Shown here piece by piece: positions 1 to 64,000 of a stretch of 64,000 nucleotides of DNA. The first letter of the stretch is position 1. Each line of letters starts with the position of its first letter. Made by a program: the position numbers and the translations under genes. The stretch comes from Flavobacterium palustre. Its GTDB lineage: Bacteria; Bacteroidota; Bacteroidia; Flavobacteriales; Flavobacteriaceae. The notes beneath the pieces were generated by a model, which was not told the origin of the DNA, ran no database searches, and saw only the letters and a program-made list of their open reading frames with translations. The stretch is from positions 124,001 to 188,000 of the forward strand of contig NZ_BMGA01000003.1 of assembly GCF_014639535.1 (NCBI RefSeq), written 5' to 3'.

Positions 1-1311
1 AGGATCATTTGGATAATCTACTTCATTACCAATACTCCATGCAAAAACAGAAAGGTGATTTCGATCACGACGTACAAAATCTTCTAAATCTTTTTCAGCC
101 CAATCAGCAAAAATATCAAACGAACCTTCAAATCCAGGTGTTCCCTGATTCCATCCTTCTAACCATTTGCGTTTTGGGAATTCCCATTCGTCATAAGCTT
201 CGTTTAAAACCAATAAACCTAACTCATCACAAAGTTCATAGAAATCAGGAGCTTGTGGATTATGACTCGTACGCACTGCATTTACACCAATTTCTTTTAA
301 AGTTTTCAATCTTGCTTCCCAAACTTCACGAGGAACAGCCGAACCTAATACTCCCGCATCATGATGTAAACAAACTCCTTTTATTTTCATCCATTTGCCA
401 TTTAAAGCAAATCCTTTATTAGCATCGAATGTAAAATTGCGAAAACCTGTTTGAGTTGTAGAATGATCGATAACTTTCCCGTCCTGCAATACAGTCGTTT
501 TCAAACTGTACAAATTAGGATTTTCCAAATCCCATATTTTAGGATTATTTACATTAATTTTTGTTGCAATTTTACCCGATTGATTAGCTGCAATCGCTAC
601 AGCATTAGTACTCTTAGCAACTGTTTTTCCATCATTTGCAATTAATTCGTTAACAACAGTCAAATTTGCTTTGGCAATAGAACCATTTTCAACAGCTACT
701 TCAACATTTAAAGTTCCTTTGTTTTTACTCACTTCCGGATATGCATAAACGCCCCATTGCTCAATATGAACCGGATTAGCATATACTACCCAAACATCTC
801 TGTAAATTCCTGAACCAGTGTACCAGCGAGAATCGGCACTTTTGCTGTGATCTACACGAACTGAAATCGTATTTTCAGCTCCGTATTTAACGTATGGAGT
901 AGCATCATAAGCAAAAGAGATATAACCATTTGGACGTTTTCCTAAAGAATGTCCGTTGATAAAAACTTCACTTCTATTATAAACTCCTTCAAAATACAAA
1001 TATACTTTTTGACCTTTTTTTGCCGAAGGTACATCCATCGTTTTTCTGTACCAGGCAATTCCTCCCGGTAAAAATCCTGTAGCACTGGCTAAAGTAGGAC
1101 TCAATTGTCCTTTAATACTCCAGTCATGAGGAAGCGAAACAGATTGCCATTTGCTATCATCATAATTTGCTTTTTGGAAATCCTGATTATCCTGTAGAAT
1201 AAACTTCCATTGATTGTTGATTTTTTGGGAATCTCCAAATGCAATCTGACTAAAAACAGATGCGTAAGAAAGCATAAGAAATGCCAGTGCGATTTTTTTT
1301 GTTGTTAACAT
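1..1311 (-). CDS. GH2 beta-galactosidase-like enzyme (N-terminal 437 residues, cut by window edge)
   Basis: This is the N-terminal part of an exported glycoside hydrolase family 2 enzyme; the gene runs off the left edge. Reading from the ATG at 1309-1311 gives a signal peptide (MLTTKKIALAFLMLSYASVFS), a jelly-roll sugar-binding domain (motifs LPHDWSIKGQLSP, GIYRDVWVVYANPVHI), an Ig-like domain and the start of the TIM barrel (GVNAVRTSHNPQAPDFYELCDE). The predicted acid/base glutamate in WSIGNEVDYPNDP is about residue 430, just before the edge; the nucleophile is outside the window. It is a close paralogue of the GH2 at 6214-8634, with long near-identical stretches at DNA level. It lies downstream of a GH30 gene, as its paralogue does, but has its own conserved promoter block at 1381-1443. 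Role inferred: periplasmic trimming of beta-linked galactose or a related sugar from imported oligosaccharides. Confidence 0.88.
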   Translation of the reverse strand, partial: MLTTKKIALAFLMLSYASVFSQIAFGDSQKINNQWKFILQDNQDFQKANYDDSKWQSVSLPHDWSIKGQLSPTLASATGFLPGGIAWYRKTMDVPSAKKGQKVYLYFEGVYNRSEVFINGHSLGKRPNGYISFAYDATPYVKYGAENTISVRVDHSKSADSRWYTGSGIYRDVWVVYANPVHIEQWGVYAYPEVSKNKGTLNVEVAVENGSIAKANLTVVNELIANDGKTVAKSTNAVAIAANQSGKIATKINVNNPKIWDLENPNLYSLKTTVLQDGKVIDHSTTQTGFRNFTFDANKGFALNGKWMKIKGVCLHHDAGVLGSAVPREVWEARLKTLKEIGVNAVRTSHNPQAPDFYELCDELGLLVLNEAYDEWEFPKRKWLEGWNQGTPGFEGSFDIFADWAEKDLEDFVRRDRNHLSVFAWSIGNEVDYPNDP

Positions 1312-1380
1312 AATTCTATTTTTTTTATAAATAAGCAGCTACTCTACCATTGAAAAGTTCTATATGGACAAGTCGAAAAA

Positions 1381-1443
1381 GCAAAGAAATGATTAAATAA
1401 CTATAAGTAAGAGGGGTAAATTCGCAAATAATGAGGATATATT
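1381..1443 (-). promoter_or_regulatory. Conserved PUL promoter/operator block, copy 2
   Basis: This block matches 16698-16761 without gaps over its first 54 bases; I count 40 identities. Islands at identical offsets are GCAAAGAAATG, AAATA, TAAG, GGGG, TTCG and AATGA (plus-strand reading), with TATATT beyond them shifted by one. On the transcribed strand it ends in CATTTCTTTGC, whose TTTCTTTG is one mismatch from the TAnnTTTG -7 element. It lies about 70 bp before the GH2 start at 1311. The likely role is binding of the HTCS at 16976-21037, which is inference. Confidence 0.6.
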
Positions 1444-1484
1444 CGTCAAAAGTTCTTTTTTTTATCCATCATTCAATAAAAAAC

Positions 1485-3113
1485 TTATTTATAACTACCT
1501 ACATAAGTAACTACAGCTTTTGAAGGAATTTCAAAACTACTTGCTTTTACATTAGTTCCTTTTTTTAAACTCATTGTTTCAGAAGTAGTGTAAGGAGTCA
1601 ATGTTTTTTTCACCAATGTGTTTCCGGAAAGATTTAAATTACACGTTTTTATTGAATTGCTATTATTAATTGCCACAATGACTAATTTTTTATTAGCGAC
1701 ATCTTTATAGGCAGTCAACATTATGTCTTCTTCCTTTTTTTGATTTTCAATTTGCAAACGAATCATTCCGGGACGTACAAAGCGAGAATAATTACCAAAC
1801 GCCCATAATAATTTTGATTCACGGTAAAAGCCATCATTTTTACAATAGCCGTCAGTCATACTTCCGTTGTTAGTGCCATCGTCCAAATAAATCAAGCCAT
1901 CTTTAAAATTAGCTCTGCTCAGAGCCGTCCACCATTGCCATGAAGAAGCATTGGCCACAGCAATATCATTATGAATAATAGTTGCTGCAAAAAGTGCTGT
2001 TTTCATTCCAAGATCCCTTTGATGACCGGAACTACCTGGAATTACTTCTTTATCTAATTGTTCCAGAATACTATATTCTGTTTGCCAATATTTTAAATTT
2101 TCAGTTTGTTTTAAACGTGAACTTAACTTTTCACGATAACTAATTTGATCCTTTAGAGGCCAAACCGAGAAATAACTGTGGCCTGTAATTACCTTTTTCA
2201 CATTAGGCAATTGTGAAATATTGGTTGAAGAAGGACCAAAAAAAGCATTTATTTGATCGTCTCTATTTTCATCATTTACATTTTCATACAAATAATTAAT
2301 TATAGCTGCTTCACCCATTACAATCTCGGTTTTTAGCGATTTTGATTGTATTCGTTCTGATAAAAGCTTCGTAAAATCAAACATTTCCTGATTTGTTGCC
2401 GGTGTTCCTTCCTGACTGGCCTGCCCGTTTTTTCCCGCCATCCAATCCCATTGTGGCTCGTTTATTGGACTTAAATAATCAAAAGTAATTCCTTCCCTGC
2501 GCTGTAAATTATCGATAGTTTCTACCAAAAAGTCTGCATACTCAGGAAGCTTTCCTTTTTTGATGTTCATATTTAATTTCTGTGGAGAAAAAGCTTTTCC
2601 GTTTAAGGTCATTTGTACGGGCGGACTAATGGTGAAAGCCAGAAATTTTTCTACACCACGACTTTTAGCTGCCTGTAAAAACCATCTTTGACCCGCTTGC
2701 TTTGTCCAATCATAAGTTCCGTCAGGATTTTGAAAACATTCGCTTCGACGCCACTCATCAGAAATTTCACTTTCCAATCCTTGTTCGGCACTTCCTGCAC
2801 CTAAGTAAAACCTCCAGACAGACAAGCCTATTCCTTTTGGATTTCCATCTTTATCCACTTCTTTAGTAAAAAGTAAATCGGCAATTGCATTTCTTTTTTC
2901 TAATGGCCAATTTTTACCAACCATCTGACATCGCCAGGCATCTGATGCTCCAAAACCATCCATAGTTTGTAACTCCTTACTTAAATCAATTTTAATTTCA
3001 CTACTATTCGAAGATATTAGTGCTGATTTCACATTCATTTTTGATGAACAGGATACCATTAATAACAAAACTGGAAAAAAATATTTTATTGGAATTGCTT
3101 TTAATATTCTCAT
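1485..3113 (-). CDS. GH30 family glycosidase lipoprotein (copy 2)
   Basis: This is a 542-residue glycoside hydrolase of the GH30 clan-A fold. The signal peptide ends in a lipobox (LLMVSC, lipid Cys22), so it is anchored in a membrane, probably the outer one. The barrel begins at QTMDGFGASDAW (about residue 49). The predicted acid/base is Glu219 in SPINEPQWDW and the nucleophile Glu346 in WQTEYSIL. A C-terminal beta-sandwich ends in SKAVVTYVGSYK. It is a paralogue of the GH30 at 8751-10391; both keep the catalytic pair and motifs GNPKGIGLS.WRF and AGSAEQG. The family contains endo-beta-1,6-galactanases, beta-1,6-glucanases, xylanases and glucosylceramidases. With GH2 neighbours, beta-1,6-galactan is my best guess, but the subfamily cannot be settled by eye. 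Confidence 0.87.
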   Translation of the reverse strand: MRILKAIPIKYFFPVLLLMVSCSSKMNVKSALISSNSSEIKIDLSKELQTMDGFGASDAWRCQMVGKNWPLEKRNAIADLLFTKEVDKDGNPKGIGLSVWRFYLGAGSAEQGLESEISDEWRRSECFQNPDGTYDWTKQAGQRWFLQAAKSRGVEKFLAFTISPPVQMTLNGKAFSPQKLNMNIKKGKLPEYADFLVETIDNLQRREGITFDYLSPINEPQWDWMAGKNGQASQEGTPATNQEMFDFTKLLSERIQSKSLKTEIVMGEAAIINYLYENVNDENRDDQINAFFGPSSTNISQLPNVKKVITGHSYFSVWPLKDQISYREKLSSRLKQTENLKYWQTEYSILEQLDKEVIPGSSGHQRDLGMKTALFAATIIHNDIAVANASSWQWWTALSRANFKDGLIYLDDGTNNGSMTDGYCKNDGFYRESKLLWAFGNYSRFVRPGMIRLQIENQKKEEDIMLTAYKDVANKKLVIVAINNSNSIKTCNLNLSGNTLVKKTLTPYTTSETMSLKKGTNVKASSFEIPSKAVVTYVGSYK

Positions 3114-3156
3114 AATTAATACTTGTTCTTTTTTTCAAAATCATCAATAGTAATTG

Positions 3157-3200
3157 TAAAAAAACCTATTCACACAATCAAATTACAGTGAATAGGTTTT
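3157..3200 (-). terminator. Hairpin terminator after the 939-residue GH2 gene
   Basis: A perfect 13-bp stem (AAAACCTATTCAC at 3161-3173 with GTGAATAGGTTTT at 3188-3200) is followed on the minus strand by a run of T. It sits between the GH2 stop (3223) and the next GH30 start (3113). It may end transcription or act as an intercistronic stabiliser. Confidence 0.75.
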
Positions 3201-3222
3201 CTCAATAAGTTTAGCATTTAAT

Positions 3223-6042
3223 TTAATAAATACTTGTAGCTCCCTCCTTGCCTTTTTCTTCCTGCTCTTTCAAAATGGATTTTAAGATTTCAGGATTCTT
3301 AATCTCTTCCGGATTAAATGATGGACTATTCATATAATTTAATACCGAAATCAACATTTGTTTCGCAACGGGACGTTTATCTAAATCCGTGCTTAAATCA
3401 AAAGAAGCAATTACTAGTTTTCCAGATCCTACACTTCCTTCGAAAAGCGAAGCCAGTTTGCGGTTATTAGCAAAATTATCTACCATTTCTACAATAGGAT
3501 TTCCTCCCACAACACTATCCATAATAAGCGTTGTTGAGTTTACGTTCAAATCCCACCATTGCCAGTCGGTATTCATATCTGTCGGGAAATTAGCCAAAGC
3601 CTTATGCGAGGGATTGCACAGTACTCCCATAGTTCCTGCCTGTTTAGGAAAATGAACCGGACTCCAAAATACAGGAACAAATTTTCCTTCGATTCCTTTT
3701 ATCTTTTTCCAATCCGGATTTAATAATACTTTTTTACCGGCGTTTAGCAATTTGTATGCTTCTTCCAGGTTTCTGGTATAGACTACTTTTCCGTAATCAA
3801 TAGTTTGTTTTTGAGGATAAACCCAAATATTCCATTGGTTTTTATAATTTGTTCCTTTGAGATTTACTTTGATTGTTAATTGGGATGCCTTTGTAATTTT
3901 CTGAAGACTTTCGTTTACGTCCAGAATTTTATGATTGTATCCTACTCCAATTGTTGCTTTAGTACTTCCTGAAGCTATTACAACATCAGCATCGCTGATA
4001 CTCCATTCAATTTCCTGATTTTTTAAATCGCTTTCAGCATAATTACTCACATCTAAAGAAGCGGTAAAAGATTCATCATTAGTATAAGTTGCTTTAGCAA
4101 AACGCATAAGCGGTACAACCGGAGCTGAAAATTCTCTAAACTCTTCTGTCGAAATCAATCCTTTACTATCCCAAAAAGCATCTAGTAAGCCCACTAAAGC
4201 CGTTCCCTGTCCCGGAAAATCATGCAGATCAAGTAATTGAAAACCACTGATTCCTGCTGTTTTTAACGCTCTTTCTATTTCTTCTTTATAAAGTATGACA
4301 GCTAATTTCCCTGAAGCTTTAGTATAATCAGCAGCTTTATTAATTAGGCCTTTTCGCTCTAAATCTTCTTTAACCGATTTAAAATTAATAGGATCTAAAA
4401 CCCCTGTATATTTAGAAATTTCATCAATTTTAGGATAAACAGCATACTGTCCTATTTCATGTGTAACTAATGGAACCGTCATTCCTTCAACAGAAGCTAC
4501 ATAATCTTTGTTGAATGTTGGAGATTCACTGTTAAAAACACCTTGTCCTCTAACCCATCCTTGCTTAGTCCATTGTGTAATAAAGAAATCATCATCAGAT
4601 TCAGGCCATTTTCCATGTCCATTTTCGAAAGTAAAAGAAGTTGTAGTATATAAATGTCGGTCATCTTTTGCTTTCAGACTGTTCATCAATTTGGTCAAAA
4701 TAGTCATATCACCTTGCAATTCATTCCCCATCGACCACATACAAAAAGAAGGATGATTTCCGTATTCATTAATCATTCGTTGTGCTTCGGCATATAAAAA
4801 ATCTGTTGTTTTTGGATCTTCTCCTATTTTTAGCGTCCAAACCGGTAATTCAACCTGAAGGTAAAAACCCATTTCGTCTGCCACTTCAAAGGCCGCTTTA
4901 GGCGGACACCAAGAGTGAAAACGTAAATGATTTAATCCCCAGTTTTTAGCTGTACCAAATACTTTTTTCCAACCTTCTTTGTCCATTGGCGCATGCCCGG
5001 TAAGTGGAAAAATATCACATTCTAATGTTCCTCTTAAAAATACAGGCTGACCGTTAATAGTTAGAACCGATCCTTTTTTAGAAAAACTGCGCATTCCAAA
5101 ATCTACAGCAACTTGCGATTGACTCTTTCCGGCTTTTAATTCGGCTTTTAATTCGTATAACTCCGGCGAAAATTCATTCCACAGTTTTACGTCTTTCCCC
5201 ATATCATAATCAATGGCAACAACAGTTTGTCCTGTATTAATTTGGATATCTTTTTGAAGTGCCTCAACAGCAATTTTACTTTTTTTATTTACGGCAGTAA
5301 TAGTTACAACTCCTTTTACTGTTTTTTTAGTATTGCTGTTAAAAGTGAATTCTAACTTGGCTTTTCTTGTATTGATGTCTGGTTTCACTTGTAAATTAGC
5401 AATTCGAACAGCATCAAAAGCTTCGATTTCCATTTTTCCAATAACACCATTCCAAATAATTTGCGTATGATTAGTATAAGCATGCGCCATATTATCTACA
5501 CTAATATCAAATAATTTACGGTTATCAACACGAATGGTTATCCGATGTGTTTTTCCAGCTGTAAGGTATTTGGTAAGATCATAATAATGCGGTGCAATCA
5601 GGCTGTTTTGTTCTGTTCCCAATTCTTTACCATCAATCCAAACATTTGTTTTCCAAATGACACGTTCTAATTTTAAAATCAGTTCTTTTGCTTTCCAATT
5701 TTTCGGAACTGTAATTTCACGTGTGTACCAAGCAGCACCCAAATAACTGTTTTTTCGGGTTAAATGGGTCATTTGTAGTTTTTCTAAACTTGGTTTTAAT
5801 TTGTTAGGCACTCCAAGACCAGCATCATCCGTAGTTCCCGGCAATTTGATTAACTGCTTAAAACTCATATTCTGCCAGCCGTTTTTCAGTCCAATATCAG
5901 TACTGTCCAGCGCAACAGTCCAATCGCCGGCAATATTGATTATACTCTTTTCTCCGGAACTCCATGAAGTGAGAAAGAACAACAGAAAAACTGATGTAAT
6001 TATAGATCTGATTTGTATTCTTCTATTTTTCATTATTAACAT
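3223..6042 (-). CDS. Large GH2 family glycoside hydrolase (939 aa)
   Basis: This is an exported GH2-type enzyme that is distant from the two close GH2 paralogues of the locus. After an N-terminal signal segment (hydrophobic core about 13-26) come a sugar-binding jelly roll (WYTREITVPKNW, about 105-116), Ig-like strands and a TIM barrel (GLNHLRFHSWCPP, about 369-381). The predicted acid/base is Glu441 in WSMGNELQGD and a likely nucleophile is Glu529 in VTHEIGQY. About 350 further residues form C-terminal domains without recognisable motifs. A second in-frame ATG at 6031-6033 (MKNRRIQIRS) gives a more usual signal peptide and may be the true start. Specificity could be beta-galactosidase, beta-glucuronidase or another GH2 activity; the sequence does not decide it. 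Confidence 0.8.
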   Translation of the reverse strand: MLIMKNRRIQIRSIITSVFLLFFLTSWSSGEKSIINIAGDWTVALDSTDIGLKNGWQNMSFKQLIKLPGTTDDAGLGVPNKLKPSLEKLQMTHLTRKNSYLGAAWYTREITVPKNWKAKELILKLERVIWKTNVWIDGKELGTEQNSLIAPHYYDLTKYLTAGKTHRITIRVDNRKLFDISVDNMAHAYTNHTQIIWNGVIGKMEIEAFDAVRIANLQVKPDINTRKAKLEFTFNSNTKKTVKGVVTITAVNKKSKIAVEALQKDIQINTGQTVVAIDYDMGKDVKLWNEFSPELYELKAELKAGKSQSQVAVDFGMRSFSKKGSVLTINGQPVFLRGTLECDIFPLTGHAPMDKEGWKKVFGTAKNWGLNHLRFHSWCPPKAAFEVADEMGFYLQVELPVWTLKIGEDPKTTDFLYAEAQRMINEYGNHPSFCMWSMGNELQGDMTILTKLMNSLKAKDDRHLYTTTSFTFENGHGKWPESDDDFFITQWTKQGWVRGQGVFNSESPTFNKDYVASVEGMTVPLVTHEIGQYAVYPKIDEISKYTGVLDPINFKSVKEDLERKGLINKAADYTKASGKLAVILYKEEIERALKTAGISGFQLLDLHDFPGQGTALVGLLDAFWDSKGLISTEEFREFSAPVVPLMRFAKATYTNDESFTASLDVSNYAESDLKNQEIEWSISDADVVIASGSTKATIGVGYNHKILDVNESLQKITKASQLTIKVNLKGTNYKNQWNIWVYPQKQTIDYGKVVYTRNLEEAYKLLNAGKKVLLNPDWKKIKGIEGKFVPVFWSPVHFPKQAGTMGVLCNPSHKALANFPTDMNTDWQWWDLNVNSTTLIMDSVVGGNPIVEMVDNFANNRKLASLFEGSVGSGKLVIASFDLSTDLDKRPVAKQMLISVLNYMNSPSFNPEEIKNPEILKSILKEQEEKGKEGATSIY

Positions 6043-6148
6043 TCTTTTTGAGTATTAGATAATTTTGAAATAAACGAACTTTTTTAAAAAAGCATTGCTT
6101 ATTATTGGTATTTATTCCTTTAGTTATTTAGCACGCATCTCACTATAT

Positions 6149-6190
6149 AAAAAATCTACCTGTCTGTAAACCACAAACAGACAGGTAGAT
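6149..6190 (-). terminator. Hairpin terminator after the 806-residue GH2 gene
   Basis: A perfect 14-bp stem (ATCTACCTGTCTGT at 6154-6167 with its complement at 6177-6190) is followed by six T on the minus strand. It lies just past the stop of the GH2 gene at 6214 and is the strongest hairpin inside the PUL. Confidence 0.8.
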
Positions 6191-6213
6191 TGAGAAACTA
6201 ACCTAACTAACAC

Positions 6214-8634
6214 TTATTTTACATTGATAGTAACTTCAACCGGTTTCAACCATTGGCTTGTAAAAGTCACTTTTATAGGTTGTGCCTCTCCGGTAGTCTG
6301 AATATAGGCAGCAATCTGACCATGAAATGCTCTGTGTACATTATCAGTATAATCAGTCATATCACTGTTATTTCCAGCTTCAAGTCCTAATAAAACTCCA
6401 GGTCCGCTAATAGTACATGTAACTTCATTATCTGAAAGCATTACCGGTAATCCGTTTTGATCTTTTAACTGAACCATAATTTTAGCCACTCCTTTATCTT
6501 TAGCAATCGTAATGTTTTTATCAGCAATTGTTAATTCAACGGGTTGTTCAGTAGATTTAATCGCATATCGGCTTACTTCTTTGTTGTCATTACTTAAACC
6601 AATTGCTTCTAATTTCCCGGAAGCAAATGGAATATCCCAGTAAATAATTCCCGTTTTTTCATCGTAAGCTTTAGTATCACCTACAACTTTTCCGTTTAAT
6701 TCTAATCGTGCTTTAGCAGCATTGGTATAACAAACCACACGAATCTTTTCACCAGAAGTGTAATTCCAAATTGCCCAGGCATCTTTAGAAACTTCTTTTT
6801 GGTCTTTTAATGGATAAGTTCCAATGTAAGTCATTGGTTTATCAGACCACAATGACTGACGGAAATAACCTCTTGGCTTAATAACTCCTGCAAAATCAAC
6901 TAATCCTGAATAAAATCCTCTTGAAGGCCAACTTCCAGATTCTCCTAAATAATCAATTCCAGTCCATAAAAACTGTCCAAAAATATGTTTGTTGTTCTTA
7001 ACAGCTAACCAAGGATCCATATCGTGCACATTTTCGCTACCAAAAATGACTCTTTTTGGATATTTTTGATGATCCGAAAGGTATTTACTTTCGGTATAAT
7101 TATACCCTGTAATATCTAAAGCTCCCGGATATTCGGTTTCGTTAGACATGGCAACTCCAGCTAATCCAGCTGTTGTTGGGCGAGATTTATCGTATTTCTT
7201 AACCACTGCCACCAAACGTTTTGCAATTGCGCCTAAACGCATCGCATCTGGTGCGTCTTTTTTGTAACCACCGTAAGCTGCCTGTCCAAATCCGTCTTTT
7301 CCTTTATCCAAAACGGGATGAGAATACGGATCATTAGGATAATCTACTTCGTTACCAATACTCCATCCAAAAACGGATAAATGATTTCTGTCACGACGAA
7401 CAAAATCTTCTAAATCTTTCTCTGCCCAGTCTGCAAAAATGTCAAAACTTCCCTGAAATTCCGGAGTACCTACATTCCATCCTGTCATCCACTTACGTTT
7501 TGGGAATTCCCATTCATCATAAGCTTCGTTTAAAACTAATAATCCTAATTCATCACACAATTCATAAAAATCAGGTGCCTGTGGATTATGACTGGTACGT
7601 ATTGCATTTACACCTATTTCTTTCAATGTTTTTAATCTGGATTCCCAAACTTCACGAGGAACTGCTGAACCTAAAACACCGGCATCATGATGCAAACAAA
7701 CGCCTTTCATTTTCATCCATTTATCATTTAATGCAAAACCATTATTAGCATCGAATGTAAATTTTCTAAAACCTGTTTTTGTAACTGTCTGGTCTATTTC
7801 CTTACCATCTTGAAAAACAGTTGTTTTCAATTGGTATAAATTTGGATTTTCTAAATCCCATAATTTTGGATTTTTAACTTGTAATTTGGTTGTGATTTTA
7901 CCGTTTGCATTGGCTACAACCTCAACCTTATTGGAAGTTTTTGCAACAGATTTTCCCTCTTTCGAAATCAATTCATTAACTACTGTAAGAGTAGATTTTG
8001 ATGCAGCAGCATTTTCAACCTCAACTTCAACATTTAAAGTTCCTGTTCCTTTTTTCACTTCCGGATACGCATAAACGCCCCATTGTGCAATATGCACCGG
8101 ATTAGCATACACTACCCAAACATCTCTGTAAATCCCAGAACCCGAATACCATCTTGAATCGGCACTTTGACTGTGATCCACACGAACAGCAATTGTATTT
8201 TCTGCTCCAAATTTCACAAACGCAGTAGCATCATAAGCAAAAGAGATATAACCATTTGGTCGTTTTCCTAAAGAATGTCCGTTAATAAAAACTTCACTTC
8301 TGTTGTAAACACCTTCAAAATACAAATACACTTTTTCGCTGCTTTTACTTTTCGGAATAGTGATTGATTTTCTATACCAGGCAATTCCGCCGGGAAGATA
8401 ACCTGTACAACTAGCCAATGTAGGGCTTAATTGCCCTTTAACACTCCAGTCATGCGGCACATTTACAGTTTGCCATTTACTATCGTCAAATGCTGCGTTT
8501 TTAGCATCTGATACATCCTGAAGATTGAATTTCCAGTTATCATTAATTTTTTTCGAATCCCCAAATGACAGCTGACTGAAAGCAGAACAACACGAGAAGA
8601 AAAAAACAGCTGCTAAGATTTTTTTTGTAAACAC
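6214..8634 (-). CDS. GH2 beta-galactosidase-like enzyme (806 aa, GTG start)
   Basis: This is a complete exported GH2 glycosidase. The start codon is GTG (8632-8634), placed by alignment with the ATG of its paralogue at 1311. Order: signal peptide (1-20), jelly-roll sugar-binding domain (about 28-180), Ig-like domain (about 190-290), TIM barrel (about 295-600), then a DUF4982-like segment and a C-terminal Ig-like domain (about 700-806). The acid/base is Glu429 in GWSIGNEVDYPNDP and the nucleophile Glu534 in IFGSENVHDMD. It follows the GH30 gene at 8751-10391. Expected action is removal of terminal beta-galactosyl (or similar) residues in the periplasm from oligosaccharides imported by SusCD. 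The family call is firm; the exact sugar is not. Confidence 0.9.
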   Translation of the reverse strand: MFTKKILAAVFFFSCCSAFSQLSFGDSKKINDNWKFNLQDVSDAKNAAFDDSKWQTVNVPHDWSVKGQLSPTLASCTGYLPGGIAWYRKSITIPKSKSSEKVYLYFEGVYNRSEVFINGHSLGKRPNGYISFAYDATAFVKFGAENTIAVRVDHSQSADSRWYSGSGIYRDVWVVYANPVHIAQWGVYAYPEVKKGTGTLNVEVEVENAAASKSTLTVVNELISKEGKSVAKTSNKVEVVANANGKITTKLQVKNPKLWDLENPNLYQLKTTVFQDGKEIDQTVTKTGFRKFTFDANNGFALNDKWMKMKGVCLHHDAGVLGSAVPREVWESRLKTLKEIGVNAIRTSHNPQAPDFYELCDELGLLVLNEAYDEWEFPKRKWMTGWNVGTPEFQGSFDIFADWAEKDLEDFVRRDRNHLSVFGWSIGNEVDYPNDPYSHPVLDKGKDGFGQAAYGGYKKDAPDAMRLGAIAKRLVAVVKKYDKSRPTTAGLAGVAMSNETEYPGALDITGYNYTESKYLSDHQKYPKRVIFGSENVHDMDPWLAVKNNKHIFGQFLWTGIDYLGESGSWPSRGFYSGLVDFAGVIKPRGYFRQSLWSDKPMTYIGTYPLKDQKEVSKDAWAIWNYTSGEKIRVVCYTNAAKARLELNGKVVGDTKAYDEKTGIIYWDIPFASGKLEAIGLSNDNKEVSRYAIKSTEQPVELTIADKNITIAKDKGVAKIMVQLKDQNGLPVMLSDNEVTCTISGPGVLLGLEAGNNSDMTDYTDNVHRAFHGQIAAYIQTTGEAQPIKVTFTSQWLKPVEVTINVK

Positions 8635-8669
8635 TATTTCTATTTTTTATTTATTATCAATGAAAATAA

Positions 8670-8697
8670 GAGTTCGCTGTTTTTACACAGCGAACTC
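8670..8697 (-). terminator. Hairpin between GH30 and GH2 genes
   Basis: A 10-bp perfect stem GAGTTCGCTG/CAGCGAACTC is followed on the minus strand by TTATTTTC, a poor T-run. It lies 36 bp before the GH2 GTG start, so it may modulate rather than end transcription. Confidence 0.5.
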
Positions 8698-8707
8698 CTA
8701 TTACTAA

Positions 8708-8730
8708 AATGAGAAATATTCATTCTCATT
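8708..8730 (-). terminator. Second short hairpin after the GH30 stop
   Basis: An 8-bp stem AATGAGAA/TTCTCATT lies 21 bp after the GH30 stop codon. It is followed by TTTAG only, so a stabilising or attenuating role is as likely as termination. Confidence 0.4.
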
Positions 8731-8750
8731 TTTAAATTTTATTAAATTCT

Positions 8751-10391
8751 TTAGTTATAAGTTCCTACATAAGTCACAATAGACTTAGCCGGAATATCAA
8801 AACCAGAAGCATCAACAGCTGCTCCTTTTTTCAAACTCATTGTTTCAGAAGTAATATAAGGTGTGAATTTATTATCTACTAAAGTACCACCAGCCAGATT
8901 TAATTTGTATGTTTTTGCCGAACCAGAAACATTAACCGCTACAATAATTAGTTTTTTAGCTACTTCATCTTTATATGCTGTTAGCATCACATTAGTAGTG
9001 GCAGCAGCATTATCAAAATTAGGTATTTGAACTCTTTTCATACCCGGCTTTATAAAGAAAGAGAAGTTTCCTAAAGCCCAAAGAATTTTAGTTTCTCTAA
9101 TATTACCATCGTACTTACAATAATTAGCATCACCTGCACCATTTGATAATCCGTCATCAACATGAAGTAAACCATCTTTGTAATCTCCGCGGCTAATAGC
9201 CGTCCACCACTGCCATGAAGTAACTCCTCCAACAGCAATATCAGTGCTTATAATACGGGCAACCCAAAGTGCAGTTCTAATTCCTAAATCTCTGCCAGGA
9301 CCAGCTCCTCCCGGAAGTTCAGATGTTCCCGGATTTTCAAGAATACAATATTCAGATGCCCAAACACTCAGTCCCGGAACTGTAGCTGCTCTGGATGCAA
9401 CAGCTTGTCTTGATGAAACTAATTCTCTCAATGGCCAGGCTTGCCAATAACTATGTCCGGAAATTGTTTTCTTTACATTACTTAATCCGGCTATATTTTT
9501 AGTCGAATTAACCCCAAAGAAATAATCAATCTGATTCGAACGATTTTCTTTTCCGCTCAACGTTTTATACAATGGTTCGAAAGAACCTGCCTCACCTACA
9601 ACAATTTGCGAATTCAATCCTTTTGCCTGTAATTTTGGAGCCAGTGTATTTACAAAACTGTAAATATTAGCATTAGAAGCCGGAGAACCTTCCTGTCCGG
9701 AACCATCCCATTCGTATTGTGGTTCGTTAAACGGACTTAAATAGTCAATTGTTAAGTCATGTTCTGTCTTCAATTTATCAATAGCATTAACCCAAAAATC
9801 AGCTAATTCAGGCATTTTGCCATCTTTCAAATTATAAAAAGTATTAATACTAGCGTGTGCTTTTCCGTTTTGAGTCAAATAAACAGGAGCACTATTGGTA
9901 AAAGCCAATAACTTATCTACACCACGTTGTTTAGCCGCTTTCATAAACCAAACCTGACCCGCTTGTTTATTCATGTTATAACTTACACCATCAGCAGTAA
10001 AACACTCACTGCGTCTCCATTCATCGGTAATACCACTTGCTTCACCTTGTTCAGCACTTCCTGCTCCAAGGTTAAAACGCCATAATGACAAACCAATTCC
10101 TTTAGGATTTCCTTCGTTGTCTAATTCTTTACTGAACAACAAATCAGCCATTTTATTTTTTTTATCAATAGGCCAGTTTTTTCCAATATTATTAGACTGC
10201 CAGGCATCAGAAGCTCCAAAACTTTCCATTGTTTGAAGGTTCATGTCTAAGTTAACGTTTAAATCAGTAATAGCTGAATCCTCAGAACCTGAGCTATCAT
10301 TGTTATCCGACTCACAACTCACTAAAGAAGAGTTGATGAAAAGTAAGCCTACAAATAGCAGACCTACTCTATATTTTCTTAATATATTCAT
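8751..10391 (-). CDS. GH30 family glycosidase lipoprotein (copy 1)
   Basis: This 546-residue GH30 enzyme has a lipoprotein signal (SSLVSC, lipid Cys26) followed by an acidic Ser/Asn/Asp-rich linker (about 27-40), as expected for a surface-displayed enzyme. The barrel starts at QTMESFGASDAW. The predicted acid/base is Glu223 in SPFNEPQYEW and the nucleophile Glu347 in VWASEYCIL. The C-terminal beta domain ends in SIVTYVGTYN. Only one base separates its start from the SusD stop, so it is cotranscribed and probably translationally coupled with SusCD. A likely job is endo-cleavage of the polysaccharide at the cell surface before uptake. Beta-1,6-galactanase is a reasonable guess, not shown. Confidence 0.88.
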   Translation of the reverse strand: MNILRKYRVGLLFVGLLFINSSLVSCESDNNDSSGSEDSAITDLNVNLDMNLQTMESFGASDAWQSNNIGKNWPIDKKNKMADLLFSKELDNEGNPKGIGLSLWRFNLGAGSAEQGEASGITDEWRRSECFTADGVSYNMNKQAGQVWFMKAAKQRGVDKLLAFTNSAPVYLTQNGKAHASINTFYNLKDGKMPELADFWVNAIDKLKTEHDLTIDYLSPFNEPQYEWDGSGQEGSPASNANIYSFVNTLAPKLQAKGLNSQIVVGEAGSFEPLYKTLSGKENRSNQIDYFFGVNSTKNIAGLSNVKKTISGHSYWQAWPLRELVSSRQAVASRAATVPGLSVWASEYCILENPGTSELPGGAGPGRDLGIRTALWVARIISTDIAVGGVTSWQWWTAISRGDYKDGLLHVDDGLSNGAGDANYCKYDGNIRETKILWALGNFSFFIKPGMKRVQIPNFDNAAATTNVMLTAYKDEVAKKLIIVAVNVSGSAKTYKLNLAGGTLVDNKFTPYITSETMSLKKGAAVDASGFDIPAKSIVTYVGTYN

Positions 10392-10392
10392 T

Positions 10393-12000
10393 TTAATAAT
10401 TTGGGTTTTGAGTAATTACACCATCACTTAAGTCTCTTTCTAACTGAGGTATTGGCCAAAGTAAATGCTTAGTAGGATCAAAATTAATTCCTTTGTCCTG
10501 AGATTCTCTTGTATTAGTTGTTTCAAAAGGATCACTCGAATTCAAATTGTACTGCACAAAAGTCCCGTTAGGTCCCATCAAAGTTTCAATTACTTTTTTA
10601 CCTGTTCCCGGATCCTTTTGTCTTCTGATATCAAACAATCTCAATCCTTCAAAGGCTAATTCTAAACGGCGTTCTTTATAGATTTTTCTTAAAAGATTAG
10701 GTCCGGCCATTCCTTCTACTATAGGTAAATCTACACGTTCTCTAATTACATTAATATCGTCCATCGCTCCAGAAGCATCATTCAAATGATAATTAGCTTC
10801 AGCTCTTGTAAGGTACATTTCGGCCAAACGAATTAATGGAATATTCAATGGTAAGTGACCGTCTTTTTTATCTAATGCTCTACGGGTTGCGATAGGAATG
10901 TAATATTTACGACAAATACGTCCTGATTTATTATCATTCAAACTGAATTTATGAGTTGGATTCAAAACTTCGTCTCCATAAGCCGCTTCACCCCATTTAG
11001 TAATAGTACTTCTGCGACGAATTACATCACCTTCTGAAATATAAGCGTTTTCTAAATCACTTGTTGGCATACACCATCCCCATCCGTCAATAACATCTCT
11101 GGTATCTTTACTTGGAAAGTTTTCTTTGTCTTCTCCTCTTGCTCCGGAGAAAGTAGGAAGAGCAGCTCCTAAATTTCTGTCTTGTACTGATGAAGACTGT
11201 GCTTCTAAAATTGACTCAATTCCGTTATGGTTATCTACACTCCAAATATCTAAGAAATTTTCTTCCAATTGGAAAGGTCCTTCTGCAATTACTTTAGTGG
11301 CATATAATTTGGCATCTGACCATTTTTCCTGAAACAAAGACACACGTGCTAATAAAGCATAAGCTGCCCATTTATTGATTCGACCATCTCTTGCTGCAGG
11401 AATATTTTCTAATTTTTCTGCCGATTCTTTTAAGTCAGCTTCTATTTGTGCATATACCTCAGCTGCTGAACTACGAGCTAAAGTCAAATCACCTGTACCA
11501 AGTGATTTAGTGTACAATGGAACACCTCCAAAAAGATTTACCAATTCATAATAACAATAAGCGCGAACAAACAAAGATTCTCCCATATACTGATTTTTTT
11601 GAGCATCAGTAATTGGCGCTACAGCCATTCTTTCTAAACCAATATTAGCTGATTGAATAGTATAATAGTGTGCTGTATAGATACTATTCATAGCTCCCAT
11701 ATTTTCAGGAGTTACCACGTATTGTGCACAAGGTCTGAAAGCACCATTATCCTGTCCTGTATTTCCCATCCAGGCATCATCGGTTGCGGTTTCGTTAATT
11801 AATCTTGGTGCAAGCAAAGTGTACCAATCTTTAGCCAACAATAATCGCTGGGTTAATTCATTGGTATAATTTTCACATTCCTGTGCTGTTTGAAAATAAT
11901 TCTCCAAAGTTTGAGTTCCTCTTGCTTCTTTTTCGATAAAATCGCTACAAGAAACTGCAACAGCAGCAAAAGTTAGTATTGATACTAGTATTTTTTTCAT
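10393..12000 (-). CDS. SusD/RagB family glycan-binding lipoprotein
   Basis: This is the 535-residue surface lid of the SusCD import complex. The signal peptide ends in AVAVSC with lipid Cys18, and the mature start SDFIEKEARGTQTLENYF is typical. Helical TPR-like SusD segments include the family pattern IRLAEMYLTRAEANY (about 385-400) and RLELAFEGLRLFDIRR. It ends DLSDGVITQNPNY, the usual QNPGY-like SusD tail. It follows SusC by 12 bp and precedes GH30 by 1 bp. It should bind oligosaccharide and pass it to SusC. Confidence 0.96.
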   Translation of the reverse strand: MKKILVSILTFAAVAVSCSDFIEKEARGTQTLENYFQTAQECENYTNELTQRLLLAKDWYTLLAPRLINETATDDAWMGNTGQDNGAFRPCAQYVVTPENMGAMNSIYTAHYYTIQSANIGLERMAVAPITDAQKNQYMGESLFVRAYCYYELVNLFGGVPLYTKSLGTGDLTLARSSAAEVYAQIEADLKESAEKLENIPAARDGRINKWAAYALLARVSLFQEKWSDAKLYATKVIAEGPFQLEENFLDIWSVDNHNGIESILEAQSSSVQDRNLGAALPTFSGARGEDKENFPSKDTRDVIDGWGWCMPTSDLENAYISEGDVIRRRSTITKWGEAAYGDEVLNPTHKFSLNDNKSGRICRKYYIPIATRRALDKKDGHLPLNIPLIRLAEMYLTRAEANYHLNDASGAMDDINVIRERVDLPIVEGMAGPNLLRKIYKERRLELAFEGLRLFDIRRQKDPGTGKKVIETLMGPNGTFVQYNLNSSDPFETTNTRESQDKGINFDPTKHLLWPIPQLERDLSDGVITQNPNY

Positions 12001-12012
12001 ATTCGTTTATTA

Positions 12013-15000
12013 TTAAAATGCTACATTAAGCCCCATTAGAATTGTTGGTTGTACCGGATAATTCCAGCCTCCAAAACCTGATCCTAAAACACTTCCGCCT
12101 ACCTCAGGATCTACACCTGTATATTTTGTCCATGTCCATAAATTTTGACCTGACAATGAGATTCTCAGTTTATCCAATCCAAATTTATTGTAAAGAGAAT
12201 ATCCTAACTGAAGGTTTTTCATACGTACAAAAGAACCATCTTCAACATAGAATGAAGAGAATTTTGTAAAATTCTCATTATTATCATCTCTTGATAAACG
12301 AGGGATATAATTAGAAGTTCCCTCTCCATGCCAAGCCTTTTGATCTAATCCACTTACTTTGTTTGTTAAACTGGTACCGTTGTATAAGTCTGAAATATTA
12401 GTATTTACTAAATCATTACCAATACTTGAATAGAAATTAGCCACTAAATCGAAATTTTTGTAAGCAAAATTCAAATTCAAACCAACATTATAATCAGCCC
12501 AAGGAGAACCAATTTTTGTTCGGTCTTTATCATCCAGTTTTCCATCTCCGTTAACATCTTTGAAACGGATATCCCCAAGTTGAGCATATGGTTGTAATTT
12601 AGTTCCGTGATCATCAGTATGTGAATTCAATTGGGTTTGATTTTGAAATAAACCATCTGCTACATAACCGTAAAAATAACCTGGTTCATTACCTTCAACT
12701 GTAATGGTTCTGTTACTTGCTCCATATAATTTTTCTCCTTTTGTAGATAATGATAACATCTCTACATCCACAGTAGTAAAAGTTAAATCTACACCATAAG
12801 AAAAATCGCCTTTAGTATCTTTATATGACAATAATAAATCGATACCGCTGGATTGCATTGAACCTACATTAGTCCAAATGGTAGAATATCCCGGAAAACC
12901 ACTGTATGTAGGGAATTGTTTAAGGAACAACATATCGTTAGTTTTCTTTTGATAATATTCCAATGATCCTGAAATTTTATTTTGGAACAATCCAAAATCA
13001 AGTCCAAAACTAATATCCTCTACTGTTTCCCAACGAATGTCTCTGTTAGCCATCGTTGAAGGATATGAAGTATCTACAACCTGACCATCGATAACATAGT
13101 ATCCCTGACCAATATTAGATTGATAAACCGAAGCAGGTAAATTTTGATTTCCTACTTTACCCCAACCTGCTCTGAAAGTTAAATTATTAAATACCGAATT
13201 AGCATTCGTCATGAAATCTTCATTCGAAATTCTCCAGGAAACAGAAGCAGCAGGGAAATTAGCCCATTTGTTATTAGCCATAAATTTAGAAGAACCATCA
13301 CGTCTAAATGAAGCTGTCAAATAATACTTACTGTCAAAATTATATGAGAAACGCGAAATATATGACAATAAAGAATTAGACCATCTGTTTCCGCCACTGT
13401 TACGGTTTTTGGTTGCTGCATTCAGCTCTCTCATAGAATCAGAGTTGTTAGGAACTCCTTCTCCATAACCCCATACATCATTTCCGTTGTATTCCTCCAT
13501 AGTACTACCTACCATTAAAGAGGTATTGTGTTTCTCAGCAAATGCTCTGGAATAAGTTGCAGTTGTCTGCCATGTCCAGTCAGCGTTAGTAGTAGCTTTT
13601 CTTTCAATACTGTTAATTTCAGCTTTTTCGTGAGCTGCATCAATAACAAAATCAGGTCTAAAGATACTTTGCACTCTATTACCAACTTCAATAGATCCTT
13701 GTGTACGGATTATTAATCCTTTAATAGGTTCGTATTGTAAATAACCGTTTGTATTCAAGTTGTATTGATCTGTATTATCGTCAAATCTTTTTACTGATGC
13801 TACAGGATTCCAAACATACGAAGGAGATCGTGCATAGATACTATACTCATTTTCAGTTCCGTTTAATTGATCTGCAGGTTTGTAGATTGGTGTAATTGGA
13901 TCAATCTTAACAAAATCAGCCCAGTTTCCCGGTGATCCCCAAGTTTCATAACGAGGATTTAAAGTAATTCCTGCCGAAAACTTATCCGTAAATTTAAAAT
14001 CATTAGCAATTCTGGCAGTAACTCTTTCCCATCCTCCAACATCATAAAATGAATCTGAATTGTAATAGTTCAAACTTATTGCATAAGTATTTTTTTCTGA
14101 ACCTCCTGTTACTCCAATAGAAGTATTTGTTACTGATGATGCTCTATTAATTCCTGCTTTCCACCAATCGGTAGTTTTTCCTCTGTATTGTTCCGGATTA
14201 GGTAAATAATCCGAATAACCCGAATTAGTATAGGCATCATTCATGATAGTAGCATAATTTTCAGCATTAGCCATATCATACGGTTTATTCATAATTTGGT
14301 AACCTGTACTCATGTCAACAGTAAACTTAGTTTTACCGGCTTTACCTTTTTTAGTAGTAATCAAAATAACCCCGTTAGATGCACGAGAACCATAAATTGC
14401 ACTTGCCGAAGCGTCTTTAAGTACATCCATCGATTCGATTTCGTTATTACTCAGGAAATTGATGCTGGTTCCCATAGGAATACCATCTACCACATAAAGC
14501 GGATCAGTACTTAAATTTACAGTAGAAATTCCGCGAATCAATACTCTGGGCTGAGCACCCGGACCACCAGCTCCGGTAATTTGTACCCCGGATACTTTTC
14601 CTTGTAATGATTCCGTCACGTTTCCTACTGTCATAGTTTGAAGCTCTTTACCTTTTACGGATGAAATCGAACTGGTAACATCTTTCTTTTTTACAGTAGC
14701 ATACCCTACAACAACCACTTCTTCTAATGACTGATTGTCTTCGAGCAATACAATGTCAAATGATGTTTTTTGATCTACTTTAATTGTTTGTGTAGCAAAA
14801 CCAATAAAAGAAAACTCAATTTGTGCTTCCTTATTTGGAACTACAATGGCAAATTTCCCATCAAAATCAGTAGCAACTGAAGTTTGAGTTCCTTTTACAA
14901 AAACATTCACACCCGGAATAGGAACAGCAGTTTTGTCTTTGACAGTACCTTTTACTGTAATTTGTGCAAAGGCTGCCGAGCTACATAAAATAGCAATAAG

Positions 15001-15024
15001 TAAGCCTATAAATTTATATTTCAT
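12013..15024 (-). CDS. SusC/RagA TonB-dependent outer-membrane transporter
   Basis: This 1003-residue TonB-dependent transporter forms the pore of the SusCD pair. Order: signal peptide (1-20), CarboxypepD_reg-like domain (about 22-95), a TonB-box-like EEVVVVGYAT (101-110), plug (about 115-225, with VLIRGISTVNLSTDPLYVVDG and IYGSRASNGVILITTKKGK), then a 22-strand barrel ending in the usual terminal Phe (GLNVAF). Length is normal for SusC. It lies 43 bp after the SusE/F-like gene and 12 bp before SusD. It is expected to import oligosaccharides using proton-motive force. Confidence 0.97.
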   Translation of the reverse strand: MKYKFIGLLIAILCSSAAFAQITVKGTVKDKTAVPIPGVNVFVKGTQTSVATDFDGKFAIVVPNKEAQIEFSFIGFATQTIKVDQKTSFDIVLLEDNQSLEEVVVVGYATVKKKDVTSSISSVKGKELQTMTVGNVTESLQGKVSGVQITGAGGPGAQPRVLIRGISTVNLSTDPLYVVDGIPMGTSINFLSNNEIESMDVLKDASASAIYGSRASNGVILITTKKGKAGKTKFTVDMSTGYQIMNKPYDMANAENYATIMNDAYTNSGYSDYLPNPEQYRGKTTDWWKAGINRASSVTNTSIGVTGGSEKNTYAISLNYYNSDSFYDVGGWERVTARIANDFKFTDKFSAGITLNPRYETWGSPGNWADFVKIDPITPIYKPADQLNGTENEYSIYARSPSYVWNPVASVKRFDDNTDQYNLNTNGYLQYEPIKGLIIRTQGSIEVGNRVQSIFRPDFVIDAAHEKAEINSIERKATTNADWTWQTTATYSRAFAEKHNTSLMVGSTMEEYNGNDVWGYGEGVPNNSDSMRELNAATKNRNSGGNRWSNSLLSYISRFSYNFDSKYYLTASFRRDGSSKFMANNKWANFPAASVSWRISNEDFMTNANSVFNNLTFRAGWGKVGNQNLPASVYQSNIGQGYYVIDGQVVDTSYPSTMANRDIRWETVEDISFGLDFGLFQNKISGSLEYYQKKTNDMLFLKQFPTYSGFPGYSTIWTNVGSMQSSGIDLLLSYKDTKGDFSYGVDLTFTTVDVEMLSLSTKGEKLYGASNRTITVEGNEPGYFYGYVADGLFQNQTQLNSHTDDHGTKLQPYAQLGDIRFKDVNGDGKLDDKDRTKIGSPWADYNVGLNLNFAYKNFDLVANFYSSIGNDLVNTNISDLYNGTSLTNKVSGLDQKAWHGEGTSNYIPRLSRDDNNENFTKFSSFYVEDGSFVRMKNLQLGYSLYNKFGLDKLRISLSGQNLWTWTKYTGVDPEVGGSVLGSGFGGWNYPVQPTILMGLNVAF

Positions 15025-15067
15025 ATCAAGATAATTTATTAATTAATGTTATATCAGCTATAACAAA

Positions 15068-16465
15068 CTATTTTTTAGTGATAAATGCTCTTTCTAATTC
15101 TGTATCCAAAATCACTTTATAAACACCCGGAGCAGCAGGATATTTAGCATTTCCGTTTGAACCCGGTGACATGGTAGCAATACCATTTTTTATTAATCTC
15201 CAGGATGGACTCCACCATTGACCTGTAAAAGTTCCTTCCATTGTACCTGTAAGTGTATATTCACCTACTAACTGATATGGATTATTAGGATTATTAGCTA
15301 AGTGTAAACTGGTTTGAACCCAGGCATTCCATGTGTCCCAGTTAGCTCCTTGAATTCCTCCACCGGCAATACTTACAAATGGTCTTCTTTGCGTTTCATC
15401 ATCATGCCATAAACCGTTTGCTATATCAGCCCAAACTTTAGATGTTGGAGTATATTTAGTTACTGTATAAACTAATGTACTTGGATTAACTTTTATTTTA
15501 TAGTATCCTTTTGTAGGCAATACAATCGGTGAAGATGTTACGTCATCAACCAAATTTCCTGAACCATTTAAACCAAAGCAATGTGGAGCAAAATCAGATT
15601 CCTGTCCTAAGAAATAAATTTCTTTATTATCTGTATCTGCATAATATTTGAATTCAAAATCCTGCCCTACTTTTTCATGGAAATACATAGGTACACCTAC
15701 CGCATCAGTAGTTAAATTTGTTCCTTTAGGCTGATCACATAAATAGATTGCAGGATATTCATTGGTAGCCACAATATTAATATTTAGTGTTCCCATATTT
15801 GGAATCGCAAATTTATCTTTTGCAGTAATGGTTAACACATATTGTGCGGCTGTTACCGGTAAAGTATAAGCTTTATTAAAGGTGTACGACTGAGGAGATC
15901 CTGTTAACTGAACCATTTCATCGATTCCTAATGCTGCACATTTAACTTCTACATAATCAATTCCTGAATCGTCATTAACAACAAAATTTACCGGTAATTG
16001 ATTGCTGGAAGACAACAAAATTACAGCACCTTCTTTAGGCGTAATCATACTAATTGCCGGAGCACTAAACTCCCCATCCAAACGTAAATCAATCTCCTGA
16101 TCAATTTCATTACCGGAAACATCAGTAATTGTTAATTTAATTTTAAAAGCCTCAGATGTTCCTCTGTCAGCAGGAACTTCAAAAAAATAACTTAGGTCAT
16201 AGGTTGTTAAAAGAGGCTCTGTTGGAAAATTAATTATTTTGTCTAAGCTCAATTCTTCAATTTGAATTCTTACACTCTTAAGTCCTAAATCATCATTCAA
16301 AGTAGCTTTGATTTCAAACTTTCGGTTTGGAGCACCATAAATTTCATTAGTAGATACCACAACCGTTGGATTATCCGAAGAAGGAAAATCGGCTTCATCA
16401 TTTTGACATCCTGTAAAAAGAATGGTAAAAAATGTAAGCAAAAATAAAAACGAGAGTTTTTTCAT
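15068..16465 (-). CDS. SusE/SusF-like surface glycan-binding lipoprotein
   Basis: This 465-residue lipoprotein (ILFTGC, lipid Cys20) starts the SusCD operon. Its N-terminal two-thirds look like consecutive Ig-like domains (repeated patterns such as DDLGLKSVRIQIEE and DDSGIDYVEVKCA). The C-terminal third is Trp/Gly-rich (GLWHDDETQRRPF, GANWDTWNAWV, GQWWSPSWRLI) and ends PGVYKVILDTELERAFITKK, as in SusE/SusF-type proteins whose last domain binds glycan through aromatic residues. A surface glycan-binding protein as the first gene, before SusC, is uncommon; it usually follows SusD. The assignment rests on pattern and context. Confidence 0.75.
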   Translation of the reverse strand: MKKLSFLFLLTFFTILFTGCQNDEADFPSSDNPTVVVSTNEIYGAPNRKFEIKATLNDDLGLKSVRIQIEELSLDKIINFPTEPLLTTYDLSYFFEVPADRGTSEAFKIKLTITDVSGNEIDQEIDLRLDGEFSAPAISMITPKEGAVILLSSSNQLPVNFVVNDDSGIDYVEVKCAALGIDEMVQLTGSPQSYTFNKAYTLPVTAAQYVLTITAKDKFAIPNMGTLNINIVATNEYPAIYLCDQPKGTNLTTDAVGVPMYFHEKVGQDFEFKYYADTDNKEIYFLGQESDFAPHCFGLNGSGNLVDDVTSSPIVLPTKGYYKIKVNPSTLVYTVTKYTPTSKVWADIANGLWHDDETQRRPFVSIAGGGIQGANWDTWNAWVQTSLHLANNPNNPYQLVGEYTLTGTMEGTFTGQWWSPSWRLIKNGIATMSPGSNGNAKYPAAPGVYKVILDTELERAFITKK

Positions 16466-16697
16466 ATCATTGATTTTAATTTTAGTTGTTGCTTATGTAA
16501 TTCTCTAAACAACTTTTGATTTTAATAGTAGTTCTAATTTTTATAGCAATTCATCATTTTATTGAGTTCCTATACTTTTCATAAGCTTTAATTTTAGTTA
16601 GTTTGGTTAATAAATTGGTGTGTAATCATTTTTGCTTTATTTATGATAATTTAACTTAAAATAAATTTCAAGTCAGAAATAATAAACTAGCATCCTA

Positions 16698-16761
16698 GCA
16701 AAGAAATGGTGAAATAGCATTAAGCATAGGGGGGATTTTCGAAAAAAATGAAGGGTATATT
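16698..16761 (-). promoter_or_regulatory. Conserved PUL promoter/operator block, copy 1
   Basis: This is the partner of 1381-1443, with 40 identities in 54 ungapped positions. On the transcribed strand it contains two TCATT-like half sites about 42 bp apart (TCATTTTTTTC and CCATTTCTTTGC; in copy 2 TCATTATTTGC and TCATTTCTTTGC), a C-run and a near-consensus -7 element TTTCTTTG. AraC-type HTCS regulators often bind direct repeats upstream of the promoter, so this is the best candidate operator. Confidence 0.62.
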
Positions 16762-16869
16762 GGAAAACAATAAGGACAAAACATTCAAAAAAGACAATTC
16801 AACAAAAAAATCTGACTTTATTTGATTTCTAGATAAATTATACATTATATAATTCACATATCAACAAAA

Positions 16870-16902
16870 AATCCTAACCTTATTATTAATAAGATTAGGA
16901 TT
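16870..16902 (-). terminator. HTCS terminator, possibly bidirectional
   Basis: A 16-bp stem with one mismatch (AATCCTAACCTTATTA against TAATAAGATTAGGATT) has T-runs on both sides. It lies about 75 bp past the HTCS stop and separates the regulator from the SusE/F operon promoter. Confidence 0.7.
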
Positions 16903-16975
16903 ATGTTTTTTTATCGCTCTTTTTTAAATTTTAAAAAAGTAAAAACTGAAAATTAATTTTTAGACAAAAGAATAA

Positions 16976-19900
16976 CTATTTAATAACGTTCAAATCTTTA
17001 TTAAAAGAGTCTTTATATTTTTTAACATACAAAGAAGGAGTCATCCCAAAGAGTTTGACAAATTGCTGTCGGAAATATTTTTGATCATCAAAGCCTACTT
17101 CGGCACTAGCCTGAGAAATATTCATATTTTCTGTAAGCAATAACATAGCAGCTCGTCTCAAACGAATAGAACGAATAAAGGCATTCAGGGTTTCTCCTGA
17201 GATTATCTTGATTTTGGTGTACAAAGTACGATGACTCATCCCCATTTCGAGAGCAAAATTCTTAATGGTAAAATCACGATTCCCCATATTGACCTCGATA
17301 ATATCAATACATTTTTTTAAAAATTCCTGATATTCTGCCGGTACTTTTTGAGAGTTCTCTTTTAAAGTAATACTGTCTAAAAAATACCTCCTCAGGTTTC
17401 CTCTATTCCTTAATAAAGTATCTACACGTGCCAGAAGCAAATCATCATCAAATGGCTTGGTAATATAATCATCGGCTCCATCTGTTATTCCCTGTAAATG
17501 CGTTTCCGGATTGTTAGTAGCCGTCAATAATACAACTGGTATGTGTGACAACTGTTCGCTTTCTTTTATTTTTCTGCACAATTCTAATCCGTCCATCACC
17601 TCCATTGCAATATCCGAAATTACAATATCAGGCATGTGTTTTTCGGTCATTTTTAAACCTTCATGACCATTTACAGCACTATATACCAAATGTGTTTCGG
17701 AAAACAACTGAATGAGATAATTTCGAATTTCAGCATTATCATCAATAATCAAAACCGACTTTTTATCAGTAAGTATTTCGTTATTGAATTCTTTATCTGG
17801 ATTATTTTTTTTCTGTTCGTTTTTATTATCCAAATCATCTACCAGAAGTTCCTCAAGTAACTCACTCATTTTTGGTACATTTGAGCTTATTGGTAAATCA
17901 TCAAAATGCTGCTGTCCTTTCAAAAATGTTAGTGTAAAGCAACTTCCTTTACCCAGTTCACTTTCGCAGGCAACTCTTCCTTTGTGTTTATCTACAAAAT
18001 ATTTTACAATATACAATCCAATACCAAAACCGGTACTAATAGATACATTCGAATCCAATTGTTTGAATTTTTCAAAAATTGCTTCAATATTTTGCTGAGC
18101 AATACCTGTTCCGGTATCCGAAATAGCAACCGATACTTCTTTTTCTGTTTGGGTTAGCTTAACAGTAATACTTCCTCCGTCGGCGGTATATTTAAAAGCA
18201 TTGGAAACTAAATTAAACAGTGAAATTTCAATCTTTTCATAATCTCCAATAATCTGAAGGATTTCATCAGGAATTTCGATGGTATAATTAATCGATTTAT
18301 CTCGGGCTTGTGTGACAAAACATTGGTACACTTCCTGACACAAATCGTTCATGTTGATTTCCGATAATCGCAATACATCAGCATCATTCTCAGCCTTACG
18401 AAAAAGCAACAATTGATCGACCAAACTCAACAATCGTCTTGCATTCCTGTACGCTATTTGCAAATCGCCTTTTGAAGCATCATTTTGAGTATCTTCTTTT
18501 TTAATCACTTTTTTCAAAGGATTAATAATCAAAGCCAATGGAGTACGGAACTCATGAGAAATATACGTAAACATCGACGATTGTTTTTCGGCTATTTCTT
18601 TCTCTTTTTCCTTTTCTAATTCAGCTATTTGAATCTTATATTTTAAGCCTTCCTTGTATTTACTGTATTTGATATAATTGTAAATAATGCTTCCTCCAAT
18701 CAATAAACACAAAAGATAAGCCCACCAGGTTCTATACCATGGCGGTAAAACTACTATTCGAATCAAAGTCTCCGCCTTGCTCAATTCGTCCTGAAAATTA
18801 GACGTTTTTACTTTAAAAAGATATGTTCCTTCTGAAAGATGCGGATAATTGGCTTTTCTGTTTTGTCCCGCATTACTCCATTGATCGTCCCAGCCTTCCA
18901 GAAAATAAGCATAATTAATTTTGTCAGCACCCGAATAATCTAAGGCGACAAATTCTAAAGACAAAGTAGTCTGATCATAAGGCAATCTAATTTCCTTAAT
19001 CTGATGTTTCGAAGTCCATTCTGAAATTAGCTCAGGTTTCGTTGCTATAGGTTCATTATTTACATTCAAATCCGAAAGAAGAATTCTGCTACCCGAAACT
19101 TCATCTTTAATCAATTCAGGATAAAACAAATTAAAACCATTGATGCCGCCAAAGAAAAGCTCACCCGACTTTAATTTCAAACCCGCATTAAAACTAAACT
19201 GATTGCTCTGTAAACCATCATTTTTAGAAAAACTTCTAAAGGTTTTAGTTCTGATATTAAACCTGCTCAAACCATTATAAGTACTCATCCACAAATTGCC
19301 TTTTTTATCTTCTACTATTCTCAAAATAGTATTCGATGCCAAACCATCAGCAGTAGTAAATCTTTTGTAAGCATTTGTTTTTCGGTCAAATAATAGCAAT
19401 CCTCCTTCCTGTGTAGCTACCCAAAGTTGCTTGTTGCTATCTTCATGAATAGCCCGAACGGGATAGCCAATATTAATTTTTTGATGTGTTTTATGTACTT
19501 TATCAATACAAACAATTGAAGTATAATTACCTCCCCACAATTTACCATCAGCCGTTTGAATTAAGCATTGTAAATTATTAATATCCTTATTATAAAGTAA
19601 AAACGAATTTTTACTGCGGTCAAAAAGATACAAACAACCCTCATTAGTAGCACTTGCCCAGATATTCTTTTGAGCATCCTCATAAACCAGCCAAACATTT
19701 TTTTCTACCTGCTTCGTAAACGGATTATAGCAGGAATAGCGGCTGATCGAATTGGTCTTAGGATTAATTCGATTAACTCCTCCTGCCCATGTTGACAACC
19801 ATATTTCTTTATTACTGTCACAAATAACATTAGTTATAAAATTACTTGAAATAGCATTTCCTGAGCCTGCACTAGCATTATAAATGGTATAAGTATTGGT

Positions 19901-21037
19901 TTTTCGGTTCCAATAACGCAATCCCGCTCCATCGGTTCCAATCCATAAATTTTGCTTTTCATCCTCGCAACCCGATAAAATAAAATTTTGAGCCAAATTA
20001 GTATCTTTAGAAACATACTTTATGGTTCTGAAATTTTTAGGAACCGCACTTATCATACTAATTCCGCCTCTTAGTGTTCCAAACCAGAGGTTCCCAAAAT
20101 AATCCTCATAAATACTCCAAACGGCACTACTCTTAATAATTTGCTGCGAATTATTTTTACTAAAAGGAACTACCTTTTTTTTATTGCTGTCTAATGTATA
20201 AATCCCACAACAATCGGTAGCAAACCAAAATTGATTTTTCTTATCTCTAAGAATATTAGTTATGGTATATTTATTTGAAAAATAATTTTCTGAAACCGAA
20301 AAAGTAGTTGTATTAAATAAAAAAAGACCCTCATCAGTACCAATCCAAAGATTACCGTCACTATTATTTGCCATGCACTTTACTTCCACCATTAATGGAG
20401 TAATCAATTGGATCTTTTTAGAACTAAAATTATAATAGCACACGCCTAAATCCCTAACATATATCCAGCACCCAGAACCTTTTCTATCTTTTTGAATCCC
20501 TAATACGTCATACTTAAATGGATTCTTCAATTTTGCTATTGGAATTGTTTTTCCGGTAAAAGAACCCCTTTCAAAAGCAAGCAAACCGGAATTTTGTGTA
20601 GCCAACAAAACCAATTCATTTGAAACTGATTTTATTTGATGCACTACATCTTTCAAAACAACCTCAGCTCCGCTTGAATTGTCTTTATATTTTACCGAAT
20701 AAAATAAGGCTTTGGACGGATCATAAACACTCGCTCCTTTATTTCCTCCTACCCATATTTGTCTGTTCTCATGCCCATCTATGCAATAAATGGTATTATT
20801 AGACAATGAGTTTTCATTATTGATTTCGTTTCTAAAAATCTTAAATGTATATCCGTCATATCGATTCAAACCATCGTAAGTACCAAACCACATATAGCCA
20901 TCCTTGTCCTGATAAATCGTAGTAATAGAATTATTTGACAATCCATCCGAAATATCCAGAAATCGCACGGAATGATCCTGTGAAAAGCTACAGAATGAAG
21001 CAAAAAACAGTGCCAGTATTAAAGCTAATTGTTTCAA
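16976..21037 (-). CDS. Hybrid two-component system regulator (HTCS) of the PUL
   Basis: This 1353-residue single-protein sensor and regulator has this domain order: signal peptide (1-19); periplasmic Reg_prop beta-propeller repeats (about 25-640, many DGYMWFGTYDGLNRY-like blades); Y_Y_Y domain (about 690-765); one membrane helix (about 770-789); histidine kinase with phosphoacceptor His828 (FTYISHEFRTPL), Asn945 and GTGFGIG-type ATP-binding motifs; receiver domain with Asp1142 (IVISDIAMEVMDG) and Lys1194 (YITKPFDDD); AraC-type DNA-binding domain (about 1245-1345, ending FGMTPSLYVKKYKD). All key residues are present. The ectodomain should bind an oligosaccharide made by the PUL enzymes and activate the nearby operons. 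The strongest candidate sites are the blocks at 16698 and 1381. Confidence 0.96.
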   Translation of the reverse strand: MKQLALILALFFASFCSFSQDHSVRFLDISDGLSNNSITTIYQDKDGYMWFGTYDGLNRYDGYTFKIFRNEINNENSLSNNTIYCIDGHENRQIWVGGNKGASVYDPSKALFYSVKYKDNSSGAEVVLKDVVHQIKSVSNELVLLATQNSGLLAFERGSFTGKTIPIAKLKNPFKYDVLGIQKDRKGSGCWIYVRDLGVCYYNFSSKKIQLITPLMVEVKCMANNSDGNLWIGTDEGLFLFNTTTFSVSENYFSNKYTITNILRDKKNQFWFATDCCGIYTLDSNKKKVVPFSKNNSQQIIKSSAVWSIYEDYFGNLWFGTLRGGISMISAVPKNFRTIKYVSKDTNLAQNFILSGCEDEKQNLWIGTDGAGLRYWNRKTNTYTIYNASAGSGNAISSNFITNVICDSNKEIWLSTWAGGVNRINPKTNSISRYSCYNPFTKQVEKNVWLVYEDAQKNIWASATNEGCLYLFDRSKNSFLLYNKDINNLQCLIQTADGKLWGGNYTSIVCIDKVHKTHQKINIGYPVRAIHEDSNKQLWVATQEGGLLLFDRKTNAYKRFTTADGLASNTILRIVEDKKGNLWMSTYNGLSRFNIRTKTFRSFSKNDGLQSNQFSFNAGLKLKSGELFFGGINGFNLFYPELIKDEVSGSRILLSDLNVNNEPIATKPELISEWTSKHQIKEIRLPYDQTTLSLEFVALDYSGADKINYAYFLEGWDDQWSNAGQNRKANYPHLSEGTYLFKVKTSNFQDELSKAETLIRIVVLPPWYRTWWAYLLCLLIGGSIIYNYIKYSKYKEGLKYKIQIAELEKEKEKEIAEKQSSMFTYISHEFRTPLALIINPLKKVIKKEDTQNDASKGDLQIAYRNARRLLSLVDQLLLFRKAENDADVLRLSEINMNDLCQEVYQCFVTQARDKSINYTIEIPDEILQIIGDYEKIEISLFNLVSNAFKYTADGGSITVKLTQTEKEVSVAISDTGTGIAQQNIEAIFEKFKQLDSNVSISTGFGIGLYIVKYFVDKHKGRVACESELGKGSCFTLTFLKGQQHFDDLPISSNVPKMSELLEELLVDDLDNKNEQKKNNPDKEFNNEILTDKKSVLIIDDNAEIRNYLIQLFSETHLVYSAVNGHEGLKMTEKHMPDIVISDIAMEVMDGLELCRKIKESEQLSHIPVVLLTATNNPETHLQGITDGADDYITKPFDDDLLLARVDTLLRNRGNLRRYFLDSITLKENSQKVPAEYQEFLKKCIDIIEVNMGNRDFTIKNFALEMGMSHRTLYTKIKIISGETLNAFIRSIRLRRAAMLLLTENMNISQASAEVGFDDQKYFRQQFVKLFGMTPSLYVKKYKDSFNKDLNVIK

Positions 21038-21120
21038 AATAACAGGTTTTAAATATTGGGCTAATTATTTTTATTTAGCAGCACAAGATATAATAAATTT
21101 TATGAATCTGATGAATTACT

Positions 21121-21151
21121 CAAAAGTAGCATTTCGAAAATGAAACATCAA
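21121..21151 (-). promoter_or_regulatory. Predicted HTCS promoter
   Basis: On the minus strand TTG (21151-21149) is followed after 20 bases by TACTTTTG (21128-21121), a full match to the Bacteroidota TAnnTTTG -7 element. It lies 84 bp before the HTCS start and downstream of the symporter terminator, so the regulator is probably transcribed on its own. Confidence 0.55.
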
Positions 21152-21160
21152 TCCTAAATA

Positions 21161-21196
21161 AAAAAAAGTGCGAAATAATAAATTAAATCGCACTTT
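21161..21196 (-). terminator. Terminator of the sodium/sugar symporter gene
   Basis: A perfect 9-bp stem (AAAGTGCGA/TCGCACTTT) is followed on the minus strand by a run of T. It lies 24 bp past the symporter stop and is a classic intrinsic terminator. Confidence 0.85.
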
Positions 21197-21219
21197 CTAT
21201 TAAACAATTTTATACTAGA

Positions 21220-22905
21220 TTACCAGAACTTCACATATAAAGCAGCGATAATTAATAAAGTAATAATGATTAATACTGTAGTTTGAGGTTTTACCTTGAA
21301 CATTTCAGTATCCAATTCGAATGCTTTTGGATTTACTTTTGGTCCTGCAAAACTGATTCCAATCATTAATAACATTGTAAAGAAGAATGACAATCCCATA
21401 CAAATGTGGAACGGAATTTCGAAACCACCTTTACCATTTGGCCAGGCTGTGTATAATAATGTTTCGTTTCCAAACATAGCCGGTGCATATTCATTAAATA
21501 AAACAGATAATAAGAAACCTGCAATTACACCTACAATAGCAGCTGTTCCTGTTGTTCTTTTCCAGAACATCCCCAAGAAGAACATTGCAAAAACTCCCGG
21601 GCTGATAAATCCGGTATATTTCTGGATGTAAGTAAACCCTCCTACTCCACCAATACCTAGAACATCATTCCATGTAAACATTACTGCAAGAACCATTGAA
21701 GCAAAAACAGCATAACGACCAATATTCACCTGAGCTCTGTCTGAAGCTCCTTTTTGGATGTATTTTTTATGAACGTCTAAGGTATAAATAGTCGAAATAC
21801 TGTTTACCTTACCTGCCAATGAAGCTACAATCGCAGCAGTCAATGCCGCAACCGATAATCCTTTTAATCCTGTAGGTAAAAATGTTAACATTGCTGAGTA
21901 AGCACCGTCTTTTCCTCCTACTAATTGTGGTAAATGACCTCCCTGATACAACACATAAGCTGCAATACCCGGTAACATTACAATTACAGGCATTAATAAT
22001 TTTAATAATCCTGCAAATAAAATTCCTGTACGAGCCGTTTGTAAATCAGCTCCTAAGGCTCTTTGCGTGATGTATTGGTTACATCCCCAATAGTTTAAGT
22101 TAATAATCCAGATACCTGCCAAATAAGACATTAATCCCGGGAAAGTAAGGTATTTGTCAATTTCTAATTGCGTAGAAGTAGCTGTTGGACGTGGAATAAT
22201 CATTTTGAAATGCTCCGGTGCTTTTTCCATCAAAACATTAAATCCGGCAATAGCATCTTCTCCAACTCCAAAATAACGCCCTACGGTTGTTAATGCGATA
22301 TAAGAAGTTACTAAACCTCCAATGATTAATACTGCCACCTGAATAACGTCGGTGTAAGCCACAACTTTCATACCTCCCAAAGAGATAATCAAAGCAAAAA
22401 CAGCCAATCCTAACATGATCACGTGAAGATAATCTCCACCGGCTAATCCGTTAATAGCAACAGCTCCTAAGTATAAAATAGAAGTTAAGTTTACAAAAAC
22501 ATACAAAAACAACCAGAAAACAGCCATAATCAAAGCTGTAGTTTCGTTGTATCTTGTTTTTAAGAATTGCGGCATGGTGTAAATCTTGTTTTTCAAATAA
22601 ACAGGAATAAACCAAATAGCAATAATGATTAACGCAATTGCAGCAACCCACTCATAAGCAGCAACGGCAATTCCTAAGAAAAACCCTTCTCCACTCATCC
22701 CAATAAACTGCTCGGCTGAAATGTTAGAAGCAATAAGTGAAGCTCCAATGGCCCACCAGGTCAAAGTTCCTTCGGCTAAGAAATACGCCTTAGCATCGTG
22801 TTCGTTTTTTTCGCGTTTGCGATAAATAATGTATCCGTAGATGGATACTACTAAAAAGTAGATAATAAATACTGCATAATCTGCAAATTCGAGACTTGAG
22901 CTCAT
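21220..22905 (-). CDS. Sodium/solute symporter (SSS family, SglT-like)
   Basis: This 561-residue inner-membrane protein has about 13-14 hydrophobic helices and the SSS-family arrangement. Conserved patterns include ASLIASNISAEQFIGMSGEGF (about 55-76) and NLNYWGCNQYITQRALGA, plus MFFLGMFWKRTTGTAAI late in the chain. It resembles Na+/glucose-galactose cotransporters. Placed just upstream of the HTCS and on the same strand, it is likely the cytoplasmic-membrane step for the monosaccharide released by the PUL, which fits galactose or glucose. It has its own terminator, so it is a separate transcript. Confidence 0.92.
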   Translation of the reverse strand: MSSSLEFADYAVFIIYFLVVSIYGYIIYRKREKNEHDAKAYFLAEGTLTWWAIGASLIASNISAEQFIGMSGEGFFLGIAVAAYEWVAAIALIIIAIWFIPVYLKNKIYTMPQFLKTRYNETTALIMAVFWLFLYVFVNLTSILYLGAVAINGLAGGDYLHVIMLGLAVFALIISLGGMKVVAYTDVIQVAVLIIGGLVTSYIALTTVGRYFGVGEDAIAGFNVLMEKAPEHFKMIIPRPTATSTQLEIDKYLTFPGLMSYLAGIWIINLNYWGCNQYITQRALGADLQTARTGILFAGLLKLLMPVIVMLPGIAAYVLYQGGHLPQLVGGKDGAYSAMLTFLPTGLKGLSVAALTAAIVASLAGKVNSISTIYTLDVHKKYIQKGASDRAQVNIGRYAVFASMVLAVMFTWNDVLGIGGVGGFTYIQKYTGFISPGVFAMFFLGMFWKRTTGTAAIVGVIAGFLLSVLFNEYAPAMFGNETLLYTAWPNGKGGFEIPFHICMGLSFFFTMLLMIGISFAGPKVNPKAFELDTEMFKVKPQTTVLIIITLLIIAALYVKFW

Positions 22906-23316
22906 AAGAAAAAATTGTTTTTAGTTAGTTATAGATTTTAGATTTAAATTATTTCCCATATCCTAAATCTTAAAATGTATTTTGACTATTATATTTTAAG
23001 AATAATCAATCATTAAGATTTATCACTTCAGAATTTCGCTATAATTCCAATTATAAAATAGTACATCAATTTTATTTCATGAGTTTTTTTACGAAAAACG
23101 AAATCCAAAAGTAAAATAAAAATACTTATCTACATCATTTTTTTAAATGTAAATTAAACATTTATAACCACAAAAACACACAAACAACTAAAAAACAATC
23201 AATTAACTCACAAAAAGAGATTGCATTTTTTTAGAAATTAAACAAAAACATTCTAAATAAGACAATAAAAACAGCTAAAAACAACACAGAATTGGACAAA
23301 AAAGTATAAGAAAAAT
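22906..23316. other. 411-bp AT-rich intergenic region before the symporter
   Basis: The region is about 80% A+T and holds no ORF that I trust. It must contain the symporter promoter. A TACTTTTG match lies on the minus strand at 23113-23106, but no -33 TTG sits at a good distance, so I do not call it. No hairpin marks the end of birA. Confidence 0.5.
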
Positions 23317-24045
23317 TCAATAAAGCATTTGAATCTCTTTAAGACCATACTCAACAAGACGGTCATCTTCCAATAAAACAATCAATTTACCTTTTTGAGA
23401 AACTCCCTGAATAATCCCCATAAAAACTTTTTGCGAATCGGTTGTAAAAGCCACAGGAACTCCTTTTTTAAACAAATAATTATCGTACTGAGTCCATAAA
23501 AATTCAGAATCAGAACCAACAAGAGCCAAATTAACTTTTAATCGCTCCGCAATTAAAACAACCAATTCGTCCTTATCAAAAGTTGAATTGGCAATAACCG
23601 CCATTGAAGAAGCCTTAGGTAAATTTTGAAAATCAGTTTGATTAACATTCAGACCAATCCCGATAACAGACGAAATAGAACCATCACTTTTAAAACTATT
23701 TTCTATTAAAACACCTGCTATTTTAAAATTAGCTGACATAATGTCGTTAGGCCATTTAACACTCAAATTGGGAATATTATAAGATTTCAAGACCTCAATT
23801 ATTGATAAGGCGGTAGCTATATTAAAACTGTAAACATCCCCTGCCCTCACCAACAAATCTCTAACAAAAACACTCATTATTAGATTTTTAGACTTTTCAG
23901 AATTCCAAACAGCTCCCATCTGCCCTCTTCCTTTTGTTTGATTCTCGGCTGTGACAACAGTAAAATTTTCAAGCTCTTCAGTTGCCGATAATCCTTTAAG
24001 AAAATCGTTTGTAGAATCTATGGCATCGAGTTTGATTAGTTTCAT
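23317..24045 (-). CDS. birA: Biotin--[acetyl-CoA-carboxylase] ligase
   Basis: This 242-residue biotin protein ligase attaches biotin to the carboxylase carrier protein. It starts directly in the catalytic domain (KLDAIDSTNDFLKGL) and has GRGQMGAVWNS (39-49), the biotinyl-AMP loop, and VKWPNDIM (96-103), followed by KIAGVLIENSF. There is no N-terminal helix-turn-helix, so unlike E. coli BirA it is not a repressor. It is divergent from rsfS with 96 bp between the starts. Confidence 0.95.
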   Translation of the reverse strand: MKLIKLDAIDSTNDFLKGLSATEELENFTVVTAENQTKGRGQMGAVWNSEKSKNLIMSVFVRDLLVRAGDVYSFNIATALSIIEVLKSYNIPNLSVKWPNDIMSANFKIAGVLIENSFKSDGSISSVIGIGLNVNQTDFQNLPKASSMAVIANSTFDKDELVVLIAERLKVNLALVGSDSEFLWTQYDNYLFKKGVPVAFTTDSQKVFMGIIQGVSQKGKLIVLLEDDRLVEYGLKEIQMLY

Positions 24046-24141
24046 TAGGAATTATTTTTGCAACATTATTTAATATTATGTTAAGGTTCAAAAATAATCA
24101 CAAAAAATGGTAACTTTACACACTTATTATAAAAATAATTC

Positions 24142-24513
24142 ATGGCAAAAAAGACTGTAAATAATGACGACCTATTGGCAAACATTATCAAAGGAATAGA
24201 AGAAGTAAAAGGAAATGATATAGATATTCTCGATCTTAGAGAAATCGACACCGCAGTTTGCGACTATTTTGTTATCTGCAACGGAAATTCAAACACCCAG
24301 GTTAACGCCATTGTTAACTCCATTCAAAAAATTGTTTCAAAGGAAATCAAAGACAAACCCTGGCATGTAGAAGGAACTGACAATGCCGAATGGGTACTTA
24401 TGGATTATGTCAACATTGTGGTTCACGTTTTTCAAAAACAAATCAGAGAATATTACAACATCGAAAGTTTGTGGGGAGATGCAAAAATTACTACAATTGC
24501 AAACAAATACTAA
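24142..24513 (+). CDS. rsfS: Ribosome silencing factor RsfS (Iojap family)
   Basis: This 123-residue protein binds ribosomal protein L14 and prevents subunit joining when nutrients are low. Family hallmarks are present: LDLREIDTAVCDYFVICNGN, the PWHVEG motif, and WVLMDYVNIVVHVFQ followed by YYNIESLWGDA. Length is normal. It is 17 bp upstream of ftsH on the same strand, a pairing commonly seen in Flavobacteria, so the two are probably cotranscribed. Confidence 0.96.
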   Translation: MAKKTVNNDDLLANIIKGIEEVKGNDIDILDLREIDTAVCDYFVICNGNSNTQVNAIVNSIQKIVSKEIKDKPWHVEGTDNAEWVLMDYVNIVVHVFQKQIREYYNIESLWGDAKITTIANKY

Positions 24514-24530
24514 AGTAAGACAGAATAATT

Positions 24531-26456
24531 ATGGCAAAAGATAACAACCCAAATCCTAATAAATTCAGAATAAGTCCCTGGCTGGTTTACACAAGCATAC
24601 TACTTATTTTCTTGTTTATTAGCTTTGTAACTGGCAGTTCCAGTTTACAGGAACCTGCGCAATTAAAATCGTCTAACATAGACAATATGTTGACAAAAGG
24701 TCAGATTAAAAACGTCATCATTTTCAATAATAAAGATGCCGAAATATATCTTTCTGACGAAGGTTTAAAAGACCCCGCAAATAAAAAAGTCGCGAAAGAC
24801 ATATTTGACAGACCCAACAAAGGGCCGCATTACACCACAAAATTTGGTGATCTAAAATCGTTTCAGGAAAAACTTGACCGGGCTAAAGCCGAAAAAAAAC
24901 TGGTTGATTACGATTTTAAAGAAGCCAGCAATTGGTCTGATATCTTAATCAGCTTACTTCCGGTTATCATCATCATTGGAGTATGGATTTTTATCATGCG
25001 TAAAATGTCAGGTGGTGGCGCTGGTGGTGGCGGACAAATATTCAACATCGGAAAATCAAAAGCCAGACTTTTTGATGAAAAAAACGATGTAAAAACAACT
25101 TTTAAAGATGTTGCCGGATTAGAAGGCGCTAAAGAAGAAATACAGGAAATTGTTGAATTCCTGAAAAACCCTGAAAAATTCACCAACTTAGGAGGTAAAA
25201 TTCCTAAAGGAGCTTTACTTGTAGGACCTCCGGGAACAGGAAAAACATTATTAGCAAAAGCTGTAGCCGGCGAGGCTCAGGTTCCGTTTTTCTCTTTATC
25301 AGGTTCTGATTTTGTCGAAATGTTTGTGGGTGTAGGAGCTTCAAGAGTACGTGATTTATTCAAACAGGCAAAAGAAAAATCTCCTGCAATCATATTCATT
25401 GACGAAATTGATGCTGTAGGTAGAGCCAGAGGAAAAAACAGCATGTCAGGCGGAAATGACGAAAGAGAAAACACTTTGAATCAATTACTGACTGAAATGG
25501 ATGGTTTTGGTTCCAACTCTAATGTAATTGTTTTGGCAGCAACAAACAGAGCCGATGTACTAGACAAAGCTTTAATGCGTGCAGGACGTTTTGACAGACA
25601 AATATTTGTTGATTTACCGGACATTCGCGAACGTGCTGAAATTTTCAAAGTACACCTTGCTCCTTTGAAAAAAGTAGAAGGTTTAGATTTAGACTTTTTA
25701 GCTAAACAAACGCCCGGTTTCTCTGGAGCTGACATTGCCAACGTATGTAACGAAGCAGCCTTAATTGCTGCCCGAAACAATAAAACTGCTGTTGACAAAC
25801 AGGATTTCCTTGATGCTGTTGACAGAATAGTAGGTGGTTTAGAAAAGAAAAACAAAATCATCACTCCGGAAGAGAAAAAAGCAATAGCCATTCACGAAGC
25901 AGGTCACGCTACCGTTAGCTGGATGCTGGAACACGCTGCTCCGCTTATCAAAGTAACTATCGTTCCTCGTGGACAAAGCTTAGGAGCTGCCTGGTATTTG
26001 CCGGAAGAACGTCAAATTGTACGTCCTGATCAGATGCTGGACGAAATGTGTGCTACAATGGGAGGAAGAGCTGCCGAAAAAGTGACTTTTAATCGAATTT
26101 CAACGGGCGCACTAAGTGATTTAGAAAAAGTAACAAAACAGGCTCGTGCTATGGTTACCATTTATGGTTTGAATGAAAAAATAGGCAACGTTACTTATTA
26201 TGATTCTTCAGGACAAAGTGAATACAGTTTCTCAAAACCGTACTCTGACGAAACTGCAAAAGTGATAGATACCGAAATATCAGCACTTATTGAAAGTCAA
26301 TACCAAAGAGCTATTCAAATCTTAGAAGAAAACAAAGACAAATTAAATCAACTTGCTGATATTCTGATTGAAAAAGAAGTGATTTTTAAAGACGATTTAG
26401 AAGCTATTTTCGGAAAAAGAAGTTTTGACAAAAATCTGGAAGAAGTAGTCTCTTAA
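24531..26456 (+). CDS. ftsH: ATP-dependent zinc metalloprotease FtsH
   Basis: This 641-residue membrane AAA+ protease degrades unassembled membrane and regulatory proteins. It has two membrane helices (about 17-36 and 137-156) around a periplasmic domain, then a Gly-rich linker and the AAA module: Walker A GPPGTGKT (232-239), Walker B IIFIDEID (Asp291), SRH ATNRADVLDKALMRAGRFDR. The protease domain has HEAGH (455-459) and a third zinc ligand near Asp530 (STGALSDLEKV). All catalytic residues are intact and length is typical. Confidence 0.98.
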   Translation: MAKDNNPNPNKFRISPWLVYTSILLIFLFISFVTGSSSLQEPAQLKSSNIDNMLTKGQIKNVIIFNNKDAEIYLSDEGLKDPANKKVAKDIFDRPNKGPHYTTKFGDLKSFQEKLDRAKAEKKLVDYDFKEASNWSDILISLLPVIIIIGVWIFIMRKMSGGGAGGGGQIFNIGKSKARLFDEKNDVKTTFKDVAGLEGAKEEIQEIVEFLKNPEKFTNLGGKIPKGALLVGPPGTGKTLLAKAVAGEAQVPFFSLSGSDFVEMFVGVGASRVRDLFKQAKEKSPAIIFIDEIDAVGRARGKNSMSGGNDERENTLNQLLTEMDGFGSNSNVIVLAATNRADVLDKALMRAGRFDRQIFVDLPDIRERAEIFKVHLAPLKKVEGLDLDFLAKQTPGFSGADIANVCNEAALIAARNNKTAVDKQDFLDAVDRIVGGLEKKNKIITPEEKKAIAIHEAGHATVSWMLEHAAPLIKVTIVPRGQSLGAAWYLPEERQIVRPDQMLDEMCATMGGRAAEKVTFNRISTGALSDLEKVTKQARAMVTIYGLNEKIGNVTYYDSSGQSEYSFSKPYSDETAKVIDTEISALIESQYQRAIQILEENKDKLNQLADILIEKEVIFKDDLEAIFGKRSFDKNLEEVVS

Positions 26457-26480
26457 TTAGTCAGTTGCGATAAATTATTT

Positions 26481-26524
26481 AAAATCTTAATTCAAAACCG
26501 CGTTTTGAATTAAGATTTTTTTAT
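26481..26524 (+). terminator. Terminator after ftsH
   Basis: A perfect 18-bp stem (26481-26498 with 26502-26519, loop CGC) is followed by a T-run. It lies 25 bp past the ftsH stop. The T-run leads straight into TATCTTTG (26522-26529), a full -7 match that may serve the downstream LUD gene. Confidence 0.88.
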
Positions 26525-26566
26525 CTTTGGACGGTTACAAATAACATATCAAGTACCCTACAAAAT

Positions 26567-27169
26567 ATGAGTCTTTTTAGAAAACTTTTTGGATCTAGTA
26601 TTTCAGCTTCAGATGAGGAAAAAGAAAGCCAGAATAATAATTTCTTTCCGGAAAACAATATCTCTGTTGACGAACGATTTATCTACAATTTCAAAAAAAA
26701 TGGAGGTAAATTTCTGTACTGTGAAAATGCTCAGGAAGTAAAAGACCAATTTGAAAATATATTAGAAGAAAACGACTGGTTTGAAAGCGAAGTATTATGT
26801 TATGATTCTAATTTATTTGGACTTTTAGACGAAAACAAACTAAGTTACAATAAACCCGGTAACCCTAAATTCCTATTATCGAGTTGCGAAAATTTAATTG
26901 CAGAGGAAGGTTCAATACTTTTTTCATCAAAACAAATTAAACAACACAAACCAAACGAATTACCTACTAACATTGTAGTTCTTGCCACCACAAGCCAAAT
27001 TCTGGCTATGAAAAGCGACGGACTTAGTGCTATCAAAAAGAAATACGAAAGAGATTACCCTACCAATATTACGGCTATAAAATATTTTGAAAAAGCAAAA
27101 GAAGAAGACTTTACCCAATATGGCAGTTCTGCCAAAAATCTTTATTTATTGCTTTTAGAAGATCTTTAA
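26567..27169 (+). CDS. LUD domain protein (LutC/YkgG-like)
   Basis: This 200-residue protein matches the LUD fold found in lactate-utilisation proteins. Seen: YDSNLFGLLDEN, then LLSSCENLIAEEGSILFSS and LPTNIVVLATTSQILAM, the central pattern of the family. It lacks an iron-sulphur cluster motif. It sits between ftsH and cdsA, one base from cdsA, an arrangement I associate with Flavobacteria; that says little about a lactate role. Biochemical function is unknown. Confidence 0.78.
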   Translation: MSLFRKLFGSSISASDEEKESQNNNFFPENNISVDERFIYNFKKNGGKFLYCENAQEVKDQFENILEENDWFESEVLCYDSNLFGLLDENKLSYNKPGNPKFLLSSCENLIAEEGSILFSSKQIKQHKPNELPTNIVVLATTSQILAMKSDGLSAIKKKYERDYPTNITAIKYFEKAKEEDFTQYGSSAKNLYLLLLEDL

Positions 27170-27170
27170 A

Positions 27171-28061
27171 ATGAATGAAACTCTAAAAAGGTCTATATCG
27201 GGTGCTATTTACATCTTATTATTAATAGCTTCTATTTTATACTCAACCGAAAGTTTTTTTATACTTTTTGGGGTATTTTTAATCATTGCCATCTATGAAT
27301 TTTGCAATTTAACGCAAGTAAAAAAAGTACTTCCGTTAATAATTGGAACATTATTGTATTGCACCATAACACTGATTAGTCATTACAATCAAATTACCAC
27401 TGAAACAATCAATCATTTTTTTAATACAAATATTGAAATCAACATCAATATTCAACAAATGAATATCATTTTATTAGCAACTACTCTGGTAGTATCAGTA
27501 AAATGTATTCTTTTTTTATTTTATGACAAGATTCAAAAAATAAGCACCTCATCCAAGTACTTATACTTATTTGGTTATATCATTCTTCCTTTTGTATTTA
27601 TCACCAAAATTTCTTTTGGGATAAAAGACTATAATCCTAAAATCATCATTGGATTATTCATCTTAATCTGGACTAACGATTCTTTTGCTTATGTGGTAGG
27701 AAAATCGATTGGAAAAAACAAATTATTCGAACGCATTTCTCCTAAAAAAACCATCGAAGGTTTTATAGGCGGGATACTTTTTGCCATTTTAGCGGGTTAT
27801 TTAATATCAAAATATTATATCAAAGCTAAACCTGAATTCAGCTCACAATCAATACTGATTTGGACTTCTATTGCGACTATTGTTGGCGTATTTGGAACAA
27901 TAGGTGATTTAATCGAATCCAAATTCAAACGAATTGCCGGAGTAAAAGACAGCGGTAACATCATGCCCGGACACGGAGGTGTACTAGATAGACTAGATAG
28001 TGTTATATTTGTAGCACCAATTATATTTTTATTTTATCAAATTTTAAATTATGTTTCATAA
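27171..28061 (+). CDS. cdsA: Phosphatidate cytidylyltransferase
   Basis: This 296-residue integral membrane enzyme makes CDP-diacylglycerol from CTP and phosphatidate. It has several hydrophobic helices and the C-terminal CdsA signature KFKRIAGVKDSGNIMPGHGGVLDRLDS (split here as KRIAGVKDSGNIMPGHGG and VLDRLDS). The start lies one base after the LUD stop, and the end overlaps psd by 11 bp. The overlapping order cdsA-psd places two steps of phosphatidylethanolamine synthesis in one transcript. Confidence 0.96.
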   Translation: MNETLKRSISGAIYILLLIASILYSTESFFILFGVFLIIAIYEFCNLTQVKKVLPLIIGTLLYCTITLISHYNQITTETINHFFNTNIEININIQQMNIILLATTLVVSVKCILFLFYDKIQKISTSSKYLYLFGYIILPFVFITKISFGIKDYNPKIIIGLFILIWTNDSFAYVVGKSIGKNKLFERISPKKTIEGFIGGILFAILAGYLISKYYIKAKPEFSSQSILIWTSIATIVGVFGTIGDLIESKFKRIAGVKDSGNIMPGHGGVLDRLDSVIFVAPIIFLFYQILNYVS

Positions 28062-28707
28062 AGAAGGAGCTCCATCTATTTTATTAGCTACCGTATTTAC
28101 AGTAGTTACACTATTACTTGCGGACAAATTTATCGACATCAATTGGTTAAGAATGTTAGTTCAAATCTTTGCTTTCTTAATTTTGATTATTGTATTACAA
28201 TTCTTTAGAAATCCCAAAAGAACCGTAATTATTGATGAAAATCAAATTCTGGCTCCTGTTGACGGGAAGGTAGTTGTTATAGAAGAAGTGTACGAAGGAG
28301 AATATTTCAAAGACAAACGTTTACAGGTTTCTATCTTTATGTCGCCAATAAACGTACACGTTACCCGATATGCGATGAGCGGAATTATAAAATTCAGCAA
28401 ATACCATCCCGGTAAATTTTTAGTGGCCTGGCATCCAAAAGCCAGCGAAGAAAACGAAAGAACTACTGTTGTTATAGAAAACAATACTTTTGGCGCTGTT
28501 TTATACCGTCAAATTGCCGGAGCATTAGCCCGTCGAATTGTCAATTACGCCAAAGAAGGAATGCAGGTTGTTCAGGGTACTGACGCCGGTTTTATTAAAT
28601 TTGGCTCCAGAGTCGATTTATTTTTACCTTTAGGAACTCCCGTAAATGTGGTTCTTAACCAAAAAGCCATTGGAGGAAAAACTATCATTGCAACAAAAAA
28701 ATCATAA
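28051..28707 (+). CDS. psd: Phosphatidylserine decarboxylase family protein
   Basis: This 218-residue enzyme decarboxylates phosphatidylserine to phosphatidylethanolamine. It has two N-terminal hydrophobic helices (about 8-50), then APVDGKV and SIFMSPINVHVTRYAMSG. The self-cleavage site is Gly185-Ser186 in FIKFGSRVDLFLPLG, where the Ser becomes the pyruvoyl cofactor. The short length fits the archaeal/Bacteroidota subgroup. It overlaps cdsA by 11 bp and abuts the acyl-CoA-binding protein gene with no gap, suggesting translational coupling. Confidence 0.95.
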   Translation: MFHKEGAPSILLATVFTVVTLLLADKFIDINWLRMLVQIFAFLILIIVLQFFRNPKRTVIIDENQILAPVDGKVVVIEEVYEGEYFKDKRLQVSIFMSPINVHVTRYAMSGIIKFSKYHPGKFLVAWHPKASEENERTTVVIENNTFGAVLYRQIAGALARRIVNYAKEGMQVVQGTDAGFIKFGSRVDLFLPLGTPVNVVLNQKAIGGKTIIATKKS

Positions 28708-28968
28708 ATGACTAAAAAAGATTTAGATACTCGATTTAATGAAGCGGTTGAAAAGGCCTCTAAAATGACTCAAGCATCTTTACCTCAGGATGTCCAGTTG
28801 CGTCTTTATGCCTACTACAAACAGGCTACAATTGGTACCGTAGAAATAAGGCAAACCTCTAATTTCCATCTTAGAGATGCCTTCAAAATCAATGCCTGGA
28901 TGCAAATAAGCCATATCACAGCCGATGAAGCCAAAGAAAATTATATCGAAATCATCAATTCTCTTTGA
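28708..28968 (+). CDS. Acyl-CoA-binding protein (ACBP)
   Basis: This 86-residue four-helix protein binds long-chain acyl-CoA esters in the cytoplasm. It shows the ACBP core motif YAYYKQATIGTV (34-45) and a matching overall length. Bacteria carry ACBPs only patchily. Here it directly follows psd with no gap, which suggests buffering of acyl chains for phospholipid synthesis; that is inference. Confidence 0.93.
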   Translation: MTKKDLDTRFNEAVEKASKMTQASLPQDVQLRLYAYYKQATIGTVEIRQTSNFHLRDAFKINAWMQISHITADEAKENYIEIINSL

Positions 28969-28984
28969 AATAAAAAACATCACA

Positions 28985-29761
28985 ATGAAAAAACTTATTT
29001 ACACAATTACAAACGTATTTTTATTCGTTTTTTTAATTTCCTGTAACAATAAAAAACTAACCGAAGTAGTCGAAGTTCCTCTTCCTACCGCTGAAGAAAA
29101 AGTAACCCTCGGATTTCCGGATGATGTAAAAGCAGAACCCGGTTCTTTTTTATTGGATAAATTACCGTATTCTTACGATGCTTTGGCACCAGCAATTTCA
29201 GCTTTGAATTTGGAGGCACATTATTCGAAACATTATCTGACTTACACTAATAATCTTAACGCCGCCATAGCCGGAACGCAATACGAAAACATGTCTATCG
29301 AAGACATCTTAGCCAAAATGGACATCAACGATACCGAACTAAGAAACAACGCAGGAGGTTTCTATAACCATTCCCTTTATTGGAAATCGATGGGACCTAA
29401 TGCCGGCGGAACTCCTAAAGATACTATTGCCGGAGCTATCGACAGGGATTTTGGTTCTTTTAACGAGTTCAAAACCGCATTCAAAGAAGAAGCTACTAAA
29501 CAATTTGGTTCTGCCTGGGTTTGGCTAATTGTGGACAGAGCCGGAAAACTAAAAATTACCAGTACTCAAAACCAGGACAATCCTTTAATGAGAAATGCAG
29601 CTGTTCCAGGAACTCCTATCTTAGCCTTAGATCTTTGGGAACACGCTTATTATCTGGGGCATCAATACCGACGTGCCACTTATGTTGACTCATTCTTCAA
29701 TATCATCAATTGGGAAAAAGTAAGCGAAAATTATCAAAATTCATTTATAAAGAAATACTAA
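28985..29761 (+). CDS. Superoxide dismutase (Mn/Fe family), lipoprotein
   Basis: This is a 258-residue Mn/Fe superoxide dismutase. I chose the ATG at 28985 rather than an upstream in-frame codon inside the ACBP gene because it gives a clean lipoprotein signal (VFLISC, lipid Cys20). Metal ligands are His79 (LEAHYSKHY), His129 (FYNHSLYW), Asp216 and His220 (ALDLWEHAYYLGHQ). Gln197 in STQNQDNPLM matches the MnSOD pattern rather than FeSOD. The enzyme is therefore predicted to act outside the cytoplasm, membrane-anchored. The gene is 16 bp after ACBP, and a terminator follows. Confidence 0.93.
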   Translation: MKKLIYTITNVFLFVFLISCNNKKLTEVVEVPLPTAEEKVTLGFPDDVKAEPGSFLLDKLPYSYDALAPAISALNLEAHYSKHYLTYTNNLNAAIAGTQYENMSIEDILAKMDINDTELRNNAGGFYNHSLYWKSMGPNAGGTPKDTIAGAIDRDFGSFNEFKTAFKEEATKQFGSAWVWLIVDRAGKLKITSTQNQDNPLMRNAAVPGTPILALDLWEHAYYLGHQYRRATYVDSFFNIINWEKVSENYQNSFIKKY

Positions 29762-29779
29762 TCTTTTTTCGAACAAATA

Positions 29780-29820
29780 AAAAAGCTGATGCACTACTCT
29801 ACAGTATTCATCAGCTTTTT
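29780..29820 (+). terminator. Terminator after the superoxide dismutase gene
   Basis: A 12-bp perfect stem (AAAAAGCTGATG with CATCAGCTTTTT) ends in T. It closes the LUD-cdsA-psd-ACBP-SOD run. Confidence 0.85.
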
Positions 29821-29891
29821 CATTTAAATACAGAACACAAATAAACCCAACAAATATCCTTTTCAAAATCATAAATAAATAGTAATATTTA

Positions 29892-29920
29892 TTGGGTTTA
29901 TTTCCTTTTTCATAAATTTG
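29892..29920 (+). promoter_or_regulatory. Predicted promoter of the OstA-like gene
   Basis: TTG (29892-29894), an 18-base spacer and TAAATTTG (29913-29920) match the Bacteroidota promoter fully. Transcription would start only about ten bases before the TTG start codon at 29937. Confidence 0.65.
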
Positions 29921-29936
29921 ACAAAAATATACACCC

Positions 29937-31565
29937 TTGAATAAATCACTATTTTTCATCTGTTTTAGTCTGTTTTTACTTCTTTCGATAAAAGTAAACG
30001 CACAAACACCTAAAAAAATAATTGTTGAACATTCTGATTTCGCTGATGTCAATCAGACCGAAATGCCCGACGCTTTTTTACTAACCGGAAACGTGGTGGT
30101 CAATCATGACGGAGTGGTACTTACTTGTAATAAAGCTTATTTTTTTCAAAAAGAAAATTATATCAAAGCTTTTGGAAATGTTCAATTGGTACAGGGCGAC
30201 ACCCTTTATCTCAACAGTAAATACGCCGAATACAACGGAAATGTAAAAAAAGCATTCGCCACAGGAGATGCTGTAATGAGTTCGCCTAACGCAACCTTAG
30301 CCACAGATACCATCAATTTTGACCGAAATACACAGGAAGTTTTCTATAATACTAAAGGAACCATCACCAACAACGAAAATACGCTGGTTAGTAAATCGGG
30401 GAAATATTATGTTGCACAGAAAAAATTCCAATTTCTTACAGAGGTAATTATTACCAATCCTAAATACGTCATCAAGTCCAATCATTTGGATTATTACAGT
30501 AATTCGGGACATTCTTATCTTTTTGGGCCATCTACCATTACCAGTAAAAACAACTACATTTATACCGAAAAAGGTTTTTATGACACGAAAAAAAACCTCT
30601 CTCATTTTCTTCGAAAATCATATATAAAATATGATGACAGACGCATAGAAGGAGACAGTTTGTATTATGATCGAAATAAAGAATTTGCTTCGGCAACCCG
30701 AAATGTAAAAATTACCGATTCCATCAACAGAGGAATTGTAAAAGGCCATTATGCGGAAGTTTTCCAGAAAAAAGATTCGATGTATGTAACCAAAAGAGCT
30801 GTTGCCATCAATTTTGTCGAAAACGACTCGGTTTACATTCATGGAAAAAAACTGATGGTTACAGGAAAAGAAGGCGACCGGATTATTCGTGCTTTTAATA
30901 ATGTTCGTTTCTATAAAACCGACATGAGCGGTAAGTGTGATTCGATACATTCCAGCACCAAAACTTCGCTGACCAAACTCATCGGAAATCCCATATTGTG
31001 GAATGGAGAAAGCCAAATAACAGGTGACGTAATGCACCTAATAGGCAATAGTAAAACCCAAAAGCTGGACTCGCTCAAGGTTCTCAACAATACCTTTATT
31101 ATTTCCAAAGACACTCTGGGAACAGGCTACAATCAAATAAAAGGGCTGAATCTTTTTGGCAAATTTCAGGATGGAAAACTCCATGATGTGGATGTTATAA
31201 AAAATGCCGAAGTGATTTATTACATGCGCAATGACGACAATGAACTTATTGGTATCAATAAAAATGTATGCAGTAAAATCAGTATTCTTTTTGATAAAAA
31301 TGCCATCGAAACCATTACCTTTTTCCAACAAGTGGATGGCGACATTTATCCCGAAGAAGAACTCAATGAATACGACAGGAAATTTCGGGGATTCAAATGG
31401 CGTGCAGATGAAAGGATAAAATCCAAAGACGATATCTTTCCTGAAGAAGAAAATCAATACAACGAAAAAATGATTGAGGAAACAAAGAAAGAGGAAGCAA
31501 AACCGAATGTTCCAATGGAAATCAGAAAAGAAACAAAGGATTACGATAAGAAGAAGATAAAGTAA
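29937..31565 (+). CDS. OstA-like (LptA/LptD N-terminal domain) exported protein
   Basis: This 542-residue exported protein has a signal peptide (MNKSLFFICFSLFLLLSIKVNA) and repeated beta strands of the OstA type (DAFLLTGNVVVNHDGVVLTCNKAYFF, YIKAFGNVQLVQGDTLY, YAEYNGNVKKAFATGDAVM). Such jelly-roll strands carry lipopolysaccharide across the periplasm in LptA and LptD. The tail after about residue 480 is charged and low complexity. The start is TTG (29937-29939): a stop codon lies in frame at 29919, no ATG lies between, and the signal peptide begins exactly here. Role in LPS transport is inferred from the fold. Confidence 0.85.
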   Translation: MNKSLFFICFSLFLLLSIKVNAQTPKKIIVEHSDFADVNQTEMPDAFLLTGNVVVNHDGVVLTCNKAYFFQKENYIKAFGNVQLVQGDTLYLNSKYAEYNGNVKKAFATGDAVMSSPNATLATDTINFDRNTQEVFYNTKGTITNNENTLVSKSGKYYVAQKKFQFLTEVIITNPKYVIKSNHLDYYSNSGHSYLFGPSTITSKNNYIYTEKGFYDTKKNLSHFLRKSYIKYDDRRIEGDSLYYDRNKEFASATRNVKITDSINRGIVKGHYAEVFQKKDSMYVTKRAVAINFVENDSVYIHGKKLMVTGKEGDRIIRAFNNVRFYKTDMSGKCDSIHSSTKTSLTKLIGNPILWNGESQITGDVMHLIGNSKTQKLDSLKVLNNTFIISKDTLGTGYNQIKGLNLFGKFQDGKLHDVDVIKNAEVIYYMRNDDNELIGINKNVCSKISILFDKNAIETITFFQQVDGDIYPEEELNEYDRKFRGFKWRADERIKSKDDIFPEEENQYNEKMIEETKKEEAKPNVPMEIRKETKDYDKKKIK

Positions 31566-31708
31566 TCAGATTACAGGCAGCAGAAAGCAGATTTCAGTTT
31601 CCAATCTTTAATTTAAAAAACTTTGTAAACTTTGCATATCATCCTGTCCAGAAGCTTCGGGATTGAAGGGCTTTGCGAATTTTTCGGTTAAAAATAAAAA
31701 ACAAAAAC

Positions 31709-32890
31709 GTGAACAACGACTTCATTAAATACCAGGCACAAACTTCTCCCTATCCACTGGGAATGGAAGTTTCGCATGCAATAGGCTCTTATATCTACGA
31801 TACCAGCAATAAGAAATATTTAGACTTTGTTGCCGGTGTTTCGGCTTGTACCTTAGGTCATCAGCCTCCTCGAGTAAACCAAGCCATAAAAGATCAATTG
31901 GACAAATATTCACACGTTATGGTCTATGGCGAATATTCACAAAGTCCGGCCGTGGAATATTGCAAATTGATGGCCTCACTCCTTCCGGCTCCATTAGACA
32001 AAACTTATTTAGTTAATTCAGGAACAGAAGCAATCGAAGGTTCTCTAAAATTAGCCCGAAGAGTTACCGGCAGAAGTCAATGGATATCCTGTCACAATGC
32101 TTATCACGGAAACACCATGGGATCCATGAGCGTTATGGGATTTGAAGAACGCAAACAGGCTTTCCGTCCTTTGATTCCGGATGTCGATTTTATCACTTTC
32201 AACAATGAAGCCGATTTAGAAAAAATCACCACTAAAACAGCCGGGGTTTTACTGGAAACCATTCAGGGTGGTGCCGGATTTATTGAGCCTCAAAACGATT
32301 ACTTAAAAAAAGTACGCGCTCGTTGTACCGAAGTGGGTGCGATGTTAATTCTGGATGAAATTCAACCCGGTTTTGGAAGAACAGGAAAATTATTTGGTTT
32401 CCAAAATTATGATATTGTCCCTGATATTGTTGCCATGGGAAAAGGCATGGGCGGCGGAATGCCCGTAGGTGCCTTTACCGCTTCCTCAGCTATGATGGAT
32501 TTATTAACCGAAAACCCAAAATTAGGTCACATTACCACCTTTGGCGGACATCCTGTCATTGCGGCAGCCTGCTTAGCTACTTTGAAAGAATTAACTGAAA
32601 CCAACCTGATGCAGGAAGCTTTAGAAAAAGAAAAGCTATTCAGATCACTTTTGGTACACCCTTTGATACAGGAAGTTAGAGGAAAAGGATTGATGCTGGC
32701 TGCAATGACGGCAAATGCAGAAATCACGAATGAAGTGATATTAAAATGTCAGGACAAAGGTCTGATATTATTCTGGCTTCTGTTTGAAGGATGCGCTATC
32801 AGAATTACACCTCCTTTAACCATTTCTAACGAAGAAATACGTGAAGGATGTGCTATAATACTAGAAGTAATGGATGAAATATCGATTTAA
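31709..32890 (+). CDS. Class III PLP-dependent aminotransferase
   Basis: This cytoplasmic aminotransferase is related to acetylornithine/ornithine aminotransferases. I prefer the GTG at 31709 (mature N-terminus NNDFIKYQAQTSPYPLGMEV, about 393 residues) over a TTG at 31673, because the extra 12 residues are basic and unconserved in appearance. Motifs: LVNSGTEAIEGSLKLARR, NAYHGNTMGSMS, LILDEIQPGFGRTGKLF, and the PLP lysine in VAMGKGMGGGMPVGAF. There is no arginine-biosynthesis neighbour to fix the substrate, so specificity stays open. Confidence 0.9.
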   Translation: MNNDFIKYQAQTSPYPLGMEVSHAIGSYIYDTSNKKYLDFVAGVSACTLGHQPPRVNQAIKDQLDKYSHVMVYGEYSQSPAVEYCKLMASLLPAPLDKTYLVNSGTEAIEGSLKLARRVTGRSQWISCHNAYHGNTMGSMSVMGFEERKQAFRPLIPDVDFITFNNEADLEKITTKTAGVLLETIQGGAGFIEPQNDYLKKVRARCTEVGAMLILDEIQPGFGRTGKLFGFQNYDIVPDIVAMGKGMGGGMPVGAFTASSAMMDLLTENPKLGHITTFGGHPVIAAACLATLKELTETNLMQEALEKEKLFRSLLVHPLIQEVRGKGLMLAAMTANAEITNEVILKCQDKGLILFWLLFEGCAIRITPPLTISNEEIREGCAIILEVMDEISI

Positions 32891-33013
32891 GATTTTCGAA
32901 TAACGATTTTTGATTTCAGATTGATCATTGAAATTGTAAATTGATATTGACATTGAATAGCTGTTAATTAAATTGTTCACAATAATTCATTTTTTTCTTC
33001 GAAAACAAACCGA

Positions 33014-34456
33014 ATGATGCCTAACTTTAAACTAGGCCAAATTCTAAAAACAGAAAGTATGCAACTAAGCGACGAAGAAGAAGATTATAACTTATCTCTA
33101 TCCAAATTTGAGTCTATGTTAAAAACTAACAAAGTACTCTTTTTTGACTCTGAAGAATTTGAAGAAATCATACTTCATTATCTTGATACAGGTAAGGCTG
33201 CTTTAGCGAAAAAAGCGCTAAAACTGGCATTAGACCAACACCCTAAGTCAACAGGCTTAAAACTCGTTCAAGTTGAAATGCTGGTGTATGATGACAAATT
33301 GGATATAGCCGAGAAATTACTCAATGAGCTATATGCCATAGAACCGCACAATGAAGAAATTTATATTCAAAAGGCAAATATCTGCTCAAAAAGAGATCAG
33401 CATGAAAAAGCCGTTGAATTACTAAAAATTGCTTTACAGTACACCGATGATTATGCCGATGTGTATAACTTAATCGGAATGGAGTATTTATTCATGGACA
33501 ATCTTGAATTAGCCAAAGAAAGTTTTATCAAATGTCTCGAAGAAGATATCGAAGACCAATCGGCTTTGTACAATGTAGTCTATTGTTTTGAGTTTTTAGA
33601 CCAAAATCAGGAAGCCATAAGCTATCTGGACAATTATATCGAAAAAAATCCCTACAGTGAAATAGCATGGCACCAAAAAGGAAGATTGCATTATGGCTTA
33701 AAAGAATATGAAAATGCTATCCGTGCCTTTGATTATGCTACACTTATAGATGATGAATTTCTGGGTGCTTTTATGGAAAAAGCCAAAGCCTTAGAACGTT
33801 TGGAACGATATGATGAAGCTATCGAAAGCTACAACAGAACCATCGAATTAGACGATGCTACTTCTTATGCCTTATTGCGAATAGGTAAATGTTATGAAAA
33901 ATTAGGAAATAAAGTTTTAGCACTTAAATTCTACAACGAAACCGTTCATGAAGATCCTCTTTTAGACAAAGGCTGGATTGCCATTACCGATTTTTATTTG
34001 CGTGAAAAAAACTTCCAGAAAGCCTTATTTTTTGTCAACAAAGCCTTAGCCATCGACAATCAAAACCGCATGTACTGGAAAAGATATGCTTCTATCAATA
34101 AGCAAATGAACTTTTTCGAAGAAGCCGAATTTGGTTATCGAAAAGCGGTCGAGTTTGGTGATACCGAATTAGAAACTTGGTTATTCTGGGTGGATATTTT
34201 ACAGTTTCTGGGAGAATTTGAAACCGCAATCCACACCTTATTACAAGCCGGAGATTATTATCCTGAAGAAAACGAAATTGAATACCGTTTGTCAGGGCTT
34301 TATTTTATGATTCATGATGACAGAAAAGCTAAAATTCATTTAAGCAATGCGCTCCGATTGAATTTTGACAACTACATTCTGATTGAAGACTTATTTCCAG
34401 TAGTCTGGGAAACAAAAATGGTGCAAAATTATATTGAAAAACACAACAAACAATAA
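33014..34456 (+). CDS. Tetratricopeptide repeat protein
   Basis: This 480-residue soluble protein is made almost wholly of TPR units (for example AEKLLNELYAIEPHNEEIY, AVELLKIALQYTDDYADVY, AIRAFDYATLIDDEFLGAF). No signal peptide is evident and it is acidic. Such proteins act as scaffolds. It overlaps aroE by one base (TAATG), so the two are coupled. A helper role is likely but the partner is unknown. Confidence 0.9.
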   Translation: MMPNFKLGQILKTESMQLSDEEEDYNLSLSKFESMLKTNKVLFFDSEEFEEIILHYLDTGKAALAKKALKLALDQHPKSTGLKLVQVEMLVYDDKLDIAEKLLNELYAIEPHNEEIYIQKANICSKRDQHEKAVELLKIALQYTDDYADVYNLIGMEYLFMDNLELAKESFIKCLEEDIEDQSALYNVVYCFEFLDQNQEAISYLDNYIEKNPYSEIAWHQKGRLHYGLKEYENAIRAFDYATLIDDEFLGAFMEKAKALERLERYDEAIESYNRTIELDDATSYALLRIGKCYEKLGNKVLALKFYNETVHEDPLLDKGWIAITDFYLREKNFQKALFFVNKALAIDNQNRMYWKRYASINKQMNFFEEAEFGYRKAVEFGDTELETWLFWVDILQFLGEFETAIHTLLQAGDYYPEENEIEYRLSGLYFMIHDDRKAKIHLSNALRLNFDNYILIEDLFPVVWETKMVQNYIEKHNKQ

Positions 34457-35205
34457 TGACCCAAAATTCAAGAAAACGCTTTGGCTTACTGGGGCGTAAT
34501 ATTAGTTATTCCTTTTCAAAAGGACATTTTACAACAAAATTCGAAAAAGAAAAATACCAAGGTTACACTTACGAAAATTTTGACATTCAGGAAATCTCCG
34601 GATTTCCTGAAATCATTAAAAACACTGCCGATTTAAGCGGCTTAAACGTAACTATTCCTTACAAAGAAGAAGTTATCCCTTTTCTTGACAAACTTTCTAA
34701 AAAAGCCACTAAAATTGGCGCGGTAAACACTATCAAAATTACCAAAAAAGGAAAATTAAAAGGATACAATACTGATTATTTCGGATTTCTAAAATCCTTA
34801 GAACCTTTGTTACAACCGCATCATAAAAAAGCACTGATTTTAGGAACTGGAGGTGCTTCAAAAGGAGTTGCTTTTGCTTTGAAAGAATTAGGTATAGAAT
34901 ACCTTTTTGTTTCCCGAAAAGCTTCTGAAAAAGCCATTGATTACAGCCAGATTAATGCCGATACTTTCAGTGAATACCAAATCATCATTAACTCAACTCC
35001 TATTGGGACAAGTCCTAACATTGAAGCCTGTCCGGATATCCCTTATGAATTATTTACCGACAAGCACATTGCTTACGATTTAATCTACAATCCTGCCGAA
35101 ACCCAATTTTTAAAGAATGCCAAAGCAAAAGGTGCTCAAATAAAAAACGGCCTAGACATGCTTATCTTTCAGGCCGAAAAAGCCTGGGAAATTTGGAACA
35201 AATAA
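34456..35205 (+). CDS. aroE: Shikimate dehydrogenase
   Basis: This 249-residue enzyme reduces 3-dehydroshikimate to shikimate with NADPH. Seen: RFGLLGRNISYSFSKGHF (substrate loop), LNVTIPYKEEVIPFLD with the catalytic lysine, GAVNTIK, GYNTDYFGF with the catalytic Asp, and the nucleotide loop ILGTGGASKGVAFAL. The ATG shares its A with the stop of the TPR gene. Length is slightly short of E. coli AroE but complete. Confidence 0.96.
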   Translation: MTQNSRKRFGLLGRNISYSFSKGHFTTKFEKEKYQGYTYENFDIQEISGFPEIIKNTADLSGLNVTIPYKEEVIPFLDKLSKKATKIGAVNTIKITKKGKLKGYNTDYFGFLKSLEPLLQPHHKKALILGTGGASKGVAFALKELGIEYLFVSRKASEKAIDYSQINADTFSEYQIIINSTPIGTSPNIEACPDIPYELFTDKHIAYDLIYNPAETQFLKNAKAKGAQIKNGLDMLIFQAEKAWEIWNK

Positions 35206-35238
35206 AAAACTTTTAAAAGTTATCAATATCTGCATTTC

Positions 35239-35279
35239 GGGTACAATTGTAAATTTTACATTAAAATTACAATTGTATC
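35239..35279. repeat. Long inverted repeat between aroE and the esterase gene
   Basis: The arms read GGTACAATTGTAAATTTTA and TAAAATTACAATTGTATCC and pair over about 18 bases with one bulge and one mismatch. Neither side has a T-run, so it is not a typical terminator. It may be an operator, an mRNA-end stabiliser or a small palindromic repeat. Confidence 0.5.
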
Positions 35280-35339
35280 CGATTTGGCATTATTTATGAG
35301 TCAAAAGATTGAAAAAAACTTATTTTTTACAATTCACTT

Positions 35340-36797
35340 ATGACCTTAAAAAAATCCCTGTTCCTGTTAAGCGCTTTCTTTTTATTTACTTCCTCCCTTT
35401 TTGCCAAAATAACACTCCCTAAAATTTTAGGCCATAACATGGTTTTGCAACAAAAGAAAAAAGTTGCAATATGGGGAACAGCTGCCCCAAACGAAAAAAT
35501 ATCCGTTGCTTTTGCCAATCAAATCAAAACTACAATTGCCGATAATAAAGGAAACTGGCTAATAAAACTAAAACCGATACAGGCTTCGTTTACTGCGCGT
35601 GAAATGATTATTAAAGGCAATAATACCATTATACTAAAAAACATTCTGGTAGGCGAAGTCTGGCTCTGTTCTGGACAATCCAATATGGAATATGCCTTGC
35701 GAAAGTACAGTGACTACAAAAATCTCCCTGAAGGAAGCCGCCCTCCCGAAGATGACTTAAAAACAGCCAACAATCCCAACATTCGGATTTTTCTGGATCG
35801 CAGAAAATACATGGAGCCAAGTCCGGAACATTTAGGTTGGGATACCGCTATCGGGAGACCTTTAGTCGATTTTTCGGCTGTGGCTTATTATTTTGCCAAA
35901 GATTTATACACGAAATTGCATGTGCCTATCGGAATGATTTCGGCAGCTGTTCCCGGAAGCCGAATTGAACCTTGGATTCAGTCTTCAAAATTAGAATTGG
36001 AACCTCACCTAAAAAACGGAAAAATCCTGAACAAATTAAGTACTGATGATGGTGATAGCGGAAAATTTTATAATACGATGATACAACCTCTCATTCCATA
36101 CACCCTGAAAGGAATGCTATGGTATCAGGGAGAATCCAATTGCTTTTTAGGTGAAAACATCCGCTATGCTTATAAATTAAAAACACTTATTGAAAGTTGG
36201 CGCAACGACTGGCAGGATAAAAAAATGCCATTTTATTTTGTGCAAATTGCACCTTACAATTATTCAGCTTCAAAAGACCGACCGCTTAGTGCTGAAACCC
36301 TTCCTGAATTTTGGGAAGCACAGGCTTTACTCCTGAACTTAAAAAACACCGATTTAATCAGCATAACCGATTTAGTAGATAACACTACCGACTTACACCC
36401 CAGAAACAAATGGGAAATCGGTCGCCGTTTAAGTTTGCTTGCCGCCAATAAGACTTACGGACAGCAAAATATCGTTTGCTCCGGACCTGTTTACCAAAAA
36501 ATGAAAATTATAAATAATAGCATCGAAATTAGTTTCTCAAACACAGAAAGCGGTTTAACGACCCGCGACGGGAAACCACTAAGCTGGTTTAGCATAGCAG
36601 GAGCTGATGGAAAATTTGTTCCGGCAAAAGCAGTTATACAAGGCAATAAAGTAATCGTTTCCGCTCCCGAAGTACAGCATCCTTATTCTGTCCGTTTTGG
36701 GTGGAATGAAGCCGCTCAGTCTAATTTTATCAATAAAGAAGGACTTCCTGCAGTTCCTTTCAGAAGTGACAATCCCTGGGAAAAGCTTTTCAGATAG
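35340..36797 (+). CDS. Sialate O-acetylesterase-like SGNH hydrolase, exported
   Basis: This 485-residue exported esterase has a signal peptide (1-22, ending SSLFA) and the SASA-family arrangement. The nucleophile is Ser114 in LCSGQSNMEYAL; GMLWYQGESNCF supplies the oxyanion and partner motif, and the C-terminal DLHPRNKWEIGRRL supplies the Asp-x-x-His pair. Members remove acetyl groups from sialic acids or plant polysaccharides such as xylan. It stands alone with its own terminator, about 18 kb from the PUL, so its glycan is uncertain. Confidence 0.9.
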   Translation: MTLKKSLFLLSAFFLFTSSLFAKITLPKILGHNMVLQQKKKVAIWGTAAPNEKISVAFANQIKTTIADNKGNWLIKLKPIQASFTAREMIIKGNNTIILKNILVGEVWLCSGQSNMEYALRKYSDYKNLPEGSRPPEDDLKTANNPNIRIFLDRRKYMEPSPEHLGWDTAIGRPLVDFSAVAYYFAKDLYTKLHVPIGMISAAVPGSRIEPWIQSSKLELEPHLKNGKILNKLSTDDGDSGKFYNTMIQPLIPYTLKGMLWYQGESNCFLGENIRYAYKLKTLIESWRNDWQDKKMPFYFVQIAPYNYSASKDRPLSAETLPEFWEAQALLLNLKNTDLISITDLVDNTTDLHPRNKWEIGRRLSLLAANKTYGQQNIVCSGPVYQKMKIINNSIEISFSNTESGLTTRDGKPLSWFSIAGADGKFVPAKAVIQGNKVIVSAPEVQHPYSVRFGWNEAAQSNFINKEGLPAVPFRSDNPWEKLFR

Positions 36798-36817
36798 AAT
36801 AATTGCAACAAATTAGA

Positions 36818-36857
36818 AATCTCATTTTGGACTTAATTTCAAAATGGGATTTTTTTT
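36818..36857 (+). terminator. Terminator of the esterase gene
   Basis: A 12-bp stem (AATCTCATTTTG with CAAAATGGGATT, one G-T pair) is followed by eight T. It lies 20 bp past the stop codon. Confidence 0.85.
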
Positions 36858-36970
36858 AGATCACCCCATAACACTCTTTTTCCTTAATGCGTAACTTTTA
36901 GTGTTGCTCCCTTTTGCTACTGATTCGTTAATCTTCGTTTTAGGAGAAATCCAAAAAAACATACAAGCAC

Positions 36971-37001
36971 AAAAAAAGCCTCTTCTTTCGAAGAGGCTTT
37001 T
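36971..37001 (-). terminator. Terminator of tRNA-His
   Basis: An 11-bp stem (AAAAGCCTCTT/AAGAGGCTTTT) is followed by a T-run on the minus strand, just past the tRNA 3' end. Confidence 0.85.
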
Positions 37002-37009
37002 GAATTTTG

Positions 37010-37084
37010 GGTGGATGACCGGGTTCGAACCGGCGACCCTCGGCACCACAAACCGATGCTCTAACCAGCTGAGCTACAACCACC
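37010..37084 (-). tRNA. tRNA-His (anticodon GTG)
   Basis: The minus strand folds into a full cloverleaf: acceptor GTGGTTG with CATCCAC (one T-T mismatch), D arm with GCTCAGCTGGTTAGAGC, anticodon stem TCGGT/GCCGA with loop TTGTGGT giving anticodon GTG, and T arm GCCGG-TTCGAAC-CCGGT. The gene encodes the extra 5' G at 37084 opposite C73 at 37010, the identity mark of tRNA-His. The 3' CCA is not encoded. It has its own promoter and terminator and is a single-gene unit. Confidence 0.96.
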
Positions 37085-37100
37085 ATTTGCTTTGCGGTTG

Positions 37101-37131
37101 CAAATATACAACGTTTATTGACTTCTGCAAA
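37101..37131 (-). promoter_or_regulatory. Promoter of tRNA-His
   Basis: On the minus strand TTTG (37131-37128), a 19-base spacer and TATATTTG (37108-37101) give a full Bacteroidota promoter. It ends 16 bp before the mature 5' end of the tRNA. Confidence 0.75.
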
Positions 37132-37158
37132 CTATTTTTTCAAAAAAAATCAAGAAAT

Positions 37159-37875
37159 TTATCGTAAATCACCTAAGCTATTGACAGCCAAACACCTTTC
37201 AACTGTAAAACCTTCGGCATAATCTAAGCCAACTAACCTGCCTAAGTCTCTGGAACGATAATTTAAGCTCTCAAAAAAGTTTTTTGAGGTAATTGGCGAC
37301 TCCGGTTCTGTCGAATTCGGATCATAAAACTGAGAACGATACGCTAAAATCGCTTCAATTTTCTTATCGGTAAACCCGGTAATATCTACAACAAAGTCGG
37401 GCTCGATATTTTTCCATTGGATATAATGATACACTAACTTAGGTCGCCAGGCACTTTGCTGCTCACCGTCTAGCTCCGTTTCAATCTTCATTAAACCGGA
37501 TAAAAAACAGGCATCCGAAACCAACTTACTCCCTTTACCATGATCGATATGACGATCATCAATGGCATTGCACAATACAATTTCAGGTTGGTATTTACGA
37601 ATCATTTTGATAATCTCGATTTGGTGTTTTTCATCATTGACAAAAAAACCATCTCTCATACCCAAATTCTCCCTCGCCGAAACTCCCAATATTTTTGCAG
37701 CAGCAGCAGCTTCTTCATCTCTAATCTCCGCCGAACCACGAGTCCCTAATTCTCCACGGGTTAAATCTACAATTCCTACTTTTTTCCCTAAGGAAACTTC
37801 TTTTAAAATGGTTCCCGCACAACCTAATTCTACATCATCAGGATGCGCTCCAAACGCTAATATATCTAGTTTCAT
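37159..37875 (-). CDS. bshB1: Bacillithiol biosynthesis deacetylase BshB1
   Basis: This 238-residue zinc-dependent LmbE/PIG-L family enzyme removes acetate from GlcNAc-malate, the second step of bacillithiol synthesis. The N-terminus has the metal motif GAHPDDVELGCAGT (His11, Asp13, Asp14), then DLTRGELGTRGSAEIRDEEAA and GMRDGFF, and DDRHIDHGKGSKLV. These match BshB1 rather than other LmbE proteins. The sequence supports use of bacillithiol as a low-molecular-weight thiol. It stands alone on the minus strand. Confidence 0.95.
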   Translation of the reverse strand: MKLDILAFGAHPDDVELGCAGTILKEVSLGKKVGIVDLTRGELGTRGSAEIRDEEAAAAAKILGVSARENLGMRDGFFVNDEKHQIEIIKMIRKYQPEIVLCNAIDDRHIDHGKGSKLVSDACFLSGLMKIETELDGEQQSAWRPKLVYHYIQWKNIEPDFVVDITGFTDKKIEAILAYRSQFYDPNSTEPESPITSKNFFESLNYRSRDLGRLVGLDYAEGFTVERCLAVNSLGDLR

Positions 37876-37923
37876 TTATTCTGTTTTTCCTATTCTATTT
37901 TATGCTTTCCTTTTACCGCAAAG

Positions 37924-37946
37924 AAAAAAAGCTTTCGCAAAGCTTT
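37924..37946 (-). terminator. Terminator after the isochorismate synthase gene
   Basis: The stem AAAGCTTT-CGC-AAAGCTTT is followed by a T-run on the minus strand. It lies about 70 bp past the isochorismate synthase stop. Confidence 0.7.
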
Positions 37947-38012
37947 CTAAGTTCTAAATTCTGAGCTCTGCTTTTATTTTGCCTTCTAAAATCTGCTAAC
38001 TGAACACTAACT

Positions 38013-39074
38013 TCAAAGCACATTTTTCATCGTCATCGATTTATTCACACTCTCCTCCCATTCTTTTTCAGGAACACTTTCTTTAGTAATACCGCATCCC
38101 ATATACAAATGCGCTTTCTTATCCTTTATTTGCATACAGCGTAAATTAACATACAAATCTGATTTTTGTTTTTTCTCTGCAAAATCTTTTTTGTTTAATT
38201 CGCCTAAAAAACCGGTGTAATATTCCCTGTCATAGTTTTCATTTTCTAAAATAAAATCTTTAGCCGCTTGTTTTGGCAAACCACAAACTGCCGGAGTTGG
38301 GTGCAAAACCGAAACTACCTGATTTAATTTGGATTCTTTATTAATCACCCCTTCAATATCAGTTTTAATGTGCAACACATTACCCGCCTGAACAGTGTAA
38401 GGACTGGAAATTGCCACTTCAGAAGTCAGACCTTTCAAATTTTCTAATATAAAATCGGTAACATATTGTTGCTCTTCAACTTCTTTTTGTTCCCAAATCA
38501 CATCGGTTTTCCCTTCAAAATTTTGTGTTCCTGCCAATGCCATCGTACAAAACTTTTTCCGACTGGCTTTTAGCAATCGCTCCGGTGTAGCCCCCATCCA
38601 CAAACCTATTTTTGGATGGTACCAACAATAACAAAAAACGCCTGGAAAACGTTGTATTAACCTTGTAAAAACAACAACCAAATCAAAATCAGGTACGTCT
38701 AAGATTTCTTTTCGGGACAAAACAACCTTTTTCAATTCTCCTTTTTGAATGGAATCTATCGCTTTCTGAATTAAATTTTCAAAATGCGTTTTTTCCTGTT
38801 GCTTTTCTTCAGTAACTAAACCAACAGTATGGTTTTCTTCGAAAGAATCAATTTCCGACTCCCAAATTACCGATTGATTTTTAGGTATCAATATCATCTG
38901 ATTGCCATTGAAAGGAGCAAAAACAAAACCGGTTTCGTCCAAAGTTTCAGCAAAATACAGATGATCATTTTTTTGAAAAAAACCTCTCACCTCCGACTTA
39001 TAAGGCTTACTATAAATAACAAAAGGTAATTTTTGGGCTTCTTGTTGCTTTACTTTTATAAAAAAATCAATCAT
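38013..39074 (-). CDS. menF: Isochorismate synthase
   Basis: This 353-residue chorismate-binding enzyme converts chorismate to isochorismate, the entry to menaquinone synthesis. The C-terminal catalytic domain shows KVVLSRKEI, FPGVFCYCWYHPKIGLWMGATPERLL, LHPTPAVCGLPKQAAKDFI, YYTGFLGE, and the metal-binding end LYMGCGITKESVPEKEWEES. The N-terminal part is short, as usual in Bacteroidota. The thioesterase gene lies 38 bp upstream on the same strand, which favours a menaquinone role over siderophore synthesis. Confidence 0.92.
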   Translation of the reverse strand: MIDFFIKVKQQEAQKLPFVIYSKPYKSEVRGFFQKNDHLYFAETLDETGFVFAPFNGNQMILIPKNQSVIWESEIDSFEENHTVGLVTEEKQQEKTHFENLIQKAIDSIQKGELKKVVLSRKEILDVPDFDLVVVFTRLIQRFPGVFCYCWYHPKIGLWMGATPERLLKASRKKFCTMALAGTQNFEGKTDVIWEQKEVEEQQYVTDFILENLKGLTSEVAISSPYTVQAGNVLHIKTDIEGVINKESKLNQVVSVLHPTPAVCGLPKQAAKDFILENENYDREYYTGFLGELNKKDFAEKKQKSDLYVNLRCMQIKDKKAHLYMGCGITKESVPEKEWEESVNKSMTMKNVL

Positions 39075-39112
39075 ACGTTAATTTTATTAAGGTTGTCTTT
39101 ATTCAAAAAAGT

Positions 39113-39547
39113 CTAGTGTGTTTTCTTTCTTTTTGGCAAAACCATATTCGTGAGTTTACAAAGCGAAATCAGATTATCCCTTTCATCTACAATGCGAATT
39201 TCCCATAAATGGATGCTTGCTCCCTGATGAATGATTTTTGCCGTTGCAGTAACTACGCCTTCGCGCTTGGATTTTAAATGATTGGCAGCTATTTCAATAC
39301 CACGTACTTCGCTAACTTCGGGATTGATAAATATAAAAGAAGCAGCACTCCCCACGCTTTCCGCCAAAGCTACCGTAGCTCCTCCGTGTAACAAGCCCAT
39401 CGGCTGATGAACGCTTGGATTTACTGGCATTTTAGCAACTAAAAAACCTTCGCCAGCATCAATATATTCAATATTTAAGGTTTCCATTAAAGTATTTTTC
39501 GAAATACGATTACAGTATTCCAATATTTTTTCTTTATCGAATGTCAT
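39113..39547 (-). CDS. Hotdog-fold thioesterase, probable DHNA-CoA hydrolase
   Basis: This 144-residue PaaI/MenI-type hotdog protein has MPVNPSVHQPMGLLHGGATVALAESVGSAAS (given here in parts: VHQPMGLLHGGATVALAE, then SVGSAAS) with the catalytic Glu in ALAESVG, followed by GIEIAANHLKSKREG. Members hydrolyse 1,4-dihydroxy-2-naphthoyl-CoA in menaquinone synthesis or phenylacetyl-CoA-type esters. Its position 38 bp before isochorismate synthase favours the menaquinone step. The start codon lies in a spacer holding an inverted repeat. Confidence 0.85.
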   Translation of the reverse strand: MTFDKEKILEYCNRISKNTLMETLNIEYIDAGEGFLVAKMPVNPSVHQPMGLLHGGATVALAESVGSAASFIFINPEVSEVRGIEIAANHLKSKREGVVTATAKIIHQGASIHLWEIRIVDERDNLISLCKLTNMVLPKRKKTH

Positions 39548-39558
39548 AATTTTATTTT

Positions 39559-39627
39559 AATCGATTGTAAAAATAAAGAAAGAATATATACCAGCCTCCA
39601 AATTAGAAGCATATTCTACAATCGATT
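39559..39627. repeat. Inverted repeat in a divergent promoter region
   Basis: AATCGATTGTA (39559-39569) and its exact complement TACAATCGATT (39617-39627) flank 47 bp between the divergent thioesterase and beta-helix genes. It may be a two-site operator or a palindromic repeat. Confidence 0.4.
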
Positions 39628-39684
39628 TTAAAATAAAGTCCCAACAAATAAGATTTTTTCTATTTTTACCAAAAAACAAAAATC

Positions 39685-41199
39685 ATGCGTCCTTTTTCGC
39701 TACTTTTTATCTTCACAATTCTAATAACAATCTGTTCCTGCCGTTCCGATTTTTCCACTGTACCCAGTTCCGGAAAATTAGCTTTTTCAAGAGATACTGT
39801 TTTTTTAGATACTGTTTTTTCTACGATCAGTTCGAGCACTTACTTGTTGAAAGTCTACAATCACAGTAAAAATGACATTAATATTCCAACGATTAAATTA
39901 GGTAAAGGATTGAATTCTAAATACCGCATGACTGTTGACGGCATGCAGGGCGAAAACAACAAAACTTTTAACAATGTGACTTTGCTGGCTAAAGACAGTC
40001 TGTATGTTTTTATTGAAACCACTCCCAATATCGCCGATGCAAATTCCAACGATTTTTTATACACAGACGACATTGAATTTGACAGCGGCTCCAATTTACA
40101 AAAAGTAGCCTTACTCACTTTGGTTAAAGATGCTGTTTTCCTTTACCCAAAACGCCTGAACGATGGTAAAACTGAAACAGTCACTTTTGACAACACCGAA
40201 TTAAGTGGTTTTTATTTGGACGAAAATGACGCAACTAATGGCAACGAACTGCATTTCACCAATCAAAAACCCTATGTTATTTATGGTTATGCCACCGTTC
40301 CCGAAGGAAAAACAGTCGTTTTTGATGCCGGAGCCCGGGTTTATTTTCACGCTAAATCGGGTTTAATTGTACCACAAGGAGCCACTTTACAATGCAACGG
40401 AAATATTTCAACCACTAGTAAACAGGAAAAGGAAGTCATTTTTGAAGGCGATCGCCTTGAAGCTGATTACGCCAATGTTCCCGGACAATGGGCAGCGATT
40501 TGGTTACGCGATGGCAGCACTAAACACAACATCAATCATCTTACCATCAAAAATGCTACAATCGGCTTGCGAATTGACAATCATGACAACACCACTGTTT
40601 CGATAAAAAACAGCCAAATTTACAACTCATCCAACTATGGAATTTTGGCTCAAAATGCCCGGATAAAAGGCGAAAACATTGTAATCAATACAGCAGGTCA
40701 GGCCGCTTTAGCCTGCACTTACGGAGGAAATTACGAGTTTACACATTGTACTTTTAACAACAATTGGAGTAATGCAAGCCAATTGACCTTAGCTATAAAC
40801 AATTATAAATCAGGAGCAAATCCAGAAGCAAAAGATTTGACCAAGGCCACTTTTAACAATTGCATTATTTATGGCGCTTACTCAAACGAATTCAGTTTAA
40901 ACAAAAACAACGCAGCTCTTTTTGAATACCAATTCAATAATTGCCTGTTAAAAACAGATGCAAACAGCACAAATCCTTTGTATAATTTCACTGCCGATGC
41001 AACGCATTACAACAAAATTATTTTAAACCAAAATCCGCATTTTTTTGACGTTGCAAAAAACAAACTCAATATCGATAATACTTCAGCCGCTTTCGCAAAA
41101 GGTAATCCAGCTTATTTAATCCCACTGGACATTAACGGAAAGAGCAGAACTTCTCCTCCTGATTTGGGAGCTTATCAGAGTATTGCTTTTCCGAAATAA
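39685..41199 (+). CDS. Right-handed beta-helix lipoprotein
   Basis: This 504-residue lipoprotein (TICSC, lipid Cys19) starts with an Ig-like beta region (about 25-150, STYLLKVYNHSKNDINIP) and continues with parallel beta-helix coils (VYFHAKSGLIVPQGATLQ, HLTIKNATIGLRIDNHD, NYGILAQNARIKGENIVIN). It resembles Bacteroidota proteins annotated as right-handed parallel beta-helix repeat proteins. No catalytic pattern is visible. The function is unknown; surface carbohydrate binding or a structural role is possible. Confidence 0.8.
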   Translation: MRPFSLLFIFTILITICSCRSDFSTVPSSGKLAFSRDTVFLDTVFSTISSSTYLLKVYNHSKNDINIPTIKLGKGLNSKYRMTVDGMQGENNKTFNNVTLLAKDSLYVFIETTPNIADANSNDFLYTDDIEFDSGSNLQKVALLTLVKDAVFLYPKRLNDGKTETVTFDNTELSGFYLDENDATNGNELHFTNQKPYVIYGYATVPEGKTVVFDAGARVYFHAKSGLIVPQGATLQCNGNISTTSKQEKEVIFEGDRLEADYANVPGQWAAIWLRDGSTKHNINHLTIKNATIGLRIDNHDNTTVSIKNSQIYNSSNYGILAQNARIKGENIVINTAGQAALACTYGGNYEFTHCTFNNNWSNASQLTLAINNYKSGANPEAKDLTKATFNNCIIYGAYSNEFSLNKNNAALFEYQFNNCLLKTDANSTNPLYNFTADATHYNKIILNQNPHFFDVAKNKLNIDNTSAAFAKGNPAYLIPLDINGKSRTSPPDLGAYQSIAFPK

Positions 41200-41221
41200 A
41201 ATTAATTTCAAAATTAAACAG

Positions 41222-41280
41222 ACCGCAAATTCGCAAATTATTTTCGTTTTAGAATCAATGAAAATTTGCGAATTTGCGGT
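41222..41280. repeat. Intergenic palindromic repeat, copy A
   Basis: ACCGCAAATTCGCAAATT and its exact complement AATTTGCGAATTTGCGGT are separated by 23 bp. The same left arm recurs exactly at 58658-58675. A T-run follows, so it may also act as terminator for the beta-helix gene. Confidence 0.75.
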
Positions 41281-41324
41281 AATTTTTTAATTCCTTGATT
41301 TTGTAAAATAGTTTGCATTTGACA

Positions 41325-41356
41325 TTTGCTCGTACTATATATTTAAACTAAATTTG
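41325..41356 (+). promoter_or_regulatory. Promoter of purL
   Basis: TTTG (41325-41328), a 20-base spacer and TAAATTTG (41349-41356) match the Bacteroidota promoter. Transcription would begin about 20 bp before the purL ATG. Confidence 0.65.
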
Positions 41357-41382
41357 CATCGCAATTCATCAAATACAAAACA

Positions 41383-44300
41383 ATGATTCATTTCTTTGAA
41401 AACCAAAGCAACGCAATTTTTGCCGTACAAACACAAGGCGAAATTTCGGCTCAAGATATTTCTAAACTGAACTGGCTTTTTGCCGATGCAAATAAAATAG
41501 AGAAATCCGTATTATCGGATTTTTTTGTTGGTCCCCGCGCCACTATGATTACGCCTTGGAGTACTAATGCCGTAGAAATTACCCAAAACATGGGAATTTC
41601 CGGAATCATTCGTATCGAAGAATTTTACAAAGCATCAGAAGACTTCACTGATTTCGACCCAATGCTTTCTCAAAAATATACCGAATTAAACCAGGATATT
41701 TTCACTATCAATATTCAACCGGAACCAATTCTGGAAATTGACAATATTGATGCTTATAACAAACAGGAAGGTTTGGCTTTAAGCTTAGAAGAAGTAGAAT
41801 ACTTAGATAATTTGGCTACCAAATTAGGAAGAAAACTAACAGATTCTGAAATTTTTGCTTTTTCCCAAGCCAATTCAGAGCACTGTCGTCACAAGATTTT
41901 CAACGGAACATTTGTAATTGACGGTGAAGAAAAAGAAACTTCTCTTTTCAAATTAATCAAGAAAACATCACAGGAAAATCCTAACGATATCGTTTCGGCT
42001 TACAAAGACAATGTAGCTTTTGTAAAAGGACCAAAAGTGCAACAATTTGCTCCTAAAACTGCCGATAAACCTGATTTTTACGAAATAAAAGAATTTGATT
42101 CAGTTATTTCCTTAAAAGCAGAAACACACAACTTCCCAACTACGGTAGAGCCTTTCAATGGTGCCGCTACCGGTTCAGGTGGAGAAATCCGTGACCGTTT
42201 AGCAGGAGGACAAGGTTCATTGCCATTGGCAGGAACCGCAGTTTATATGACTTCTTACTCCCGTTTGGCTAATGACCGAAACTGGGAAAATGGAGTTGCC
42301 GAAAGAAAATGGTTGTATCAAACACCAATGGATATTTTGATTAAAGCTTCTAATGGAGCTTCTGATTTCGGAAATAAATTTGGACAACCTTTAATTACAG
42401 GTTCCCTTTTAACTTTCGAACATCAGGAAAATGAGCGCAAGTTAGGATACGATAAAGTAATCATGCAGGCAGGTGGAATTGGTTACGGAAAATTAGATCA
42501 GGCTATCAAGCACAAACCGAAAGAAGGGGATAAAATCGTTATTCTTGGTGGAGAAAATTATAGAATCGGAATGGGTGGAGCTGCAGTTTCTTCAGCAGAT
42601 ACCGGAGCTTTCGGTTCAGGAATCGAGTTAAATGCTATTCAGCGTTCGAATCCGGAAATGCAAAAACGTGCTGCTAATGCCATTCGTGGATTAGTAGAAA
42701 GCGATAACAATCCAATTGTTTCTATTCATGATCACGGTGCAGGTGGACACTTGAACTGTCTTTCTGAACTAGTGGAAGAAACCGGAGGTTTGATTGATTT
42801 AGATAAATTACCTGTTGGAGATCCAACTCTTTCGGCTAAAGAAATTATTGGTAACGAATCTCAGGAAAGAATGGGATTGGTTATTGGTCAAAAAGACATC
42901 GATACTTTACAAAGAATCGCCGACAGAGAGCGCTCTCCAATGTACGAAGTAGGTGATGTAACAGGAGACCACCGTTTTACTTTTGAATCAAAAACCAATG
43001 GTGCCAAACCAATGGATTATGCTTTGGAAGATTTCTTCGGAAGTTCTCCAAAAACGATTATGACCGATAAAACTGTTGACTATAACTACGCTGAATTAGA
43101 TTATACTAAAGATAAAATTACTACTTATTTAGAAGCGGTTCTACAATTGGAAGCCGTAGCTTCTAAAGACTGGTTAACCAATAAAGTGGATCGTTGTGTA
43201 GGCGGAAAAGTAGCCAAACAACAATGTGCCGGACCATTACAATTGCCATTAAACAACTGTGGTGTAGTTGCTTTGGATTATTTAGGAAAAGAAGGAATTG
43301 CAACCTCTATAGGTCACGCTCCTATCTCGGCTTTGATTGATCCTGTTGCAGGAAGCCGCAACGCCATTGCCGAATCTTTATCCAACATTGTTTGGGCACC
43401 AATTAAAGACGGATTAAAAGGAATTTCATTATCAGCTAACTGGATGTGGGCTTGTAAAAACGAAGGTGAAGACGCTCGTTTATATGCTGCCGTAGAAGGT
43501 TGTTCTGATTTTGCTATCGAATTAGGAATCAATATTCCAACCGGAAAAGATTCGCTTTCGATGAAACAAAAATATCCAAATGACGAAGTAATCGCTCCGG
43601 GAACGGTAATTATTTCGGCTGCCGGTAACTGTACTGATATTAGAAAAGTAGTAGAACCTGTTTTACAAAAAGACGGAGGTTCTATTTATTATATCAATTT
43701 ATCTCAGGATGAGTACAAATTAGGAGGTTCATCTTTTGCACAAATTCTGAACACTATTGGAAATGAAACGCCTACAATTAAAGACGCTGCTTTCTTTAAA
43801 AACGCTTTCAATACTATCCAGGAATTAATTTTAGAAGGAAACATTGTAGCGGGTCACGATATTGGAAGTGGTGGTTTAATCACTACTTTATTAGAAATGT
43901 GTTTTGCTGATGTGAACTTGGGAGCTAAAATTGACTTCTCTGTTTTCGAAGAAAAAGACATCATCAAATATCTTTTTGCAGAAAATATCGGAATTGTGTT
44001 CCAGGCTAAAGACGACGCAACTTTAGAAAGCAAATTAAACGCTAACGGAGTTAGTTTCTACAAATTAGGAACAGCAACAAATGAAGCTACTTTAGATTTC
44101 GGTCCATGTAAATTAGACATTGCTAAATACAGAGATGTTTGGTTTAAAACTTCATTCTTATTAGACCAAAAACAATCGAAGAACGGAACAGCACAAGAAC
44201 GTTACGACAACTATAAAAACCAACCGTTAAACTTTAGTTTCCCTGCTCATTTTACAGGTAAAAAACCTGAAGTTGACGCTTCAAAACCAAGACCAAAAGC

Positions 44301-45036
44301 AGCGATTATCCGTGAAAAAGGATCTAACTCTGAGCGCGAAATGGCCAATGCGATGTTCTTAGCCGGTTTTGATGTAAAAGACGTTCACATGACCGATTTG
44401 ATTTCCGGTCGTGAAACTCTGGAAGATATTCAGTTTATTGGAGCTGTGGGTGGATTCTCTAACTCTGACGTTTTAGGTTCTGCTAAAGGTTGGGCTGGTG
44501 CTTTCAAGTACAACGAAAAAGCCAATACCGCTTTGAAAAACTTCTTTAAAAGAGAAGACACTTTATCAGTAGGTATTTGTAACGGTTGCCAGTTGTTCAT
44601 GGAGTTAGAAGTAATTAATCCGGAACATGAAGTACACGGAAAAATGTTGCACAACAACAGTCACAAACACGAGAGTATCTTTACTTCTGTAACGGTACAG
44701 GAAAACAATTCGGTGATGTTATCTACTTTAGCCGGAACAACTTTGGGAGTTTGGGTTTCTCATGGTGAAGGTAAATTTAACTTGCCAATGGGTGAAGAAA
44801 ACTACAACATTGTAGGTAAATATGGTTACGAAGGATATCCTGCAAACCCTAATGGTTCTGACTTCAACACAGCAATGTTGTGTGATGCTACAGGACGTCA
44901 CCTGGTAACGATGCCACACATTGAGCGTTCAGTTTTCCAATGGAACTGGGCAAATTACCCAAGCCACAGAAACGATGAAGTTACTCCTTGGCAGGAAGCC
45001 TTTGTCAATGCCAGAAAATGGCTAGAAAACAAATAA
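41383..45036 (+). CDS. purL: Phosphoribosylformylglycinamidine synthase, long fused form
   Basis: This 1217-residue enzyme catalyses the fourth step of purine synthesis, making FGAM from FGAR, glutamine and ATP. The first part has the FGAM synthase domains (FAFSQANSEHCRHKIFNG, LKAETHNFPTTVEPFNGAATGSGGEIRD given in part, and IHDHGAGGHLNCLSE). The C-terminal glutaminase has Cys1066 in VGICNGCQLFMELE, His1179 and Glu1181 in PHIERSVFQ. This is the single-chain type, fused unlike the PurSQL of Bacillus. A purine riboswitch was not seen in the short leader. Confidence 0.97.
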   Translation: MIHFFENQSNAIFAVQTQGEISAQDISKLNWLFADANKIEKSVLSDFFVGPRATMITPWSTNAVEITQNMGISGIIRIEEFYKASEDFTDFDPMLSQKYTELNQDIFTINIQPEPILEIDNIDAYNKQEGLALSLEEVEYLDNLATKLGRKLTDSEIFAFSQANSEHCRHKIFNGTFVIDGEEKETSLFKLIKKTSQENPNDIVSAYKDNVAFVKGPKVQQFAPKTADKPDFYEIKEFDSVISLKAETHNFPTTVEPFNGAATGSGGEIRDRLAGGQGSLPLAGTAVYMTSYSRLANDRNWENGVAERKWLYQTPMDILIKASNGASDFGNKFGQPLITGSLLTFEHQENERKLGYDKVIMQAGGIGYGKLDQAIKHKPKEGDKIVILGGENYRIGMGGAAVSSADTGAFGSGIELNAIQRSNPEMQKRAANAIRGLVESDNNPIVSIHDHGAGGHLNCLSELVEETGGLIDLDKLPVGDPTLSAKEIIGNESQERMGLVIGQKDIDTLQRIADRERSPMYEVGDVTGDHRFTFESKTNGAKPMDYALEDFFGSSPKTIMTDKTVDYNYAELDYTKDKITTYLEAVLQLEAVASKDWLTNKVDRCVGGKVAKQQCAGPLQLPLNNCGVVALDYLGKEGIATSIGHAPISALIDPVAGSRNAIAESLSNIVWAPIKDGLKGISLSANWMWACKNEGEDARLYAAVEGCSDFAIELGINIPTGKDSLSMKQKYPNDEVIAPGTVIISAAGNCTDIRKVVEPVLQKDGGSIYYINLSQDEYKLGGSSFAQILNTIGNETPTIKDAAFFKNAFNTIQELILEGNIVAGHDIGSGGLITTLLEMCFADVNLGAKIDFSVFEEKDIIKYLFAENIGIVFQAKDDATLESKLNANGVSFYKLGTATNEATLDFGPCKLDIAKYRDVWFKTSFLLDQKQSKNGTAQERYDNYKNQPLNFSFPAHFTGKKPEVDASKPRPKAAIIREKGSNSEREMANAMFLAGFDVKDVHMTDLISGRETLEDIQFIGAVGGFSNSDVLGSAKGWAGAFKYNEKANTALKNFFKREDTLSVGICNGCQLFMELEVINPEHEVHGKMLHNNSHKHESIFTSVTVQENNSVMLSTLAGTTLGVWVSHGEGKFNLPMGEENYNIVGKYGYEGYPANPNGSDFNTAMLCDATGRHLVTMPHIERSVFQWNWANYPSHRNDEVTPWQEAFVNARKWLENK

Positions 45037-45058
45037 TTTTTAGTTTATCAATATAAGG

Positions 45059-45088
45059 AAAGCGTTCTCGAGAGGGAACGCTTTTTTT
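45059..45088 (+). terminator. Terminator of purL
   Basis: A 9-bp stem AAAGCGTTC/GAACGCTTT is followed by a T-run, 23 bp past the stop. Confidence 0.88.
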
Positions 45089-45157
45089 GTGAGATAAATC
45101 TTTTTCTATAAAGGGATTAATCTTATATTTAGAAAATTAAAAATCAAACACAATCAA

Positions 45158-45598
45158 ATGAAAAAATCACTATTAATCTTAAGTTTTTGTGTATTATCAC
45201 TCTCTGCAAATGCTCAAAATTCAACCAAAACAGACAAAATAAAGCAATTACTGGAGTTAACCGGTTCCGGTAAAATGGCAATACAAATGATGAACCAAAT
45301 GATAGCTAGCCTTAAAACTACTCATTCTAAAGCTGGTGACGAATTTTGGGAAAACTTCAAAAAAGAAATAAAGGCTGAGGATATCGAAAACATGATTATT
45401 CCTATTTATGACAAACATTATACTGAAAGTGACATCGATCAATTAATTGCTTTTTACAATTCATCTATCGGAAAAAAAATGATTGCCACCATGCCTCAGG
45501 TTATGCAGGAGTCCGTGATTGTGGGACAAAATTGGGCAAAACAAATTATCGAAAAATCACAGGCTAAACTTAAAGAAAATAACAATTTGGAAAAGTAA
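45158..45598 (+). CDS. DUF2059 domain protein, exported
   Basis: This 146-residue protein has a signal peptide (MKKSLLILSFCVLSLSANAQ) and the DUF2059 pattern: KIKQLLELTGSGKMAIQMMNQM early and IAFYNSSIGKKMIATMPQVMQES late. It is helical and probably periplasmic. The molecular function of the family is unknown. It is a single gene between purL and the HIT gene. Confidence 0.88.
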   Translation: MKKSLLILSFCVLSLSANAQNSTKTDKIKQLLELTGSGKMAIQMMNQMIASLKTTHSKAGDEFWENFKKEIKAEDIENMIIPIYDKHYTESDIDQLIAFYNSSIGKKMIATMPQVMQESVIVGQNWAKQIIEKSQAKLKENNNLEK

Positions 45599-45617
45599 AA
45601 TAGTATGGATAGATTTG
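45586..45617 (+). promoter_or_regulatory. Predicted promoter of the HIT gene
   Basis: TTTG (45586-45589), a 20-base spacer and TAGATTTG (45610-45617) match the consensus. It overlaps the end of the DUF2059 gene and lies about 47 bp before the HIT start. Confidence 0.5.
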
Positions 45618-45663
45618 CTTTGATTTATCAAAATACTATTAATCAATTTATAATATAAACGCC

Positions 45664-46089
45664 ATGCCTAGTCCCGTTTCCGAATGTTCGTATTGCCAAA
45701 AAAACGAAGCATTATACAATTTAATGATTAAAATTACCGATTTAAAAGTATCCGAATTATTTATTTTCAAAGAACAATCTTATACAGGTCGTTTAAATGT
45801 GGTTTATAAAGATCACGGAATTGAATTTCATGAGTTATCTGATGAGCAACGTAATGCTTTCATGGACGATGTTGCTACCACTGCCAAAGCGATAGCTAAA
45901 GTATTTAATCCGGATAAAATTAATTATGGTGCTTTTTCAGATAAATTATCGCATTTACATTTTCATATTGTTCCTAAATATGCTGATGGTTATGGATTTG
46001 GAAATGTATTTGAAATGTTTCCTAACAGAGTAACGCTCTCAGATGCTGAATATGATACTATAATTGAAAAAGTAAAAGCTGCTTTATAA
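45664..46089 (+). CDS. HIT family nucleotide hydrolase/transferase
   Basis: This 141-residue protein carries the histidine triad SHLHFHIVPKY that gives HIT proteins their nucleotide-hydrolysing activity on AMP-linked substrates. A CxxC pair (CSYC, about residues 8-11) near the N-terminus may bind zinc, as in some bacterial HIT proteins. Length is normal. The substrate cannot be told from sequence. Confidence 0.93.
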   Translation: MPSPVSECSYCQKNEALYNLMIKITDLKVSELFIFKEQSYTGRLNVVYKDHGIEFHELSDEQRNAFMDDVATTAKAIAKVFNPDKINYGAFSDKLSHLHFHIVPKYADGYGFGNVFEMFPNRVTLSDAEYDTIIEKVKAAL

Positions 46090-46115
46090 AATCCTGCGAC
46101 ATATTTACAAAACAG

Positions 46116-46152
46116 AATCCTCTTTTTTATTCAATAAAAAGAGGATTTTTTT
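46116..46152 (+). terminator. Terminator after the HIT gene
   Basis: The stem AATCCTCTTTTT/AAAAAGAGGATT is followed by seven T. It lies 26 bp past the HIT stop. Confidence 0.85.
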
Positions 46153-46164
46153 ATTAGAAAAGGA

Positions 46165-46245
46165 ACACGGATTAAACTGATTTCAGCAGATTATCACTGA
46201 TTATACTAATAAAAATCCGTTTTTATCTGTGTCATCTGTGTGCCA
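46165..46245. repeat. Degenerate ATCTGTG-type intergenic repeat
   Basis: This stretch holds reiterated words such as CACGGATTAAACTGATTTC, CAGATTATCACTGATT, AATCCGTTTTTATCTGTGT and CATCTGTGTGCC, whose two halves are partly complementary. The same style of repeat is at 53625-53691 and, shorter, at 55378-55412. No coding signal is seen. Confidence 0.55.
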
Positions 46246-46351
46246 TCTTTTCAGTCTGCTTAGCGGACATCTGTAACCGTAAACAAACTCATTTCTGTAT
46301 CTGTAATTGATTTTTAACAATTAATAGCTTTACATTCTAAATATGTAGAGC

Positions 46352-46741
46352 ATGGAATCAAATTCAACACAACAGCAGCTTCTAAACTTCAGAGCAGTTA
46401 CTATCTCTGATCTCAACACAATAATTGGTCTTTACCAACAGCAAAACACTTCTTTTACGGAGTCCAATTCGCTATTCAACCATCACTTTGGGCTGCCGCT
46501 TTATGTAGCCGAATTAAACAATAAAATTGTAGGCTATTCGTATGCAACAATACAATCGGAAGATTATTGCCTGAAAACCCATATTGATACTACTTTTTCC
46601 AATTATTCTATTAACGAAAGTTTAATACTGGAATCGGAAGCATTTTTTAAAAATGAATGGCAAAATGCTTCCAATAGAAACCTGACGATTGCTATTGACC
46701 AATTGGTAAATTGGTTAAACAATTCCAATTCCCAAAACTAA
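46352..46741 (+). CDS. Small GNAT-like protein
   Basis: This 129-residue protein begins FRAVTISDLNTIIGLYQQQN and has LYVAELNNKIVGYSYATIQ, which resembles the first half of a GNAT acetyltransferase of the phosphinothricin type. The acetyl-CoA loop (Q/RxxGxG/A) is absent, so it is probably not a normal acetyltransferase, or is a shortened relative. It precedes the MocR gene by 55 bp on the same strand. Confidence 0.5.
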   Translation: MESNSTQQQLLNFRAVTISDLNTIIGLYQQQNTSFTESNSLFNHHFGLPLYVAELNNKIVGYSYATIQSEDYCLKTHIDTTFSNYSINESLILESEAFFKNEWQNASNRNLTIAIDQLVNWLNNSNSQN

Positions 46742-46796
46742 CACGGTTACAGTTTAAATATTCACTACTTTTATAGGACACAAATTTTGTAATACA

Positions 46797-48212
46797 ATGC
46801 AGAGAGAAATTTTATACTTGAAAATTGCAAAAATAATCGAAGAACAAATCACTTCGGGAACTTTAAAAATAGGCGATAAACTGCCTTCGATTCGCACCGT
46901 GCAAACAATTTACAACGTAAGCATCAATACGGTAAAACAGGCTTTTTTAGAACTGGAAAGTAAATCTTTAATAGAATCCCGTCCTAAATCAGGTTACTAT
47001 GTTAGTCAAACATTTCACTCTAATTTGGCACTTCCTTCGATAAACCAACTTAAATTATCCGAACAGGAAAAAGCCCCGGAAGATTTAATCAGTAAGGTTT
47101 TCAACACCTTTACCGATAAAAACATTACGCAATTCTCATTGGGAGTAACTGACAAAAGCATGTTGCCCATTGCCAAACTCAACAAAGGAGTTCTAAAAGT
47201 TCTTCGGAATTTAGAAGACAGTGGAACAGGCTACGAACCGGCACAGGGAAATATCAATTTAAGACGAAATGTTGCTAAATGGGCTTTTACCTGGAACGGT
47301 CATTTAACGGAGGATGATATTGTAACTACTTCGGGAGCGCTAAATGCCTTATTACATTCTTTAATGACGGTAACTAATCCCGGAGACACCATCGCCATTG
47401 AGAGTCCGGTGTATTTTGGTATTTTGCAAATGATAAAATCATTGGGATTAAACATCATCGAACTTCCTACCCATCCTGTTACAGGTGTTGCTATCGAAGA
47501 TTTGAAAAAGGTTCTACCTAAAATTAAAGCCTGTTGTTTTGTGACCAATTTCAACAATCCAATAGGAAGTTGTATGCCCGAGGAAAACAAAAAGGAATTA
47601 GTTCGATTGCTCACACTGCACAATATCCCTTTGATTGAAGATGATTTGTATGGTGATATTTTCTTTGGTACCAACCGACCAAAACCATGTAAGGCATTTG
47701 ATGAAGCAGGAATCGTCATGTGGTGTGGCTCGGTTTCTAAAACTCTGGCTCCAGGCTACAGAGTGGGCTGGGTTGCTCCCGGGAAATTCAAAGAAAAATT
47801 AATCCGTCAAAAACTAATACAAACCTTATCGAGTCCGCCACTGTATCAGGAAGTAATTGCTGATTTTATGGAGCATGGCCGATACGATCATCATTTAAGA
47901 ACTTTACGAAACACATTATACACCAACTATTTACACTTTCAACGTACTATAGAAAATCATTTTCCGGAAAACACTAAGATTTCAAAACCACAGGGAGGCT
48001 TTGTACTTTGGCTGGAACTAGATCCAAAAATTGACACTGCTGCCTTATATGATATTGCCATACAGCATAAAATAAGTTTTGCACCAGGCAGAATGTTCAC
48101 CCAACACGATCAATACAACAATTGCATGCGATTAAATTTTGCCGTAAAATGGGATGAAAAAGTAGAAAAAAGTCTAAAAAGATTAGGCACATTAATCAAA
48201 CAACAATTATAA
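46797..48212 (+). CDS. MocR-type GntR regulator with aminotransferase domain
   Basis: This 471-residue protein has an N-terminal GntR winged helix (about 1-75: LYLKIAKIIEEQITSGTLKIG and INTVKQAFLELESKSLIESR) fused to a class I aminotransferase domain (about 110-465). The PLP lysine is in GSVSKTLAPGYRVGW. MocR proteins use the aminotransferase fold as an effector sensor. It overlaps phzF-like by one base, so it may control or share substrate with that enzyme. Confidence 0.93.
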   Translation: MQREILYLKIAKIIEEQITSGTLKIGDKLPSIRTVQTIYNVSINTVKQAFLELESKSLIESRPKSGYYVSQTFHSNLALPSINQLKLSEQEKAPEDLISKVFNTFTDKNITQFSLGVTDKSMLPIAKLNKGVLKVLRNLEDSGTGYEPAQGNINLRRNVAKWAFTWNGHLTEDDIVTTSGALNALLHSLMTVTNPGDTIAIESPVYFGILQMIKSLGLNIIELPTHPVTGVAIEDLKKVLPKIKACCFVTNFNNPIGSCMPEENKKELVRLLTLHNIPLIEDDLYGDIFFGTNRPKPCKAFDEAGIVMWCGSVSKTLAPGYRVGWVAPGKFKEKLIRQKLIQTLSSPPLYQEVIADFMEHGRYDHHLRTLRNTLYTNYLHFQRTIENHFPENTKISKPQGGFVLWLELDPKIDTAALYDIAIQHKISFAPGRMFTQHDQYNNCMRLNFAVKWDEKVEKSLKRLGTLIKQQL

Positions 48213-48991
48213 TGAAACTCTATCAAATTGATGCTTTTAGCAAAAGCGTTTTCTCAGGAAATCCGGCTGCTGTTTGTCCGCTGGAAGAATGGTTAAGTGA
48301 TACCGTTATGCAAAAAATAGCCGCCGAAAACAATCTGGCCGAAACCGCCTTTTATGTCAAAAACAGTGATAACTACGAAATTAGATGGTTTACGCCCAAG
48401 ATTGAAGTAGATCTTTGCGGACATGCTACTTTAGCAGCCGCTTATGTATTATTTCATTTCGAAAATCATAACAATAACCTGATTGAATTTTACTCTCCCA
48501 GAAGCGGCAATTTAACCGTAACGAAAACAGGTGATTTACTCTCTTTGAATTTTCCTGCCGATACATTGGAACCCATTCCATTAACCTCTCAAATAACAGA
48601 TGGATTGAATATAAAACCAATTCAGGCTTTTAAAGGAAAAAGTGATTATATGTTCCTTTTTAACAACGAAGAAGAAATTCTGAATTTAGATCCCAACTTT
48701 GAAAAAATTTCGAAACTCGCTGTACGCGGAATTATTGTTACCGCCAAAGGAAATAACTCCGATTTTGTTTCCCGATTTTTTGCACCACAATCCGGTATTA
48801 ATGAAGATCCTGTAACAGGTTCAGCTCATACTACGCTCATCCCGTATTGGGCAAACGAATTGAATAAAACCCAATTATCAGCTATTCAGCTTTCGGAAAG
48901 AAGAGGTTATTTAGAATGTGAATTGTTAGAAAACAGAGTTCGCATTAGCGGATATGCTAAATGTTATTTAATTGGAGAATACTTTTTATAA
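48212..48991 (+). CDS. PhzF family isomerase/epimerase-like protein
   Basis: This 259-residue protein has the two-lobed PhzF fold signatures: YQIDAFSKSVFSGNPAAVCPL, the catalytic Glu44 in AAENNLAETAFYV, WFTPKIEVDLCGHATLAAA, and NEDPVTGSAHTTLIPYW. PhzF enzymes isomerise small amino- or hydroxy-acids; most members outside phenazine operons have unknown substrates. No phenazine genes are nearby. Pairing with MocR suggests an amino-acid-related substrate. Confidence 0.92.
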   Translation: MKLYQIDAFSKSVFSGNPAAVCPLEEWLSDTVMQKIAAENNLAETAFYVKNSDNYEIRWFTPKIEVDLCGHATLAAAYVLFHFENHNNNLIEFYSPRSGNLTVTKTGDLLSLNFPADTLEPIPLTSQITDGLNIKPIQAFKGKSDYMFLFNNEEEILNLDPNFEKISKLAVRGIIVTAKGNNSDFVSRFFAPQSGINEDPVTGSAHTTLIPYWANELNKTQLSAIQLSERRGYLECELLENRVRISGYAKCYLIGEYFL

Positions 48992-48996
48992 AAAGA

Positions 48997-49028
48997 AAAG
49001 CCGCTTTAAAACTAAAGCGACTTTCTTT
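48997..49028 (+). terminator. Weak terminator after the PhzF-like gene
   Basis: A 12-bp stem with one mismatch (AAAGCCGCTTTA/TAAAGCGACTTT) is followed by only a short T-run. Confidence 0.5.
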
Positions 49029-49079
49029 AAAAATTTATCAAACCCTAAAATGACAAATTCTATACTTTTATATTCTATT

Positions 49080-49268
49080 TTAATCTATTTCTAATGAGAT
49101 GTTTTCCATAAAAATTTGTGGCTCTCTCTCATTTTGCCAATAATCAGCCAGAATACTCAAAACAACATCTTTTAATCCACTGAAAGAACTTTCTAACTGA
49201 TTCTCTTCATCTTTGATTACTTCAATAAGTAAATCATTTACTTTTCTAATCTTATCGGAATTTGTCAT
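49080..49268 (-). CDS. Small acidic hypothetical protein (62 aa)
   Basis: This ORF encodes an acidic, helix-rich peptide (MTNSDKIRKVNDLLIEVIKD, then ENQLESSFSGLKDVVLSI). It has an ATG start and no competing ORF. Codon use looks like its neighbours. I do not recognise a family, and it could be a chance ORF. It lies 131 bp beyond the membrane protein gene, with no clear operon link. Confidence 0.4.
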   Translation of the reverse strand: MTNSDKIRKVNDLLIEVIKDEENQLESSFSGLKDVVLSILADYWQNEREPQIFMENISLEID

Positions 49269-49399
49269 CTTGTCTATAATTAATTCGTTAATTATTTCCT
49301 TTTTTTATTCGGGATAAAAGTATAAGAATTCCGTTTTTATGGCAATACCCACTTTTAGTGATTTTTCGATAAGAAATTAAGAAAAAACAACGTATTATC

Positions 49400-49951
49400 T
49401 TACTGTAAATCCAAAAACGTTATTATCACACTTTTTAAGACACGCAAACGCTTAATCCAAATTTGACATAACGCCAATAATTGAATTAAAAAAATGAGCA
49501 AAATAAAGGCCAGCAAAATATACTTAGTGGTTGTAAAATCAATATTATAGCTAAAGAATAACAACAATCCGCAAATGAAACCTACTCTGGCAATTATGGC
49601 AATCAAAGCATAGTGTTTCAATCTGACATAAAGACGTTCTAAAGCTGTTTTAATATCAGAACCATCCGTTAAATATTTATTGTAATAATAGCCGTAAAGC
49701 CCGTGAGCAATTGGTAAAATAAGACTGATTACCAAAATTAAGTTCACCCAGAAAGGCTTTGTCGCACCGTCAAACATGGAATAATATGCCACTAAAAATA
49801 AAAACCAGATCAAAACCTCCATCACAATTTGTTTACGAATTGACTTTAAAACAGGGTGTTTGTTTTCCTGTAAAAGCGATAACTGCATTTCATCGGTTTT
49901 CAAAACGGGTTTTACAGCATTCCAATCGGACTTTAAATCGTCTATTTCCAT
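49400..49951 (-). CDS. Four-helix membrane protein paired with an ECF sigma factor
   Basis: This 183-residue protein has a cytoplasmic N-terminus (MEIDDLKSDWNAVKPV) and four hydrophobic helices (about 43-62, 67-88, 113-135 and 144-166). It starts three bases after the sigma-factor stop, so both are cotranslated. The DLKSDWN-type N-terminus followed by helices suggests a membrane anti-sigma or partner protein, but there is no classic zinc anti-sigma motif. Function is inferred from context. Confidence 0.65.
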   Translation of the reverse strand: MEIDDLKSDWNAVKPVLKTDEMQLSLLQENKHPVLKSIRKQIVMEVLIWFLFLVAYYSMFDGATKPFWVNLILVISLILPIAHGLYGYYYNKYLTDGSDIKTALERLYVRLKHYALIAIIARVGFICGLLLFFSYNIDFTTTKYILLAFILLIFLIQLLALCQIWIKRLRVLKSVIITFLDLQ

Positions 49952-49954
49952 GAT

Positions 49955-50434
49955 TTATTGCATTAAGGTTTTAATTTTAGCTTTGATTCGATTGAGTTTT
50001 ACCCCAACATAATTCTCATTGACACCTGTGATTTCAGCAATTTGCTGATAAGACAGTTCTTCAAAGTACAAGCTGATTAAAGCTTTTTCGCTATCATCAA
50101 GCAGTTTTAAAACAGCAAACAATCGTTCTTGTCTTATTAGGACCTCATCATTTGGATGTTCTTCTGCAAAATCGGGCAATTGATTCTGATAATTAATTGT
50201 TGTGGTTTTCTTTCGAAAAGAAGCGATAGCGGTATTCAAAGCAATACGATATATCCAGGTACTCAACTTTGATTCTCCTTTAAATTTGGGATAGGATTTC
50301 CAAAGCTGGAAAACAATTTCCTGAAATAAATCTTCCCGATCTTCAGGACTATCCCGATACAATCGACAAAGTTTATGAATCATCGCATTGTACCGGGAAA
50401 GCGTAGCTAAAAAATCTTTCTCAATAGATTCCAT
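49955..50434 (-). CDS. ECF-type sigma-70 family RNA polymerase sigma factor
   Basis: This 159-residue sigma factor has region 2 (LYRDSPEDREDLFQEIVFQLW, LSTWIYRIALNTAIASFRK) and region 4 (ISLYFEELSYQQIAEITGVN with ENYVGVKLNRIKAKIK). Regions 1 and 3 are missing, as in ECF sigma factors. The membrane protein follows after three bases and a small lipoprotein precedes it by 43 bp. The signal and regulon are unknown. Confidence 0.94.
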   Translation of the reverse strand: MESIEKDFLATLSRYNAMIHKLCRLYRDSPEDREDLFQEIVFQLWKSYPKFKGESKLSTWIYRIALNTAIASFRKKTTTINYQNQLPDFAEEHPNDEVLIRQERLFAVLKLLDDSEKALISLYFEELSYQQIAEITGVNENYVGVKLNRIKAKIKTLMQ

Positions 50435-50477
50435 TTATAATCATTTCGTTTTGAATACAGACTAAGGTACACAAATT

Positions 50478-50675
50478 CTATTTCTGTCCCTTGTTTTCTA
50501 TTTTTAATTCTTTCTTTATCAAACGAATATCTTTAATAATCTGCTCGTTTTGAACTTTCAGACTATCTATTTTTTCCTGTAATTTTTCATCTCTGATTTT
50601 TGATCTTCCTTCTGGCGAAGATTCTTTTCCACAGCTCACTACTACAAAGAGAAGCATCATAAATATTGTTTTCAT
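50478..50675 (-). CDS. Small lipoprotein with coiled coil (65 aa)
   Basis: I place the start at the ATG at 50675 rather than farther upstream because it begins a compact lipoprotein signal (MKTIFMMLLFVVVSC, lipid Cys15). The mature part is a short charged coiled coil (KLQEKIDSLKVQNEQIIKDI) ending KIENKGQK. It lies 43 bp upstream of the sigma factor on the same strand, so it may belong to the same stress operon. No known family was recognised. Confidence 0.6.
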   Translation of the reverse strand: MKTIFMMLLFVVVSCGKESSPEGRSKIRDEKLQEKIDSLKVQNEQIIKDIRLIKKELKIENKGQK

Positions 50676-50893
50676 AATAATTGTTTTTTGACTCATTAGT
50701 TGTTCGAATTTTAAAAAACTTACAACTTTTATAAAAAAATATTTCAGCAATAAAGATTAGAGACTAAAACAAAATTATAACCAATTAATTTAAAACACTT
50801 TAAAACAATTTTAGCGTTTTTTTTGTAAATTTATTTAGATTCAAAACCTCTCTAAAAAACGGAATAATCTAAATTTATAAAACAAATTCAAAG

Positions 50894-51739
50894 ATGGAAC
50901 CAGAACTACAACAAATCCGTGAGCAGCAAAAAGACTCCTGGAACAAGTTTTCCCCGGGCTGGAAAAAATGGGATGACTTAATTATGGATTTTTTAAAACC
51001 CATAGGCGATAAAATGATAGAACTTATCAACCCTAAAGAAAATGAAAACGTGCTCGATGTAGCATCGGGAACCGGTGAACCCGGCATTAGCATTGCTGCA
51101 AAAATTGGAAACGGTAAAATAATATTTACCGATTTATCAAACGGAATGCTGGAAATAGCTAAAGAAAATGCAAGTAAAGCAGGAATTCCTAATTTTGAAA
51201 CTCAGGTTTGCGATGTTTCCGAACTTCCTTTTGATGATAACAGCTTTGATATTGTTAGTTGCCGACTCGGTTTTATGTTTTTTCCTGACATGCAAATGGC
51301 GGCTAAGGAATTAGTAAGGGTTCTCAAACCCGGAGGACGATTCACAACATCAGTATGGTGTGGTCCTGAAAAAAACTTTTGGGTAACAGCCGTTGGCGGA
51401 ACCATAAACAAAAACATGGGACTTACACCTCCTCCTGAAGGTGCACCGGGAATGTTTAGATGTGCAAAACCCGGTTTTCTTGCCGATATTTTTAAGGAAG
51501 CCGGACTTAAAAACGTTTCAGAAACTGAAGTAGCAGGAGCGGTAAATTGCGGAACTGCCGAAACCTATTGGGACATGATGACTGAAATTGCTGCTCCATT
51601 TGTAGCTGCATTAAGTAATGCCGATGATGCTATGAGAGCAAAAATAAAACAGGAAGTTTATGAATTAATCAACGAAAAATACCCTGATGGAAATGTTTCA
51701 ATTCCCTCCAGTGCATTCGTTATTTATGGTGAAAAATAA
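50894..51739 (+). CDS. Class I SAM-dependent methyltransferase (UbiE-like)
   Basis: This 281-residue methyltransferase has the SAM-binding motif I VLDVASGTGEPGISIA, an acidic motif II (FTDLSNGMLEIA), and LPFDDNSFDIVSCRLGFMFF. It resembles UbiE/COQ5-type enzymes in the first half, but the C-terminal half differs, so a menaquinone role is not claimed. Its substrate is unknown. It is divergent from the small lipoprotein gene. Confidence 0.88.
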   Translation: MEPELQQIREQQKDSWNKFSPGWKKWDDLIMDFLKPIGDKMIELINPKENENVLDVASGTGEPGISIAAKIGNGKIIFTDLSNGMLEIAKENASKAGIPNFETQVCDVSELPFDDNSFDIVSCRLGFMFFPDMQMAAKELVRVLKPGGRFTTSVWCGPEKNFWVTAVGGTINKNMGLTPPPEGAPGMFRCAKPGFLADIFKEAGLKNVSETEVAGAVNCGTAETYWDMMTEIAAPFVAALSNADDAMRAKIKQEVYELINEKYPDGNVSIPSSAFVIYGEK

Positions 51740-51799
51740 TATTTAGACATTTTCATCCGTTAATTTATATATAGCCAAATTAAAAAACATTCAAAAAAC

Positions 51800-51830
51800 T
51801 TGCGCAACCAATTAATTGCATTTATATTTG
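51800..51830 (+). promoter_or_regulatory. Promoter of the ArsR operon
   Basis: TTG (51800-51802), a 20-base spacer and TATATTTG (51823-51830) match the consensus fully. The -7 element lies inside the palindrome at 51806-51843. Confidence 0.7.
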
Positions 51831-51843
51831 CAACTAATTGGTT
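51806..51843. promoter_or_regulatory. Candidate ArsR operator palindrome
   Basis: AACCAATTAATTGCA and TGCAACTAATTGGTT pair with one mismatch around an 8-base centre. The palindrome covers the -7 element, so a bound regulator would block RNA polymerase. It sits 16 bp before the arsR start codon, which fits autorepression. Confidence 0.65.
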
Positions 51844-51858
51844 TCTTAATTTTTCAAA

Positions 51859-52197
51859 GTGAGAAGAGATATTTTTCAGGCAATTGCCGATCCTACCCGA
51901 CGCGCCATTATGGGTCTTATTGCGGTTCAGGCAATGACGCCTAATGCCATTGCCGAACATTTTAATACCAGCCGACAGGCTATTTCTAAACATTTACGCA
52001 TACTTTCGGAATGTGAACTGCTGCAACAAGAACAAAAAGGCAGAGAAATTTATTATCAATTGGAAATAAACAAAATGAAAGAAATAGACCAATGGCTGGC
52101 GCAATTCAAAGCCATTTGGGAAAACCGTTTCAACGAATTGGATAACATATTAGCAACTCTTAAAAATAAAACCGATGAAAACGAATCTACAATTTGA
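51859..52197 (+). CDS. ArsR family winged-helix repressor (GTG start)
   Basis: This 112-residue regulator starts at GTG (51859-51861) with RRDIFQAIADPTRRAIMGLI, the usual ArsR N-terminus, and has the recognition helix TSRQAISKHLRILSECELL. No metal-binding cysteines are present in helix 3, so this is the non-metal type that typically precedes an SRPBCC (AHSA1) gene. It overlaps the SRPBCC gene by 23 bp. Confidence 0.93.
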   Translation: MRRDIFQAIADPTRRAIMGLIAVQAMTPNAIAEHFNTSRQAISKHLRILSECELLQQEQKGREIYYQLEINKMKEIDQWLAQFKAIWENRFNELDNILATLKNKTDENESTI

Positions 52198-52678
52198 CTT
52201 TATTGTCAACAAAGAAAACCACACTGTAAACGTAACAAGAGAATTTGCAGCCCAATTGCCTCTGGTTTGGGATGCCTGGACTAAACCTGAAATACTGGAT
52301 TTATGGTGGGCACCTAAGCCTTATAAAACCAAAACCAAATCGATGGATTTTAGAGAAGGAGGCTTTTGGTTTTATGGCATGGTCGCTCCTGACGGATTGA
52401 TACACTGGTGTAGAAATGATTATCAAAAAATAGACATTTTAAAAAGTTTCTCAGGCTTAGATGCTTTTTGTGACGAAAACGGAGTAGTCAACACCGATTT
52501 TCCCCGCACCGTTTGGAACAATACTTTTACCGAAAACGGAGAAACCACAACAGTAACTATCGTTGCACAATATGAAAATTTAGCCGACTTAGAACAAATT
52601 ATCACAATGGGATTCCAGGAAGGATTCACTATGGCTTTGGGTAATTTGGATGAGTATTTAAACGAAATAACTAAATGA
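52175..52678 (+). CDS. SRPBCC (AHSA1-like) domain protein
   Basis: This 167-residue protein has the START-like pattern VTREFAAQLPLVWDAWTKPE, DLWWAPKPYKTKTKSMDFREGG and TVWNNTFTENGETTTVTI. Such proteins bind hydrophobic ligands in a deep pocket. It is overlapped by arsR at the start (23 bp) and by the DUF6807 gene at the end (4 bp), so the three are translationally coupled. The ligand is unknown. Confidence 0.9.
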   Translation: MKTNLQFDFIVNKENHTVNVTREFAAQLPLVWDAWTKPEILDLWWAPKPYKTKTKSMDFREGGFWFYGMVAPDGLIHWCRNDYQKIDILKSFSGLDAFCDENGVVNTDFPRTVWNNTFTENGETTTVTIVAQYENLADLEQIITMGFQEGFTMALGNLDEYLNEITK

Positions 52679-53625
52679 ATCCATTAAAACGTATAAGTTC
52701 AATAGCAGTTATTTTCTTTTTGAGCCAAATCAGTTTTGGTCAAGTCAATCTAAAAATTGAATCTGACAAGACTTATTTTACCGAAGGAAAAGACAGTGTT
52801 TTAACGTATCAGGCTTCCGAAAAATCAATCAACGGCAAGTTTGTCCGTTCTAATTATATTCATCCGTTATACACTCTGAATGGTGCTGTTCTAACTGAGG
52901 ACTTCCCTGCTGATCATTTACATCATCGGGGAATATTCTGGTCGTGGCATCAGCTATATATTGGTGATAAACGAATTGGCGATGCCTGGGAAATACAAAA
53001 TTTCAAATGGGAAGTCGCATCGGTAAAGGAGAAAAAACAAAAAGACAATAGCAAAGCAATACAAACAACTGTTTTATGGAAATCACCTTTATGGAAAGCC
53101 AAAAACGGAGAAGAAAAAGCTTTTGTAAAAGAAACAACAATCATTAAAGTTCATCCAAAACAACCGCAGTATCGTTTAATTGATATTGAAATTGCATTAT
53201 TGGCACTCGAACCCAATATGAAAATTGGCGGCTCAGAAGACGAGAAAGGCTATGGTGGTTTTTCGCCCCGAATAAAACTGAGTGATGATATTGTTTTTGC
53301 TGCTCCGACCGGAAAAATCACTCCAACAAACCTGCCGATTCCTGCCAGCGAATGGATGGATATCTCGGGTTCGATAGGCAAAAATGGCTCAGCGGCAGGA
53401 TTGACTATTTTATGTAATCCCAAAAATCCCGGTTTTCCAAATCTGTGGATTTTACGTGCCAAAAAAAGTATGCAGAATGCTGTTTTCCCTCATCCGGGAG
53501 CAAAAGCAATTCCGTTATCCAACAAAAAGCCAACTGTTTTACGCTATCGATTAATTATTCATGATGGCGATGCTGAAAGCATTCCAATTACTGAAATTTA
53601 TAAGAACTACACTAAAAAAAAATAG
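52675..53625 (+). CDS. DUF6807 (PmoA-like) exported protein
   Basis: This 316-residue protein has a signal peptide (MNPLKRISSIAVIFFLSQISFGQ) and DUF6807 motifs: SNYIHPLYTLNGAVLTEDFP and DHLHHRGIFWSWHQLY, then GGFSPRIKL. Such proteins are often found near sugar-acid or glycan genes in Bacteroidota. Here it is the third gene of an ArsR-SRPBCC operon with a 4-bp overlap, an odd partner for a cytoplasmic ligand-binding protein. Function is unknown. Confidence 0.82.
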   Translation: MNPLKRISSIAVIFFLSQISFGQVNLKIESDKTYFTEGKDSVLTYQASEKSINGKFVRSNYIHPLYTLNGAVLTEDFPADHLHHRGIFWSWHQLYIGDKRIGDAWEIQNFKWEVASVKEKKQKDNSKAIQTTVLWKSPLWKAKNGEEKAFVKETTIIKVHPKQPQYRLIDIEIALLALEPNMKIGGSEDEKGYGGFSPRIKLSDDIVFAAPTGKITPTNLPIPASEWMDISGSIGKNGSAAGLTILCNPKNPGFPNLWILRAKKSMQNAVFPHPGAKAIPLSNKKPTVLRYRLIIHDGDAESIPITEIYKNYTKKK

Positions 53626-53691
53626 CCACAGATTAAAAGATTTTCAAAGATTACTTTACTAAAATCTGTGTGAATCTGTGAAATCAGTGGC
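53625..53691. repeat. ATCTGTG-type intergenic repeat
   Basis: GCCACAGATT at the start and AATCTGTG with CAGTGGC at the end make the edges partly complementary. It shares word style with 46165-46245 and starts on the last base of the DUF6807 stop codon. Confidence 0.6.
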
Positions 53692-53704
53692 GAAAAAAAA
53701 TAAA

Positions 53705-53742
53705 AAGGAGCCATCACAAATATCTTTATCGTGATGGCTCTT
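53705..53742 (-). terminator. Terminator of the SulP gene
   Basis: A long stem (AGGAGCCATCAC with GTGATGGCTCTT, one wobble) is followed on the minus strand by T-rich sequence. It lies 23 bp past the SulP stop. Confidence 0.8.
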
Positions 53743-53764
53743 CTATAAAATTCAAACCTAAACA

Positions 53765-55297
53765 TTAGTTCGAAACGACCTTGTACGTAGGATCTTCAAT
53801 AATATTAACTACAATAATTCCCTCGGCATTTTGCAACAGCTGACGACAATCTTCACTTAAATAACGTAAATAGACTTTTTTACCTGCTTTAGCATAACGC
53901 TCAGTAATTTTGTTTACTGCGTCAATGGCACTCATATCGGCAATTTTACTTTCTTTAAAATCAATAACCACCTCATCCGGATCATTAACTACATCGAATT
54001 TCTCAGCAAAAGCAGTAGTGGAACCAAAGAACAAAGGACCGTATATTTCGTAATGCTTCACTCCTTTGTCATCCAGATATTTTTTGGCACGAATGCGTTT
54101 CGCACTTTCCCAGGCAAAAACCAAAGCCGAAATAATGACTCCAATTAATACCGCCAGAGCCAAATTATGCAATACAATCGTAATAATTGCAACAGTAACG
54201 CCAACAAAAATATCCTGTTTAGGCATTTTATTGATAATTCTGAAACTCATCCATTCAAAAGTACCTATTGCCACCATAAACATCACGCCTGTTAAAGCCG
54301 CCATAGGTAATTTTTCAATCACCGGAGCACCAAACAACACAATACAAAGAATCGTCAACGCAGCTACAATTCCCGATAAACGCGCTCTGGAACCTGCCGA
54401 TAAATTCACTAAAGTCTGAGCAATCATAGGACAACCTCCCATCCCAAAGAAAAATCCATTCAATATATTAGCACTCCCCTGAGCCAGGCATTCCCTATTG
54501 CTATTTCCCTTAGTTGCTGTAATCTCATCAACTAAATTCAGAGTCAGCAAACCTTCGGTTAATCCCACACAAGCCATAATCAAACCATACGGAAGAATTA
54601 ATTGAAAGGTTTCTAAATCCAAAGGAATATTCGGAATATGAAAAGGCGGAAATCCACCGCTTACCGACGCAATGTCAGCAACAGTTTTAGTTTCAATTCC
54701 AAAACCTAAAACCAATGCAAAAACTACCATAATAGCTACTAAAGAAGCCGGAACCGCTTTAGAAATTTTCGGAAACCCCAATACAATTGCGATAGTTAAG
54801 ACTACTAATCCCAACATGATATACAACGGATTCCCTGACAACCAAACACTTTCACCATTGACAATGGTTTTAAACTGTTCCAATTGCGACATAAATATCA
54901 CCACCGCCAAACCATTCACAAAACCATACATCACCGGTTGCGGTACCAGACGAATGAATTTACCCAATTTGAACAAACCAATTAAAATCTGGATGACTCC
55001 TGCCAAAGCCACTGCCGCAAAAACATAATCCAATCCGTGTGATTTCATCAAAGCAATTAGTACAATTACCGTAGCACCTGCCCCACCGGAAATCAATCCC
55101 GGACGTCCGCCAAAAATTGCCGTTACCAATCCCATAATAAAAGCAGCATACAAACCTACCAGTGGCGGAAATCCTGCCAGAATAGCAAAAGAAAGCGACT
55201 CAGGAATCATCGTCATAGCGACCGTTAATCCGGCTAATATTTCGGTTTTATAGTTTACTTTTTGCGAAAAATCAAATAGGTTAAAATACTGTTTCAT
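53765..55297 (-). CDS. SulP family inorganic anion transporter
   Basis: This 510-residue inner-membrane protein has about 12-14 hydrophobic helices and SulP motifs: LAGLTVAMTMIPESLSFAIL near the N-terminus and NGFFFGMGGCPMIAQTLVNL in the middle. A C-terminal STAS domain (about 420-505) includes FKESKIADMSAIDAVNKI. Family members carry sulfate, bicarbonate or other anions. The GGCPM sequence resembles a bicarbonate/sulfate-type member, but substrate is open. Confidence 0.94.
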   Translation of the reverse strand: MKQYFNLFDFSQKVNYKTEILAGLTVAMTMIPESLSFAILAGFPPLVGLYAAFIMGLVTAIFGGRPGLISGGAGATVIVLIALMKSHGLDYVFAAVALAGVIQILIGLFKLGKFIRLVPQPVMYGFVNGLAVVIFMSQLEQFKTIVNGESVWLSGNPLYIMLGLVVLTIAIVLGFPKISKAVPASLVAIMVVFALVLGFGIETKTVADIASVSGGFPPFHIPNIPLDLETFQLILPYGLIMACVGLTEGLLTLNLVDEITATKGNSNRECLAQGSANILNGFFFGMGGCPMIAQTLVNLSAGSRARLSGIVAALTILCIVLFGAPVIEKLPMAALTGVMFMVAIGTFEWMSFRIINKMPKQDIFVGVTVAIITIVLHNLALAVLIGVIISALVFAWESAKRIRAKKYLDDKGVKHYEIYGPLFFGSTTAFAEKFDVVNDPDEVVIDFKESKIADMSAIDAVNKITERYAKAGKKVYLRYLSEDCRQLLQNAEGIIVVNIIEDPTYKVVSN

Positions 55298-55377
55298 GCT
55301 GTTGCAAAAGATGATTAAATAAAGCCAAACAAATTACTTGGTAAGCTTTTCAAGAATTGCAAAAGTAAGTTTTTTTA

Positions 55378-55412
55378 ATCTGCTGAATCTGCAAAATCTG
55401 CGTGAACATTTT
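55378..55412. repeat. Short TCTGC-type repeat
   Basis: Three near copies of AATCTGC lie in a row (AATCTGCTGAATCTGCAAAATCTGC), followed by GTGAACATTTTTT. It looks like a fragment of the ATCTGTG-type repeat. Confidence 0.4.
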
Positions 55413-55475
55413 TTAGCTGTTTTTTAATTATATTTAAAAACAGAAAATAGTTTAGTTTTAAAATAAAATTTACCA

Positions 55476-55928
55476 ATGGAAACCAACGCTTTTTTCGGAG
55501 ACGCTTTCGAATACAACTATCATTTCAATCAGGAACTTATTGCTTTGTTTGAAAAACAGCAGCCATCCATTCCTGAAAAATCAATCCAATTACTCAACCA
55601 TTTGATTAATGCGCAACAAATTTGGAATGAGCGGATTCTAGAAGAAAAAATCGCGATTGATGTTTGGGAAATCCGACCTTTGGAGAATTTGAAAAATATC
55701 AACCTAAGCAATTATAACAGAAGTCTCAGCATTTTAAATACCATTGCACTGAATCGAAAAGTAGAATATAAAAACTCAAAAGGAATTGAGTTTTCAAATT
55801 CGGTTCAGGATATTATTTTTCATGTGATTAATCACTCTACATACCATCGGGCACAAATTGCAAGCAATTTAAAAGCCAATGGAATTGAGCCCATAAATAC
55901 TGATTATATCTTTTATAAAAGGAAATAA
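55476..55928 (+). CDS. DinB family protein
   Basis: This 150-residue protein has the DinB four-helix layout and a metal-binding His triad: His42 in LLNHLINAQQIW, and His120 and His124 in HVINHSTYHRAQIASNL. Members are metal-dependent, thiol-linked hydrolases or transferases; in organisms with bacillithiol some act as bacillithiol S-transferases. Given bshB1 in this window that is possible but unproven. Confidence 0.88.
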   Translation: METNAFFGDAFEYNYHFNQELIALFEKQQPSIPEKSIQLLNHLINAQQIWNERILEEKIAIDVWEIRPLENLKNINLSNYNRSLSILNTIALNRKVEYKNSKGIEFSNSVQDIIFHVINHSTYHRAQIASNLKANGIEPINTDYIFYKRK

Positions 55929-55933
55929 TACTT

Positions 55934-55990
55934 AAAATTCATCAAAATTAATTCCCCTAACCCCTAAAGGGCGTAATTTTGATGAATTTT
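55934..55990. repeat. Perfect 17-bp inverted repeat around a C/A/G-rich core
   Basis: AAAATTCATCAAAATTA (55934-55950) and its exact complement (55974-55990) flank the core TTCCCCTAACCCCTAAAGGG. It follows DinB by 5 bp. It has the shape of a small mobile palindromic repeat. No gene is seen in the rest of the spacer up to 56107. Confidence 0.65.
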
Positions 55991-56107
55991 AAAGAAATTT
56001 TCACCCTTTAGAGCAGGGAAAAAAAATTTCTTATTCAAAATCTCAAAAAATCCTTTTTTACAATTTAAACAAAAATATGAGATAGATTTTTTAACTTCGT
56101 TGCCGCA

Positions 56108-56425
56108 ATGAAAATAAGTACCTTCATATTATCTATTTTAATACTTGTTTTGTCTTTAAAACCTTGTTCTGACGGAAGTAATACAGAAGACCTGAAAAAA
56201 GACAACATTAGTCTGAAGCATAATCATCAGGAAGATCATGATGATTCTTGCCCTGTAACTTGTATTTGCAGCTGCTGCGGAATGTCGGTAACTTTCGAAT
56301 CTATTAAAATCTTTACTTTTAGAATCCATTCAGCCATTTCTAATGTAGTAGTATCTTCTTATCAATCCAATTATCAATTTGATTCTGTTGCTGCTATTTG
56401 GCAACCTCCTCAATTAATTAGTTAA
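56108..56425 (+). CDS. Small Cys/His-rich secreted protein (DUF6660-like)
   Basis: This 105-residue protein has an N-terminal hydrophobic segment (MKISTFILSILILVLSLKPC) and a His/Asp-rich stretch (HNHQEDHDDS) followed by CPVTCICSCCG, six potential metal ligands. It matches small Flavobacterial proteins that sit upstream of TonB-dependent receptors. It is 49 bp before the receptor gene. Metal binding or sensing, perhaps copper, zinc or cobalt, is inference. Confidence 0.72.
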   Translation: MKISTFILSILILVLSLKPCSDGSNTEDLKKDNISLKHNHQEDHDDSCPVTCICSCCGMSVTFESIKIFTFRIHSAISNVVVSSYQSNYQFDSVAAIWQPPQLIS

Positions 56426-56474
56426 AATACCCAGACAACTCGTCCATTTTTTAATTAATTAAATTTCATTTCAA

Positions 56475-58646
56475 ATGAATAAATTTATAATGAGCATTAT
56501 GCTCCTACTCTTGTCGTGTCTGACAGTCAAAGCACAAAAAAGTGATATCCAAATCCAAGTTCTTTCTGAAAAAGAACCTATAATTGGTGCCAATGTGTAT
56601 CTGGAATCCGAACAAAAATTAGCCGTTACAGATACTGATGGAAAAGTGCATTTTTCCAATATTTCCAATGGAAAACAAAACATAACTATTTCTTATCTGG
56701 GTTTTGAAACCTTAAAGAAGACTATACAAATTCCGAGTCAGTCGGCGTTTGTTTTTCATTTGGAACCCAATGAAAACGAACTCGAAGAAGTGGTTTTACA
56801 AACTTCAAGAACCAGCAGAACAGTTCGAAAAATACCCACCCGAATTGAATTTATCGGCAGCGAAGAATTAGAAGAAAAAGCCACGATGAATCCTACGAAC
56901 ATTTCGATGGTTTTACGCGAAAGCACGGGAATTCAAATGCAGCAAACTTCTTTGAGCAGCGGAAATTCGAATATTAAAATCCAGGGACTTGACGGACGTT
57001 ACACCCAACTTTTAAGAGATGGTTTTCCTTTGTATTCCGGTTTTTCCAGCGGATTGAGTATCATGCAAATTCCACCTTTGGACTTAAAACAATTTGAAAT
57101 TATCAAAGGAAGTTCGTCAACGCTTTATGGTGGTGGCGCTATTGCGGGATTAGTAAATATGATTTCCAAAACTCCAGATGAAGAAGCTGATTTAGACATC
57201 ATGCTGACTCAAACCCATGCTTTAGGAAGTACCGCTAATGTTTTTTACAGCAAACGGAATAAGAGATTTGGAACAACATTGTATAGTTCGGCACATTATC
57301 AAAAAGCCTATGATCCCGAAGACGACGATTTTAGTAATTTACCAAAGACAAAATCCATCTCTTTCAATCCCAAATTCTTTTATTATCCATCCGAAAAAAC
57401 AACACTTTGGTTGGGAGTTAATGGAACTTATGATGACCGGATTGGAGGCGATATGACTACCATCAAAAGTGGTCAAAACGGAATTCATCAATATACCGAA
57501 GATAATGTTTCCAAGCGTTTCAGCACCCAGGCCGTGTATAAAACCCAACTGGATTCGCTGAGTAATTTCAACATCAAGAACAGTGTTTCTTATTTTGACC
57601 GAACACTAAAAGTACCCGATTTTACTTTTAGCGGAAAGCAAATCAACAGTTTTACCGAAGTCAGCTACGAAAGAGCCACAGCAAAAACCGATTGGATTTT
57701 AGGTGCGAATGTGTATTCTGTCAATTTTGACGAAGCTGATGAATCGGTATTGCAACGCGATCAAAAAGAGCTTACTTATGGTTTGTTTGCCAACAGCATT
57801 TTTGATATTAGCGAAAACTGGATTCTGGAAACGGGTTTACGTACGGATTATAATGCCGATTGGGGATTTTTCCCTTTACCAAGAATTTCCTTGTTGTACA
57901 AAAATGAAAATGGTATTTCAAGCCGAATTGGCGGTGGATTAGGTTATAAAATTCCTGATATTTTTACCGAAGAAGCCGAATCCATCAATTTTAAAAATGT
58001 ATTAGGTATTGACAAAGACAATCTAAAAGCCGAACGATCGTATGGAATGAATTATGATGTGAATTTCCAGACTAAATTGGGAGAAATCGGTTTCTCAGCC
58101 AACCAGCTTTTTTATGTTACCGCCATACAAAATGCGTTGTTATTAAACAGTTCCGGAACTAATTTCAAATTTGAAAATGCCCCTGAAATCATTTTAAGTA
58201 AAGGTGCCGAAACCAACATCAAGTTCAATTACAAGGATTTTAAATGGTTTTTAAACTATGCTTTTATAGATACCCGTTTGCATTATTTAGCAGGAAATCC
58301 TCAAAAACCATTGACTCCCAAACACAATATAGGCAGTGTGATTATGTATGAAAGCGAAGCCTGGCGCATTGGTTTTGAAACCTATTACACCGGAAAACAA
58401 GTTTTATCCAATGGAACGAACAGCCGTGATTACACCACAATGGGATTTTTGTTGATGCGCAATTTCAAATGGGGAGCGCTCTTTAGCAATTTTGAAAACT
58501 TTACCGACAGAAGACAAAGCCGTTTTTCCTCATTGGTTTTGCCTACACACAACAACCCCACTTTCCCCGAAATTTATGCTCCTACCGACGGATTTATTTT
58601 CAGCCTTGGAATTATCATAAAGCCTTTTGGGAATAAGGAACATTAA
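56475..58646 (+). CDS. TonB-dependent receptor
   Basis: This 723-residue outer-membrane receptor has a signal peptide (1-20), a CarboxypepD_reg-like domain (about 24-105, EPIIGANVYLESEQKLAVTD), a plug (about 120-225, IKIQGLDGRYTQLLRDGFPL and GSSSTLYGGGAIAGLVNMIS) and a barrel ending FIFSLGIIIKPFGNKEH. It is a siderophore/metal/cobalamin-size receptor, not a SusC. Its upstream neighbour is the Cys/His-rich small protein, so metal or metal-chelate uptake is likely. Confidence 0.92.
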   Translation: MNKFIMSIMLLLLSCLTVKAQKSDIQIQVLSEKEPIIGANVYLESEQKLAVTDTDGKVHFSNISNGKQNITISYLGFETLKKTIQIPSQSAFVFHLEPNENELEEVVLQTSRTSRTVRKIPTRIEFIGSEELEEKATMNPTNISMVLRESTGIQMQQTSLSSGNSNIKIQGLDGRYTQLLRDGFPLYSGFSSGLSIMQIPPLDLKQFEIIKGSSSTLYGGGAIAGLVNMISKTPDEEADLDIMLTQTHALGSTANVFYSKRNKRFGTTLYSSAHYQKAYDPEDDDFSNLPKTKSISFNPKFFYYPSEKTTLWLGVNGTYDDRIGGDMTTIKSGQNGIHQYTEDNVSKRFSTQAVYKTQLDSLSNFNIKNSVSYFDRTLKVPDFTFSGKQINSFTEVSYERATAKTDWILGANVYSVNFDEADESVLQRDQKELTYGLFANSIFDISENWILETGLRTDYNADWGFFPLPRISLLYKNENGISSRIGGGLGYKIPDIFTEEAESINFKNVLGIDKDNLKAERSYGMNYDVNFQTKLGEIGFSANQLFYVTAIQNALLLNSSGTNFKFENAPEIILSKGAETNIKFNYKDFKWFLNYAFIDTRLHYLAGNPQKPLTPKHNIGSVIMYESEAWRIGFETYYTGKQVLSNGTNSRDYTTMGFLLMRNFKWGALFSNFENFTDRRQSRFSSLVLPTHNNPTFPEIYAPTDGFIFSLGIIIKPFGNKEH

Positions 58647-58657
58647 ATTTTTTTTTT

Positions 58658-58716
58658 ACCGCAAATTCGCAAATTATCACAATATTGGATTGTTTTAAAA
58701 TTTGTGAATTTGCGGT
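58658..58716. repeat. Intergenic palindromic repeat, copy B
   Basis: The left arm ACCGCAAATTCGCAAATT is identical to that at 41222; the right arm AATTTGTGAATTTGCGGT differs by one base. T-runs flank it on both sides, so it may also end transcription of the receptor gene. Confidence 0.75.
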
Positions 58717-58987
58717 TTCTTTTTTTTGGGCGTTCCCTTACGTAAAAACTTCGGGGCAGGCTGTATGCTGTATCTTTTATTCCGCTAAGCTCCATAAAAG
58801 GATGCCACTTCCATCCTTAACGCAAACCAACTCCACAATCACGGTCATTGCTAAGAATAAAGCAATCTCATAATCTAAAAATAGAAATCCAGCTCGAAAC
58901 CTTAAGAGAATTAATGAAATAACTGAATTTGTAAGAAATTTTTATATCTTTGAGAAATCAATATTACGCATAAATTCAAACCAAAAC

Positions 58988-59055
58988 ATGCGCATAACAT
59001 GCCACTTTAGAGTAAAATTAGTTTGTTTTATGCGCATATAAACTAGTTATGCAAC
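58988..59055. repeat. Palindromic element left of the SieB-like gene
   Basis: ATGCGCATAA (58988-58997) pairs with TTATGCGCAT (59028-59037). It ends with GTTATGCAAC (59046-59055), the exact complement of GTTGCATAAC at 59686-59695 on the other side of the gene. It looks like one boundary of a mobile cassette. Confidence 0.5.
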
Positions 59056-59091
59056 ATTTTAAACCAAACTGCTAAAAAGAATAAAATTAAT

Positions 59092-59679
59092 ATGGAAAAC
59101 ATAAAGGCTCTTTTTGACTTAACAAAGTTACCAGCAAAATTCTTCTTTTTGTTTGCTGTACTATCAGGATTTCTATTGTTTGCTGATTCAGATATTTTAA
59201 AAAAAATTCACCTTGAAAAATTGAATGATACTTACGGTTGGATAATCGGATTAGTTTTCATTTCAGCTACTGGATTAGTTTTCGTCAATTTTATAATTTG
59301 GGTATTTAAAGCTATTAATGATAAAGTTAAGTTTTTCAAAGTCAAAAAAGAATATCTTGAACGTTTAAAAAATCTTGACATACATGAAAAAGCAGTTCTA
59401 AGAGAATTTATTATCAATCAAAAATCCTCAATAGAAGTACCTATTGACAATCCAACAATAACAGGGTTAATCAGAAAAAATATTTTGTCAATTAATAAAC
59501 AATTTGGAAATAGTTTTATTTTGAACGGAATGAATACTGCTGTTTCAATGAATAAGTTTGTTGAAAAGCATTTAACATTGTCAGATATCGATTTAACAGA
59601 AAATCCGACAGAAAAAGAAATAGAAATTATTAAATCAAGCAGACCAGAATGGATTGAACGTCATTCATGGCGATACTAA
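59092..59679 (+). CDS. SieB-like superinfection exclusion membrane protein
   Basis: This 195-residue protein has two membrane helices (about 15-32 and 47-72) and a cytoplasmic remainder. The pattern KLPAKFFFLFAVLSGFLLFA, WIIGLVFISATGLVFVN and HEKAVLREFIINQKSS fits the superinfection-exclusion protein B family, first known from lambdoid phages, where it stops infection by other phages. No phage genes surround it. It is closely framed by inverted repeats (stop codon six bases before the right one). A defence role is inference; the family match is from memory of its pattern. Confidence 0.65.
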   Translation: MENIKALFDLTKLPAKFFFLFAVLSGFLLFADSDILKKIHLEKLNDTYGWIIGLVFISATGLVFVNFIIWVFKAINDKVKFFKVKKEYLERLKNLDIHEKAVLREFIINQKSSIEVPIDNPTITGLIRKNILSINKQFGNSFILNGMNTAVSMNKFVEKHLTLSDIDLTENPTEKEIEIIKSSRPEWIERHSWRY

Positions 59680-59685
59680 AAAAAC

Positions 59686-59826
59686 GTTGCATAACCGTCG
59701 TTTGGCAATATGGCGGGATTAGGCTTAATTTAAAGACGGTTTTGTACTTGGAAAATTAGTCATTGACCGAAAGATTAGGCTTCCTTAATCCGCCACATCG
59801 CCCAGCGCCAAACCGCTAGCAGTAAC
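59686..59826. repeat. Large palindromic element right of the SieB-like gene
   Basis: It opens with GTTGCATAAC. Nested arms pair: GTTTGGC (59700-59706) with GCCAAAC (59807-59813), and ATATGGCGGGATTA with TAATCCGCCACAT (59786-59798), leaving one unpaired G in the left arm. It ends CGCTAGCAGTAAC. The middle, about 60 bases, is unpaired. It lies between two small genes and is not coding. Confidence 0.55.
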
Positions 59827-59844
59827 ATCTCAAAAACCATACGG

Positions 59845-60153
59845 ATGAAACAAAATCAAATCTTAAAGATTACGTATTTTATATTCTTACTACTTATTAC
59901 TGGAATAGTTTGGAATGGTTTATACCAAGCTCAGTTTTTGGAATATGACTTGAATTATGGATCGCTGATTGAAGCATTCTTAATATCGGTTGGTTCATTT
60001 TTTGGAATTGTATTTATTTGGAGAAAATGGAAAAATTTCATCCTAGAAAACAAATGGCTAACTATATCATTCTTAATAGCTTGCTCACCAGTTTCCATAA
60101 TTTTAGTTGTTTGTAATTATTCAATATTTTTTGGAGAAAATTTAAAAGTATGA
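59845..60153 (+). CDS. Small membrane protein of unknown function (102 aa)
   Basis: This protein has three hydrophobic helices (about 9-26, 42-59 and 70-92) and no known motif. Its start is 19 bp after the palindromic element. The helices and the accessory context suggest a cassette-borne ORF. I do not recognise a family. Confidence 0.55.
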   Translation: MKQNQILKITYFIFLLLITGIVWNGLYQAQFLEYDLNYGSLIEAFLISVGSFFGIVFIWRKWKNFILENKWLTISFLIACSPVSIILVVCNYSIFFGENLKV

Positions 60154-60232
60154 ACCGTACAAACACACAACAGCTATCCGATGTAAATTTTCTTTTTACA
60201 ACACCCGCATTTTAAAGTATAAATCCACACTA

Positions 60233-60275
60233 AAAATGTTCCTGAATGACTCAAAATCATTCGGGAACATTTTTT
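60233..60275 (+). terminator. Terminator after the small membrane ORF
   Basis: A 17-bp stem (AAAATGTTCCTGAATGA with TCATTCGGGAACATTTT, one mismatch) is followed by T. Confidence 0.8.
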
Positions 60276-60324
60276 AACATTTAGCAGACTTAAAAACCCG
60301 ATCGCTCAGATATGCGTAAACGTT

Positions 60325-60347
60325 GGCGCAGAATTGCATTCTGTGCC
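60325..60347. repeat. GGCGC..GTGCC hairpin, copy 1
   Basis: GGCGCAGAAT and ATTCTGTGCC pair around TGC with one G-T wobble. It shares its frame with the hairpin at 61028 but has a different inner stem. Confidence 0.5.
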
Positions 60348-60395
60348 CACAATAGTGAGCAAATAAGCATAATGCTTAACCTTAAAAATTAAAAC

Positions 60396-60977
60396 ATGAA
60401 AGACTCAAATATCTTAGACATCCCTAAAATTCATTTTGAAATTGAAGCAAAATCTAAAGAAATCGGTTTTACGATGCCTTCCGATTTGTTTATTGGAACA
60501 TTATTAAAAACACTTATTACCTCTAAACCAAAATCAAACCTATTAGAACTTGGTACCGGAATTGGTCTGTCGCTTTCCTGGATGATTGATGGAATGGATT
60601 CTGATTCTAAATTAATTACTATTGACAATGACCCAAAACTAACTGAAATAGCTAAAAGTTATTTTGGAACTGATGAAAGAGTTGAAATTATTTGTGTGGA
60701 CGGAAGTGAATGGATTAAAAACTATAATGGAGAAAAATTTGATTTAGTTTTTGCAGATGCCTGGCCAGGTAAGTATAGTGAAATAGACGAAATTCTGGAA
60801 TTGATAAAAGTTGGAGGTTTTTATATTATTGATGATATGTTAGCACAACCTAATTGGCCTGAAGGACATCAGGAAAATGTCAATAAACTAATCGAATATT
60901 TGGAAAACAGAAAAGATTTCAATTTGACAAAATTGAATTGGTCAACAGGATTAGTAATCGCTACAAGAAAGGACTAG
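60396..60977 (+). CDS. Class I SAM-dependent methyltransferase (O-methyltransferase-like)
   Basis: This 193-residue protein has motif I LLELGTGIGLSLSWMIDGMD, an acidic motif II (KLITIDNDPKLTEIA), and FDLVFADAWPGKYSEIDEIL. It resembles the catechol O-methyltransferase-like group. No neighbour suggests a substrate. It stands alone between two hairpin repeats. Confidence 0.88.
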   Translation: MKDSNILDIPKIHFEIEAKSKEIGFTMPSDLFIGTLLKTLITSKPKSNLLELGTGIGLSLSWMIDGMDSDSKLITIDNDPKLTEIAKSYFGTDERVEIICVDGSEWIKNYNGEKFDLVFADAWPGKYSEIDEILELIKVGGFYIIDDMLAQPNWPEGHQENVNKLIEYLENRKDFNLTKLNWSTGLVIATRKD

Positions 60978-61027
60978 ATACAACGACTTTTTTTAAATAG
61001 TTTTGTAACTTCATTCTAACTCCCTCT

Positions 61028-61050
61028 GGCGCTCGAGTGCATCGAGTGCC
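61028..61050. repeat. GGCGC..GTGCC hairpin, copy 2
   Basis: GGCGCTCGA and TCGAGTGCC pair around GTGCA with one G-T wobble at the same place as in copy 1. The inner stem differs but still pairs. Confidence 0.5.
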
Positions 61051-61129
61051 TACTTACATTAAAAGATAAATTATAGCGTTTGCAAGGCAGTTCACTAAAA
61101 AATAATTCTTAAAATACAAAACCAACCAA

Positions 61130-61507
61130 TTGCTACACTTCAACAAAACTTATTTTGCATTTACGGTTCTGCTATTTCTGGCTGAAACGTTAATTGATTT
61201 GTTTCTACACGATCAATTGATAAGACCTTATTTTGGGGATGTTTTGGTGGTGATTTTAATGTATTGTTTTATCAAGTCATTCTTCAATGTATCGGTTGGG
61301 ACTGCTGCAATTATTGTAATATGTTTTTCTTTTGGTGTTGAATGCTCCCAACATTTGAATCTTATTTACAAACTGGGGTTGGAAAATTCCGGAATTGCAA
61401 AGGCTGTTCTTGGAAATTCCTTTTCCTGGCTGGATTTGCTTGCTTATGTTACGGGAATTTTTTGTGTTGTTATCTTCGAAAAAAAATACCTCAAAAATCC
61501 TCACTAA
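61130..61507 (+). CDS. DUF2809 family membrane protein (TTG start)
   Basis: This 125-residue protein has four hydrophobic helices and DUF2809 motifs: LHDQLIRPYFGDVLVVILMY, IKSFFNVS, SFGVECSQHLNL and SFSWLDLLAYVTGIF. The start is TTG (61130-61132): a stop lies in frame 27 bases upstream with no ATG between. Family function is unknown. Confidence 0.85.
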   Translation: MLHFNKTYFAFTVLLFLAETLIDLFLHDQLIRPYFGDVLVVILMYCFIKSFFNVSVGTAAIIVICFSFGVECSQHLNLIYKLGLENSGIAKAVLGNSFSWLDLLAYVTGIFCVVIFEKKYLKNPH

Positions 61508-61542
61508 TTCAACATATCACTTTACATTTTGAGTACCAATTA

Positions 61543-61564
61543 AAAATACGAAAAATCGTATTTT
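61543..61564 (+). terminator. Small hairpin after the DUF2809 gene
   Basis: AAAATACGA and TCGTATTTT pair perfectly around AAAA. There is no further T-run beyond the stem. Confidence 0.45.
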
Positions 61565-61679
61565 ACAACAATTTATTTTTATATTTGATAGTTTTCAAAA
61601 AAGTTTTCACGGTTTAGATCAAAAACTATTTAACTGACAAGCAATTAATTACTCCAAATAATTAGTTTTTAAAACTATC

Positions 61680-64000
61680 ATGAGAAAAACATCAAATAGC
61701 ATTACTACCGGAATCAGCATTTTCCTTTTTTGGATTTTATGTTTATTGCCTAGATACACTTGGGCACAGGAAAATATTTTTAATGTTTCCAATACTTCTT
61801 TTGCTGAGAAAATATACCTGCAATTAGACCGAAAAGTTTACACTAATGGCGATACCGTTTGGTTTAAATGTATCGTGGCAAATGCTTCCGAACATTTTCC
61901 TTCCCCTTTAAGCGGGGTTTTATATTTAGAACTCATTGATGCTGATGAAGTCATTCGACAGAAAAAAATAATCAAAATTGAAAACGGAATTGGTCAGGGC
62001 AGTTTTGAATTGGATAAAAAAATACTCAAAGGCAATTATCTGATTAGAGCTTATACGCAATGGAATCAGAACTTTGATAATACTTTTGTTTTTGAAGAAT
62101 ACATTCAGGTATTTCCAACTGAAACTCTAAATACAGTGATCGAAAATGTTAAACTTGTCAAAGATGAAGCTATTGGCGATCATCTGGAAGTATTTTTCAA
62201 CCCGCAAGTTATTGACTCTCTGCAAAAAAACAAACTCAATGTATATGTCACAATTGATGATAAAAAAGACAGCTTACTTATCAAAAAAGGGAAAAATGAC
62301 AAATACATTCTGGATTATACCGTTGAAAAAGAAAGCCAATTTGCTACGATTAAAATAGAAACCGAAAACCAGAAAAATTACACGAAAACATTTGTTTTAA
62401 ACAAAGATTATCTGGACTTACAATTTTTTCCTGAAAGCGGAGAACTGGTTCACGGACTCAGTAGCAAAGTAGGATTTAAAGCTTTGGACGCTAATGGGAA
62501 AGGGAAATATATTGAGGGCGAAATAATTGATGAGCAAGAAAACAGTATCGCTTCATTTAAAAGTAATTCGTTGGGAATGGGAAGTTTTTTTATTGCCAAT
62601 GCCGATCATTCTAAAAAATATTATGCCCGATTAAAAGTCCCTTTTTTAAACAAAAATTCAATACGCTATCCGCTACCTAATGTTGCAGCTACCGGAAATA
62701 CTTTGGCAGTCAACAAACAGGATGATAAAGTACTTCTTAAAGTTTCATCCAACTACATGAAAAACGATAGTATCATTGTACAAATTTCATTTAGAGGAAT
62801 TGATGTATATGAAAAAAAAGTCGCGCTAAATCAGGGTTTTTACCAATCATTACTTGCTACCGATCAAATTCCGGAAGGAATTATTGCTTTTAGCATTTTG
62901 GATAATTCCAAAAATCCCATTGCCAGAAGACTTTATTTTAATGAAAAACCACAAAGCCGATTAAAAATTAATCTTTCAGTTGATAAACAAAACTACAGTA
63001 AACGTGAACTAACTCATTTGGATATCCAAACCTCAACTTTTGATGAAAAACCGGTAAAATCCAGTACTTCCCTATTGGTTATCAACAAAGAAGAATTAGG
63101 AACAATGCAAAGCTTACGTCAAAACATATTGTCTTATTTTTTAATAAACTCCGAATTAAAAGGAAACATAGAGAATCCGGGTTATTATTTCAAAGACAAC
63201 AACAGCAACTTTTCTGATTTAGATGTGCTGTTACTCACACAAGGATGGAGTAAATACAATTATTCCAAACCCAATCCTTCGCTTGCTGTTAATCCCGAGA
63301 AATCACTAACGCTATCAGGCAGAGTAAACAAGCTCTTTTCTGAAAAAAAAGGCGTAAAAGACATCCAATTAACCCTAATGACTAATGGAAAAAACAAATC
63401 CTTTTATACGCAGGCTACCGACAGTCTGGGGCGCTTTAATTTTAATTTGAATGACGAATATGGAAAGGAAATAGAAGTACTTATTCAAACCAATAAAAAT
63501 TCAGATAGAAAAGTAAGTAATTCGGTTGTTTTTGACCAAAAAAAATCGCCTGCTATTCTTTTTGAACGCAATAAATCCATTGAACCAATAGACAGTATTG
63601 TTGAAAAATTTATCAATAAAAGTAAAAAACAGAAAGAAATAGAAGAAAAATTCAAACTGCAATTTGGCGGAATTCTTTTAGACCAGGTAACAGTTAGTGG
63701 TAAAATGGCACCCAACAAACAAAAAGTAACCGAAAAATACGGCAAACCTAATACCATAATTAGTGGAAAAGAGATTCTCTCCAAAGAAAAAAAATGGTCT
63801 TATGGATTGTACAGTGTTTTGCTGTTTAATTATCCTGATAAAGTTAGAATAGAAAGAATGCCGGATCAAAATTTATATGCCACCGTCAACAATGAAGCGA
63901 CCTTAGTTCTTGTGGATGGTATTGCTGTTCCTTTTTATGATTATGTTCATATCCCTAATATTTCTCCAAGTGAAGTAAAAAGTTTTGAAATTATTGAATA
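61680..64000 (+). CDS. MG2/TonB-plug domain protein, cut by right window edge
   Basis: The ATG at 61680 opens a frame that stays open to the edge (773 codons). A signal peptide (MRKTSNSITTGISIFLFWIL, then CLLPRYTWA) precedes an MG2-like beta domain of the alpha-2-macroglobulin type (EKIYLQLDRKVYTNGDTVWF). Further Ig-like domains follow, and near the edge a TonB-plug-like region (VTVSGKMAPNKQKVTEKYG, LVLVDGIAVPFYDYV, EVKSFEIIE). Such proteins are common in Flavobacteria and have no clear function. A TATATTTG at 61580 may be its -7 element, without a good -33. Confidence 0.85.
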   Translation, partial: MRKTSNSITTGISIFLFWILCLLPRYTWAQENIFNVSNTSFAEKIYLQLDRKVYTNGDTVWFKCIVANASEHFPSPLSGVLYLELIDADEVIRQKKIIKIENGIGQGSFELDKKILKGNYLIRAYTQWNQNFDNTFVFEEYIQVFPTETLNTVIENVKLVKDEAIGDHLEVFFNPQVIDSLQKNKLNVYVTIDDKKDSLLIKKGKNDKYILDYTVEKESQFATIKIETENQKNYTKTFVLNKDYLDLQFFPESGELVHGLSSKVGFKALDANGKGKYIEGEIIDEQENSIASFKSNSLGMGSFFIANADHSKKYYARLKVPFLNKNSIRYPLPNVAATGNTLAVNKQDDKVLLKVSSNYMKNDSIIVQISFRGIDVYEKKVALNQGFYQSLLATDQIPEGIIAFSILDNSKNPIARRLYFNEKPQSRLKINLSVDKQNYSKRELTHLDIQTSTFDEKPVKSSTSLLVINKEELGTMQSLRQNILSYFLINSELKGNIENPGYYFKDNNSNFSDLDVLLLTQGWSKYNYSKPNPSLAVNPEKSLTLSGRVNKLFSEKKGVKDIQLTLMTNGKNKSFYTQATDSLGRFNFNLNDEYGKEIEVLIQTNKNSDRKVSNSVVFDQKKSPAILFERNKSIEPIDSIVEKFINKSKKQKEIEEKFKLQFGGILLDQVTVSGKMAPNKQKVTEKYGKPNTIISGKEILSKEKKWSYGLYSVLLFNYPDKVRIERMPDQNLYATVNNEATLVLVDGIAVPFYDYVHIPNISPSEVKSFEIIE

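Follow-up and report, generated by a model that had tools for sequence, protein, structure and literature searches.

A C-rich direct repeat at two sites of a Flavobacterium palustre PUL as a predicted HTCS operator and promoter

Background

The closest described systems come from Bacteroides thetaiotaomicron, whose HTCS motifs, in the part of Ravcheev et al. (2013; PMC3878776) that deals with them, are direct repeats of two sites at a mean distance of 21 bp, situated upstream of PUL operons and belonging to regulons that may include distant operons. In the same part of that study, sus genes of Bacteroidota are likewise regulated via direct repeats, the SusR-like operators, with a spacing of 67 or 77 bp. 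The control of HTCS DNA binding is treated in PMC11253607, the relevant sections of which concern the bt4114 and bt4662 promoters, unlike the operators considered here, and an inhibitory motif with an S/CHIP portion. As for the core promoter, the pertinent portion of PMC9723704 gives the -7 box of Flavobacterium sigma-A promoters as TAnnTTTG, located at -12 to -5 in F. psychrophilum. The open-access literature that we searched yielded no mapped HTCS operator for Flavobacterium; PMC12125979 was set aside because the part of it at issue tests a Vibrio XylR-type regulator instead of an HTCS.

The PUL analyzed here lies in a window of 64,000 nucleotides of F. palustre (the whole stretch of DNA under study; Table 1). 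Two blocks in it carry direct repeats at 21 to 22 bp, matching the published HTCS plan (in the part of PMC3878776 cited above) and pointing to an HTCS operator of the known type; SusR-like operators differ in their wider spacing, and the regulator here would be an HTCS. Compared by described spacing with the B. thetaiotaomicron operators in that part of the study, the half-sites differ in being C-rich and in belonging to a Flavobacterium host, and a fixed register to the -7 element is described in the present analysis. We consider it very probable, from sequence comparison, that each block is an HTCS-dependent promoter, in which a C-rich direct-repeat operator is joined to a -7-like promoter switched on by the HTCS.

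The locus and its two blocks

The HTCS combines a sensor propeller, Y_Y_Y, HisKA, HATPase, receiver and AraC-type domains in a single chain, and its receiver contains a SHIP motif that matches the S/CHIP portion of the inhibitory motif in the cited sections of PMC11253607. The SusE/F-like gene is named from its position, its sole Pfam match being a weak one to DUF4625 under the cut-off, and it precedes the SusC gene in orthologous loci too. The leftmost GH2, once the locus is joined across the window edge, encodes 811 aa with 77% identity to the GH2 at 6214-8634.

Table 1. Features of the locus in window coordinates
Feature	Position	Strand	Basis or remark
Leftmost GH2 gene, first after block 1	1..1311	-	Pfam; extends beyond window's left edge
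Block 1, predicted operator and promoter	1378..1446	-	R1 match G000:C3:125379-125443; alignments
Block 1 -7-like element TTTCTTTG	1382..1389	-	predicted start site near 1377
Block 1 downstream half-site AATTTACCCCTC	1411..1422	-	site alignment
Block 1 upstream half-site AATATATCCTCA, weaker	1432..1443	-	9/14 matches at lag 21
GH30, GH2, GH2 and GH30 enzyme genes, assigned to first transcript	1485..10391	-	Pfam
SusD-like lipoprotein	10393..12000	-	Pfam SusD_RagB
SusC-like TonB-dependent transporter	12013..15024	-	Pfam Plug and CarbopepD_reg_2
SusE/F-like gene, first downstream of block 2	15068..16465	-	named from position
Block 2, predicted operator and promoter, before susE/F-susC-susD operon	16695..16764	-	R1 match G000:C3:140697-140747; alignment of 8 orthologous sites
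Block 2 -7-like element TTTCTTTG	16699..16706	-	predicted start site near 16694
Block 2 downstream half-site AAAATCCCCCCT	16728..16739	-	predicted ~-45 to -34; alignment of 8 sites
Block 2 upstream half-site AATATACCCTTC	16750..16761	-	predicted ~-67 to -56; lag analysis, 26 sites
Putative third half-site TGTTTTGTCCTT, a further 22 bp upstream	16772..16783	-	weak, E 0.087; near clade only
Intrinsic terminator of HTCS gene, just upstream of block 2	16870..16902	-	15-pair stem and T tail
HTCS gene	16976..21037	-	Pfam: Reg_prop, Y_Y_Y, HisKA, HATPase_c, Response_reg, HTH_18

The initial annotation had proposed that the two blocks are conserved copies of one promoter region, and their similarity proved genuine. 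The best ungapped alignment of the spacers 1312-1484 and 16466-16975 pairs 1380-1436 with 16697-16753 at 42 of 57 identical positions, and its score of 150 was reached in none of 1,000 dinucleotide shuffles (mean 78, sd 10, maximum 136), a test that carries a selection with it because the spacers were those picked in that annotation. Both blocks lie, as had been claimed, on the minus strand ahead of genes of the locus, with 68 bp between block 1 and the leftmost GH2 and 231 bp between block 2 and the SusE/F-like gene. The proviso that a generic repeat scattered through the genome would undo the proposal was examined by genome search and by a profile, the block model R1 (trained on 8 sites, which are themselves among its matches, and used at a cut-off of E<=1e-5). 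When 86 bases of block 1 were compared with the complete genome, 22 matches came back at E up to 10. One was block 1 itself and another was block 2 (E 4.5e-5); a third, partial match of 33 bases had E 0.013, and the other 19 had E >0.5. R1 likewise has just two strong matches in this genome. With block 1 and block 2 as the only strong matches, the generic repeat reading is ruled out. The partial match (G000:C4:185090-185121) falls within a script-drawn ORF (L053, ~9591-9622) and was rejected as chance.

A direct repeat in fixed register with a -7-like element

What the sites conserve is a direct repeat of approximately AATTTACCCCTC, its copies 21 to 22 bp apart as found in lag scans covering 12-55 and 13-25, which stands at a fixed distance upstream of the -7-like CATTNCTTTGC. 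In the 26 representative sites the mean half-site identity is highest at lag 22 (7.1/12), the values for lags 20 to 24 being 5.0, 6.2, 7.1, 6.3 and 3.6 and those for lags 13-19 and 25 being 2.3-3.4; matches of at least 7/12 occur at lags 21-23 in 22 of these representatives and at the control lags 14-16 in none of the 26. The CCCC core of the downstream half-site is invariant in all 8 aligned orthologous sites. The upstream half-site is weak in the GH2-type sites and lacks the C-run in G343, G415 and G365; that of block 2 is identical to its downstream partner, 22 bp away, at 7 of 12 positions. It sits at the edge of the block as originally delimited. A third half-site is not proposed as a general feature, there being no peak at lags 21-22 across 79 sites.

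These results replace the half-sites proposed earlier, a TCATT pair 42 bp apart. Such a pair exists in blocks 1 and 2 but is not conserved: 2 of the 26 representatives have TCATT at the upstream position, and 7 of 26 have it at the downstream one. We rejected it because of this scarcity upstream and because the downstream CATT is part of the conserved -7 region.

The TTTCTTTG of both blocks differs from the published TAnnTTTG (six fixed bases; pertinent portion of PMC9723704) by one mismatch, with its register conserved, and CATTNCTTTGC is conserved in 8/8 aligned orthologous sites. A -7 element with one mismatch would suit an activator-dependent promoter. A scan for E. coli-type promoters gave nothing informative. 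Since the most conserved stretch takes in CATTNCTTTGC, and -7 boxes are common to many promoters, each block might be a strong sigma-A promoter alone, devoid of an HTCS operator, and the likeness of the two might stem from a common promoter type. This reading is improbable: conservation reaches some 50 bp beyond the -7 element in the upstream direction, where it includes the invariant CCCC core, and R1, with just two strong matches in the F. palustre genome, finds nothing at its cut-off of E<=1e-5 in any of the 336 genus genomes (of 399) that lack an HTCS at E<=1e-300.

Occurrence of the block with the HTCS in the genus

A block was present ahead of susE/F or GH2 in all five orthologous loci first examined. 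Across the 399 genus genomes, R1 matches 61, every one of them among the 63 in which an orthologous HTCS was called at E<=1e-300. The two HTCS genomes that R1 leaves out, G141 and G384, list at that HTCS cut-off only HTCSs at 50-57%, and a C-rich repeat is still present in them. The prediction that the block is an HTCS operator with its promoter is supported, given that 61 of 61 block genomes carry the HTCS, that the block precedes PUL genes and that the published plan is matched. The co-occurrence of block and HTCS owes something to inheritance of the PUL as a whole.

A position-weight scan (cut-off 22) gave 78 rows or, minus 4 repeats of sites in overlapping loci, 74 non-duplicate places, a count that takes in L168 (G141), which is under the R1 cut-off, and excludes the susE sites in both the window and G005. 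Of these places, 53 stand before susE/F, 8 before GH2, 5 before a SusC-like gene next to the HTCS and 8 before other genes, four of the last group preceding a GH5 gene. The scan found no site in L190 (G230, an R1 match) or L169 (G141). The regulator of the GH5 site of G102 is ambiguous because a second, 50%-identical HTCS lies ~6 kb away.

Inheritance within one PUL could also tie the block to an HTCS that is merely its neighbor, the block itself being the operator of another regulator encoded elsewhere. We regard this as similarly improbable, as the GH5 and distant SusC-like sites (E<=1e-5) are confined to genomes carrying the HTCS, the half-site spacing equals that published for HTCSs (PMC3878776, in the part cited), and C-rich repeats recur next to related HTCSs. 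Least probable of all is that the blocks are alike through recent duplication of a segment, free of selection, as the repeated GH2 and GH30 genes of the PUL (each occurring two or more times) and the restriction of block 1 to genomes that have a GH2 at this position might suggest, since the best ungapped similarity is limited to 57 bp and both block types are kept in F. flevense, F. glycines, F. daejeonense, F. sufflavum and F. undicola, making the split an old one. With a doubled C-rich motif beside HTCS relatives in dozens of species, the blocks most likely serve as landing sites of the locus's own HTCS.

Proposed mechanism and transcript boundaries

On the HTCS-dependent reading, the two C-rich half-sites would be read as a direct repeat across 21-22 bp, that is, two helical turns, so that the two AraC-type domains of a phosphorylated HTCS dimer could fit on one face of the helix. 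The downstream half-site would adjoin RNA polymerase at the -7 element CATTtCTTTGC in the style of class II activation. We propose that the HTCS, upon sensing its oligosaccharide in the periplasm, would turn on block 2 and with it susE/F-susC-susD and the GH30 and GH2 enzymes, and that in one Flavobacterium clade block 1, as a second copy, would drive the duplicated GH2 and genes beyond.

The division of the locus into two transcripts, as first proposed, is partly supported. The 15-pair terminator, of which 1 was found as against 0.1 in shuffles, would end the HTCS gene before block 2. Ahead of block 1 the window yielded no terminator, and the stretch there folds no better than shuffles (z -0.28). 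Block 1 could therefore be an internal promoter in this genome. The block 1 equivalent of the F. flevense ortholog is preceded by a stable hairpin. Two separate transcripts are likely.

More distant HTCSs and the reach of the C-rich code

Several HTCS relatives of greater divergence, with identities as low as 36% and some of them outside the genus, are accompanied by C-rich direct repeats at the same spacing (15 of 62 loci of the wider relatives were examined); in Flectobacillus the spacing is 21 bp. An architecture pattern, devised after the first sites were known, occurs once per locus in 22 of 22 more distant HTCS loci as against 1.4 expected, the set comprising 20 of 27 HTCS matches at 49-57% identity and 2 further loci, with a broken 59% match uncounted. 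The pattern is absent beside HTCSs at 30-31% identity (L238, L243) and from the HTCS-SusC spacer of three Chitinophagaceae loci, where repeats were seen by eye.

At 10 other HTCS loci of this genome the pattern gave 3 matches versus 0.74 expected, which we take as noise, and a scan for CCC-N17-20-CCC returned no convincing operator of the C-rich type, suggesting that the other HTCSs probably use other half-sites. The paralog whose PUL shares CCCC repeats has the highest DNA-binding-domain identity (44/103, next 39/99), a small lead in a ranking of the 10 own-genome HTCS loci aligned out of 11 tried.

We give about even chances to a broader proposal, namely, that one HTCS subfamily, spread over Flavobacterium, other Flavobacteriaceae, Chitinophagaceae and Flectobacillus, recognizes a single C-rich code of TTTACCCC-like half-sites 21-23 bp apart, that the flanking bases are tuned by its second recognition helix (DQKYFRQQF in this HTCS) and that the DNA-binding domain alone predicts regulons.

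Implications

A motif in fixed register, present in dozens of species and associated with one HTCS subfamily, provides an exact target for binding tests. It predicts a regulon with separate enzyme genes among its members and opens a way into the evolution of DNA recognition by HTCSs. If the broader proposal is true, the regulons of unstudied PULs, distal members such as GH5 genes included, would be predictable from the DNA-binding domain alone.

Paired blocks and anatomy of the putative operator

The initial annotation had proposed that a block of sequence is conserved between two distant spacers of the sugar-degradation gene cluster (PUL), and this block pair is genuine. Ungapped alignment of the two minus-strand spacers gives 42 of 57 identical bases between 1380-1436 (block 1, before the leftmost GH2 gene) and 16697-16753 (block 2, before susE/F), with a score of 150 that was matched by 0 of 1,000 dinucleotide shuffles (shuffle maximum, 136). 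When the Flavobacterium palustre genome was searched with an 86-base query from block 1, 22 matches were retrieved at E values up to 10; besides block 1 itself, the sole clearly significant one is block 2 (E = 4.5e-5), followed by a partial match (E = 0.013), and over this genome the block is thus not a scattered generic repeat.

Alignment of eight sites (A2) revealed that CCCC and CATTNCTTTGC are both invariant, with no gap between them. To derive the anatomy of the site, 26 representatives, any two of which differ at more than 10 positions, were drawn from 73 distinct site sequences; the consensus of the 26 starts with gCnAATTTgACCTcCTTTTTTTTCcAATTTACCCCTC and ends with CATTaCTTTGC. Across these representatives, the 12-base downstream half-site finds its best self-match 22 bp upstream (mean, 7.1 of 12 bases), the mean identities at lags of 20 to 24 bp being 5.0, 6.2, 7.1, 6.3, and 3.6 and those at lags of 13 to 19 and 25 bp being 2.3 to 3.4. 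At least 7 of 12 bases match at lags of 21 to 23 bp in 22 of the 26 sites and at control lags of 14 to 16 bp in none of the 26. The TCATT half-sites, 42 bp apart, of the initial annotation are rejected because TCATT occurs at the upstream position in only 2 of the 26 representatives. Some HTCS relatives possess three C-rich half-sites in tandem, not two (L209:6703-6765, L211:2395-2458, and L237:13890-14014).

Features of the locus, with positions in the window
Feature	Position	Strand	Remarks
HTCS (hybrid sensor-regulator)	16976-21037	minus	Reg_prop, Y_Y_Y, HisKA, HATPase_c, Response_reg, HTH_18
HTCS-gene terminator	16902-16870	minus	15-pair stem, upstream of block 2
Block 2 half-sites	16750-16761 + 16728-16739	minus	22 bp apart
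Block 1 half-sites	1432-1443 + 1411-1422	minus	21 bp apart

Locus organization

The minus-strand order is HTCS, block 2, SusE/F-like, SusC, SusD, GH30, GH2, GH2, GH30, block 1, and GH2, and beyond the left edge of the window a melibiase-like gene and a GH43 gene come next. A BT4146-like rhamnogalacturonidase also lies to the left (L039:9764-11332; 775 bits, cutoff of 500), and the neighboring locus therefore looks pectin related. Two GH2 genes, one comprising window 1-1311 joined with L039:17877-19499 and the other 6214-8634, are 77% identical and likely represent a duplication within the PUL that has left one copy under each operator. The predicted susE/F leader is long, at about 230 bases (16466-16694) and roughly 210 to 510 bases in orthologs. 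Between the GH30 stop codon and block 1 no terminator was found, and the stretch folds no better than its shuffles (z = -0.28); the equivalent place in the Flavobacterium flevense ortholog (G005) has a hairpin of -12.8 kcal/mol (z = -3.7).

Co-occurrence with the HTCS

Orthologs of the HTCS at 64 to 88% identity are found in five others of a set of 60 genomes (own included), and the block is present in each of the five: upstream of susE/F in G005, G008, G015, and G006, and upstream of GH2 in G005 and G031. A sequence-only profile built from A2 (R1; cutoff, E ≤ 1e-5) matches 61 of 399 genus genomes, six of which hold the eight training sites, and comparison of the lists places all 61 within the 63 that have the HTCS at E ≤ 1e-300. 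The remaining two, G141 (HTCSs of 57% and 54%) and G384 (50%), both possess a weaker C-rich repeat. Among 397 family genomes, R1 matches three, all of the same genus and all with the HTCS, which is present in five; G538 (HTCS of 43%) and G616 (48%), from other genera, have no R1 match and nonetheless carry the repeat architecture by a loose pattern. At the same cutoff, R1 matches 7 in a set of 14 loci, all seven being from Flavobacterium with HTCSs of 64 to 88%. This co-occurrence is explained in part by inheritance of the whole PUL, and sites elsewhere therefore carry more weight.

The loose architecture pattern has exactly one match in every one of the 22 loci with HTCS relatives of 43 to 57% identity, against a shuffle expectation of 1.4 matches. 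Applied to the window and four further loci, it picks up the two blocks plus one orthologous block and nothing else (expectation, 0.78). A Flectobacillus record and one named Cellulophaga sp., with HTCSs of 36%, have an identical site sequence in the HTCS-SusC spacer, where GATTACCCCC and GATTTCCCCC have a spacing of 21 bp. The pattern found no match in this spacer of three Chitinophagaceae loci (HTCSs of 48 to 51%), where TTTACCCCC-like or TTTGTCCCCC repeats 21 to 23 bp apart are seen by eye, and no repeats in L238 (Pedobacter) and L243 (Flavobacterium sp.), with HTCSs of 30 to 31%. Within the F. palustre genome, 10 of 11 HTCS loci tried were aligned over the DNA-binding domain; the paralog whose PUL contains C-rich repeats has the highest identity to the window HTCS (44/103; runner-up, 39/99) and a similar second recognition helix. 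Ten other own-genome HTCS loci yielded three pattern matches (0.74 expected), none of which we accept as an operator.

Site positions and the block 1 clade

A census of 74 places, duplicates excluded, has susE/F downstream of 53, GH2 of 8, an HTCS-adjacent SusC-like gene of 5, and other genes of 8. Four of these last eight lie upstream of GH5: that of G102 has a second HTCS, 50% identical, about 6 kb away, and for those of G135, G335, and G198 none of the HTCS matches listed is on the same contig at a distance of 40 kb or less. SusC-like genes follow three more of the eight: two sites in G421, at distances of 1.4 and 1.9 kb from the gene and remote from that genome's HTCS, and one site at a contig end in G250. 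The last, also in G421, is upstream of a LacZ-type GH2 and some 10 kb away from the HTCS. The G335 HTCS match (G335:C1:2874758-2877169) spans only query residues 7 to 817 with two internal TAA stops and is probably a decayed regulator; the operator upstream of susE/F (L161) is still present.

Block 1 is a feature of one clade, being found before GH2 in eight genomes (G000, the F. palustre genome itself, G005, G031, G074, G343, G415, G365, and G097) and also in F. undicola and F. sufflavum. The upstream half-site lacks the C-run in G343, G415, and G365, and these sites may therefore bind more weakly. In the metagenome assembly G031 (NCET01000052.1, L042:8061-8298), the HTCS directly abuts block 1 and GH2, a search for SusC gave no match above 37%, and the match to G005, about 80% identical on the side of the HTCS, rises abruptly to 99% within the operator spacer; this junction may reflect an operator-operator crossover or an assembly fault.

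Predicted mode of regulation

We found no study of HTCS operators in Flavobacterium in the open-access literature searched. One study describes HTCS operators as direct repeats with a mean distance of 21 bp (PMC3878776); with repeats 21 to 22 bp apart, the blocks follow this plan. In F. psychrophilum, the -7 box has been mapped to -12 to -5 (PMC9723704); with the same register for the -7-like element downstream of the half-sites, these are predicted to span roughly -45 to -34 and -67 to -56. The receiver domain of the window HTCS carries SHIP, matching the S/CHIP part of a motif that PMC11253607 associates with DNA binding being suppressed before phosphorylation. We infer from the sequence that the HTCS would bind at the blocks and act there as an activator. 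Given the position of the sites and what is generally known of AraC-type activators, the bound HTCS may make a class II contact with the polymerase.
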